From a virus, in IMG/VR virus record IMGVR_UViG_3300019487_000058, positions 1-38,438 of that record: 38,438 nucleotides of DNA, one strand, 5' to 3'. Under the pieces are notes generated by a model. That model searched no databases. It was given only the letters and a program-made list of their open reading frames with translations, and was not told the origin of the DNA. Of this stretch, positions 1 through 38,438 are shown one piece after another. The translations under genes and the position numbers were made by a program. The number at the start of each line of letters is the position of its first letter. The first letter of the stretch is position 1.

Positions 1-423
1 AAAGTAACTCAGACTGAATCAAGTTCTGGAGGTGGTGGTCTTGGGAGCCTTATTGGGGCCATCGTAGGTGCGGCCGGAGCTCTTGTGGCAGCTCCTTTTA
101 CGGGCGGTCTTTCACTTGCCGCAATTCCAGGTGTTTTAGGAGCTGCCGGTACCGGCTCTGCACTCGGTGGTATCGTTGGTGGGGCAATAGATAAACCAGA
201 ACAGGGTGGAATAAGCCAACAGGCAGTTCCTGAATCTCAACAGGAACGGGGAGCTTTGGGCCGTAGATTTGGTCAAGAGGCTCAAGCTAGTGTCCAAGAC
301 ACACCAAGACAATTAGCAGAGGCTCTCCAAGCGACGGCCCAAGCTCCACAACAAGTACAGAACGAATACGCTCCTATTTTGGCCCAAGCTTTTAAACAAT
401 CTTTGGGCGGAAAGGTAGTCTAA
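1..423 (+). CDS. Small glycine-rich virion protein, 3' part (start lies at 38421 if circular)
   Basis: The frame is open from base 1, so the start is outside the linear window. Joined to the ATG at 38421 it gives 146 aa. The visible part begins KVTQTESSSGGGGLGSL and runs through a glycine/alanine hydrophobic stretch (about residues 20-65 of the joined protein) with glycine-zipper spacing, then a Gln/Ala-rich tail. The GTG at base 85 is internal. It sits between a coiled-coil protein (37612-38421) and two more internal-type virion proteins, a position where podoviruses keep DNA-ejection proteins. A membrane-inserting ejection component is inferred from composition and place only; no family is recognised. 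Confidence 0.75.
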   Translation, partial: KVTQTESSSGGGGLGSLIGAIVGAAGALVAAPFTGGLSLAAIPGVLGAAGTGSALGGIVGGAIDKPEQGGISQQAVPESQQERGALGRRFGQEAQASVQDTPRQLAEALQATAQAPQQVQNEYAPILAQAFKQSLGGKVV

Positions 424-1374
424 ATGCCTATTACACCTATTCAAGTTCCAGGCCCTAGAAGTGAGCAAAGAGACAAAGAAGAATCCACAGCGGATAAAAT
501 CCTTAAAGGGTTACAGATAGCGAATCAAGTTTTTCAAATTCCAGTAAGCTACGCTTCATTTACTAAAAATATGGCTGAAAAGGGAGTGGAAGAGCAAAAG
601 CTTGGTGTTGCCACTAGACAAGCTGGTGGGACATTTACAGAAGGTGAACTGGCCGCAAGAAATGAACAGGCATTCCCTATTAAAGCACAAGATCAGGAAA
701 GCATGTTACTTCCTGGCGATGATAAAGAGACCCTTTTACCACCAAGCGAAGCTGAAGCGCCAAAACAATTTGCATCCAGAAGAGGAAGCATTTTATTGCC
801 ATCAGGAGAGAAACAAGAAGCTTACATTGCTTTAAAAAGTGATATTGAGAAATCACGAGCAGATATTGATGCGCTCACTAAAGATGTTAGCCAGGTCTCA
901 GAGACTTATAATCAGGCTGATATCAACTACAAAAATATTTTGCAGGCCGCTCCTAGGGCAGCGGCTTCAAGTGAATCCTCTGAAAAATTATTAGTTAATG
1001 CAGCAAAATTATGGAATCCGAACGTAAGAAGTATTGCTGACATAGGTAAGGATCAATCATTGCCGGAATATATTCAATCATCTTTTGCCTGGTTTACTGG
1101 AAAAGGCAGCCAAAAATTAACAGGAGAACAGATTCAAGAAATAGTAGATCAAAGTCATCAATCCATACAAGGTTATAAACAGGCATTAGATGAAAACTTA
1201 AGTGTTTTTGCCGATAGAGCCGTTGAAAGAGGGTATACGCCTAAACAAATCGGTATTCGAGATAGAGAAATCGCTGAGCCGGTAAAGCTAAGAAAAGCTA
1301 AATCTGGTGTGAGTAAATCATCCAGCAATAAAAATCTAGAAAAAGAATTCCTGGAGCTTTATGGCGGAAAATGA
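424..1374 (+). CDS. Coiled-coil structural protein, probable virion/ejection component
   Basis: 316 aa, starting directly after the upstream stop (TAA-ATG). The N-terminus is Pro/charged-rich. A helical region around residues 135-180 (with ALKSDIEKSRADIDALTKDV) has heptad-like spacing and should form a coiled coil. The C-terminus is basic. The last 14 bases overlap the next gene. No catalytic motif is visible. Its place between the small glycine-rich protein and the 619-aa protein suggests an internal virion protein, but the family is not recognised. Confidence 0.7.
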   Translation: MPITPIQVPGPRSEQRDKEESTADKILKGLQIANQVFQIPVSYASFTKNMAEKGVEEQKLGVATRQAGGTFTEGELAARNEQAFPIKAQDQESMLLPGDDKETLLPPSEAEAPKQFASRRGSILLPSGEKQEAYIALKSDIEKSRADIDALTKDVSQVSETYNQADINYKNILQAAPRAAASSESSEKLLVNAAKLWNPNVRSIADIGKDQSLPEYIQSSFAWFTGKGSQKLTGEQIQEIVDQSHQSIQGYKQALDENLSVFADRAVERGYTPKQIGIRDREIAEPVKLRKAKSGVSKSSSNKNLEKEFLELYGGK

Positions 1375-3220
1375 AAATTCCAATAATGCTTTAGACCAGT
1401 TTAACAAGCTTTCCGATGATGAAAAGCGCTACGTCATCGAGGTAGGAAGGGCAGCTAAAACATTAGAAGATCCATATCAAAAAGCATTGTTCGTTGGGCG
1501 CAGCGCCCTAGAAGGACACACATTAGGTTTATCTGAGCCGGTAATTTCCACATTAAAAGCTTCTGTAAAATCTTTCAGTCCGCAAGTGGATTTTGCCGGT
1601 GCTTATAAAGAAGACGTGGAACAGCGGCGAGCCGAGAAGGCGGCAGCGCCTGGAACAGATATAGCCGCACAAGTTGGTGGAGCTTTTATCCCATCCCCCA
1701 TAAATATAGGTACCAAAATTGGCGGTGTGGCTATGAAGGGGGGCGAAGTTCTTTCTAAAGCCTATAACGTAGCCAATGCTTATATGAGAGGAGCCATTAA
1801 GGGTGGATTGGCTGGATTAGCCTCAACTGGAGCAATGGAGGCCATTGAAGTCCCAACGGGATTTAAAAAACCAGAGGGATCGTTAGAAAGAATAGCGGCT
1901 GGCACTATTATTGGTGGGGCCTTTGGTGCTCCATTAGAAAAAGTAGGTGAAGTCGGCTCTGAGATAGCAAAAAAGGGGTTGCTAAAAGAGGGGGCAAAGG
2001 AAACTGTCGAAGCTGGAAAGAGATTAGGAATAGAACCAACTCCAGGGCAATTATATAAAAGTCAATTCATTCAGGAATTAGAATCCTCAATGAGAAATGA
2101 GCCGTTACCGAATGCCGCTAAAGCTGCCATGCAAAGTCGTAATGAGAAATTAAATGACGTTGCGGAATCTATGTTTGAAGAGGCTATAGGATTGTCGAAG
2201 GCTGAAGTGGGGGCATCGGTTAGAGAGCGATTAATCCAAAAAGTAAATGATATGATTGCCCCAGCAAAAGAGATTTACGAAGAATTATATAAAAAATACG
2301 GAACCGCAACCGCTCCCATATTAAAGACAAATAATGTTATTGTGGATCTGCAAGATGCTGCCCAATTGGATGTTAATTCTAAAACAATTGAGAACGTCTT
2401 AAATCAATTCAAGCCAGCTCTAGAACGCATTCAAACAATAAGTGATTTGAAAAGGGTAAGAGAAAGTATTGGCGCTTTCATGCGCAATACTGATGATGAT
2501 GTTGCTAAGGGTGTGGCTGGTAAAATTTATGAAGCACTTACACAAGATAGAGCGCAGGGTTTACGTGATGCAGGTGCTAAAGTCGGTGATATGCAAGCCG
2601 GTAAAGCTGTGGAATTGGCGGATAGTATTTATAAGGGAGCTGCTCAAACTGTTGGAGAAGCCCTACCAGTTAAGGTTCCAACAACGAAACCATTCCAGGC
2701 TGTTACAAAACAGATAGAGCAAACGGAAAGACTTAAAGTAGGTGATAAGTTTTTCAATTTAAATAATTTGGACCAATTAAAAAAATTTCAAGAGCAATTT
2801 CCGACCGAATTTGATGCCTTGAGACGTGCCAGATTATCAGAGTTACAAGATAAGTCAGGCGGCACAGCGGCTGGGTTTATTAGAATGGTTAAGCAACTAG
2901 AGCCAGAGCATCTTTTTATATTATTTGGGAAAAATGGTAGTCAGAAAGCTAAAGATATAACTACTTTTATAGAATCAATTCCTGAAAGAGTGGGTGGAAG
3001 CGATACTCCAAGAGGAACCAATTGGGCAAATTTTGTTAAAAACATGGTCAGTCTAGTTGGACCATTAGAGACCTATTCAAAAGATCAATTATATAGACTT
3101 TTGACTGGTATGATTTCTGGTGAAAAATTCTCGTCTGCACTTCAAAGACGTGTTGCATTGCCCGTTTCTATTGGCTTTAAACCGGCTGAGGAAAATCCAA
3201 TGAATAGAAGGAAAAAATAA
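1361..3220 (+). CDS. Large internal virion (DNA ejection) protein
   Basis: 619 aa. Residues about 100-200 hold Gly/Ala-rich hydrophobic segments (GGLAGLASTGAMEA, GTIIGGAFGAPLEKVG) of the glycine-zipper kind seen in podovirus ejection proteins that enter the host envelope. The rest is predominantly helical and charged, with a basic C-terminus. The start overlaps the previous gene by 14 bases and the stop overlaps the next start (TAATG), so translation is probably coupled. No lytic transglycosylase motif was seen. The role is inferred from size, composition and location after the tail genes; sequence families here diverge strongly. Confidence 0.7.
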   Translation: MAENENSNNALDQFNKLSDDEKRYVIEVGRAAKTLEDPYQKALFVGRSALEGHTLGLSEPVISTLKASVKSFSPQVDFAGAYKEDVEQRRAEKAAAPGTDIAAQVGGAFIPSPINIGTKIGGVAMKGGEVLSKAYNVANAYMRGAIKGGLAGLASTGAMEAIEVPTGFKKPEGSLERIAAGTIIGGAFGAPLEKVGEVGSEIAKKGLLKEGAKETVEAGKRLGIEPTPGQLYKSQFIQELESSMRNEPLPNAAKAAMQSRNEKLNDVAESMFEEAIGLSKAEVGASVRERLIQKVNDMIAPAKEIYEELYKKYGTATAPILKTNNVIVDLQDAAQLDVNSKTIENVLNQFKPALERIQTISDLKRVRESIGAFMRNTDDDVAKGVAGKIYEALTQDRAQGLRDAGAKVGDMQAGKAVELADSIYKGAAQTVGEALPVKVPTTKPFQAVTKQIEQTERLKVGDKFFNLNNLDQLKKFQEQFPTEFDALRRARLSELQDKSGGTAAGFIRMVKQLEPEHLFILFGKNGSQKAKDITTFIESIPERVGGSDTPRGTNWANFVKNMVSLVGPLETYSKDQLYRLLTGMISGEKFSSALQRRVALPVSIGFKPAEENPMNRRKK

Positions 3221-4569
3221 TGTCAGCACCAAGCGTAACATACACATTTACTAATGGGACTACCGCAGATGGCTCGCAGGTCAATCAGAATTTCACCGAT
3301 GTCTTAAATGGTATTAGTGACGGTTCAAAAGATTTGACCATCAATGATTTTACAGCCAACGGCAATGTCATTTTAGGGTCTTCTACTGCCGATAGCCTTG
3401 TTATAAATGCGGATTTGAGTTCGTCAATTACTCTCAATACGACATTTACATATGATATTGGAGAGGCGACCGTAGGATTAAGAGATCTTTATCTGGGAAG
3501 TGCCGATTCGGCAGCTAGAACCACAAAAATTCGTGGAGCTACAGTCGCTTCGAGTTATACGCTTACTACACCTACGAGTGGGGGAACATCTAGATTTAGA
3601 ACTCTTACTGATGGGAGTGGAGGTCTATCTTTTGAAGAGGTCCGAGATTCTAGACATATAAATAATCTTGCATTAACCGCCTCAGTTGGTTCGAGTGCTT
3701 TAACCATTGCTCTTAAAGGTGCAAATGGCAGCGACCCAAGCGCAACAAATGTGGCTGAGGTTGCCTTTAGAAGTGCTACTGCTGCGACAGGAACACCAGT
3801 ATATAGATCCGCGACTTCGGCAACGTCTTTAGTGATTTCATCAGGATCTACTCTGGGTCATGTCAGTGCTACCAACGAGTTTATTTATGTTTATGCCCTA
3901 GACAATGCTGGAACTATTGAATTAGCTGCAACCACCACCAGAATTGATGAGGGAACGAGACAGAGCACAACAGCTGAGGGTGGCGCTGGAGCATCAGATA
4001 GTCGAACTGTGATTTATTCAACAACAGCCAGAAGTAATGTTGGCATGAGATTGATCGGTCGATTAAAGAGCAATCAAGCCACAGCAGGAACATGGGCTAC
4101 TGCCATTAGTGAGATTAGTCTTTATAGCAATTCAGATTATACCCAAGAACTAAGTCAAGTTATCGGGGATTCCCCAAATGGTCATGGATCCACTAATACT
4201 GCCATTAGAAGATGGAGCAATTCAACTACGATTGGGTCAGCGATCACATACGCTGATTCCGCAACCGATGGAATGACACTCACCATCAATGAAGCCGGAC
4301 TTTATCTAATCACTTATTCCGATGGTAGAAGTGGCAATACGGCAGCCCATGGTATTAGTGTTAATTCAAACCAACTTACAAGTAACATCACTGGGATCAC
4401 TACGGCACATAGGCTCATGTCCAACGCGAATACTCCCGCAGATGCGATTTTATGTGTGAGTGCCATGGCTAGGCTTATACCAGGTGATATTGTGAGAACC
4501 CATACTGATACTACTAATAATATTACTGCAGCATCGGCACAATTTAGGATTCACAAAATGAGTGAATAA
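3220..4569 (+). CDS. Tail fibre/spike with C1q-like C-terminal domain
   Basis: 449 aa, rich in Ser, Thr, Gly and Ala with many short beta repeats. The N-terminus (MSAPSVTYTFTNGTTADGSQ) resembles the start of many environmental phage fibre proteins, where it would join the virion. The C-terminal 130 residues have the pattern of a C1q/TNF-like trimeric jelly roll: GLYLITYSDG, then LIPGDIVRTHTD and a final FRIHKM strand. This would be the receptor-binding end. It lies between ejection proteins and the lysis cassette. The high Ser/Thr content makes it one possible acceptor for O-glycosylation by the Maf-like protein at 33009-34022, which is speculation. Confidence 0.75.
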   Translation: MSAPSVTYTFTNGTTADGSQVNQNFTDVLNGISDGSKDLTINDFTANGNVILGSSTADSLVINADLSSSITLNTTFTYDIGEATVGLRDLYLGSADSAARTTKIRGATVASSYTLTTPTSGGTSRFRTLTDGSGGLSFEEVRDSRHINNLALTASVGSSALTIALKGANGSDPSATNVAEVAFRSATAATGTPVYRSATSATSLVISSGSTLGHVSATNEFIYVYALDNAGTIELAATTTRIDEGTRQSTTAEGGAGASDSRTVIYSTTARSNVGMRLIGRLKSNQATAGTWATAISEISLYSNSDYTQELSQVIGDSPNGHGSTNTAIRRWSNSTTIGSAITYADSATDGMTLTINEAGLYLITYSDGRSGNTAAHGISVNSNQLTSNITGITTAHRLMSNANTPADAILCVSAMARLIPGDIVRTHTDTTNNITAASAQFRIHKMSE

Positions 4570-4570
4570 A

Positions 4571-4789
4571 ATGGATGATCTCTTAAAACATCACATTCGG
4601 GAGACCGAGCGACGATTTGACGAGATCATGGAAGAGTTAGATGACATCACTATTAAAATTGATTCCTTACAGGAATTTAAGATCACAACGCATACGTCAT
4701 CTAAATGGATAAGTGTTATTATTAGCTCTTTAGTCGGATTTTTAACATTCACTGTGACCGTTGCGGTCACTTATTTTACGGGAAGGTAA
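4571..4789 (+). CDS. Small coiled-coil membrane protein, XhlA/holin-like
   Basis: 72 aa from the ATG at 4571, one base after the fibre stop; a GTG at 4562 would add three residues inside the fibre gene. Residues 1-40 are a charged amphipathic helix with heptads (ETERRFDEIMEELDDITIKI). Residues about 46-68 are one hydrophobic segment (WISVIISSLVGFLTFTVTVA), followed by FTGR. A cytoplasmic coiled coil with one C-terminal membrane segment matches XhlA-type holin-associated proteins. It leads a set ending in an M15 endolysin, supporting a role in lysis timing. Confidence 0.65.
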   Translation: MDDLLKHHIRETERRFDEIMEELDDITIKIDSLQEFKITTHTSSKWISVIISSLVGFLTFTVTVAVTYFTGR

Positions 4790-4791
4790 AA

Positions 4792-5130
4792 ATGGAAAAC
4801 TTGAAAAAATATGCATCTCTTGTCGCTGAAGGATTAAATGTTCTAAGCGGTCTAAAAAACAAAAAGGGGATTGGAGTTATCTTTAATCTAACAGACGAAG
4901 CAATGGCTGCTTTGGCTGTTGATCCAGTAGCCCTAAAAGCTGAATTACCGCTTTTACTTGTGCCAGAGAAACGAAAAGAAGTAGTTGATCAATTCAAAGG
5001 TAAATTGGCACTTGAGAATAAGGTCAATGAGGCTAAAATTAAAGATGTGGTTGATGTCGCATCCGATGGTGTCGATGCTGTGGTTCATGTCTTAAGCGTT
5101 GTTAATAAAGTTAAAGCTTTGGTAGCCTAA
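4792..5130 (+). CDS. Hypothetical helical protein in the lysis cassette
   Basis: 112 aa, beginning two bases after the preceding stop. It is entirely helical in character with alternating hydrophobic and Lys/Asp/Glu residues and a long Val-rich C-terminal helix (VDAVVHVLSVVNKVKALVA). No signal peptide, Cys or catalytic motif is present. Its location between a holin-like gene and a secreted protein suggests an envelope-related or lysis-related role, but I do not recognise the family. Confidence 0.6.
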   Translation: MENLKKYASLVAEGLNVLSGLKNKKGIGVIFNLTDEAMAALAVDPVALKAELPLLLVPEKRKEVVDQFKGKLALENKVNEAKIKDVVDVASDGVDAVVHVLSVVNKVKALVA

Positions 5131-5146
5131 AAACAGGGGGTAAAAA

Positions 5147-5821
5147 ATGAAAGTTCTATTCTTTCTGCTCTGCCTTACAAGTGTATCTATGGGCGCTGTT
5201 ACTGCCGTGCAAGAGGCGGGACGTGCCGAAGAGGAAATACTACAAGGTAGACTAAATAAGATTTCTCAAAAAGCCATTGATGGCGCCATTAGACTTGCTG
5301 CAAGCCAATTGCAAAAAGAAGGGTACTTATTAGAGGCGGCAGTTATGGTGCAAGAGTGGGACAATCAGTACAAATGGGAATTTGCTAGGTATACGAATGC
5401 CAGTCAAGACACGAGAGACATTGGCGATCATTCTGAAATCTGGCCTTGGTTAACTGAGAAATACAACATGCTTGAACTGCTTTTAGGTCTTCCTATGTGC
5501 GAGCGTTTGCATTTAACAGCGCTTAAAATTTTCAATTTCACCCCAAAAATAGTCTTCCGTCCCAAAACATTTCCCATGGATCAGGTCTTAGGGGATAGGA
5601 AAGATGAGTATCTGCGCCATTGTGTTGAGGGGCAGTATTATTATGGATTGGTACCAGAGGCAACCTATTGGGGAGCGTATTTAGCTTGTAGTTTTGCATC
5701 CTCTGGGTCTGGTTTTATTTTGCTCTGTGGAACATTGGGGAATTTAGCAGAGAAAGTAATGGCAAAATTCGCTGCACCAAAACTATGTGGTGCTATCTAC
5801 GATAGGGCGGTGGGGCAATGA
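5147..5821 (+). CDS. Exported protein of unknown function (signal peptide)
   Basis: 224 aa with SD AGGGGG seven bases before the ATG. Residues 1-17 (MKVLFFLLCLTSVSMGA) are a clear Sec signal peptide, probably cut near SMGA. The mature part has six Cys that could pair in the periplasm, an aromatic patch (WDNQYKWEFARY) and a late hydrophobic stretch (FASSGSGFILLCGTLGNLA). Pattern and Cys content recall bacterial conjugation/TraU-like exported proteins only loosely, and I do not assign it. The next gene starts four bases before its stop. Confidence 0.65.
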   Translation: MKVLFFLLCLTSVSMGAVTAVQEAGRAEEEILQGRLNKISQKAIDGAIRLAASQLQKEGYLLEAAVMVQEWDNQYKWEFARYTNASQDTRDIGDHSEIWPWLTEKYNMLELLLGLPMCERLHLTALKIFNFTPKIVFRPKTFPMDQVLGDRKDEYLRHCVEGQYYYGLVPEATYWGAYLACSFASSGSGFILLCGTLGNLAEKVMAKFAAPKLCGAIYDRAVGQ

Positions 5822-6060
5822 TACCAGCATGGCTAATCAATTTACTTGTGTCTTTGGCTATTAAAATAGGTCTTCCTTATGTGGCAAAACTATTTCCTTG
5901 GTTACCAAAGGAAATTTTAGCTATCATAGAAGAGCTTTTAAATGACCTTACAAATCCAGATATTTCCAATAGCTCAGCAAAGAAACGAGCGTTGAGAAAG
6001 ATGAGAGCCGAAAGAGAGAAGTTAAGCCAGGTTGGAGTTCCATCTGATCTAGTGAAATGA
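5818..6060 (+). CDS. Small membrane protein, holin-like
   Basis: 80 aa, overlapping both neighbours by four bases (ATGA), so it is translationally coupled to the exported protein and to the endolysin. Residues 1-30 (MIPAWLINLLVSLAIKIGLP and on) are hydrophobic and could form one membrane segment or re-entrant helix. The C-terminal half is a highly charged helix (SAKKRALRKMRAEREKLS). One membrane segment followed by a basic tail directly before the endolysin fits a holin or holin partner. The upstream 4571-4789 protein is the competing holin candidate. Confidence 0.6.
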   Translation: MIPAWLINLLVSLAIKIGLPYVAKLFPWLPKEILAIIEELLNDLTNPDISNSSAKKRALRKMRAEREKLSQVGVPSDLVK

Positions 6061-6428
6061 TAACGAAGAAAGAATTAAACCCCACAGGAATCATTCTTAC
6101 TAAGGAACAAGAAGGAAATTTTGAGAAGCTCTTTAAAGCGATGAATATGCTTAGGGCATATTACGGAAGACCGATGATTATCACCTCAGGTGTAAGAACC
6201 GAGCAGATGCAGATGAGAATAAACCCATCGAATCCCAATTCAGCCCACAGGCAAGCAGGCGCATGCGATGTAAATGATCCTGAGAAAGAGCTTTCCGGGT
6301 GGTGCATTGACAACTTGGACAAGATAGTTGAATGTGATCTCTACTTGGAACACCGTTACCCTTATATGAGGCATCAGCACTTTCAGGTGATAGCTCCCAA
6401 ATCCGGGCGAAGAATCTTTCTGCCTTAA
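6057..6428 (+). CDS. Endolysin, peptidase M15A-like (peptidoglycan endopeptidase)
   Basis: 123 aa. The M15A zinc-site pattern is visible: SGVRT at 44-48, then SAHRQAGACDVND at 62-74 with zinc ligands His64 and Asp71, and HQHFQV at 106-111 where one His (likely His108) completes the site. This family cuts peptide cross-links in peptidoglycan. The length fits the compact catalytic domain without a cell-wall-binding domain, as in phages of Gram-negative hosts. There is no signal peptide, so release should depend on a holin from the preceding genes. The stop overlaps the end of the convergent gene on the other strand by four bases. Confidence 0.88.
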   Translation: MITKKELNPTGIILTKEQEGNFEKLFKAMNMLRAYYGRPMIITSGVRTEQMQMRINPSNPNSAHRQAGACDVNDPEKELSGWCIDNLDKIVECDLYLEHRYPYMRHQHFQVIAPKSGRRIFLP

Positions 6429-6649
6429 GACCAATCCCAACCGTTCTGCGCATTGAGCTCCTTTTCGAGCTCGGCTTCTTGCTCATCTGTTCTAGCAATG
6501 ATTCTATTTCTAGTTTTAGGTTTTTTACGAAGTGAAAGAGGAATTTCATTAATGGGTCCGTATCCTTTAAGAATCCGGTGTATAAGCCACAGAGTGCCGA
6601 CTTGGGTTATAAAGCACATGATTGAGATAGCAAGTTGAATGTCCAGCAT
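6425..6649 (-). CDS. Small N-terminally anchored membrane protein
   Basis: 74 aa. Residues 3-25 (DIQLAISIMCFITQVGTLWL) form one membrane segment, followed by a basic then acidic cytoplasmic or periplasmic tail (TDEQEAELEKELNAQNGWDW). It is the last gene of the sugar operon and its first 83 bases overlap the 3' end of the acetyltransferase gene. Topology would allow an inner-membrane spanin subunit, but it is on the opposite strand from the lysis genes and short, so this is only one option. The ending LNAQ is reminiscent of the tails in the 14.7-16.9 kb gene block. Confidence 0.55.
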   Translation of the reverse strand: MLDIQLAISIMCFITQVGTLWLIHRILKGYGPINEIPLSLRKKPKTRNRIIARTDEQEAELEKELNAQNGWDWS

Positions 6650-7157
6650 CCCATTCCTCTCTTAATATTCCCATAATATGGGCGTCAATCAATTTCCCAT
6701 TCTTAAAATAATGATGCCTTAATTTACCCTCTTGTTTCATCCCAATTGATTCAAAGAGTGTCAACGCTGGGTTCCCCTCGAATGTCTCACCCCAAATGCG
6801 ATTTAACCCAAATTCATAAAATCCTCTTGAAAAGAGGTCTTTAATTGCCTCTTTTGCATATCCCTGCCGTTGATGTTTAACCGATATGTATAGGGAGAAT
6901 TCCGCAACTCTACTAATCCAATTGATCCCAGTAAAACCACACACACCCACCGGAAATATATTATTCTTTTGCTTGGCAACATAAATGCCGTAAAACTGGC
7001 TTGAATGTTCCGAATCAACTTTAGCCCAATATTCTTGATGCTGGCCCATGCTTCTAATCGTATGCTGTCTGCACCATGTATAAATTTGTGGATCATTTCT
7101 CCAATGAAAAGCCGATTCATAAGGCACCACATCTAGAAATACTATTGGTCTAGACAT
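6567..7157 (-). CDS. GNAT N-acetyltransferase, PseH/RimJ-like, in nonulosonate operon
   Basis: 196 aa from the ATG at 7157; an upstream in-frame start at 7205 would lie mostly inside the preceding gene. The GNAT fold signature is clear: beta-4 strand (EFSLYISVKHQRQGYAKEA) with the acetyl-CoA loop Q-R-Q-G-Y-A, then LNRIWGETFEGNPALTLFES and GMKQEGKLRHHYFKNGK typical of the PseH/RimJ branch. In NulO pathways PseH acetylates the 4-amino group of a UDP-sugar. The operon context (dehydratase, aminotransferase, cytidylyltransferase) supports this over ribosomal protein acetylation. A roughly 20-residue C-terminal extension overlaps the next gene. Confidence 0.85.
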   Translation of the reverse strand: MSRPIVFLDVVPYESAFHWRNDPQIYTWCRQHTIRSMGQHQEYWAKVDSEHSSQFYGIYVAKQKNNIFPVGVCGFTGINWISRVAEFSLYISVKHQRQGYAKEAIKDLFSRGFYEFGLNRIWGETFEGNPALTLFESIGMKQEGKLRHHYFKNGKLIDAHIMGILREEWDAGHSTCYLNHVLYNPSRHSVAYTPDS

Positions 7158-7314
7158 ATTCAAGCACAATAGATTTAAGCCTGTAGTATGACTGCTCAAC
7201 TTCAAAGTTAGCTCCGTCGTTGAGTGCCACTAAACACCTATTCATTTTCGTGGGGTGTTCTGAAACCCTTTTTATATCATCAGCTTGGATAAGTAGTTTC
7301 GTGGACAGCTCCAT
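7150..7314 (-). CDS. Small protein, FlbD-like pattern
   Basis: About 54 aa from the ATG at 7314 (preceded by CAAGAG). A TTG at 7416 would add 34 residues but overlaps the aminotransferase end and has its SD-like AAGGAG inside the start, so the shorter form is preferred. The sequence LLIQADDIKRVSEHPTK then CLVALNDGANFEVEQS resembles small beta-rich proteins such as FlbD (I..I...P...V.L.DG..F.V.E). The function is unknown. It sits between the aminotransferase and acetyltransferase and overlaps the latter by eight bases, so it is part of the operon. Confidence 0.55.
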   Translation of the reverse strand: MELSTKLLIQADDIKRVSEHPTKMNRCLVALNDGANFEVEQSYYRLKSIVLEYV

Positions 7315-7360
7315 TTTCTCTTGTGTTGCCTGCCCCTTAAGTTCGAACTTAATGGGTAGC

Positions 7361-8566
7361 TCAATCCATTTGTCGGACGGTTTCTGCAAAAGGTTTTTTT
7401 GGGATTTCTCCTTCAAGGATCACCTCATTATTTCCTATTTTGATTAAGATAGCTGTAAATGTTTTAATAAGCTCGAATGTCAATTCTGCATGATTCAAAT
7501 TCCAAAAGTAGGATGGTCCAACGAGAATTCTTGCTTTGCAACACTCTTGGAAAAAAAGAGCCTTGGTCAAATCATCTTTAGCTTTCCAAATGCCTCTTGT
7601 CGGGTAGCCTTCCATTTTGATTAAGTCAGGATTTATTTGATTGAATGCATCTTGGAATATTTTGGCTTGCTCCCATATGTTGATAACCGGATGCTCCGTA
7701 CGTAAGAGATCCAATGTCTCCATAGCTGCGGCGATAGATAACCTCTCCCCACTAAATGTAGAAGAAACAAAGTAATCACTCTCCATAACATCTTTTTTGC
7801 CCCCCACAACAGAAATTGGCATTCCACCACCCAAAGCTTTTCCGGTGATTATAAGATCAGGGGTAACTCCAGACCATACAGCAACCGAAAGACCAGGGAA
7901 TCTTAAGCCAGTTATTGTCTCATCGAAAATTAAGATAATGTCATGGGCATTGCATATCTCACGTAGCTTCTTTAAAAAGATCATTCTCGTATCAGAAAAA
8001 TCTGTAATTACAGGCTCAATAATAATCCCAGCCAAACGATCATAATCCCATGAATCATGAATCGAGCCGATCGTTTCACTGAAATGCGTTGGAATACCTT
8101 TCGCCGGCGGCGTCATGCTTATAAATTCATCATGCCATCCATGATAACCTTCAGAGGCTATGAGATTCCATCCTGTTACGGCCCTTGCCATTCTAATGGC
8201 TGCGGTACACGCGTCACTTCCGGATTTTAAGATCCTGATTCTATCGACGAATGGGAAACAGGCTTTAAACTTTTCCGCGAATTCTACTTCCATGGTTGAG
8301 GACAAAGATAATGAAAACCCTGTATCCAATTTGTTTTGGATAGCCTCTTTGATATGTCTATTGTTATAGCCCAACAGATTAGTGCCCAAACCACAGATAA
8401 AATCAATATACTGGCGCCCTTGCGTATCTGTGACATAACATCCATGCCCTCTTTCTAAATGCGTTGGGTAAACTCCAAAAACGAATGTCTCTGGTCTTTT
8501 GGAATTAGTTAATGCGCTATGTGCGATGGATTCTTGAGCGCGTCTATACCATGAAAAATTTGTCAT
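7361..8566 (-). CDS. Class III PLP aminotransferase (GSAM-like), nonulosonate/amino-sugar pathway
   Basis: 401 aa, full length for glutamate-1-semialdehyde aminomutase-like class III enzymes. Seen: KSGSDACTAAIRMARAVTG (114-132, phosphate-binding loop), YHGWHD (141-146), IFDETITGLRF (213-223, Asp215 contacts the PLP pyridine nitrogen) and ITGKALGGGMP (240-250) with Lys243 as the Schiff-base lysine. It overlaps the cytidylyltransferase by four bases. In this operon the likely substrate is a keto-sugar or an acyclic sugar derivative rather than glutamate semialdehyde, since no other haem genes are present. Canonical Pse/Leg pathways use DegT-family enzymes at the amination step, so a class III enzyme is a departure. 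Confidence 0.88.
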   Translation of the reverse strand: MTNFSWYRRAQESIAHSALTNSKRPETFVFGVYPTHLERGHGCYVTDTQGRQYIDFICGLGTNLLGYNNRHIKEAIQNKLDTGFSLSLSSTMEVEFAEKFKACFPFVDRIRILKSGSDACTAAIRMARAVTGWNLIASEGYHGWHDEFISMTPPAKGIPTHFSETIGSIHDSWDYDRLAGIIIEPVITDFSDTRMIFLKKLREICNAHDIILIFDETITGLRFPGLSVAVWSGVTPDLIITGKALGGGMPISVVGGKKDVMESDYFVSSTFSGERLSIAAAMETLDLLRTEHPVINIWEQAKIFQDAFNQINPDLIKMEGYPTRGIWKAKDDLTKALFFQECCKARILVGPSYFWNLNHAELTFELIKTFTAILIKIGNNEVILEGEIPKKPFAETVRQMD

Positions 8567-9276
8567 GTGACTACTATCCCAGTACGTCTTGCCAGGTTCT
8601 TTGCGTCTTTTAGAAGATTTTCTCTAATCCTTGCTTTATCCAAATCCTCTTTTGTATCGATTGAGGTTTTAATATCCGGTTCGTAATATTCGCTTAAGAT
8701 ATGACATATGGATGGCCTGCCTTCTGTATCTTTGAATGGGAACGGCACTTTATTGAGCAACGTGCCGACATGTTCAAGATCCATCTTTTCGGTCGCGTTT
8801 TCTTGAAGCCAATACAACAGCTTTTTAGAAAAGACTTGGACGTCCATACCCTCTTTAAACGTTCGAATTAGGGTGTTAGTCGTATAATCCCTATTTTTTA
8901 TAAGCGCACTTTTGATGTGCTTAGCAATAATATGGGTCGGTATCGCTTGGCAATCTCCAGTAATTCTTACAATATAATCGGCATCGTATGCCTTTGCCGC
9001 TGATGCATATCTAGATAAGACGTCGTCTTTATCGCCTTCATAAGTAGGCACCTTGGATCGATATATGGCAGCTAATGGATCTTCCTTTGGGACCAAAAGC
9101 ATATAAAATATTTCAGCGTTTAGAGTTTCGCGGTCTTTTCTCATGTATCTAATGACACCTAAACAAGATTCCAAAATCCAATCTAAAACGGGTTTGTTAT
9201 CGATAACTGCCAAGACCTTACCGGGAAGTCTTTCTGAATCTGATCTTGCCTGAATGCCCACTATCACTTTGCGCAT
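8563..9276 (-). CDS. SpsF-like cytidylyltransferase (CMP-sugar activating enzyme)
   Basis: 237 aa. The N-terminus IVGIQARSDSERLPGKVL holds the nucleotide-binding signature of the NeuA/PseF/KdsB/SpsF group (QARxxSxRLPGK). DYIVRITGDCQAI (about 100-112) holds the Asp of the metal/CMP site, and SIDTKEDLDKAR near residue 210 is the typical SpsF ending. The enzyme would join CMP from CTP to the finished acidic sugar. It overlaps both the oxidoreductase (13 bases) and the aminotransferase (4 bases). Whether the substrate is a pseudaminate-like, legionaminate-like or other 3-deoxy sugar cannot be told from sequence. Confidence 0.85.
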   Translation of the reverse strand: MRKVIVGIQARSDSERLPGKVLAVIDNKPVLDWILESCLGVIRYMRKDRETLNAEIFYMLLVPKEDPLAAIYRSKVPTYEGDKDDVLSRYASAAKAYDADYIVRITGDCQAIPTHIIAKHIKSALIKNRDYTTNTLIRTFKEGMDVQVFSKKLLYWLQENATEKMDLEHVGTLLNKVPFPFKDTEGRPSICHILSEYYEPDIKTSIDTKEDLDKARIRENLLKDAKNLARRTGIVVT

Positions 9277-9884
9277 ATGTTTTGAATCTTCTTAGTCGTA
9301 TTGATTACCAATTCCTTAGACCACATCCGTTTTTTGTCTCCGACAAAGTCTTGAATCATTTCGATGTACGCCATGTCCATTCTGGCGATGGATATTGGCT
9401 CGCCATTAATCGTGCATTTCCAAATGGGGGATTCGTTTTTTACGATCACATCAGCTTTTGCCATGGCAAATATTTGGAAACAATCCCAGTAAAGACCGTC
9501 TTTTCCAGAACTGAAATAATCATAAAATGAGTTTTCCTCGCCTCCATGGAGCATAGTAAGCGTGATAAATTCGTATTGATTGACGCAATAAAGTCTATTT
9601 CCCCATGCCTCACAATTTTTATAGACCGCTTCAATATTGTCGGTAGTAATGGGTTTTTCGCAAAGGAACTCAACATTGGTTCTTAGTGCATTTAACGAAT
9701 CGATAACTCCTTCGTGGGTATGGGTTGGGGTCGCAATAATAAATTGATCCGCCATCATTGTTATTTCATTTTTAAGAGCTCTTAAGTCTCCAGTGTCATA
9801 TCCGACATATGGGATTTGTAGGTATTTTAAAATGGCTTCGTAACGCCGACCCATATTGCCTTTATTGCCAATGACACAAATCAT
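9264..9884 (-). CDS. Short Gfo/Idh/MocA-type oxidoreductase
   Basis: 206 aa. The N-terminal Rossmann domain is evident: ICVIGNKGNMGRRY (2-15), FIIATPTHTHEGV (48-60) and FLCEKPIT (73-80), the EKP motif that places the catalytic lysine in this family. The usual C-terminal substrate domain (members run about 330-380 aa) is reduced to about 100 residues. No frameshift is seen, the frame is intact and it overlaps both neighbours, so it is probably a genuinely compact form. It likely oxidises or reduces a hydroxyl of the sugar made by this operon. Confidence 0.8.
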   Translation of the reverse strand: MICVIGNKGNMGRRYEAILKYLQIPYVGYDTGDLRALKNEITMMADQFIIATPTHTHEGVIDSLNALRTNVEFLCEKPITTDNIEAVYKNCEAWGNRLYCVNQYEFITLTMLHGGEENSFYDYFSSGKDGLYWDCFQIFAMAKADVIVKNESPIWKCTINGEPISIARMDMAYIEMIQDFVGDKKRMWSKELVINTTKKIQNICAK

Positions 9885-10723
9885 AATGAATTAACTGTCT
9901 CTTCTATTAAGTCCCGCATTTCTTTTTCGGTATACCATAAGGATCGGTCTGATGAATTCATCTTCCCGCCCTCATCATCAGTTCTTAAATCCTCGTGGAT
10001 CTTCTCTCCAGCTCTAATTCCTATTTCTAGAATATTCGGTTTTTTCCCTAGGATTTCTCCGATTAGATTTCCTAATGAGACGACTGGATAGGCCTTCATT
10101 TGTGGGATTCTTAAACCCCCAGTTGGTCTTTGAGATTGTAGATAAATAAAAATGGCAGCGTCTTCTGGCTTAACCCAAAATCTAGTCATTCGCCTATCTG
10201 TGATCCTAATGCAACCGTCCTCTTCAATGCTTTTAACGAATGTGGGGATAACGGATCCACGGCTGGCGGCGACGTTTCCATAGCGGCAGACAACATTATT
10301 TGGATTTCTTAATACGAGACGTTCCGCAATTCCTTTGGTCATGCCATAGAGATTAATTGGCAAACATGCTTTATCGGTAGAAGAAAGAACGACTTTTTGG
10401 ATCGAGTGGATGCGTTGAGCATGTAGAGCGTTCGATGTCCCGCCAATATTGGTTTGCACTCCCTCTTCTGGGTTTTCTTCTAATTTGTCTACGTGTTTAA
10501 GGGCTGCGAAATGATAGATGACTTCAACACCCCTTGCAGCTTCTAATAGCCTATCGGTTTGTCGGACATCCCCTAAATACAGGGTGCATTTAGATTTCCA
10601 TGGGAATTGGACTTGCTTTAATTCGTCTCTGGAATACCCAATGACCTCATGCCCATCTTCTAATAATAGGCGTGCGACATGAGTTCCGAGCGTTCCAGTG
10701 ATGCCCGTAATAAGGACTTTCAT
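9881..10723 (-). CDS. PseB/CapD-like NDP-sugar 4,6-dehydratase (SDR)
   Basis: 280 aa, slightly short for PseB (about 330). Seen: GITGTLG (7-13, NAD(P)-binding), AALKHVDKLEENPEE (73-87, the signature of the FlaA1/PseB/CapD branch), SSTDKA (114-119), Tyr126-xxx-Lys130 in YGMTK, YGNVAASRGSVIPTF and ITDRRMTRFWV. PseB makes the first committed step of pseudaminic acid synthesis by converting UDP-GlcNAc to a 4-keto-6-deoxy sugar with C5 inversion. Here Lys of TDKA is kept. The gene overlaps the oxidoreductase and the upstream small gene by four bases each, so the whole set is one transcript from the divergent region at 10.9 kb. Confidence 0.88.
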   Translation of the reverse strand: MKVLITGITGTLGTHVARLLLEDGHEVIGYSRDELKQVQFPWKSKCTLYLGDVRQTDRLLEAARGVEVIYHFAALKHVDKLEENPEEGVQTNIGGTSNALHAQRIHSIQKVVLSSTDKACLPINLYGMTKGIAERLVLRNPNNVVCRYGNVAASRGSVIPTFVKSIEEDGCIRITDRRMTRFWVKPEDAAIFIYLQSQRPTGGLRIPQMKAYPVVSLGNLIGEILGKKPNILEIGIRAGEKIHEDLRTDDEGGKMNSSDRSLWYTEKEMRDLIEETVNSL

Positions 10724-10902
10724 CTTTTAGGAGACCTATAGTAAAGAGCGTCTGGTTCCAGCCTTAGGACTAGAAATCCATGGCTTTTAAGGTCTTTAAC
10801 TACGTCTTGGATGGCTTCGGGGGGTAGTTTCTTGCGCTTTAGTTGTTGGGTAACTAACAGGGCTACTAATAGGACGGTGTTTAGAATCGAAAGCGCAATC
10901 AA
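10720..10902 (-). CDS. Small membrane-anchored protein, first gene of the sugar operon
   Basis: 60 aa from a TTG start at 10902, supported by a GGGGGT ribosome site about six bases upstream. Residues 1-20 (MIALSILNTVLLVALLVTQQ) form one membrane segment. The rest is a short basic/acidic domain (PPEAIQDVVKDLKSHGFLVL) with no known motif. It overlaps the dehydratase by four bases. It may tether the sugar enzymes or be unrelated; function unknown. Confidence 0.6.
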   Translation of the reverse strand: MIALSILNTVLLVALLVTQQLKRKKLPPEAIQDVVKDLKSHGFLVLRLEPDALYYRSPKR

Positions 10903-11033
10903 AACTTACCCCCACAAATCGAATAGGAATAACCTAAAGGCTAAGCCTACTTAGGTCAACACACAATCGATACAATTGATACCTTGCATTATGTTATACG
11001 CTGTTATACGATATGGGTATTGGAGGCAGAAAT
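10903..11033. promoter_or_regulatory. Divergent control region with tandem GTTATACG half-sites
   Basis: 131 bases between the minus-strand sugar operon and the plus-strand early genes. On the minus strand TTGACC (about 10950-10955) with TAGGTT 17 bases later is a weak sigma70-like promoter for the sugar operon. Facing right, GTTATACG occurs at 10993-11000 and again at 11003-11010, spaced 10 bp so both copies lie on the same DNA face, which looks like an operator. An inverted copy lies at 11728-11735. No experimental or family basis for the binding protein; the RHH-like protein at 11750-11947 is a candidate. Confidence 0.4.
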
Positions 11034-11375
11034 ATGTTGTATATAAAGTGCCTACTTATTTTATCGCTTATTTTCAATCCCATGGCGTACGCCGATGATG
11101 AAGATGTAACTATCCCTACTGAGGTCGCACGAGATACTTTAAATAAGTTTTATAAAATGAAGGACCGCAACGCGGAATTGGAAGTGACCAATGAACACCT
11201 TCAGAATGCGAATTGGGGATTAATCAAGTCAAGTCAATTGCTCAAAGAAGAAATTGAAAGGCGTGATCTTTTAGAAAGCCCCGATCCTGGGGTTTCTCCA
11301 ATTCTTTGGTTTGTTATTGGTATAGCAGCCGGTGGGGCTGCTGGATATTTTGGAGCAAAGGAGTTACGAAAATGA
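11034..11375 (+). CDS. Exported coiled-coil protein with C-terminal membrane segment
   Basis: 113 aa from the ATG at 11034, chosen because TTGGAGG ends seven bases upstream; an ATG at 11013 lies before that site. Residues 1-20 are a signal peptide (MLYIKCLLILSLIFNPMAYA, cut after AYA). Residues about 35-80 form a charged coiled coil and residues about 88-106 (PILWFVIGIAAGGAAGYFGA) a membrane segment. The layout of exported N-terminus, periplasmic coil and C-terminal anchor resembles a unimolecular spanin without the lipobox Cys, but it is far from the lysis genes. It overlaps the next gene by four bases. Confidence 0.6.
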   Translation: MLYIKCLLILSLIFNPMAYADDEDVTIPTEVARDTLNKFYKMKDRNAELEVTNEHLQNANWGLIKSSQLLKEEIERRDLLESPDPGVSPILWFVIGIAAGGAAGYFGAKELRK

Positions 11376-11722
11376 GTAAACACACACCAGGTCCGTGGAG
11401 TCATAACGGCGAGATTGTCTTTGCAGGCAAATTCACCTATGACGCAGTAAAAGGGCATGAAAGCTGGGTGAACCACGTCAATATCGCAGTAATTGATGAC
11501 GGCGAAAATTGGTTAGCTAACGCCAAACTCATCGCCGCTGCGCCGGAATTGCTGGAAGCCTTAAAATTTGTGGTTGGTGAGTTAGACATCCTTCATGATG
11601 CTGGCGCACTGAATGAGAACCGTATTCACGTTGAAACAAAGCTATCTTATGGATGGGCTGACGTGCTAGACGAACTGGAAAATACAATCGCCAAAGCAGA
11701 GGGAAAAGAGGATAAAACTTGA
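11372..11722 (+). CDS. Phage protein with HTPGPW N-terminus
   Basis: 116 aa from the ATG at 11372. It begins MSKHTPGPW and contains NAKLIAAAPELLEALKFVV, two hallmarks of a very widespread but uncharacterised small phage protein. No catalytic residues are known. It seems richer in GC than its neighbours. Together with the preceding gene it lies between GTTATACG copies at 10993-11010 and an inverted one at 11728-11735, which could mark a unit gained as one piece. Confidence 0.75.
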   Translation: MSKHTPGPWSHNGEIVFAGKFTYDAVKGHESWVNHVNIAVIDDGENWLANAKLIAAAPELLEALKFVVGELDILHDAGALNENRIHVETKLSYGWADVLDELENTIAKAEGKEDKT

Positions 11723-11749
11723 CTAATCGTATAACGCAACGGTATCTCT

Positions 11750-11947
11750 ATGTCTAACATGAAGTTGATGGCAATCAGGATGCCCGAGAGGCTCATCAGT
11801 GAATTGAAGTCGGAATTACCGACTTTTCAAGAGCGTAGGGCGATGTTGGGGTGTTTAGGCTCTTCATTCTCTGATTACATCAGATTCATTTTAGAGGTGC
11901 GCCATGGTTCTAAGAAATCTCATCGCCGAAAGAACGGCGGAAAATGA
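11750..11947 (+). CDS. Small ribbon-helix-helix-like DNA-binding protein
   Basis: 65 aa. The stretch MKLMAIRMPERLISELKSEL has the short beta strand plus helix typical of Arc/CopG-type proteins, and SSFSDYIRFILEV looks like the second helix. The C-terminus is strongly basic (KKSHRRKNGGK). It would be a transcription regulator; the operator-like repeats at 10993-11010 are the nearest candidate targets. ATG at 11759 is an alternative start. Overlaps the next gene by 44 bases. Confidence 0.55.
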   Translation: MSNMKLMAIRMPERLISELKSELPTFQERRAMLGCLGSSFSDYIRFILEVRHGSKKSHRRKNGGK

Positions 11948-12119
11948 AATCTTTTCGATTTGTGCCCTAGTTAAAGTCTATCTCAACGGCCATATAAACG
12001 ACATCCAGCTTATTGCCGGTATTGAAGATCTCTATGAGAAGCAAGCTAACCTAATTACTCAAGAAGACTTTACCCAAGCCTTCTTAAAAACGGTTCAACA
12101 GCGTGAAGCTATTAAATAG
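11904..12119 (+). CDS. Hypothetical protein, early region
   Basis: 71 aa from ATG with a GAGGTGC ribosome site just upstream, overlapping the RHH-like gene and the nuclease gene. Helical, with no Cys and no motif I recognise. Its tight overlap on both sides supports it being translated as part of the early operon. Confidence 0.5.
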   Translation: MVLRNLIAERTAENEIFSICALVKVYLNGHINDIQLIAGIEDLYEKQANLITQEDFTQAFLKTVQQREAIK

Positions 12120-12945
12120 ATTTAAGCTTCCGCAGGCTTTGGTAAACGCCATTCGTAATGACCCTTACACTAATGGTGGGGCAGATTACTCTGTGACAAC
12201 GCTTTTAGACCCCCCTAGAGTTGTGGCTCTTTCAAGAAAGCATCATAATGAATTGGAAGGGGATGTTTCCGATAATGTCTGGTCGCTTTATGGTCAAATC
12301 GTACACTCAATCATTGAGAGAGCTAATACTGGTGTTGGAGAATCTGAGATCCGATTTTTCGGAAATGTCGACAATGTGCGCGTCTCGGGCCAGGTTGATT
12401 TTCTGCATGATAAGACAATTACGGACTTTAAGTTTGTTACAGCCTATAAATTCAAAGATGGAAAGGCCCCTAGAAACTTCGAAGAACAGCTCAACTGTTA
12501 CGCTGCCTTGGCACGTCTTAACGGTCGATCAATCGATAAATTAGAATTAGTCGGTCTTTTACGGGACTGGTCCAAACTAGAGGCCAAAAGAGATTCTAGA
12601 TATCCCCAATCTCAAGTCATTGTCGTTAACGTTCCTTTATGGCCAGAGAAATTGGCTTTGGATTTTATTAAAGAGCGGGTGCGTTTACACGAATCTGCTA
12701 AAAAGGACTTACCGGAATGTTCGGATGAAGAGAGGTGGGCAAAACCCCCTGTTTACGCTGTCATGATGCCAGGCCGTATAAAGGCTGTGAAACTGCATGA
12801 TACTGAGAGTGAAGCTAAGGGGCATGCAAAGAATTTATTAGGATCCAAGGTTGAATATCGACCTGGAGAGAATATTCGCTGTGAAAATTATTGTGAAGTT
12901 TCGCTAAAGTGCGATCAATTCAAAAAACTAAAGGAGACAGTATGA
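12103..12945 (+). CDS. RecB/Cas4-like PD-(D/E)XK nuclease
   Basis: 280 aa from a GTG start at 12103 overlapping the upstream gene. Seen: GQIVHSIIE (64-72, His68), VSGQVDF (95-101, Asp99), ITDFKFV (106-112, Asp108 and Lys110: the D-x-K active site) and EEQLNCYAALARL (128-140, the Q-x3-Y motif of RecB/AddB/Cas4 nucleases). Cys near the end (CENYCEVSLKCDQ) may bind an Fe-S cluster with an unplaced fourth ligand. Followed immediately by an SSB-like gene, it probably resects DNA ends for phage recombination or replication. Confidence 0.8.
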   Translation: MKLLNRFKLPQALVNAIRNDPYTNGGADYSVTTLLDPPRVVALSRKHHNELEGDVSDNVWSLYGQIVHSIIERANTGVGESEIRFFGNVDNVRVSGQVDFLHDKTITDFKFVTAYKFKDGKAPRNFEEQLNCYAALARLNGRSIDKLELVGLLRDWSKLEAKRDSRYPQSQVIVVNVPLWPEKLALDFIKERVRLHESAKKDLPECSDEERWAKPPVYAVMMPGRIKAVKLHDTESEAKGHAKNLLGSKVEYRPGENIRCENYCEVSLKCDQFKKLKETV

Positions 12946-13460
12946 AATTCGAAGAAACGAAGAAAAGTGAGCTATCTAAACACTTCATATCGATGAAAGA
13001 TGGGCAGAATACAGTTGGGATCTTTCGTGGTGAGGTCTTTGCCTATAAGAATTACTGGGATAATGAAAAGAAGCGTTCGGTTTTAGTTGATGAGGTGACA
13101 GATGAGTATAAAGAGACGCACAAGCCAAAATCAAGATATCGGCTTAATTTGGTGGTTAATACGGCTGAAAAGAATGCTCCTGCAAAACTAGAGGCTAAAG
13201 TCTTTGAATTTGGGTGGAAGATGTACGGATTGCTATCGGAATTAAACAAGGATTACCCTTTGGAAACGAATTACATCAAGATAAGCCGTGTTGGAGAGGG
13301 ATTAAATACTCAATGGTCGGCAATACCATTACCGATAAAACCAGGGGCTGAGACGATGGCGGCCATTGAAATGGTCAAACTATTGCCTTTAGACCCGAAA
13401 GATGCTTTTTGGACTGAGGCTAATACGGATTTGAATGAAGAGGGGGGAGTTCCGTTTTAA
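12942..13460 (+). CDS. Single-stranded DNA-binding-like protein
   Basis: 172 aa from the ATG at 12942, preceded by AAGGAGACAGT and overlapping the nuclease stop by four bases. The body is beta-rich with an OB-like layout (SRYRLNLVVNT, KLEAKVFEFGWKMY, NYIKISRVGEG). The C-terminus is acidic and ends GGVPF, close to the DIPF-type tip by which SSBs recruit partners. Pairing with a RecB-like nuclease is common for phage recombination modules. The exact family is not recognised, so SSB is inferred from the tip, charge pattern and neighbour. Confidence 0.65.
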   Translation: MKFEETKKSELSKHFISMKDGQNTVGIFRGEVFAYKNYWDNEKKRSVLVDEVTDEYKETHKPKSRYRLNLVVNTAEKNAPAKLEAKVFEFGWKMYGLLSELNKDYPLETNYIKISRVGEGLNTQWSAIPLPIKPGAETMAAIEMVKLLPLDPKDAFWTEANTDLNEEGGVPF

Positions 13461-13471
13461 AGATTTTCTCG

Positions 13472-13561
13472 GCTTCATGTGGGTAACTGCATGCGGAGGA
13501 ATACAACGCATTTTGTACCCGACCTCTCGACCCCCCCAAGGGGTAGCCGGGAAACTGAAGC
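13472..13561. other. Compact three-way-junction-like structured element
   Basis: The gap between the SSB-like gene and the convergent lipoprotein gene folds on paper into a closed junction: GCTTCA (13472-13477) with TGAAGC (13556-13561); inside it GGGTA (13481-13485) with TACCC (13516-13520), stacked over ATGCG (13491-13495) with CGCAT (13507-13511); and ACCCC (13530-13534) with GGGGT (13540-13544). There is no U-run, so it is not a simple intrinsic terminator. It may still stop or separate convergent transcripts. Strand is undetermined. Confidence 0.45.
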
Positions 13562-13563
13562 GG

Positions 13564-13797
13564 CTATTTGCCTGTACAATAAAAGATTCCCTCAACAGCG
13601 CATCTAACGCCTTCGTAATGAGCGTCATCCCCATTCATATCTTCATACCCTGAGGAACTCTCTGCACATAAATCCCCGTACAAATCAAGCTGATCTTGGA
13701 CACACACTTTCCATTCATCTTCGGATGGCGGGATGTGAGAGCAAGAAACGAGAAAGAGGATTAATAGAATCACCAATATTCTTAGAAATAGATTCAT
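13564..13797 (-). CDS. Small predicted lipoprotein
   Basis: 77 aa from the ATG at 13797; an upstream start at 13842 would put a charged extension before the signal peptide. Residues 1-18 (MNLFLRILVILLILFLVS) plus Cys19 form a lipobox (LVSC). The mature part has four more Cys and is acidic (SGYEDMNGDDAHYEG). It would be anchored in the outer membrane of a Gram-negative host. An o-spanin or superinfection-exclusion lipoprotein are both possible; there is no direct evidence for either. Last gene of the minus-strand small-gene block. Confidence 0.65.
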   Translation of the reverse strand: MNLFLRILVILLILFLVSCSHIPPSEDEWKVCVQDQLDLYGDLCAESSSGYEDMNGDDAHYEGVRCAVEGIFYCTGK

Positions 13798-13886
13798 AAA
13801 TATTAAGGCTGCGATCCTGGGGAGCTTAATGAGATTCGGCATTCACCCCAGGCCACGATGCCGTTAGCCAGCCCTAAAGGCCAGTC

Positions 13887-14316
13887 GCAGCCATAAAACT
13901 TTAGCTGCGGGTCTGCGGTTACTCCGATATATCAACTTATCGAATACCAGACTGTTCGTTGATACGACTCCCGCCCTCAACAGCATCTCATTTCTGAGCC
14001 CCTGTACAGGGTTTACCATCTCATAGGGCCGCAGCCATAAAACTTTAACTAAAAACGCCACTCGATGGGATTTACACCCACACGCGATATCTAAATCGAA
14101 ACGTTTTACCCTTCGCCCGTCAGCTAGGGCAGAGTTCTCAACTCCCAAGTGGCCAAAACTTTAGCTCGGGTGCCGGGCTTGATACTTGGTACCTTTCTCA
14201 AGTCACGACAATGCATCCAACATGTGCCTGGCTCTAATCAATTCCCTCGTCAGAGAACTGTTTCGGGACTGGCATAGGGCAGGCTCCCTGCGTTTCCTTC
14301 AACGCCGACCCGAGCT
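13887..14316 (-). ncRNA. Tandem structured RNA candidates (three units)
   Basis: About 430 bases without a convincing gene but with dense stems. Unit A: CGCAGC/GCTGCG (13886-13909), GCGG/CCGC (13915-13974) enclosing TATCAAC/GTTGATA (13930-13964), CTCA-TTTC-TGAG (13987-13998) and the palindrome CCCTGTACAGGG (14000-14011). Unit B: GCCACT/AGTGGC (14057-14153) enclosing four hairpins in a cloverleaf-like layout; two end pairs close as G-U only on the minus strand. Unit C: AGCTCGGGT/ACCCGAGCT (14163-14316) enclosing further hairpins. A shared motif, CCATAAAACTTTA(G/A)CT, recurs at 13891, 14035 and, shortened, 14152. The minus-strand operon should transcribe it. No known RNA family recognised. Confidence 0.5.
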
Positions 14317-14320
14317 AAAC

Positions 14321-14764
14321 TCATTTCTTAATCACCTCATACTTTCTCAATTCCTTTTTCCACAGCCACGATGTCGGCCAGCGACACCCTAAAGCAATCC
14401 ATTCTTCATAGGCCTTTTCAAAGGGCCATTTCTGCACTTGCATTCGATACACGGCAGCTAAGAATCCGGTGCGCTCGCGGCCATGACGGCAATGGAAAAA
14501 TAACGGACGAGTGCCATATTTCAAAACACCCAAGGCTGAGTAGACGTCTTCTTTCCGTGGTGGAAAAATCCCAGACCATGCGACATCAAAATAAATAAGA
14601 TTGTGATTCTGACAATGGCGGAATTCTTTATTTACGTCACCGTGGACGAGAAGTTCCCTAGTCTGTGTTTCGAGATTGAGTATGCTTCTGAATGGCGGGC
14701 GAGTTATGAACGAGTAAACGTCATCTAAAGTACCTCTACCTAATCCGGCATCTATTTCAATCAT
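14321..14764 (-). CDS. Dual-specificity/tyrosine phosphatase-like protein
   Basis: 147 aa. HCRHGRERTG at 91-100 is the Cys-based phosphatase loop (C-x5-R, nucleophile Cys92, Arg98), and the region around LNLETQTREL fits the substrate loop of PFA-DSP/SIW14-type phosphatases. Length is normal for the family. Targets could be phosphotyrosine, inositol phosphates or phosphosugars. It lies at the end of the small-gene block behind a copy of the junction repeat, so it appears to be a moron-like cassette. It may be regulatory against a host signalling or defence protein, which is speculation. Confidence 0.8.
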   Translation of the reverse strand: MIEIDAGLGRGTLDDVYSFITRPPFRSILNLETQTRELLVHGDVNKEFRHCQNHNLIYFDVAWSGIFPPRKEDVYSALGVLKYGTRPLFFHCRHGRERTGFLAAVYRMQVQKWPFEKAYEEWIALGCRWPTSWLWKKELRKYEVIKK

Positions 14765-14973
14765 TTCTCAATCTCCGCGTGCAATTTTCTTAGGGCTGAT
14801 TCAAAATAAACTTCTTCATCGCTCATCATATCGTTAAGGTCTGGCTTATTGGCCTTCTGCTCTTCCACCAGCTTTTGAATAGCTGTGAGTTTGGCTTCAA
14901 GGCGACCGACTTTGTCCAATAAGAAATCGTTAAGTCCTCTCAACCGAGTAACTTCGTCTGGAGCATCACTCAT
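14761..14973 (-). CDS. Small coiled-coil protein
   Basis: 70 aa with heptads through residues 8-45 (LRGLNDFLLDKVGRLEAKL) and an acidic C-terminus ending ALRKLHAEIEK, a variant of the tail shared by neighbouring genes. Starts in a junction repeat copy (14971-14993). Overlaps the phosphatase start by four bases. Function unknown. Confidence 0.6.
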   Translation of the reverse strand: MSDAPDEVTRLRGLNDFLLDKVGRLEAKLTAIQKLVEEQKANKPDLNDMMSDEEVYFESALRKLHAEIEK

Positions 14974-15185
14974 TCCCTCGTCTCCGCATCAACATGCTTA
15001 AGGGTTTCAACCATAAAACGAGCACAGGCAACTCCTTGCGCGAAGCCCTGCCAATAACTTTTGGCAGCTCGAAATCTGGGATTTCTAAATCTGCGAATCT
15101 TAGCTTTTTTATCTTGAAGTTTACAAAGGTCTACGATGAGTTTCTTGTATGCCGGGTCTTCAATAATATGGGAGTATTTTTTCAT
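14970..15185 (-). CDS. Hypothetical basic protein of the small-gene block
   Basis: 71 aa, strongly basic in the middle (KKAKIRRFRNPRFRAAKSYW), helical at both ends, ending HVDAETRE as in the shared gene tails. Possibly nucleic-acid binding from charge alone. Both ends overlap neighbours by four bases. No family recognised. Confidence 0.55.
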   Translation of the reverse strand: MKKYSHIIEDPAYKKLIVDLCKLQDKKAKIRRFRNPRFRAAKSYWQGFAQGVACARFMVETLKHVDAETRE

Positions 15186-15376
15186 TCCTTCATCTCCACT
15201 CCCAAATAAGTCATCAAAGATTTTATTAAAAATTCACGCACCTCTTTTCGAGTGGTGTTGTTCGTGGAAACAAGTATCTCATTAGTCTTGTCATGAAAGA
15301 TCACTTGAAACGCCTCTAGGAAAAGCTCGGTTTGATATTCTGTTATTTCAGGATGTGGGTATTTTCTTTCACTCAT
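15182..15376 (-). CDS. Hypothetical protein of the small-gene block
   Basis: 64 aa, helix-rich (ITEYQTELFLEAFQVIF and EVREFLIKSLMTYLGVEMKE). Start in the junction repeat at 15374-15396; the stop overlaps the next start by four bases. Function unknown. Confidence 0.55.
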   Translation of the reverse strand: MSERKYPHPEITEYQTELFLEAFQVIFHDKTNEILVSTNNTTRKEVREFLIKSLMTYLGVEMKE

Positions 15377-15392
15377 CCCTTCGTCTCCGCGT

Positions 15393-15875
15393 TCAACTTA
15401 TACCTTTCATAAAAGTCATCCAAATAGTTTTGTTGTTCACCATAGTTCGATGCCCGAAAAGAGGTTGTCGGCCGATGGCGGCAATCACTTCAGATACCCT
15501 AAAATGCGTTTCATTCCATTTGAAAATAAGAGTCCCGTGTTCCTTCAAAACTCGCATTGATTCATTTATGCCGGCTCGTAATACTTCTTTCCAGTCAAAA
15601 TCTAAAGAGCCATATTTTTTTATCATCCATCCTGTTTTTCCAACGCCCCGAAGATGCGGCGGATCAAAAACTACCAAGTAAAAGGAGTTCGACGCAAATG
15701 GGAGCTTAGTGAAATCACAAAACACGTCGGGATTGATTACAAGTGTTGCTCCATTTGAAAGCTTGTGGGTTTCCTTCCGTCGATCTGCATAGACAACATT
15801 TGGATGATTTTTGTCAAACCACATCATTCGGCCGCCGCAGGAAACGTCAAGAATTGGCTTCACCATTCTTCTCAC
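15393..15875 (-). CDS. SAM-dependent methyltransferase with DPPH motif
   Basis: 160 aa from a GTG at 15875 whose GTGA overlaps the upstream stop; ATG at 15866 is an alternative but lies far from the GGAGG. Motif I is ILDVSCGGRMMWF (about 8-20, DxSCG in place of DxGxG). The catalytic-type motif is VVFDPPHL (about 68-75). These are typical of small phage class I methyltransferases related to DNA N6-adenine enzymes with DPPY/H. No target-recognition domain is visible, so specificity is unknown. It may protect phage DNA from restriction. Overlaps upstream gene by four bases. Confidence 0.8.
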   Translation of the reverse strand: MRRMVKPILDVSCGGRMMWFDKNHPNVVYADRRKETHKLSNGATLVINPDVFCDFTKLPFASNSFYLVVFDPPHLRGVGKTGWMIKKYGSLDFDWKEVLRAGINESMRVLKEHGTLIFKWNETHFRVSEVIAAIGRQPLFGHRTMVNNKTIWMTFMKGIS

Positions 15876-16111
15876 TTCTCCTCCTTAGCGTTCAACTCCC
15901 TATTAGAATCATAAAACTCATCTTTACCGTGCCCCTTCATTCCATGAATTCTTGCGAACCTAGAAATGGCGTCCATGGCCGTTAGATCTGGCACTACAGT
16001 ATTTCCGTATTTCCCGGTTGTTGTTTCTGCGACAACCTGCATGAAACAAAAGTAAATAAAGTCCTTGGGCATTCGCTTTACCAAATCAAACCAATTCACG
16101 ACGTTATCCAT
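15872..16111 (-). CDS. Hypothetical protein with conserved tail LNAKEEK
   Basis: 79 aa from the ATG at 16111, seven bases after AAGGAGG; a GTG at 16114 directly precedes it. The N-terminal half is aromatic (WFDLV, FIYFCFMQVV), followed by VPDLTAMDAISRFARI. It ends NRELNAKEEK, encoded by the repeated junction sequence. Function unknown. Confidence 0.6.
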   Translation of the reverse strand: MDNVVNWFDLVKRMPKDFIYFCFMQVVAETTTGKYGNTVVPDLTAMDAISRFARIHGMKGHGKDEFYDSNRELNAKEEK

Positions 16112-16130
16112 CACTTCTCCTCCTTAGCGT

Positions 16131-16208
16131 TCAACCAAGCGCAACCCAGAACATAAAACCAATCAATGTAAAAACTCCTATAAGCACCACGGCCTCTGGC
16201 CAGTTCAT
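16131..16208 (-). CDS. 25-residue transmembrane micropeptide
   Basis: A 25-codon frame: ATG at 16208 follows a GGGGGAG ribosome site by four bases and overlaps the previous stop (ATGA). The product is MNWPEAVVLIGVFTLIGFMF followed by WVALG, a single membrane segment. The stop lies inside the next junction repeat, as expected for the genes in this block. The fit of ribosome site, overlap and hydrophobicity makes it credible despite its size. Function unknown; membrane micropeptides of phages often affect lysis timing or superinfection. Confidence 0.55.
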   Translation of the reverse strand: MNWPEAVVLIGVFTLIGFMFWVALG

Positions 16209-16429
16209 TTCTCCCCCTTCGTCTCCGTGTTCAATTTAACAAAATGTTTTTTTACCAATTCCCGCGAATAATTGCCCTTGTGGTCAATTTCTAAATATTC
16301 ATCAGCTTTAATTAGCTTTATTGCTTCAGCCGGAAACTCTTCTCCTGGTTTAATGCGAAATTCCCTTATGACGTTATTATTCTCATCAACTTCACCAACA
16401 ACAAATTCTGATTTTCCATCCCACTTCAT
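16205..16429 (-). CDS. Hypothetical protein of the small-gene block
   Basis: 74 aa with a strong ribosome site (AAGGAGG five bases before ATG). Beta-rich N-terminus (SEFVVGEVDENNNVIREFRI) then a mixed C-terminus ending KLNTETKGEK, again encoded by the junction repeat. Function unknown. Confidence 0.6.
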   Translation of the reverse strand: MKWDGKSEFVVGEVDENNNVIREFRIKPGEEFPAEAIKLIKADEYLEIDHKGNYSRELVKKHFVKLNTETKGEK

Positions 16430-16569
16430 TTTTCCTCCTTAGCGTCCTTTTTATTTCCCCACTTGATAATTTTTTTATACAACCATGGCACTTCCTTCTC
16501 CAACCATTCCATGAATTCCATCCAAATTACGATAATGTATACTTCAAATTTGCTTTGGTTACCGCCCAC
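16426..16569 (-). CDS. 47-residue aromatic/basic small protein
   Basis: GTG at 16569 lies six bases after GGAGG of a junction repeat; the frame runs 47 codons and its TGA overlaps the next ATG. The product begins MGGNQSKFEVYIIVIWMEFM, continues with an amphipathic Trp/Lys helix (EWLEKEVPWLYKKIIKWG) and ends KKDAKEEK, the shared tail. It may associate with membrane through the first hydrophobic stretch. Function unknown. Confidence 0.55.
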   Translation of the reverse strand: MGGNQSKFEVYIIVIWMEFMEWLEKEVPWLYKKIIKWGNKKDAKEEK

Positions 16570-16580
16570 CCTTCTCCTCC

Positions 16581-16724
16581 TTAGCGTTCAACTGGTCTCC
16601 AAACTAAAGTCGCATATACTCCGCAAAATAAAACTCCCAAAAAACCAGGGAAGCGCTGGTATAGGAACCAGCCTCTTTCAAAACTTATAAAGAATGCGCA
16701 AGACGGAGAAAAATCAATCTTCAC
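16581..16724 (-). CDS. 47-residue small membrane protein
   Basis: GTG at 16724 overlaps the upstream stop (GTGA) and follows AGGGAAG; the frame runs 47 codons to TAA at 16581. It begins MKIDFSPSCAFFISFERGWF and has a hydrophobic segment, GFLGVLFCGVYATLVW, near the C-terminus. Uses the junction repeat at both ends, although here the repeat is read in another frame so the tail is RPVER. Function unknown. Confidence 0.5.
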   Translation of the reverse strand: MKIDFSPSCAFFISFERGWFLYQRFPGFLGVLFCGVYATLVWRPVER

Positions 16725-16972
16725 TTTTCTTCCCTAGTAGCGTTCAACTGTTTGATAAGTTCGTCGGCATAGGCAATGGCTGTTTTGATTGGAAATTGTC
16801 TTAGGTAATCATCACCTCCGAGGATAGTCTTAGTAAGCAATCCCTGCATCGCCATTGCAGCGAAGTATTCACGCTTGGTGAGGCCCGATTTCCAGAAATT
16901 CAACGTGGACCCATCCGCTGACCGTATTTCTTCTATTTGCAATTCCACAAAATCATCACGATTTGTTTTCAT
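16721..16972 (-). CDS. Conserved small phage protein (LTKREYFAAMAMQGLL)
   Basis: 83 aa from the ATG at 16972; a start at 17047 would add 25 residues with no support. LTKREYFAAMAMQGLL followed by a YADELIKQLN helix is a recurrent pattern in small proteins of many Gram-negative prophages and phages, with no known function. It ends LNATREEK from the junction repeat. This is the first gene of the leftward small-gene operon, so its promoter must lie in 16973-17070 or beyond. Confidence 0.7.
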   Translation of the reverse strand: MKTNRDDFVELQIEEIRSADGSTLNFWKSGLTKREYFAAMAMQGLLTKTILGGDDYLRQFPIKTAIAYADELIKQLNATREEK

Positions 16973-17069
16973 TCTTAAATCCTCCAAGACCCAAGCAAAC
17001 TGGCACAAGAGGGGGGAGAAAGCAAAAAGAAACCGCCCGACTTGCATTGCTGCGAATCGAGCGGTATAA

Positions 17070-17369
17070 ATAGTTTCGCGACAAACTATGGTCTTAACCT
17101 ACTACATTAAGCACCATAATCAATCGCCGAGAATGTAACCCCTGCAAAGCTCGTAAAATCAGGTGGTTAGGAAGACACGACAGGAGCCACGTAATAGTCT
17201 CGACAAAACAAGGCGTGGCGTCTGATGGGTTGGGAATTAGTGCAAGGCAGAAGGCAGAGCCCTCTCTAAGACTAGTCATCATTGAGGGACACCGAGGGAA
17301 TACTCCCTATGACTAAGATGTTTTAGTCATAAGCCTGGCCCATCGAGTTGTTTAAAACAACCGTGATGG
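17070..17369. promoter_or_regulatory. Hairpin-dense divergent region (structured leader or origin candidate)
   Basis: No convincing gene lies in 16973-17505. It holds at least six good hairpins: ATAGTTT/AAACTAT (17070-17089), ATGGTCTTAA/TTAAGcACCAT (17088-17117), GCCACG/CGTGGC (17086 region counterpart at 17186-17219), AGGGA/TCCCT (17295-17308), the 9-bp perfect TATGACTAA/TTAGTCATA (17308-17331) and CCATC/GATGG enclosing GTTGT/ACAAC (17340-17369). A T7-A9 tract follows near 17404-17420. Genes diverge from here, so promoters for both sides should be inside. A structured 5' leader, an RNA gene or a replication origin are the options. Confidence 0.5.
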
Positions 17370-17505
17370 TAGTGGGTGAGGTGTGTCTTGGTTTTGGATT
17401 TAATTTTTTTAAAAAAAAATAAATAATGAGAAGTAGACCTAGCCATCTAGTTTACCTGAAGTATCGCAGTAGCACGGTTAGCTTAAATGATTTACGGCTT
17501 TTAAA

Positions 17506-18024
17506 ATGTTAGAAAAGGTTACCTTCCTAAAACACGTAGAGGCGTTCAAAGATTGTTTTTCATTAGCCTTTGAAAAACGTTTTGGTGCTAAGCCTTTACT
17601 AGAACCAGAAGATAACGTCCATTTCAATTGGGCTATAGATAAATTGGGCTTTGAAAAGGCTAGTGAGTTAATTGAGATCTATTTCTCTATTGAGGATGAG
17701 TGGATAAAGAATCAAGGCTTTCCTATTTCTTTATTCAGAAAGCAGATCAACCGTGTAATTGCCTCAAGCGGTGCTTTAAATGCTATTGAAAGACCTTGGT
17801 ATGTAGTTGGGTTTTCAGAAAATGGCTTTCCTATTCTATCTAGAAACCCACAATCTCTTAAAGAGGAATTCCCTAAGTGGAAGCCTTTACTTTGGGTTAG
17901 TTGGCTAGAGCAATCAAAAGAAGGAAAATTCCAACTTCCAATGAATATATGGGCTATAGGTAAAAATAAACCAGAGGAATGGTTAAAATTATGGGTAGAT
18001 CGTGGCTGGGTGAAAGTAAGCTAG
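17506..18024 (+). CDS. Hypothetical protein at the start of the rightward gene block
   Basis: 172 aa. N-terminal helical part (FKDCFSLAFEKRFGAKPLL) then WAIDKLGFEKASELIEIYFS; the C-terminus is Trp-rich (LLWVSWLEQS, EEWLKLWVDRGWVKV). The Trp/Leu pattern and the position as the first gene of a DNA-metabolism block hint at a replication-initiation or helicase-loader role, which I infer only weakly. No catalytic motif. Confidence 0.6.
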   Translation: MLEKVTFLKHVEAFKDCFSLAFEKRFGAKPLLEPEDNVHFNWAIDKLGFEKASELIEIYFSIEDEWIKNQGFPISLFRKQINRVIASSGALNAIERPWYVVGFSENGFPILSRNPQSLKEEFPKWKPLLWVSWLEQSKEGKFQLPMNIWAIGKNKPEEWLKLWVDRGWVKVS

Positions 18025-18037
18025 AATAGTTAATAGG

Positions 18038-18334
18038 ATGTTCCCCAAACCTAGACGAGTTCAGTCTGAATCGGCTAAAGCACGGATAAGAAAGTTATCC
18101 TGTATTGTCTGTGGCAAGAACCCGCCTTCTGATTGTTGTCATATTAAGACTAAAGGCTCTGGCGGTCCTGATTCAGAATGGAATTTAATTCCTCAATGCC
18201 GAAAGCATCATTTGGAGCAAGGGTCAAAAGGGTGGGCATGGATGATTGAACATTACGAGCCTTTACGAAAACATCTTGACGAACTTGGATGGAATTTAGA
18301 AGACAATAAGCTTAAACATTGGGGGGATGTTTAA
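18038..18334 (+). CDS. HNH-like zinc-binding nuclease-fold protein
   Basis: 98 aa. CIVCGKNPPSDCCHIKTKGS (residues 22-41) followed by NLIPQCRKHHLEQ has the Cys/His arrangement of compact HNH (beta-beta-alpha-metal) proteins: C-x2-C, H-I, and C-x2-HH. Members of this group in phages are found beside RusA and recombination genes, as here. It may process DNA ends or branched DNA. The next gene begins eight bases before its stop. Confidence 0.7.
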   Translation: MFPKPRRVQSESAKARIRKLSCIVCGKNPPSDCCHIKTKGSGGPDSEWNLIPQCRKHHLEQGSKGWAWMIEHYEPLRKHLDELGWNLEDNKLKHWGDV

Positions 18335-18551
18335 AGTGGGGAGAGGGGTTAAATACGAGAATTGTGGTCGTGGGGCAAAAAGATTAGCTGGTAGTGGATG
18401 GGAAGAAAAATGGAGATGGAAGAATATTCAAGAAAGGTTATCCGACGCTTTTACTCCCGTTCCCAAATGCCGATATATCTGTATTAAATGCCTAAAGAAC
18501 GAGGTCACTAAAGAAATCAAAGTTTGTAAGGAGTGTACATATGATCCGTGA
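18327..18551 (+). CDS. Small zinc-ribbon-like protein
   Basis: 74 aa, basic N-terminus with Trp-rich helix (GWEEKWRWKNIQERL). The C-terminus has C-RYI-C-IK-C and KVCKEC, five or six Cys able to bind zinc. Overlaps the HNH-like gene and the next small gene. Function unknown; DNA binding is plausible. Confidence 0.55.
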   Translation: MFKVGRGVKYENCGRGAKRLAGSGWEEKWRWKNIQERLSDAFTPVPKCRYICIKCLKNEVTKEIKVCKECTYDP

Positions 18552-18684
18552 AATTACGAAGGGTACCTATCAAGTCCTAACAGCCGATGGATCCAAAGTC
18601 CTAGGCACTCACAAATCTAAAGCAAAGGCCTTGGCCCAGTTACGAGCTATTGAGGCTAGTAAAGCGCGGAAAGAAGGCAAATAA
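18541..18684 (+). CDS. Small conserved phage protein, 47 aa
   Basis: ATG at 18541, overlapping the upstream stop by 11 bases, with AAGGAG nine bases before. The product is MIREITKGTYQVLTADGSKV followed by LGTHKSKAKALAQLRAIEAS and a basic tail. The pattern (short beta hairpin, then SKAKALAQLRAIEASK) recurs as a small protein in many phages of unknown function. Strong ribosome site and known pattern support it. Confidence 0.7.
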   Translation: MIREITKGTYQVLTADGSKVLGTHKSKAKALAQLRAIEASKARKEGK

Positions 18685-18744
18685 GATTCGCGATCGATTC
18701 TACAACGGGTTTAATTTCGATTTTAAAGGGCCTGTAGTGCAAAA

Positions 18745-19254
18745 ATGACGATCAAAAATCCAAATCCTCTAGCGAGGCACCAACATGCCGCCCTGTACGG
18801 AAACAGCATGTTGCTGCGCGGCTATTGCACATCGTGTAACCAATACGGATTCATTCAAGACGGGGAAATTGCTTGCTGCGGCGCGTTGGTAGATATTTCG
18901 GCCGACAAGGTCAGAAGATTAGTCCAAACAGAAGGGAGACGCAGTACGCCAAGTGCCACGGTAAAAAAGCATATTCTGGCCGTTCAAGGCAACGCATGTC
19001 TGTATTGTGATCTGCCCCTAAATTCGGTTGTTTACAGAAAGCACAAGGCTATCAAATTAAGGGTTAACTGGGATCACGTTTTGCCGTTCAGTTACTCCCA
19101 GGACAGCGGGGATGTTAATTTTGCGGCCACTTGCCACATTTGCAACGGGATTAAGAGCAATAAAATTTTTAAGACTTTGGAAGAAGCCCGGGCCCTGATT
19201 CAAAAGAGTAGGGACAAAAAGGGGTATAGCGTTGAATCGAATGACGGTTATTGA
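18745..19254 (+). CDS. HNH endonuclease
   Basis: 169 aa. CTSCNQYG and ACCGALVD near the N-terminus form a possible zinc knuckle. The nuclease core is ACLYCDLPL (CxxC), VNWDHVLPFS (the DH of HNH) and ATCHICNGIKSNKIF (CxxC plus N and K). It resembles HNH_5-type enzymes. Base composition is richer in G+C than the flanking genes, no clear SD precedes the ATG and 60 bases separate it from the upstream gene, so it may be a homing-type insertion. It could also be a packaging-associated HNH, but it lies far from the terminase. Confidence 0.82.
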   Translation: MTIKNPNPLARHQHAALYGNSMLLRGYCTSCNQYGFIQDGEIACCGALVDISADKVRRLVQTEGRRSTPSATVKKHILAVQGNACLYCDLPLNSVVYRKHKAIKLRVNWDHVLPFSYSQDSGDVNFAATCHICNGIKSNKIFKTLEEARALIQKSRDKKGYSVESNDGY

Positions 19255-19606
19255 GTTTGAGCTAAATCTACTCCCCTCACTCCAAAACCAGTTAAACACG
19301 ATGCACTGGGCCAAGCGAATGAGAGAAAAGAAGTTAATTGTAGGGCATTTGTTAGCACACATCCCTCAAGGCTCTCGAAAACTTAAGGCACAAAAAGCAA
19401 AGATAACTCTCACTCGTTTTAGTTGCAAAGAGCCGGACTATGATGGCTTAGTTGGATCTTGGAAATCGATTATCGACAGCCTTGTCAAACTAGGGGTTTT
19501 AGAAGACGATTCCCCAAAAGTGATTGGCTATCCGACTTACTTATGGGAAAAGACGAAACGTGGGGCGGGAAAAATCAAAGTCAGGATCGAATTCGCAAAA
19601 AATTGA
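19241..19606 (+). CDS. rusA: RusA-like Holliday junction resolvase
   Basis: 121 aa from ATG at 19241; TTG at 19232 is an alternative. The RusA core is clear: PDYDGLVGSWKSIIDSL (65-81) with Asp66 and Asp68, Lys75, then GVLEDDSPKVI (85-95) with Asp89/Asp90. In E. coli RusA the equivalent acidic residues and a lysine form the active site that cuts four-way junctions. Length matches the family (about 120 aa). It overlaps the HNH gene at its 5' end and the ParB-methyltransferase at its 3' end. Confidence 0.88.
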   Translation: MTVIEFELNLLPSLQNQLNTMHWAKRMREKKLIVGHLLAHIPQGSRKLKAQKAKITLTRFSCKEPDYDGLVGSWKSIIDSLVKLGVLEDDSPKVIGYPTYLWEKTKRGAGKIKVRIEFAKN

Positions 19607-20816
19607 ATGGGTACCCATTGAAAAGATCAAACCCAACCCCAAAAACAGGAATATCCATAGCAAAGATCAAATCGAAAGACTTGCAAAACTTATCCAGTAT
19701 CAAGGCTGGCGAGTTCCACTTATCGTATCAACCCTATCTAAAAAACTTGTTGCAGGTCACGGTCGATTACTTGCGGCCAAGTCGCTTGGTCTTAATTCCT
19801 GCCCGGTCCTCTACCAAGACTTCAAAGACGAAGACCAAGAAAACGCGTTTAGAGTAAGCGATAATGAAATTGCCAGATGGGCCGAACTAGATCTAGCAGG
19901 GCTTAACGTAGATGTTGTCGATTATGGCCCTGATTTTGACTTGGAATATTTAGGGCTAAAGGATTTCGAACTAGAGCCAGCAGATAAATACGGAGACAAA
20001 GATGCTGACGACACTCCAGCTGTCCGTCCTACTGATATCAAACTCGGTGATATGTTTCAGCTTGGGAGTCATCGCCTCAGTTGCAATGATTCTACTAATA
20101 GAGAAGCTGTCGAGAGACTAATGAATGGAGAGAAGGCGGATATGGTTTTTACCGACCCGCCATATAACGTAGGATTTAACTACAATTCTTACGACGACTC
20201 GAAGGTGTCAAAAGACGAATGGCGCGAACAAGCAATGAAATGGCATGACCAGTGGGTGGGAATGTCTAGTAGGGTGGTGGTAACACCAGGTTGTAACAAC
20301 CTGGAAATTTGGTGCCAGGTAGCCCCGAACATCACGCACATCGGATGTTGGGTCAAGTCTAACGCCAACACAACAGGCAGGGTTACGCACCTATGGCAAT
20401 GGGAGCCCATAATTTTCATTGGCAAGTTCGACAGAAAAAGAGCCAGCGATGTATTTGAGCACCATGTTGATTCTGGGTTTCTCAGGGATAAAAGCACTGG
20501 CAATCATCCCTGCCCAAAACCAGAACGCCTGTGGTCGGATATCGTTGAAAACTTTTCTAATCCAAATGACATAATCTTTGAGCCGTTTTGCGGATCCGGA
20601 ACCACCGTAATTTCATGCGAGAAAACAAACCGAAGATGTTTCGGAATGGAAATAGACCCACAATACGTACAATGTGTGATTGATCGTTGGGAGCGTTTTA
20701 CCGGGCAGAAAGCTGTTAAACTAGAATCTAAACCCAAAACAATAGTCAGGAAACATGGCAGACAAAGTCAGACGCGGACGTCGAATGTCTCATTACGCGC
20801 CCTTAGACGAGACTGA
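19557..20816 (+). CDS. ParB-domain/DNA methyltransferase fusion
   Basis: About 419 aa from GTG at 19557, with a GGGAAAAGA stretch upstream; TTG at 19524 would add 11 residues. The first 90 residues are a ParB/Srx-type domain (WVPIEKIKPNPKNRN, VAGHGRLLAAKSLGL). The second part is an N6/N4-type DNA methyltransferase of beta order, with the catalytic DPPYNVGF before the SAM motif EPFCGSGTT. Such fusions are common in phages and prophages and probably modify phage DNA or control packaging. Its last 60 bases overlap the small-terminase-like gene. Confidence 0.88.
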   Translation, partial: NVGREKSKSGSNSQKIEWVPIEKIKPNPKNRNIHSKDQIERLAKLIQYQGWRVPLIVSTLSKKLVAGHGRLLAAKSLGLNSCPVLYQDFKDEDQENAFRVSDNEIARWAELDLAGLNVDVVDYGPDFDLEYLGLKDFELEPADKYGDKDADDTPAVRPTDIKLGDMFQLGSHRLSCNDSTNREAVERLMNGEKADMVFTDPPYNVGFNYNSYDDSKVSKDEWREQAMKWHDQWVGMSSRVVVTPGCNNLEIWCQVAPNITHIGCWVKSNANTTGRVTHLWQWEPIIFIGKFDRKRASDVFEHHVDSGFLRDKSTGNHPCPKPERLWSDIVENFSNPNDIIFEPFCGSGTTVISCEKTNRRCFGMEIDPQYVQCVIDRWERFTGQKAVKLESKPKTIVRKHGRQSQTRTSNVSLRALRRD

Positions 20817-21213
20817 CAAAAAGATGTTGGCGTATAAAGTCGAGTATCCAGGCATGACCGATATCGACTTAGGCGAATTGGTCGGGCTTGATAGACAACA
20901 AGTTAACTTGCGTCGAACACGTAAGCTTTGGCAAGACGCATTCGATGAAGCTGTCAAACCACACGATGAATTCCTCAATGCAAAGAAACAAAAAGCCATC
21001 CGAATGTATTGGAAATTAGCGAGTTCTAAAAACGAAAATATAGCAGAAAGAGTTCTATCAAAACTTCTCATGCACTGGAAAATCTTGCGCATTGAAGCGG
21101 GGGAGTTGGAACCATTCGATCCTATCGTCATCAAAATGCCTATCTACAATGAACAAGTAATCATTCAGAATAATGTAAAAGATGAAAAAGATATTACTCC
21201 AGCCAGATCCTGA
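20755..21213 (+). CDS. Putative terminase small subunit
   Basis: 152 aa. An HTH-like stretch (GMTDIDLGELVGLDRQQVNL, about 33-52) is followed by long helices (DEFLNAKKQKAIRMYWKLAS) and an acidic C-terminus, the layout of small terminases that bind pac or cos DNA and oligomerise. It directly follows a ParB-methyltransferase, a common neighbour. The large subunit gene starts 5.4 kb downstream, so the pair is separated by fibre and sugar genes. The assignment is inferred from fold pattern and context. Confidence 0.6.
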   Translation: MADKVRRGRRMSHYAPLDETDKKMLAYKVEYPGMTDIDLGELVGLDRQQVNLRRTRKLWQDAFDEAVKPHDEFLNAKKQKAIRMYWKLASSKNENIAERVLSKLLMHWKILRIEAGELEPFDPIVIKMPIYNEQVIIQNNVKDEKDITPARS

Positions 21214-21409
21214 GCAATGCGCTAATTGCGTGTTCTATCACCGCATTGGAGCTCAATCTAAAATCGGTGAGTGTAGACGCTACCCACCAATGCCCGCATT
21301 CATCAAAGATAAAGACGATTATGAAGAGACCTACGCCGTTCCTTCGGTACCAGAGAAGTACTGGTGTGGGGAATGGACACCGACTGAAGACCCACAGTAT
21401 CTAACTTAA
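21182..21409 (+). CDS. Small four-Cys protein (zinc or Fe-S knuckle)
   Basis: 75 aa. CANCVFYHR (13-21), GECRRYPP (29-36) and WCGEW (61-65) form a C-x2-C ... C ... C pattern seen in many small phage and bacterial proteins and resembling high-potential iron-sulfur or zinc knuckles. Starts inside the preceding gene. Function unknown. Confidence 0.7.
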   Translation: MKKILLQPDPEQCANCVFYHRIGAQSKIGECRRYPPMPAFIKDKDDYEETYAVPSVPEKYWCGEWTPTEDPQYLT

Positions 21410-21461
21410 AGCCTTTGTAGACCATTGCTAGTGGCTTATTAACAGTGATACCCTTTTATCT

Positions 21462-21623
21462 ATGAAGATAAAAAACCTAACGCATCTATCCTTAGAGCTC
21501 TGTCGGAGAGAAGGGAAGAAACGGCAGGTGAACGTCTTTCAAATGCGTGAGATTGTACGCTGCCTGCGCGATATTCTTAGAGAAGATCCGTGGAATACCT
21601 TACGCATTCTACTGAAAAAATGA
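21462..21623 (+). CDS. Small basic helical protein, 53 aa
   Basis: ATG at 21462 after TTTATCT without a clear SD. The product (MKIKNLTHLSLELCRREGKK, then RQVNVFQMREIVRCLRDILR and EDPWNTLRILLKK) is helical and basic, similar in pattern to small uncharacterised phage proteins ending in DILxEDPW. Its TGA overlaps the ATG of the nuclease (ATGA), which supports coupling and its reality. Confidence 0.6.
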   Translation: MKIKNLTHLSLELCRREGKKRQVNVFQMREIVRCLRDILREDPWNTLRILLKK

Positions 21624-22063
21624 ACCTATTTACCGTCCTCATGTTCTATGGGGTTTCTTGTGTCATGGATCCCAAAACTATTTGCAATGTTCAATTTGTA
21701 GAAAATGCAGATGGGGATACTTTCACCGTTAATATGCCAGGACAAGGGCACCCGGTATTCACAGAACGCATTCCTGTACGGATTCTTGGTATTGATGCGG
21801 CCGAAATGTCATCTACTGATCCATGCGAATTGGCAGTAGCGGCAAAAGGCAAAGAAGTATTGAAACGAATCTTAGTAACTGCCAAACGCTTAGACCTGCA
21901 ATTAGTGGCGAGAGATAAATATTTTAGAGTTCTAGCCGTTCCTGTTGTAGACGGTTTAAGCGTTCCTCAAATGATGGTCGATCAACGCCTTGCAATTGGT
22001 TATGACGGATCCACAAAGAAGAAAATAGATTGGTGCGCTGATCCACCTAAAGAAAAGAAATGA
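21620..22063 (+). CDS. Exported staphylococcal-nuclease-like (SNase) protein
   Basis: 147 aa from ATG at 21620 (ATGA overlap with the upstream stop). Residues 1-15 (MNLFTVLMFYGVSCV) look like a short signal or lipobox-type sequence with Cys14. The SNase core follows: NADGDTFTV (29-37), VRILGIDAAEM (about 53-63), AKGKEVLKRIL and RDKYFRVLAV, matching the calcium-binding Asp, active-site Arg/Glu and second Arg regions. SNases cut DNA and RNA. Export suggests action in the periplasm or against extracellular or incoming competitor DNA, which is inference. Confidence 0.78.
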   Translation: MNLFTVLMFYGVSCVMDPKTICNVQFVENADGDTFTVNMPGQGHPVFTERIPVRILGIDAAEMSSTDPCELAVAAKGKEVLKRILVTAKRLDLQLVARDKYFRVLAVPVVDGLSVPQMMVDQRLAIGYDGSTKKKIDWCADPPKEKK

Positions 22064-22065
22064 TT

Positions 22066-22257
22066 CTAAACTGTCTCATAATTGTCTTCCTCTTCATACT
22101 GCAGCTCTGGGTCTTCAGTACCGCAATTGCATCGGTCATCTGGGTTAAGCTCTAAACCCTGAATACTATCATCAAAGAATTGCTGGCCCGGAAAACCGAA
22201 TGCCATTGAAGCGATAAGAAGTAATAAGGCTAAAGCGAAGACAAGGGCGACTCGCAT
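22066..22257 (-). CDS. Small exported acidic protein (moron-like)
   Basis: 63 aa from ATG at 22257, six bases after AAGGAG. A signal peptide (MRVALVFALALLLLIASMAF, cut near AFG) precedes a very acidic mature peptide with a CNC pair (NPDDRCNCGTEDPELQ). It is a single leftward gene between rightward genes, a layout typical of morons. It may be an envelope modifier. Function unknown. Confidence 0.6.
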   Translation of the reverse strand: MRVALVFALALLLLIASMAFGFPGQQFFDDSIQGLELNPDDRCNCGTEDPELQYEEEDNYETV

Positions 22258-22292
22258 CACTCTCTCCTTTTTCGTGGTATTATTTTAATTAT

Positions 22293-22445
22293 ATGCCACT
22301 ACGCTTCACACATAAACTAAGAGCCTTGCCAAAAACCCTAGTAGAGATAATTCTGTGCAAAGGGAAACCAGATAGATTTGAAATAGCTAGGTATTTTTGG
22401 AGGAACGTCGATTGTCCTAAGTGCCTAGCTCTTAAAGGCAAATAA
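22293..22445 (+). CDS. Small basic protein with C-terminal CxxC, 50 aa
   Basis: ATG at 22293, stop directly before the next ATG (TAA-ATG). The product starts MPLRFTHKLRALPKTLVEII and ends RYFWRNVDCPKCLALKGK. It has a basic helix and a single CxxC. It follows the same style as other small genes here. No strong SD is seen, so confidence is moderate. Function unknown. Confidence 0.5.
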   Translation: MPLRFTHKLRALPKTLVEIILCKGKPDRFEIARYFWRNVDCPKCLALKGK

Positions 22446-22907
22446 ATGAGTTTTGCAGATAAGACGGCACTTCGTAGTATCAATGGCGATTCTACCGCAG
22501 CACAAGTTATTGCCGCTTCAAACCCATTACAATTCACTGAAGCAGGCGCTACCCACACAATTGGTTTCAAACCCCCTGTCACTTTAACGGATGGGGCTAC
22601 GATTACGCCAGATTCAAGCCAGGGTGAAATTTTTTATGCAAATACCAGTGGAGATAGAACATTTGCTGCACCGACTGGCTCTCCTGTAAACGGACAAATC
22701 ATGGAAATTTGGCACCGGGCTGACACTTCAGCGAGAACACCTACTTTCGCCACCGGATCAACAGGAGCATTCTCATTTAATGAAGATATTACGTCTGCAA
22801 TGATAACTGCCACGACAGCGAACAAGATGGATGTGTTTGTTTGGCAGTACACAACGGTTTTTAACCGCTGGTTTCTAATTACGTACATAAAAGGAAACAG
22901 CGCCTAA
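22446..22907 (+). CDS. Beta-rich virion-type protein (fibre accessory)
   Basis: 153 aa, starting MSFADKTALRSINGDSTAAQ. Thr/Ala/Ser-rich with beta-strand repeats (TFAAPTGSPVNGQIMEIWHR, and FVWQYTTVFNRWFLITYIK at the end). Endings of the form VWxx...RW+L+ are common in short carbohydrate-related fibre and decoration domains. It precedes a polyglycine adhesin. Probably part of the host-binding apparatus, but no family is assigned. Confidence 0.6.
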   Translation: MSFADKTALRSINGDSTAAQVIAASNPLQFTEAGATHTIGFKPPVTLTDGATITPDSSQGEIFYANTSGDRTFAAPTGSPVNGQIMEIWHRADTSARTPTFATGSTGAFSFNEDITSAMITATTANKMDVFVWQYTTVFNRWFLITYIKGNSA

Positions 22908-22908
22908 A

Positions 22909-23499
22909 ATGACTGTCATGTTTACAACTCCGGGCGCTGGCAGCTATACAATTCCGTCCGGTTATATAGGAAGGATACTTGATTGTGGCGGCCCTGGAGG
23001 CGGCGCTGGGGCTGGTGATCCCAATAGTAAAGAGAGTGGCGGAAGTGGAGGCGGGGCCGGAGGAGTAGCAAGGCTCATTCAGCAAATAGCGCCTGGGACA
23101 GTCGTAAATTTTAGTATCGGAACGCCAGGTACAGGTGGAGCACAAGGGACTACAGATTCCGGAACTGCAGGAACGGCAACAACCGTGAGTACGTACTCAC
23201 TGACTGGAAACGGCGGCAGCGGTGGTAGTGGCGACGGAGGAACACCAGGAACTGGTGGAACGGCAAGCGGAGGAACACAGAACGTTACTGGCGGTAATGG
23301 CGTTCAGGGTGCAAAGGAACAATCAGGAAGCGGTGGTCAAAATTCACTAGTCCCAGGTTTTTCAAATTGTACGGGTGGTCTTGGCGGGGAAGCGAATACT
23401 CCTTTTAATGGCGGTCAGGCTGGCTTCCCAGGACTTGTAAGGTTTTATTTGCAGCCAATCACCAGTTTTAGGGCGAGAATGCTAAATGCAGGAGCGTAA
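22909..23499 (+). CDS. Glycine-rich tail adhesin-like protein
   Basis: 196 aa, about one third glycine. The opening FTTPGAGSYTIPSGYIGRIL is the beta module often found before glycine-rich tips. The centre (about 28-165) contains GGPGGGAGAG, GGSGGGAGG, GGSGGSGDGGTPGTGG and similar runs compatible with polyglycine-II helices, as in T-even type gp38 adhesins. It ends with a short non-glycine strand. Likely a distal receptor-recognition protein or chaperone-adhesin. It lies away from the main fibre gene (3220-4569). Confidence 0.68.
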   Translation: MTVMFTTPGAGSYTIPSGYIGRILDCGGPGGGAGAGDPNSKESGGSGGGAGGVARLIQQIAPGTVVNFSIGTPGTGGAQGTTDSGTAGTATTVSTYSLTGNGGSGGSGDGGTPGTGGTASGGTQNVTGGNGVQGAKEQSGSGGQNSLVPGFSNCTGGLGGEANTPFNGGQAGFPGLVRFYLQPITSFRARMLNAGA

Positions 23500-24132
23500 A
23501 TGGCGACACCAATTACATTAACAGTAGGGCAGTCTAGGATCGCATCGGAAGGAAGAACATGTGAACCGATACTATTAGGACTCCCAGTATTGTTCCCAGG
23601 CGGATATACCGAAGACACGACATTTGATCTTTTAACCTACTGCGAATTTTTTAGGGCCAGAGGACAAGCCGCAAACGTAAATTATGCGTTCTATAGAGTT
23701 CTTGTGACGCCAGCACTTTTAGCATTAGCACCTGGAGCGATGACTAATCCTGATAAACGATTTATCAATTGGGGAACTAATCTCATTATCACACATACTC
23801 CGGCGGGATATGCTAGGCGAGCCGCAATGATTTCTCTTATGAATGCCTTGGTTGATTATATTTCCGTTCCAACCGCTGCAAAGAGAAACGCGATCCTAGC
23901 GACCGTAAAAGCAATTGAGCCGAATCCAGCACAGCAAGCTGAAATGCATGTTGCCAATTCTTTCAAAGGTATCGCGTACTCGGTTGTGACGAATAACGTG
24001 ACAGCCCATGTTTTAAGCGATCTGGGACTAAGTTTAGTAAGAGCTGGAGAGAAGCTTGCTGGACTTCCAAAGATCGAGGTGGAAAATGTCATTCTCACAA
24101 AAATGGAGCAATTAATTGGAATTATCGACTGA
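23500..24132 (+). CDS. Hypothetical protein of the adhesin module
   Basis: 210 aa, starting one base after the adhesin stop. N-terminal strand-rich segment (MATPITLTVGQSRIA) then mostly helical (AAMISLMNALVDYI, AAKRNAILATVKAIEPNPAQ) with no catalytic motif. The position suggests a virion or fibre-assembly protein. Family not recognised. Confidence 0.6.
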   Translation: MATPITLTVGQSRIASEGRTCEPILLGLPVLFPGGYTEDTTFDLLTYCEFFRARGQAANVNYAFYRVLVTPALLALAPGAMTNPDKRFINWGTNLIITHTPAGYARRAAMISLMNALVDYISVPTAAKRNAILATVKAIEPNPAQQAEMHVANSFKGIAYSVVTNNVTAHVLSDLGLSLVRAGEKLAGLPKIEVENVILTKMEQLIGIID

Positions 24133-24157
24133 GAATCTTTGGAAGGTAATTAAGCAG

Positions 24158-24688
24158 ATGCTTCATAACTACATCATTGCGGCATGTATCGATCTTCTTT
24201 TCCATCAACTTGGATTGGAGTTGTGGCCTTGGTTCTGGACTAAGAACCTGACGATAATTTATTTTGTCGATTTTTACATGTATTGGGAACATGTGGGGCT
24301 TCACTTTGGCCCGTCATGGCTTCAGGCTCTACATATTCGCCATCATAAGGAGTTCCAATTAGACAGGAAATTACACTTAAATTTAATTGAATTCTTGATT
24401 GAGATACCGCCAGGATTTGCTTTCTCATGGTGGCTGACTGGTTCTCTACCATTCGCATTTCTTGTAGTGCTGGTCGGACTCTATGAAGCATCGCGTGGGC
24501 ATGGGCAATATAAGAAGGCGAGTAAAGTGAGCCCACCGAAGGGTTACTATCGTTATTTGAATTTTTGCGGCGGTCGGTATCACACCTACCATCATGATTT
24601 CGATCCAACTAAAAACTTAGGTCAGATGCTTCGCAATTTAGATGAAATCTTCGGGACCGAAGCGGTGAATCCTTATATAACACGATGA
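24158..24688 (+). CDS. Membrane di-iron hydroxylase-like protein (fatty acid hydroxylase/sterol desaturase superfamily)
   Basis: 176 aa from ATG at 24158; TTG at 24116 is an alternative adding 14 residues. Histidine clusters match the membrane di-iron pattern: EHVGLH, HIRHH (HxxHH) and HTYHHD (HxxHH) in the second half, spread among hydrophobic segments (IIYFVDFYMYW, FAFSWWLTGSLPFAFLVVLV). In bacteria such proteins hydroxylate or desaturate lipids or carotenoids; a lipid A or ornithine-lipid role is possible. Phage copies are unusual. Length is short (family about 200-280). Confidence 0.72.
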   Translation: MLHNYIIAACIDLLFHQLGLELWPWFWTKNLTIIYFVDFYMYWEHVGLHFGPSWLQALHIRHHKEFQLDRKLHLNLIEFLIEIPPGFAFSWWLTGSLPFAFLVVLVGLYEASRGHGQYKKASKVSPPKGYYRYLNFCGGRYHTYHHDFDPTKNLGQMLRNLDEIFGTEAVNPYITR

Positions 24689-24691
24689 ATT

Positions 24692-25201
24692 TCAAAATAA
24701 ATAAATGAGGGTAGCCGTCATAAGACTACTAATGATTATACCTACCCATGAATAACGAATCATTCTTTTGAGAACATTCATTTCCAAAAATATATCTCCT
24801 TTAAGCCCATATAAACTATTTTTCGTTATGGAAACATGATTCTTAATACTCGATTCAAGGATTTCTAAGGATTGAAATTGCTTTACTTGCCTGTTTTCTA
24901 ACTTTCCAAGCATTTCCAAAATCTCATTGAGTTTTAGGATATGCGCCCTATCTATCAAGCTTATCTCTGCAAAACTTAACTCACGCCAATCGGAGATATT
25001 CTCATCCATGCGATGGAATTTAGATTTTAGCAATTCAAAATTAGCGTCTTCGTTTTCAGCTTTCTGTCTTAGAAATCCTTCTAGTCTCTCCCAATTCTCA
25101 TTATGTTCTTTAATGGCTTGAGACAGATTGGAGACAACTAGAGGTCTAATGGGTCTATGCCTCATCAATCTCTTTTGGGAATTTAACCAGCCTGCGTGCA
25201 T
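24692..25201 (-). CDS. Coiled-coil protein with C-terminal membrane anchor
   Basis: 169 aa from ATG at 25201 overlapping the upstream stop (TAATG). Long charged helices run through residues about 25-135 (EHNENWERLEGFLRQKAENE, LEILESSIKNHVSITKN). The last 22 residues (WVGIIISSLMTATLIYLF) are a tail anchor. The layout is like that of the holin-like protein at 4571-4789, which also pairs a coiled coil with a C-terminal membrane segment (both include WxxxIISSL). A membrane-associated partner or exclusion protein is possible. Function unknown. Confidence 0.6.
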   Translation of the reverse strand: MHAGWLNSQKRLMRHRPIRPLVVSNLSQAIKEHNENWERLEGFLRQKAENEDANFELLKSKFHRMDENISDWRELSFAEISLIDRAHILKLNEILEMLGKLENRQVKQFQSLEILESSIKNHVSITKNSLYGLKGDIFLEMNVLKRMIRYSWVGIIISSLMTATLIYLF

Positions 25202-25524
25202 TAGATGGATAGATTAAAGACAACAGCCATTGATACTACCGATGCCCCATCAGTTCTTAAATAAAGGTTTTGTCCTTCACTCACAACCGGCTGACCGTAG
25301 TTACTATCATCGGCCGCAACGCCTTGAGCAGGGATAAAGACTTGGTCGGTGGTAGTGGATGTTGGAAGGGAAGTAGCTAGAGCAAAAGCCACTCTTTGAG
25401 AGGTTTCGTTCCAGTAGGTCATTTTGTAGGCTTTGGGAAGACTTGAAGCGACAAGTGAGAAAGCAGTATTAATTGAACTTCCTGTTGCCGCCGTAACCAC
25501 CAGACCATATCTTACTTGTGCCAT
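25201..25524 (-). CDS. Beta-rich decoration-like protein
   Basis: 107 aa, Ser/Thr/Val-rich and beta-rich (MAQVRYGLVVTAATGSSINT, QPVVSEGQNLYLRTDG, VVSMAVVFNLSI). The size and pattern are like small capsid decoration or head-fibre proteins, and it is similar in style to the genes at 34036-34657. It is on the opposite strand from the late genes. A Ser/Thr-rich surface could accept O-glycans. Function inferred only. Confidence 0.55.
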   Translation of the reverse strand: MAQVRYGLVVTAATGSSINTAFSLVASSLPKAYKMTYWNETSQRVAFALATSLPTSTTTDQVFIPAQGVAADDSNYGQPVVSEGQNLYLRTDGASVVSMAVVFNLSI

Positions 25525-25560
25525 TAAGTTTAAGAATGCCGTTTGAAAGGGGAATTTGCA

Positions 25561-26559
25561 ATGGTGCTTTCCAAACCATTTATTATAGCTGATATCGGGT
25601 CTACCTGGAAAAGAGGGGCCAGCAGAGAAGAAAACGCCCTCTTTGCACTTAGAGCAATTGACAGTGCGGCAAGGGCTAAAGTAGACGCTGTCAAATTCCA
25701 GCTCTATTCACATAAAGATCTGTACGGGTTTGATGGGGAAAATCCGTATGAATTGCCCACAGAATGGTTAGCAAATTTAAGAGTAAGAGCTGAAGATTTA
25801 AAACTTGAATTCATGTGTACGGTCTTTAACGCGGAGAGGGTAAGCGAAATAAATGATTTGGTCAGGATCCATAAAATAGCCTCAAGCAATATGAAAGACG
25901 TTGATTTGATTGATGCTATTGCTCAGACTGGAAAACCAGTAATCGTTTCCACTGGTTCTTCTCATTATTTAGAAATTCAATGGCTAATTAACTTATGGCC
26001 CGAGATATCCCCTGCCCCCTTATGCATTTTAGATTGTGTGGGAGCATACCCAGCTCAAGAAAGAGACTATCACTTACAAATGTTGAGCCAAATAGCATCT
26101 CACACTGGCAGTATCGGTGTTTCTGACCATACATTGAGTAATATCGTCGCTCTTTCTTCGATTGGGTACGGAGCAACGGTATTTGAAAAGCACTTCGATG
26201 CGTTTAAAGACATGGGAATGTGCCAGGTTCCGGATTCAGCTGTAGCAATTAGTGAATCTGAGATGACAAAGTACGTAAATGATATTCATTTGGGTATGCT
26301 AGCTTGCGAAAAGGCGTTAAGAAGGCCTTCAAGAGCTGAAGATGAGTTCCAAACGATGCACAGACGTCGAATAATCGCACTAAAAGACTTGAAAATTGGC
26401 GATAAACTCTTAAAAAACGTCAATTACGGGGCTTTCAGAACCAAAAAGCCTGATTTTAGGGGTGCACCAATGGAAAATATCAACTTTTTCCATGAAAAAA
26501 CGATAAATGCAGAGATCCCAGCGTTTCACGGCATCGCGTCTAGTGATATTCTGAAATAA
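25561..26559 (+). CDS. Nonulosonic acid synthase (NeuB/PseI-like)
   Basis: 332 aa from ATG at 25561 (AAGGGG eight bases upstream); a TTG at 25543 is less likely. Seen: DAVKFQLY (42-49), HKIASSNMKDVDLI (104-117), GKPVIVSTGSS (124-134), CVGAYPAQERDYHLQML in the place of the family's C-x-YPxP motif, IGVSDHTL (185-192), FEKHF (208-212) and a C-terminal antifreeze-like SAF domain (about 270-332, RRRIIALKDLKIGD). These synthases condense PEP with a 6-carbon sugar to give a 9-carbon acidic sugar. It is isolated from the other sugar genes and lies 27 bases before the terminase gene. Confidence 0.9.
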   Translation: MVLSKPFIIADIGSTWKRGASREENALFALRAIDSAARAKVDAVKFQLYSHKDLYGFDGENPYELPTEWLANLRVRAEDLKLEFMCTVFNAERVSEINDLVRIHKIASSNMKDVDLIDAIAQTGKPVIVSTGSSHYLEIQWLINLWPEISPAPLCILDCVGAYPAQERDYHLQMLSQIASHTGSIGVSDHTLSNIVALSSIGYGATVFEKHFDAFKDMGMCQVPDSAVAISESEMTKYVNDIHLGMLACEKALRRPSRAEDEFQTMHRRRIIALKDLKIGDKLLKNVNYGAFRTKKPDFRGAPMENINFFHEKTINAEIPAFHGIASSDILK

Positions 26560-26586
26560 GAGAGCACCGGCTTTAAGCCGTCCCTC

Positions 26587-27882
26587 ATGCCAGAGATTAT
26601 TCTATTCGATAAGCAAGCCGACTTTTTTAAAGCGACTAACCGCATCAATTGCTACATAGGGGGAATTCAGTCTGGTAAGACTACAGGCGGAGCTTTAAGA
26701 ATGACTAGAGCTCTGTCTCTTTTCAAAGATTCGTTAGACACGTTTATCATTGCCGCAGACACGTACAAAACGCTCTCCCAGGCAACGCTACCCAAATTTG
26801 AATACCTGGCGAAGGGTTTAGTGAAGATCAATCGCCAGAGCGGGGAATTTAAGACCGTCTGGGGTGCTAAAGGCTTCTTACGAACCGCAACCGATCCGGA
26901 ATCGGTGGAGGGGATTACCAATGTGCGTCATATCTGGCTTGATGAGGGTGGGAAGGTATCGAGGTATTTTTTTGAGAATCTTATGGGTCGCGCTGCGTTT
27001 AAAGAGGCGCCTATTGACATTACAACGACACCTTATGCAATGAATTGGCTAGCTCAACTCATTAAGGATTCTAGGACCGGAAAACGATTAGATGTAACTG
27101 CTATCAACTGCCGCTCTATCGATAGTCCATATTTCCCTAAGACAGAGTATGAAAGACAGAAAACACTTTTAGACCCCAGACGCTTCGCCATGAAGTACGA
27201 AGGCGAATTCGGCAAAATGGAAGGTCTGGTCTACGATTTATACGATCAATGCTTAATTAAATCGTTCCCATTACCTACCGGCACGATCTATTACGGTGGT
27301 GTAGATTGGGGTTACTCCCCAGATCCCTTCTGTCTAACTGTGCGTGGAGTCACACCCGAAGGGAAGCACTATCGGATCTTTGAGTTTTATAAGAATTTCT
27401 TAACTATTTCAGATGTGGTCGATATTCTGACCAGATTTCATGCCATTTACCAATTCAAAATGCTCTTCTGTGACCCATCACAACCAGCCCATATAGATGC
27501 TCTAAGCCGTGCGCGATTACCAGCTATGGGAGCTAATAACGATATTCGATACGGAATAGACAAACACTACGCGCTCATGAAAGCAGAAAAGTTCTATATT
27601 TTCGAAGACCAATGCCAGACCGGAATCGATGAGTATTCGACTTATTGCTACCGTGAGCCTAAGGAATTGAAATTGGGAGAGGATTCTAGAGAGAAAGATC
27701 AAATGCCAGTTGGGCAAAACGATCATGGCTGCGATGCGGATAGGTATACGACTTTAGGCTTAGAATTTAGGGTGGGTGAGAGATTTGTGCCTAGCCCACC
27801 GGATCTCATGGAAAGACCCAGAGATTTACAAAAACGTATTGAATGGTTGAAACGGGGAGGGACATCGCGTTACAATAAATAA
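26587..27882 (+). CDS. terL: Terminase large subunit
   Basis: 431 aa, complete. Walker A GGIQSGKTT (25-33); Walker B with acidic pair IWLDEGG (116-122, Asp119, Glu120); RNase H-like nuclease with GGVDWG (238-243, Asp240), FCDPSQ (294-299, Asp296) and DHGCDADRY (379-387). It is the ATPase/nuclease motor that packages DNA, and both domains look intact. No SD is obvious before the ATG. Confidence 0.95.
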   Translation: MPEIILFDKQADFFKATNRINCYIGGIQSGKTTGGALRMTRALSLFKDSLDTFIIAADTYKTLSQATLPKFEYLAKGLVKINRQSGEFKTVWGAKGFLRTATDPESVEGITNVRHIWLDEGGKVSRYFFENLMGRAAFKEAPIDITTTPYAMNWLAQLIKDSRTGKRLDVTAINCRSIDSPYFPKTEYERQKTLLDPRRFAMKYEGEFGKMEGLVYDLYDQCLIKSFPLPTGTIYYGGVDWGYSPDPFCLTVRGVTPEGKHYRIFEFYKNFLTISDVVDILTRFHAIYQFKMLFCDPSQPAHIDALSRARLPAMGANNDIRYGIDKHYALMKAEKFYIFEDQCQTGIDEYSTYCYREPKELKLGEDSREKDQMPVGQNDHGCDADRYTTLGLEFRVGERFVPSPPDLMERPRDLQKRIEWLKRGGTSRYNK

Positions 27883-27889
27883 TTGAGCA

Positions 27890-28195
27890 ATGGTGTATTC
27901 TTATTCTTGCCCCAAGTGCAATCAAGCGACTGACGTTATAAAAGCTGTTGCCGATTTTGATCGGCAAGAGCAATGTGATGTTTGCAGCACGATTATGATT
28001 AGAGACTTCGCTCCAAAAAAAGTGCATCTTTACGGCACTGCCGTTCAAAATGCTTATATGCATCATGGATTGGGGCAAGTCGTTCGAAGTGATTCTCACG
28101 CAAAGCAATTAGCTAAAGACCGTGGATGGGTTGAAATAGGTAATGAAAACCCACATAAGCATCAAAAACCACGTCTTAAAAGCTACGACGATTAA
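27890..28195 (+). CDS. FmdB-type zinc ribbon protein
   Basis: 101 aa. N-terminal YSCPKCNQ and QCDVCS form a C-x2-C ... C-x2-C zinc ribbon as in FmdB regulators, followed by FAPKKVHLYGTAV and a charged helical tail. Zinc ribbons of this type often sit between terminase and portal genes in phages; the role is unknown. Starts eight bases after the terminase stop. Confidence 0.7.
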   Translation: MVYSYSCPKCNQATDVIKAVADFDRQEQCDVCSTIMIRDFAPKKVHLYGTAVQNAYMHHGLGQVVRSDSHAKQLAKDRGWVEIGNENPHKHQKPRLKSYDD

Positions 28196-28203
28196 CCCCA
28201 CAA

Positions 28204-30099
28204 ATGCCTGAATCACAAGCTAGTTACTCCGCTCAAGGCGGTAATCCTGGTGATGTTAACGTTGCCGCACAGGAACAGACCGATGAAGAAAAAGCGTCTA
28301 TCCATTTAGTAGAAAAGCTTTTGGCTGAAGCAAAACGCGCTCGCCAAGCTCATGATGATAAGTGGATGGATTACTATCGATTCTTTCGAGGTAAACAATG
28401 GAAAGAAAAGCGTCCCTCATACCGCCATTCTGAGGTCTTAAACTACATCTTCTCTGAAATTCAAAATGTATTGGTCTTAATGACCGACAATAGACCTCGC
28501 ATTGAAGTACTACCTGAAGATCCCACCGACCAGGAATTCTCAGATATTTTGTCTGAAGTATTAATAGCTAAATGGGACGCCTATCAATGGGCCTCTGTCG
28601 TTGCTGAATCAATTATTGATGCCGCTATTTACGGAACAGCAATAGGAAGTGTGCCTTGGAAACAAGATTTATTAGATGGTATAGGTGACTTTGCTTTTGA
28701 GACAGAGGATCCATTCCATTGTTATCCAGATCCCTCAGCGAAAAGTAAAATCAATGATGAATACTGCCAGTATTTCATAACAGCAGTACCGACTGATATT
28801 GGATTAGTCAAAAAGATGTACCCTGAAAAGGCGGATTTGATTAAACCAGATCTATCAGAATTAGCGGCTGCATCGCATGATCCATTCGATCAAGAGGAAA
28901 TGCGGCTTAAAAGCCCAATTGACAATAGAGTTCTAATAGAAACATTCCGGCCGAATCAAGCTGGTAAACCAAACCAAGTCTTATTGGTTAACTGCTATTT
29001 AAAATCGTACGAGAAGATAGAGGAAGTGGTCAGTTGTGATGTGGATGCGGAAACGGGCCTAGAAACTAAGCAGTATCAAGAACGATATAAATACCCAAAT
29101 GGTAGAAGAATAGTCATGGCAAATCAGATTTGCCTATCTGATCCCACTATTGATGAAAAAACAGGCCAACCAAAAGATTCTAATCCTTACATTAATGGAA
29201 GAGTTCCTCATGCAAAACTAGTCGATTACATAATGCCAAGAGAGTTTTGGGGAATGGGTGAAGTCGAGCAGATGAAATCTCCGCAGGAGATTATCAATAA
29301 AACCATTTCATATGCCATGGATGTACTCATTCTTATGGGTAATCCAATTTGGGTTGTAGATACTGAATCTAATGTTGAAACTCAGAATCTTACTAATCAA
29401 CCTGGGCTAGTCGTTGAAAAAACAAAAGGTAGTGAAGTTCGTAGGGAAACTGGTGTTGGATTACAACCCCATGTCCTAGAAATTTTTAATCTAATGACCG
29501 AAAGGGTCATGTCGAAGCTTGGGTCTACATCAGATGTTTCTAAAGGTATTTCTCCAAGTCCAAATGCATCTGGCTTTGCAATTGAGCAGTTGCAGGAAGC
29601 TGCACAGACTAGGATCCGTGGCAAATCTAGAAATTTAGAACAGTTTCTAAAAGATGTTGGCGAACTTATGATCGATAGGATTTTACAATTCTATACGGTA
29701 CCTAGAATCGTTCGTTTAACCAATAATGAAAATGTAACCAAGTATTTCAAGTTTCACATTACTGATGTTGCAGACGAAGAGGGTGAAATCGTTAAGCGCA
29801 TTACAGTACAGAATTTTGAACCGGATGAGAACGACGATTTACAAGAGCAAGCGCCAAGAGATTTAGATCTCAAAAGTAAACTCGATATAAGAGTGAATGT
29901 TGGTAGTTCATTAGGTTTTGCAAAACAAAAAAGAGAGACTACAGCAAAAGAATTATTCCAATTGGGAATTCTGACCCCAGAAGAGCTTTTGGAAGAAATT
30001 GAGTATCCAAACAGAGCTAAGATTATTCAACGTATTAAATCGCAACCGCCTGCACCTCCAGAGGGACAGGCACCACAAGGAGCACCAAATGCCCAATGA
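28204..30099 (+). CDS. Portal protein
   Basis: 631 aa in the P22-like size range. Early region KWMDYYRFFRGKQWKEKRPS, then EIQNVLVLMTDNRPRIEVLP and AAIYGTAIGSVPWKQDLLD match the core of podovirus-type portals; the middle DYIMPREFWGMGEVEQMKSP and the helix before SPSPNASGFAIEQLQEAAQT fit stem and crown. Its position after the terminase and before the scaffold is diagnostic. It forms the dodecameric DNA gate of the head. The C-terminus is Pro/Gln/Ala-rich. Confidence 0.92.
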   Translation: MPESQASYSAQGGNPGDVNVAAQEQTDEEKASIHLVEKLLAEAKRARQAHDDKWMDYYRFFRGKQWKEKRPSYRHSEVLNYIFSEIQNVLVLMTDNRPRIEVLPEDPTDQEFSDILSEVLIAKWDAYQWASVVAESIIDAAIYGTAIGSVPWKQDLLDGIGDFAFETEDPFHCYPDPSAKSKINDEYCQYFITAVPTDIGLVKKMYPEKADLIKPDLSELAAASHDPFDQEEMRLKSPIDNRVLIETFRPNQAGKPNQVLLVNCYLKSYEKIEEVVSCDVDAETGLETKQYQERYKYPNGRRIVMANQICLSDPTIDEKTGQPKDSNPYINGRVPHAKLVDYIMPREFWGMGEVEQMKSPQEIINKTISYAMDVLILMGNPIWVVDTESNVETQNLTNQPGLVVEKTKGSEVRRETGVGLQPHVLEIFNLMTERVMSKLGSTSDVSKGISPSPNASGFAIEQLQEAAQTRIRGKSRNLEQFLKDVGELMIDRILQFYTVPRIVRLTNNENVTKYFKFHITDVADEEGEIVKRITVQNFEPDENDDLQEQAPRDLDLKSKLDIRVNVGSSLGFAKQKRETTAKELFQLGILTPEELLEEIEYPNRAKIIQRIKSQPPAPPEGQAPQGAPNAQ

Positions 30100-30454
30100 A
30101 ATGATGAATCAAGAACCACCACCTGGTGAAGCCCCTGCGGCGGCCCCTGAAGGGGGCGGCGGTGATAATTCGGCCAATTTAAAAGGTCTTATTATCGGGA
30201 TTCACAATAACATGCTTAAATTTAAAGAATTGATTGCTCCGGAACAGGGCATTGCAGATGAGGCGAAAGCTAAACTTGATTCACTCATCTCTGAATACCG
30301 AGATTTTGTAGTGGGTTTAGGTAAAAATGTTCAACAACCACAAGCCCCACAGGCTGAAGCACCGGCAGAGGCCCCACCTCAAGCTCCTGCTCCAGGCCCA
30401 CAAAAGGGAAGAATGCCAATGAGTGGCGGAAAGGGAGCGGTCCCAGCTCTATGA
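30089..30454 (+). CDS. Pro/Ala-rich head-associated protein
   Basis: 121 aa from ATG at 30089 (AAGGAG seven bases before), overlapping the portal end. A central helix (LKGLIIGIHNNMLKFKELIA) lies between proline/alanine-rich linkers (PPPGEAPAAAPEGGGG and APQAEAPAEAPPQAPAPGP). Low-complexity ends suggest a flexible head or scaffold-related protein. Function unknown. Confidence 0.65.
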   Translation: MPNEMMNQEPPPGEAPAAAPEGGGGDNSANLKGLIIGIHNNMLKFKELIAPEQGIADEAKAKLDSLISEYRDFVVGLGKNVQQPQAPQAEAPAEAPPQAPAPGPQKGRMPMSGGKGAVPAL

Positions 30455-30582
30455 ATAAAGCACAGTTACTCGAACGCATGCGCAAATTAGCATATAAAAG
30501 GATAGTCTTATTTAGATTCATTCGGATGAGACGACTTTTAAATAGGGTCACTATCATAGAATTCGTTGAAGGAAGGGTTTAA
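30451..30582 (+). CDS. Small arginine-rich protein, 43 aa
   Basis: ATG at 30451 overlaps the upstream stop (ATGA). The product, MNKAQLLERMRKLAYKRIVL then FRFIRMRRLLNRVTIIEFVE, is very basic and hydrophobic, with no other frame in the 130-base gap. It may bind DNA in the head or be a short membrane-active peptide. Function unknown. Confidence 0.6.
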   Translation: MNKAQLLERMRKLAYKRIVLFRFIRMRRLLNRVTIIEFVEGRV

Positions 30583-30586
30583 TTAA

Positions 30587-31510
30587 ATGGGTTACTTAGA
30601 AGATACACCGATTGTTTCTACTGAAGCTGAAGCCGATGCTTTGCTTTCTAAAATAGAAAGTCCCACTGATGGCTTTCAAGCAACCAAGGTAGTGAACGAA
30701 GGTGAGGCTCTGCAGACACCTGAAACTGTAGAGCCAAAAGTAGAACCAAAAGCAGAGGTCCAAAAAGCTGTTGAAGAGATGTTCAAACTAAATTGGAAGG
30801 GCAAGGAAGTTGAGCGTCCAAGAAGTGAAATGATTAAGCTTGCGCAAATGGGTTATGACTATAACCAGAAAATGTCTCAGCTTAATCAAGATAGAGCCAC
30901 TGTAGAATCACAGAAGACTAAATGGGCGGATACTGAGAAAAGACTTTCAGAATATAAAAAGCTTGAAGATTACATCGCTAAAGACCCTGAGTGGTGGAAG
31001 CATGTAAGAGAGAATTATTCAAAGCGGATGCAGGAAACGGGTCAGGCACCCACCGATCCTATCGTTAAGAAACTCTCTGAAGAGTTAGAGAGCATGAAAG
31101 GCTGGGTCTCGTCCCAACAGGAACGAGATAAGCAGGCTCTTTTACTCAAAGAGGACACAGACCTCGATATGGAGATTCGTGAGTTCCGTGACGGACACCC
31201 TGAATTCGACTGGAGTACATTAGACGAGAATGGTCACGACTTAGAGAGACGTATCGGCAAATTCGCACTTGATAGAAATATCAAGAATTTCAATGATGCG
31301 GCTAAAGTCTTCATGTTTGATGAAATAGTCAAACGACACGAAGTCAAAGCTAAGGAGACACTGGGTAAAGAAATCCAAAAGGTCACTAAGCTTGGGCTGG
31401 GAGAGGTAAGAACTACGCCGAAGCAAAAGATAGCGACTGCTCAAAACATTCGTTCTAAGTCATACGATGAACTTGCTGCCGAAGGGATCCAAGAGGTCTA
31501 CGGCAGATAA
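30587..31510 (+). CDS. Scaffold protein
   Basis: 307 aa, highly charged and helical with no aromatic-rich core: Pro/Glu N-terminus (ETVEPKVEPKAEVQK), coiled coil (NQDRATVESQKTKWADTEKR), acidic middle and basic C-terminus (VTKLGLGEVRTTPKQKIATA), typical of scaffolds whose C-terminal helix-turn-helix binds coat protein. Located directly before the coat gene. No protease motif is seen. Confidence 0.8.
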   Translation: MGYLEDTPIVSTEAEADALLSKIESPTDGFQATKVVNEGEALQTPETVEPKVEPKAEVQKAVEEMFKLNWKGKEVERPRSEMIKLAQMGYDYNQKMSQLNQDRATVESQKTKWADTEKRLSEYKKLEDYIAKDPEWWKHVRENYSKRMQETGQAPTDPIVKKLSEELESMKGWVSSQQERDKQALLLKEDTDLDMEIREFRDGHPEFDWSTLDENGHDLERRIGKFALDRNIKNFNDAAKVFMFDEIVKRHEVKAKETLGKEIQKVTKLGLGEVRTTPKQKIATAQNIRSKSYDELAAEGIQEVYGR

Positions 31511-31519
31511 AGGAGAATC

Positions 31520-32446
31520 ATGGCAAATCCCAATTCATCTTTTGACCAGATTAGCGCCATAACGGAAAAGAAATTTATCCCAAAAATGGTGGATAATATT
31601 TTCGCATCGATTCCGCTTATGAAGCGTCTGGAAAAGAAAATGAAGAAGTTAGATGGCGGATTGACCGTGGTTCAGCCCCTAAACTATGCCCAAGCTACGG
31701 CTGTGGGTTGGTATTCGGGAGCTGAAACTCTGGACAATACGGATAATGATACCATCTCGTCAGCTGAATTCCAGTGGGCGCAAATTTATGCGTCTATTGC
31801 GATTTCACGACGTGATGAACTTCGCAATTCTGGCGAAGCGCAAAAAGTGGACTTTGTTAAAAGCAAAGTCATGATTGCGGAAAAGTCCCTAAAGGACACT
31901 ATCGCAGGAGACCTGTACAACGCAGGAACAAACGCTAAGGCCATTTTAGGTCTACGTTCTTTTCTGTCTGTCTCAGCGTCTTACGGCGGTATCAGCCAAA
32001 CATCGCAATCGTGGTGGCAGGCGAATATCGATTCGTCCACTACTACGCTAACGATTTCGGCGCTGCAATCGCAATGGAGTAACTGTGCTATCGAAGGGGA
32101 ACCCCCGACGTTGGCACTGTGTACAACGGCCAATTACGACCGTTACTACGCACTGCTCCAACCGCAACAGCGGTTCATGGATTCCGAAAGTGCAGAGGCG
32201 GGTTTTACCTCGCTTATGTTCAACGGAATTCCTGTTATCGCTGATTCGAAGGCCCCAAGTGGTTATTTTATCTTCTTGAACGAAGATTATCTGGACCTTT
32301 ACGTCCATAAAGACGAGAATTTCCGGTTTGAACCGTTCATGAAGCCAATTAACCAAAACGTTCGTGTTGCACACATCTTTGCGATGATGGTCTTAGCATC
32401 ATCCAATAATCGTATGCACGCGGCTCTAACTGCCTTAACGGCTTAA
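31520..32446 (+). CDS. Major capsid protein (HK97-fold)
   Basis: 308 aa with a strong SD (AAGGAGA). It begins MANPNSSFDQISAITEKKFI and contains GGLTVVQPLNYAQATAVGWY and the C-terminal pattern FRFEPFMKPINQNVRVAHIF typical of HK97-type coat proteins of environmental podoviruses. It ends in a hydrophobic MHAALTALTA. Position between scaffold and decoration gene is diagnostic. Codon use shifts to a more regular, highly expressed style. Confidence 0.9.
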   Translation: MANPNSSFDQISAITEKKFIPKMVDNIFASIPLMKRLEKKMKKLDGGLTVVQPLNYAQATAVGWYSGAETLDNTDNDTISSAEFQWAQIYASIAISRRDELRNSGEAQKVDFVKSKVMIAEKSLKDTIAGDLYNAGTNAKAILGLRSFLSVSASYGGISQTSQSWWQANIDSSTTTLTISALQSQWSNCAIEGEPPTLALCTTANYDRYYALLQPQQRFMDSESAEAGFTSLMFNGIPVIADSKAPSGYFIFLNEDYLDLYVHKDENFRFEPFMKPINQNVRVAHIFAMMVLASSNNRMHAALTALTA

Positions 32447-32460
32447 TAGGAGAGTAAATT

Positions 32461-32946
32461 ATGTCATTCTATGGTGTTGCCCCTATTGGGTTCGAATCAG
32501 TAAGCGCAGTAACAGCCACAAACACGGTCGACTTGGGCACACGCCGTTGGCATAACGGTGAGGAATACGAGTACGTATATGCGAGCACTACGGTCCCAGT
32601 GGGATACGGTGCGGTCTATACGGGAACATCGGGTTTCTCAGTCGTTGCCACGGGTGTCGTAAGCGGTGAGTTCTGTGCGGGGTTCTGTAAGCACGTCACG
32701 ATTGCGGGTGGAACTTACGGATGGTTATTGAAAAAGGGTGTTGTTGACGCAAAGAATGGTCGCGTATCAACTGCCCCAGTAATCAATGACCTTACCTACA
32801 TGGGAGCTGACGGTGCATTTGTCACCGACGTAAAAGTCGTAACGAGTGCTATCGACCACGGACATATCATCGGAAAAGTTCTTTCCGCTGGTGCTTCGGG
32901 TGGTACAGGCGCAAGCTTGAGTCTTTTACGGCTCTCGCTATCTTAA
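32461..32946 (+). CDS. Capsid decoration-like protein
   Basis: 161 aa, SD TAGGAGAG before ATG. Beta-rich, Gly/Ser/Thr/Val-rich (GVAPIGFESVSAVTATNTVD, GYGAVYTGTSGFSVVATG) with no motif; a common pattern for head decoration or cement proteins following the coat gene. Many surface-type Ser/Thr make it the best-placed candidate acceptor for the Maf-like protein encoded just downstream, which is conjecture. An intrinsic terminator follows its stop. Confidence 0.7.
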   Translation: MSFYGVAPIGFESVSAVTATNTVDLGTRRWHNGEEYEYVYASTTVPVGYGAVYTGTSGFSVVATGVVSGEFCAGFCKHVTIAGGTYGWLLKKGVVDAKNGRVSTAPVINDLTYMGADGAFVTDVKVVTSAIDHGHIIGKVLSAGASGGTGASLSLLRLSLS

Positions 32947-32957
32947 TTTGATTATTT

Positions 32958-32995
32958 CGGCTTGGGCCTCGATTGAGGCCCGAGCCGGTTTTACT
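32958..32995 (+). terminator. Intrinsic terminator after the coat/decoration genes
   Basis: A stem of 13 bp, CGGCTTGGGCCTC (32958-32970) with GAGGCCCGAGCCG (32975-32987) including one G-U pair, and a GATT loop, is followed by GTTTTA. It separates the coat operon from the glycosyltransferase and neck genes, so their expression should be lower or separately driven. Confidence 0.8.
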
Positions 32996-33008
32996 GGGGG
33001 TAAATTCG

Positions 33009-34022
33009 ATGATTGTTGATATTAAAATTGATTTGGAATTTCAAACTTATATTCCACATCCACCTAAAAGTCCTACTCAGCTTATGGCTCAAGCGGCTTC
33101 AAATGATGAGATAACAGTCAAAACGTGGAAAGACACGTGGATTAATCAGACTAAAGAGAATCACCGTTTATACGGACCATTTAAGAAGAATCACTTGGGC
33201 AAATGTTTTAATCGGCATACTCTAAAACCGTGTATTGTCGTTGGCTCTGGACCATCTCTTAAAAAGAATATCGATTGCTTAAAAGATACTAAGGGAATCC
33301 CAATAATTTCATGTCTACACAACTACCATTTTTTAGAGGACAGGGGCATCACACCGGATTTCTATGTCAACTTAGATTCTGGACACGTGACCATAGATGA
33401 AATTTGCGAAGGCGGGACTAAGACAAGCGAAGAGTATTTGGAAAGCACTAAAGATAAGAAGTTGTGTGCCTTTATCGGCTCTCATCCGGATTTGATATCG
33501 AAATGGAAAGGTGAGGTGGTTTGGTTTAATGCTCCGATCCCATCTAAAGAAATCACTCAAGCTATTTGGAATGTTGAACCATTCGATATGATGGTCAGTT
33601 CCGGAGGGAATGTTTTAGGGGCTTGTTTTTATATCGCGAAAGCCATCTGCGGAGCTAACCCAATTATATTTGTAGGAGCGGATTTTAGTTTTTCCTATGA
33701 CAATAAATTCCATGGTTGGGAATCTAAGTATGATAAGGATTTGGGCCATGTAATTAAAGCGACCGATGTTTTTGGCAATAGGGTAAAAACATGGGATTCT
33801 TATTACAATTTCAAATGTTGGTTTGAATCCAGGATATGTTCAATCCCTGGACTTTATATCAACTCAACTGAAGGTGGAATTTTCGGCAGCTATCATAATG
33901 GAAACATTCAACAGCTCCAGCAAATTGCTCTAGCCGATGTGATTTCGATGTATGATTTGACACATCACATGAGGGGTCAATGTGAAGATCCTTCGGTGGA
34001 CAACAAACTAGTTCTTTTTTAA
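33009..34022 (+). CDS. Maf/DUF115 (MptE-like) glycosyltransferase-type protein
   Basis: 337 aa from ATG at 33009 after GGGGG. The DUF115 pattern is clear: CIVVGSGPSLKKNIDCLK (about 75-92, the GxGPSL loop), IISCLHNYHFLEDRGITPDF and NLDSG (121-125), SSGGNVLGACFYIAKAI and FVGADFSFSYDNKFHGW (221-237), then GIFGSYHNGNIQQLQQIA. Some bacterial homologues (Maf) transfer pseudaminic or legionaminic acid from CMP-sugar to Ser/Thr of flagellin; archaeal MptE is a pterin pyrophosphokinase. Given a CMP-sugar operon here, sugar transfer is the more likely role. The acceptor is unknown. Confidence 0.82.
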   Translation: MIVDIKIDLEFQTYIPHPPKSPTQLMAQAASNDEITVKTWKDTWINQTKENHRLYGPFKKNHLGKCFNRHTLKPCIVVGSGPSLKKNIDCLKDTKGIPIISCLHNYHFLEDRGITPDFYVNLDSGHVTIDEICEGGTKTSEEYLESTKDKKLCAFIGSHPDLISKWKGEVVWFNAPIPSKEITQAIWNVEPFDMMVSSGGNVLGACFYIAKAICGANPIIFVGADFSFSYDNKFHGWESKYDKDLGHVIKATDVFGNRVKTWDSYYNFKCWFESRICSIPGLYINSTEGGIFGSYHNGNIQQLQQIALADVISMYDLTHHMRGQCEDPSVDNKLVLF

Positions 34023-34035
34023 AAGGAGAATCTAA

Positions 34036-34302
34036 ATGGCATTCACGGTTAGCTCAAGTAAAACAGTATTTGGAAACGAAAGAGTGCATCATCTGGCAGT
34101 AACGGCTGATGCAGCAACACAAACGGTAGAAACTGGATTAAAAGTCGTTGTGGCTCATGCTATCGGCATTTTATCGGCTTCAACAGCCGGATTTAAATGT
34201 TATATCAATTCAAACGCTTCCGGAGTTCAATCGATGGGTGTATTGGGTATTAGTGGTGTTGTTTCCGGTGATCAGTTTATTGTCACTGTATTTGGGAGAT
34301 AA
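34036..34302 (+). CDS. Small beta-rich head protein
   Basis: 88 aa, SD AAAAGGAG. Beta pattern with GLKVVVAHAIGILSASTAGF, single Cys, ends VTVFGR. It is in the neck/decoration module and its size and pattern match small head-surface proteins. Function unknown. Confidence 0.6.
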   Translation: MAFTVSSSKTVFGNERVHHLAVTADAATQTVETGLKVVVAHAIGILSASTAGFKCYINSNASGVQSMGVLGISGVVSGDQFIVTVFGR

Positions 34303-34303
34303 T

Positions 34304-34657
34304 ATGAGTTACGGACCAGTTAAGGTCTTTACGGTTACGATGGCTTCAGGTGGAACACTCTCTAGCGAAGCTAACTTAGGTCAGGCGTGGGATTGTGCTT
34401 ATTTGGAAATCGCTTCAATGAATTCCAATGCACAACATCATATACAGGCCGCAGTTTCCGCTGGTGGGACGTATCGACGTGTAACTGTCGTGCCGGTGAC
34501 CATGTCTACACAAGCGGCTGCACTAGTCGTTTGGAACGTGCACAGCTCATGCAGTAATCACATCGTTCCACTTCCTCGTGGACTTCAATTCGTTAAAGTG
34601 GAAACGGATGTGACTGTGGATAATGGTCAAACGTATAAAATTATTTGTGGGTTGTAA
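34304..34657 (+). CDS. Beta-rich head or neck protein
   Basis: 117 aa from ATG at 34304, one base after the previous stop; an upstream start at 34148 lies inside the preceding gene. Beta-rich (VTVVPVTMSTQAAALVVWNV) with Cys residues and ends TYKIICGL. Probably a decoration or head completion protein. Family not recognised. Confidence 0.6.
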   Translation: MSYGPVKVFTVTMASGGTLSSEANLGQAWDCAYLEIASMNSNAQHHIQAAVSAGGTYRRVTVVPVTMSTQAAALVVWNVHSSCSNHIVPLPRGLQFVKVETDVTVDNGQTYKIICGL

Positions 34658-34678
34658 GATTTAAATTAGGAGGACTAA

Positions 34679-35035
34679 ATGCCAACAAGAATGGTTAGAG
34701 TTTATAACGATCATCATCAAGACTATAAAGAGAATTTCCGAGATTCGGAATTAATCGTCCCTGCGAAGGGATATGTTGAGATGGAAGATTCGGAAGCCAC
34801 TTTATTCATGGGTAAATTTCCAGGTTTACGCCGTGATGGTCGGGGCCATGATATTACGATAAAGATGCTAAGGAAAGTATATGTCACACCAGAAATGACG
34901 CAGACTGAAACAGCTAAATGTATGGCTTGTGGCACTGAATTTAAAACGGCCTCTGAATTAGAAGTTCATTCGAAGGTACATGAGGCCCAAAAGGTTAAAG
35001 ACGAGCCTCAGACGAAGAAAAAGTTTTTCTCCTAA
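34679..35035 (+). CDS. Neck-region protein with C-terminal C2H2-type zinc finger
   Basis: 118 aa. The N-terminal 70 residues (MVRVYNDHHQDYKENFRDSE) are beta-rich, a pattern of small head/neck proteins. Residues about 82-102, KCMACGTEFKTASELEVHSK then VH, form a classical C2H2 finger (C-x2-C-x12-H-x3-H). The tail is lysine-rich (KDEPQTKKKFF). The finger could bind nucleic acid or another virion protein. C2H2 fingers in virion genes are unusual. Confidence 0.7.
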   Translation: MPTRMVRVYNDHHQDYKENFRDSELIVPAKGYVEMEDSEATLFMGKFPGLRRDGRGHDITIKMLRKVYVTPEMTQTETAKCMACGTEFKTASELEVHSKVHEAQKVKDEPQTKKKFFS

Positions 35036-35044
35036 GGGGGAAAA

Positions 35045-35695
35045 ATGACTTGTGCTCAAATCATCGAATCAGCGAGGAATAACCTCAACGCTGTTACCGA
35101 TAGTTTATGGTCTAATACAGAGCTTTTGGTAAAGCTGTATCAAGTCATGCTCTATGTTGCACGTGAAACATATGCAATAGAGGCGACTGATTCATCGGTC
35201 ACTTCAACTGCTAGTACAGCCGATTATTCCCTTCCCAGTGGGGCTCTGGCAATAAGCAGGCTTAATTACGATGGTAAAAAGCTTCAATATGTCACTGAAA
35301 GACAATGGGACGAATTGCAATTTAATACTAGCACTGCACCGACTGGTACCCCTACTTATTACAAAATCTTTGGGACTACGGTTAGTCTCTATCCAACCCC
35401 TAATACGTCGGCATTAGTTTTAAAATTTTGGCTCTACAAAATACCCACCGCCATTCCGGCATCTAGTGATACGCCAACAGTGCCTACAGAATTTCATGAT
35501 GTCTTGGTAGATGGATTAACCAGTCAAATGACACCTAAGGATTTAGGGCATCCATTAACTCTATATTGGAATTCCAAATATGATAATGGAGTTCGATCAA
35601 TGAGAGATTTGATCAAAAGACGAAGACGTGCAGATAGATTTGTGGTTGTACAAACAGAAGAATGCGGCATCACAACTAATTTCGGAAACGTGTAA
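35045..35695 (+). CDS. Head-tail adaptor (neck) protein
   Basis: 216 aa. N-terminal helices (MTCAQIIESARNNLNAVTDS, LLVKLYQVMLYVARETYAIE), a central beta domain (YSLPSGALAISRLNYDGKKL, VSLYPTPN) and C-terminal basic helix match the adaptor proteins that join portal and tail in podoviruses. Position between neck genes and the large nozzle protein fits. Confidence 0.75.
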   Translation: MTCAQIIESARNNLNAVTDSLWSNTELLVKLYQVMLYVARETYAIEATDSSVTSTASTADYSLPSGALAISRLNYDGKKLQYVTERQWDELQFNTSTAPTGTPTYYKIFGTTVSLYPTPNTSALVLKFWLYKIPTAIPASSDTPTVPTEFHDVLVDGLTSQMTPKDLGHPLTLYWNSKYDNGVRSMRDLIKRRRRADRFVVVQTEECGITTNFGNV

Positions 35696-37612
35696 ATGAA
35701 TGATTCGTTTCGCATAGTCTATCCATTAACTTCTTTCGATGGCGGAAAGAATAATAAATATGATCCGTCTATTATTGCCGATAATGAATCGCCATCAGCA
35801 CAGAACTGTGTTTTTGATGATTTGGGTGGAGTGCAAACCAGGTTAGGGAGTAAAAAATTCAATACTGCCAGTGTAGGATCATTCGCTGGTAATGGTCTTT
35901 TCACAGCCAGGTATCAAAACGGTAATGAGGAAATGCTAGGTTGGTGGAATGGGTCGATGTATCGACTTAGCGGAACATCTTTTATCACTGTTCCATCAGC
36001 ACAGAGTGTTTTTACGGCCGGCACAAGAGTTGACATGATGATGTATCAAGACCTGGCATTCTTTGGAAATGGTGGGAGTAAGCCATATAAATGGAATGGG
36101 ACTGAGTTTACTAGACATGGAATTCCACAGCCAAATAGTGGACCATCGGATACCTCTGGAACAGCCGGCGTCTCTGGTCCCGCAACCGGAGATGTCCTTT
36201 ATAAAGTTTCTTATGTGAATAGTTACGTCGTTGAAGGGGATGTTTCGGCTCAAACAACGACATTGGCCATTGCTTCAACGGCGACAGTTTCTCTTACTTC
36301 TATTCCATTAGCTCCAACATCGTTTGGAGTGGCAGCAAGAAAGATTTATAGAAAAGATTCCGGAAGTGGTGGAAGTTTCAAATTGGTCACTACCATAAAC
36401 GATAATACGACAACAACTTATTTAGATGAAACCACATCGGCTAATCTAGGAGCTACTGCTCCAACGGATCAAGGTGAACCATCCAATTGGAAATTTGGAC
36501 AGGCACATCAGGAAAGATTGTGGTTGGTAGATAACATTGAGAAAAGCACTCTTTATTATTCTGAGCTTGGTAATCCATTTGTCGTAAAGACTACAAATTT
36601 CCTTTTGGTTGGGGATGGGGATGGTGAGGTTTGCACTGGGTTATCAGTCCATGCCGATAATATCGCCTATTATAAGGATTACTCGGTGTGGGCATTTTAT
36701 TTACAAACCACTGATCCTGCGGATTGGTTAAGAATAAAGACGCTTTCTAAATACGGTGCCGCAAGTCATTTTGCTATAGCCGATTTTAATCAGCTTCAAA
36801 TGTTTTTAGGCAAAAGATACGGAAGTATCTCAGGTTTTTATACACTTGCAGGTATTAATACAGTGCCCAATGCCATAGATACTTCCGTAACCGGGATTTA
36901 TTCGGACGCTTCGAGTGAAGAAATAGAACCTGATGTCCTTCAATTCTTAAAGTCTTTGGCCACAAATGCTTCTGGAATTGAATTTAATAACAAACTTTGG
37001 TTTACGGTACCGTCTAGTTCGTCATCCACAACGAATGATGTAGTCTATCAATTCGATTTTCAGAGACGAGATAAAGATCCAAAGACCGGGGCATGGATGC
37101 CATTTTATTATCCATTTAATATTACCTGTTTCACTGTTTATGCCGGGAAAATTTACGCTCAAGCTGCAACAGCCAATGGTTTTGTTTATCAATTAGATTT
37201 GGCTGGGACTTATAATGACGATAGTACAGCCATTAATTCTTTCTGGCAGAGTAAGGATTTCTCAGGGCATAAAGGACATGCAGAAAACCAAAAGGATTTT
37301 AGACAGGCTAATTTTACCGTAGAGACTTTTGGTGCATTCTTCATGAATGTGCGTCATAGGACTGATGCTGATACATCCATGGGCACTACTAATCAAATTG
37401 ATTTAAATCCAGGCGGATCCTTATGGGGTGCTATGACTTGGGGCACGAGTTTATGGGGTGGTGCTACGAATCGTAAGAAGGTAACAATTTATTTAGGCCC
37501 TGCATCTGGAAAGAAGATTAGTTTTCGGTTTGATAATCAGAACGTGGTTAATTCAGCCTTCCACGTGCTTTCTGATGGGTCATTCATCTACAATAAGAGG
37601 GGGATAAGGTAA
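35696..37612 (+). CDS. Tail nozzle-like beta-propeller protein
   Basis: 638 aa, rich in beta strands with repeated W/G motifs (LGWWNGSMYRLSGTSF, RLWLVDNIEKSTLYYSELGN, NKLWFTVPSS, VVYQFDFQRRDKDPKTGAWM). It begins FRIVYPLTSFDGGKNNKYDP like the nozzle family of short-tailed phages (P22 gp10/T7 gp12-like). There are no tape measure or sheath genes nearby, supporting podovirus morphology. Starts one base after the adaptor stop and overlaps the next gene by one base. Confidence 0.78.
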   Translation: MNDSFRIVYPLTSFDGGKNNKYDPSIIADNESPSAQNCVFDDLGGVQTRLGSKKFNTASVGSFAGNGLFTARYQNGNEEMLGWWNGSMYRLSGTSFITVPSAQSVFTAGTRVDMMMYQDLAFFGNGGSKPYKWNGTEFTRHGIPQPNSGPSDTSGTAGVSGPATGDVLYKVSYVNSYVVEGDVSAQTTTLAIASTATVSLTSIPLAPTSFGVAARKIYRKDSGSGGSFKLVTTINDNTTTTYLDETTSANLGATAPTDQGEPSNWKFGQAHQERLWLVDNIEKSTLYYSELGNPFVVKTTNFLLVGDGDGEVCTGLSVHADNIAYYKDYSVWAFYLQTTDPADWLRIKTLSKYGAASHFAIADFNQLQMFLGKRYGSISGFYTLAGINTVPNAIDTSVTGIYSDASSEEIEPDVLQFLKSLATNASGIEFNNKLWFTVPSSSSSTTNDVVYQFDFQRRDKDPKTGAWMPFYYPFNITCFTVYAGKIYAQAATANGFVYQLDLAGTYNDDSTAINSFWQSKDFSGHKGHAENQKDFRQANFTVETFGAFFMNVRHRTDADTSMGTTNQIDLNPGGSLWGAMTWGTSLWGGATNRKKVTIYLGPASGKKISFRFDNQNVVNSAFHVLSDGSFIYNKRGIR

Positions 37613-38421
37613 TGGCATACGATCCAAGCGCCACAACCGCTAGATTTGATGTTTTAAGAAAGCGCCTTAAAGAAGAATCCGCTAAGACTGGCCAGGAGCA
37701 AGAAGAGGCTATTAAGAGACGTTTTGCGTCCCAAGGAATGTTGAGAAGCGGTGCTTATTTGAAATCTCAAGAAGAGGGGGCGAGTAAATTACAAGAGACG
37801 ACACAGAAAGGTTTAGAAGATATTGGGTTTGCGGAAGCCGGAGAGCAACAAAGGCAAAAGGAAGTTGAAGAGGCAAGGCAATATCAAACATCTGAAAGAG
37901 AATCAGCCCAAAAATTCGCATCTGGAGAACGAGAAGCCGGGCAAAAATTTCAATCCGGTGAAGCTCAAACGCAAAGACTTTTCAGTAAACAATTATTTGA
38001 TGAGGATATGGATTTTAAAAAGTTGGTGAATGAGCAGAATTATGGTCTTGCTAAAGCCGAATTCGAAGAATCAAAGAAATCTAACTTAGCTAACTTAGCT
38101 GTGGCTCTGAAGACTTCCGGAATGAGTGATTTCGATATGGACACTCTTTTCCAAAGAGCTGGTGAAATTCTGGGCGGTGGTCCAGGAAGTAATCCACAAA
38201 GAGAGGAAAGAAAAAATACAGTAAGTCGGATGATTGATAATACTTATCGTTCTGGAAATGAAAGTGCGACTAGGTTGATGCAAGATATTTTAAGAACCTA
38301 TGGATTTGATAAGGCCCATGATCAGTTTAGTAAAATATCGGCCGCTGGGTATAATTTTAATCAACCGAATCCTAAATTAGACCGCGTTTTACAATCCGTT
38401 CAACAGGGGAGATTCGTCTAA
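37612..38421 (+). CDS. Coiled-coil internal virion protein with imperfect repeats
   Basis: 269 aa. Residues about 70-125 contain imperfect tandem repeats of the form (S)ERE(S/A)xQKFxSGE. The protein is Gln/Glu/Lys-rich and helical throughout, without hydrophobic segments. Its stop overlaps the ATG of the following gene (TAATG), which begins the ejection-protein set. A DNA-ejection or tail-internal role is inferred. Confidence 0.7.
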   Translation: MAYDPSATTARFDVLRKRLKEESAKTGQEQEEAIKRRFASQGMLRSGAYLKSQEEGASKLQETTQKGLEDIGFAEAGEQQRQKEVEEARQYQTSERESAQKFASGEREAGQKFQSGEAQTQRLFSKQLFDEDMDFKKLVNEQNYGLAKAEFEESKKSNLANLAVALKTSGMSDFDMDTLFQRAGEILGGGPGSNPQREERKNTVSRMIDNTYRSGNESATRLMQDILRTYGFDKAHDQFSKISAAGYNFNQPNPKLDRVLQSVQQGRFV

Positions 38422-38438
38422 TGCCAACATCAATTAGA
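38421..38438 (+). CDS. First six codons of the gene continuing at base 1
   Basis: ATG at 38421 with overlap TAATG to the upstream stop; the visible codons MPTSIR run off the window end. Base 1 continues in the same frame to a stop at 421-423, giving a 146-aa product across the join. Confidence 0.7.

Follow-up and report, generated by a model that had tools for sequence, protein, structure and literature searches.

The window, by which we mean the whole 38,438-base IMG/VR virus record of an uncultured phage, carries at 33009..34022 on the plus strand a gene for a 337-amino-acid DUF115 (PF01973) protein. Comparisons with Pfam, NCBIfam and AF2/Foldseek lead us to describe its product as a putative Maf-type CMP-nonulosonic acid:protein transferase. 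The frame is open from the ATG at 33009 to the stop at 34022. Open-reading-frame listing extends the frame upstream to a TTG at 32973, but this codon is part of a terminator-like hairpin, whereas the ATG is preceded by a GGGGG run. The gene sits within the capsid module, with neighbours as the initial annotation described them. On the 5' side are the major capsid protein (31520..32446, plus strand; PHROG 9953 major head protein, E=1.2e-62) and a 161-amino-acid protein without family name (32461..32946, plus strand), whose conserved position suggests a decoration role; both are candidate acceptors. On the 3' side are a conserved 88-amino-acid protein (G88; 34036..34302, plus strand) and connector-type genes at 35045 and 35696. 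The terminase large subunit (26587..27882, plus strand; PHROG 2, E=3e-39) anchors the late module.

Some features of the record lie outside this module. The motif MPTSIR at the right end reads on into KVTQTESSSGGGG at the left end, and the product resembles an intact homologue in a relative (G001). Positions 1-423 and 38421-38438 thus appear to join in frame as one open reading frame, which would fit a near-complete genome, permuted or circular. A ParB-N domain fused to an N6/N4 DNA methyltransferase is encoded at 19524-20816. A fatty-acid hydroxylase family protein (PF04116, 6e-14), unusual for a phage of this size, is encoded at 24116-24688, just upstream of the NeuB region.

To place the gene in a wider context, we searched IMG/VR. 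A pattern scan recovered 9 close relatives, and a profile-guided scan gave 125 candidate stretches, of which the best 80 were used, making 81 loci with the window. The order TerL-portal-scaffold-MCP-DEC-DUF115-G88 is kept in all 81 (the best 80 of 125 plus the window), and G88 directly follows DUF115 wherever a locus reaches that far, with one exception. A separate scan based on the coat protein again gave loci with DUF115, apart from those whose contig stops no more than ~850 bases from the coat gene, and the loci long enough to show the order have the same one. The fixed slot of DUF115 across the loci from both scans indicates a core head-module gene of this phage group. Median pairwise identity is 0.51 for DUF115 and 0.53 for the coat, compared with 0.36 for the decoration protein, 0.40 for both the 88-amino-acid protein and the portal, and 0.34 for NeuB. 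The dN/dS ratio of DUF115 is ~0.05 (12 close pairs), consistent with purifying selection; together with the identical local order in 81 loci, this excludes chance for the gene. A tblastn search of INPHARED phages gave no match to DUF115, the patterns used found no relatives in bacterial or archaeal genomes, and DUF115 was not detected beside distant coat relatives in three MAGs. Two loci (L168 and L174) have two decoration-like matches 5' of DUF115, possibly a duplication of a candidate acceptor.

A strong terminator-like hairpin (32957..32988, plus strand; 14 pairs, 10 of them G-C) separates the decoration gene from DUF115. Similar hairpins occur at this junction in 21 of the 80 loci (the best 80 of 125), but at the preceding junction in 1/76 and at the following one in 1/78. 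The hairpin sequences differ between loci, so the feature recurs and is not merely inherited letter for letter. We interpret it as a probable step-down in expression between the two genes, a placement that would be expected for a catalytic enzyme encoded after two abundant structural proteins.

The family assignment of the DUF115 protein needs some care. It belongs to PF01973, named MptE-like (E=5.2e-26; 91.9 bits against a cut-off of 34.6), and its NCBIfam match is to FlagModPseD (E=4.9e-9) with 35.3 bits, far under the curated cut-off of 670. A weak match to PF02306 (phiX174 spike G, E=0.057) was regarded as chance. An AF2 model built from 61 phage sequences, which replaced a poor 8-sequence model (pLDDT 70.6), reached pLDDT 95.0 and pTM 0.93. 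Searched against the PDB with Foldseek, this model is closest to Maf of Magnetospirillum (5mu5; E=2.4e-10, 310 columns, whole length), followed by archaeal HPPK/MptE (8sd5; E=7e-6, 196-220 columns, about two thirds) and the human CMP-sialyltransferase ST8SiaIII (E=1.3e-3, ~205 columns). The phage profile gives the same ranking against PDB sequences (5mu5, E=3.9e-4; MptE, E=0.66). The structural comparison of Maf with MptE that had been proposed for this protein therefore places Maf first, and motifs and profile agree.

The phage set carries the Maf-type motifs GxGPSL, GGNV and N-TEGG, and the MptE motifs HAHGDN, GGFTDGDR and DLDG are found in 0 of the 61 phage proteins. Archaeal PF01973 proteins served as the comparison set to separate Maf-like from MptE proteins. 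Among them, the MptE proteins carry DLDG, HAHGDN/HAHGNN and GGFTDGDR. One archaeal protein (L194) has SSGGNV and NATEGG, as in the phage proteins, and is the best FlagModPseD match in the cellular set tested (NCBIfam, E=4.6e-21). With the phage profile this Maf-like protein scores 38.7 bits, whereas no MptE reaches 12; the profile gave no useful score to archaeal open reading frames of 347-680 amino acids with PF01973 matches (L202-L212). In NCBIfam, the MptE proteins match SteA best and the phage proteins match FlagModPseD only. Motifs, profile scores and predicted fold thus support a Maf-like rather than an MptE-like protein. We class it as Maf-like, and not as Maf, since it lacks the large flanking domains and stays under the curated cut-off: at 337 amino acids it has the sialyltransferase-like DUF115 core with Maf motifs and the genomic linkage to a CMP-nonulosonic acid (CMP-NulO) pathway, but not the full three-domain protein. 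It would function like the Maf core, with a predicted transferase activity. Several uncultured phage proteins called 'MptE-like' in BFVD also have the DUF115 fold, some far longer (540-714 amino acids), and are probably misnamed.

The initial annotation also placed a CMP-sugar operon and a NulO synthase in this genome, and both are confirmed. The operon is a five-gene cassette on the minus strand (6567-10723). It encodes a PseB-like UDP-sugar 4,6-dehydratase (9881..10723; TIGR03589 PseB, 1.9e-60; 2gn4, 1.7e-44), a short Gfo/Idh/MocA-type oxidoreductase (9264..9884; PF01408, 5e-5), a CMP-sugar synthetase (CTP_transf_3; 8563..9276; PF02348, 1.5e-13; 6oew cytidylyltransferase, 6.6e-17), a class-III PLP aminotransferase that is GSA-aminomutase-like (7361..8566; PF00202, 8e-46; GSA aminomutase 6w80, 5.8e-40) and a PseH-like GNAT N-acetyltransferase (6567..7205; TIGR03585 PseH, 1.5e-15; PF13302, 7e-15). 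The synthase is a NeuB-family protein on the plus strand, directly 5' of the terminase (25543..26559; PF03102, E=9e-44), and its closest solved relative is the sialic acid synthetase 6ncs (E=9e-23). NeuB and the cassette enzymes have conserved active-site motifs; the PseB-like protein retains STDKA and YG.TK in its match to 2gn4, a UDP-GlcNAc C6 dehydratase. NeuB lies directly upstream of the terminase in 36 measured loci. In over a third of these the two genes overlap slightly, NeuB running a few bases past the terminase start; in the window they are 28 bases apart. This arrangement suggests late co-expression, and the synthase is probably made late. In one relative (G004), a metallo-beta-lactamase-fold protein is encoded between NeuB and the terminase (L022:11755-13008).

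Compared with the canonical pseudaminic acid set, PseB-like, PseH-like and PseI-like (NeuB) proteins and the CMP synthetase are present, with the class-III aminotransferase in place of PseC. A scan of the window proteins gave no DegT (PseC-type) aminotransferase and no PseG/NeuC hydrolase; to be complete, the route would need a substitute or an enzyme supplied by the host. On the proteins scanned, it does not look like the textbook pathway to pseudaminic or legionaminic acid. A route through a class-III aminotransferase and a short Gfo/Idh protein could make a previously undescribed sugar.

Is the dispersed pathway coupled to the capsid-module gene, as was first suspected from the window? NeuB (PF03102) occurs in 33/42 and PseB (PF02719) in 19/42 of the records with DUF115 that were searched, a set that includes many fragments. 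In records of at least 30 kb the counts are 20/21 and 18/21. PF03102, PF02719 and PF01973 are all absent from six complete INPHARED outgroup phages with distantly related coats (0/6), so the co-occurrence expected of DUF115 and NeuB is seen in long records, against outgroup phages that are also without DUF115. Fisher tests of long records against these six give p=2e-5 for NeuB and 3e-4 for PseB, values that compare a single group of phages with a remote outgroup, with events that are not independent and hence low phylogenetic independence. In most of the long genomes mapped, an ordered cassette PseB-GFO-CTP-AT3-PseH lies 3' of the fibre gene. It is inverted in the window, split in one relative (G041, with PseB beside NeuB) and upstream of the terminase in another (L160), and in three loci (L161, L168 and L173) GFO and NeuB are upstream on the opposite strand. 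That the cassette and NeuB stay with DUF115 through these rearrangements suggests functional linkage. NeuB identity also tracks DUF115 identity (r=0.78). The exception is a 35.8-kb genome (G011), in which DUF115 is intact with all motifs and NeuB and PseB are absent. It keeps a short aminotransferase 3' of the fibre, with the rest of the cassette mostly absent; close to its terminase, an FkbM methyltransferase and a TET/JBP-type oxygenase are encoded (L101:9041-10506). The host of this phage may supply the CMP-sugar, the substrate may have changed, or the record may be incomplete. Apart from this genome, comparative genomics supports a coupling of DUF115 to a phage-encoded nonulosonic acid pathway across the whole phage group.

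Three acceptors had been proposed: coat, decoration protein and fibre. Residues 171-178 of the coat, DSSTTTLT, form a Ser/Thr run with a family mean of 5.8/7 positions and a minimum of 4; nine outgroup coats without detected DUF115 have 1-3 Ser/Thr positions in the same stretch. The decoration protein is divergent, yet Ser/Thr is kept at residues 54, 57, 60 and 64. Both signals are post hoc observations, which we offer as predictions. Identity covaries with that of DUF115 for coat, portal, terminase and NeuB (r=0.75 to 0.78), but not for the tail fibre-like protein (3220..4569, plus strand; r=0.08 over 20 loci). Coat and decoration protein stand as candidates, and the fibre is the weakest of the three by covariation, though the cassette adjoins its homologue in most long relatives mapped.

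Two alternatives concern where the sugar goes. It might be placed on the fibre or another tail protein instead of coat or decoration, an idea encouraged by the adjoining cassette and by a fibre Ser+Thr content of 28%. The absence of covariation and the constant position of DUF115 beside the decoration gene make this unlikely. Alternatively, NulO and transferase could serve, in infection or in lysogeny, to modify a host structure such as flagellin, pilin or another surface protein instead of the virion, perhaps so as to exclude other phages. Bacterial Mafs do act on flagellin (PMC11339370), and an integrase in relative G004 (L023) makes lysogeny possible in the group, so that some relatives may be temperate. 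Counter to this, the transferase gene is embedded among the capsid genes and most records that extend to the terminase have NeuB next to it, an arrangement that suggests late expression, and Gtr-type membrane machinery was unseen among the window families. We consider a host target rather unlikely.

Two further readings concern the reaction itself. The Pfam family name and the second Foldseek match, MjHPPK, would fit a 6-hydroxymethylpterin diphosphokinase like MptE, or another small-molecule kinase, unrelated to the sugar genes. We reject the MptE identity on motifs, profile and fold and regard such a kinase as very improbable: the MptE motifs are missing from 61/61 phage proteins, the profile and NCBIfam both separate the phage proteins from MptE, other pterin genes were unseen in the window, and the slot is fixed in the capsid module. 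The idea that the transferase modifies nucleic acid, such as the phage's own DNA, would find some encouragement in the oxygenase of the exceptional genome G011, since TET/JBP-type oxygenases are linked elsewhere to DNA base modification. No such oxygenase was found among the window families scanned, and both the Maf-like fold and motifs and the slot in the head gene block argue for another target, making this reading scarcely credible.

We therefore favour, as likely, a system in which the phage itself synthesises a CMP-activated nonulosonic acid, which a minimal Maf-like transferase then attaches to a virion protein, most plausibly coat or decoration protein. In this scheme, a UDP-sugar would be shaped by the PseB-like dehydratase, the class-III aminotransferase, the PseH-like acetyltransferase and the Gfo/Idh oxidoreductase. 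NeuB, probably late, would condense the sugar with PEP, and the cytidylyltransferase would activate the nonulosonic acid to the CMP-sugar. The DUF115 protein would be a minimal soluble Maf-type transferase, with an N-terminal helical segment and a sialyltransferase-like core but without the long Maf flanking domains. It would move the sugar, in the host cytoplasm, onto Ser/Thr of a late-module virion protein before or during assembly, and the hairpin terminator would hold it at a catalytic level, below its structural substrates. Mimicry of host glycans, or hiding from binding, has been suggested as the benefit and is speculation.

Taken together, the window phage and dozens of relatives, with their own sugar genes and a head-module transferase, probably decorate their own particles. 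The fuller statement, that widespread uncultured small podovirus-like phages possess self-contained virion O-glycosylation, possibly with a new nonulosonic acid and with a Maf-type core head-module gene, is one on which we are evenly divided. If true, these phages would offer an analogue of giant-virus self-glycosylation that uses sialic-acid-like sugars, and a transferase no longer tied to flagellin. Capsid sugar-coating by phages would become directly testable, with both a reason (recognition, adsorption or protection) and a cost (~6 kb), and the group would be a source of small Maf-like enzymes for glyco-engineering. Such a system would also suggest that many phage proteins annotated 'MptE-like' may be misnamed; the uncultured Caudovirales proteins of that name in BFVD, such as A0A0F7L3H2, have the same fold (E=1e-13) and are annotated by name only.

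Maf enzymes use CMP-NulO, CMP-Neu5Ac or CMP-Kdo and act on Ser/Thr without a fixed sequon (PMC11339370). The phage protein resembles the Maf flagellin O-glycosyltransferases (5mu5) in fold, in the GxGPS, GGNV and N-TEGG motifs and in its associated CMP-NulO pathway. It differs in its length (337 amino acids, against 632 modelled in 5mu5), in having no flanking domains, in its ~15% identity, and in its position in a phage capsid module without flagellin genes. With MptE (8sd5) it shares the Pfam family and a Rossmann-like core with a GxGPSL loop, but not HAHGDN, GGFTDGDR or DLDG. The literature searched held no description of a Maf-type transferase in a capsid module together with a phage NulO pathway. 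The suggestion of an undescribed system thus holds for this version, whereas other enzymes are known to glycosylate phage virions. Phage enzymes are reported to glycosylate the coat proteins of mycobacteriophages Che8 and Rita (Freeman 2023, as cited in PMC11256854); as that citation presents them, the putative glycosyltransferases lie near the genome 3' end, whereas in the window a Maf-type enzyme lies in the head module alongside a NulO pathway. Giant viruses, namely chloroviruses and mimiviruses, are reported to encode sugar synthesis and to decorate their own particle (PMC9614988, PMC10117803). They are eukaryotic viruses with very large genomes; here, a 38-kb phage would devote ~6 kb to its sugar system.
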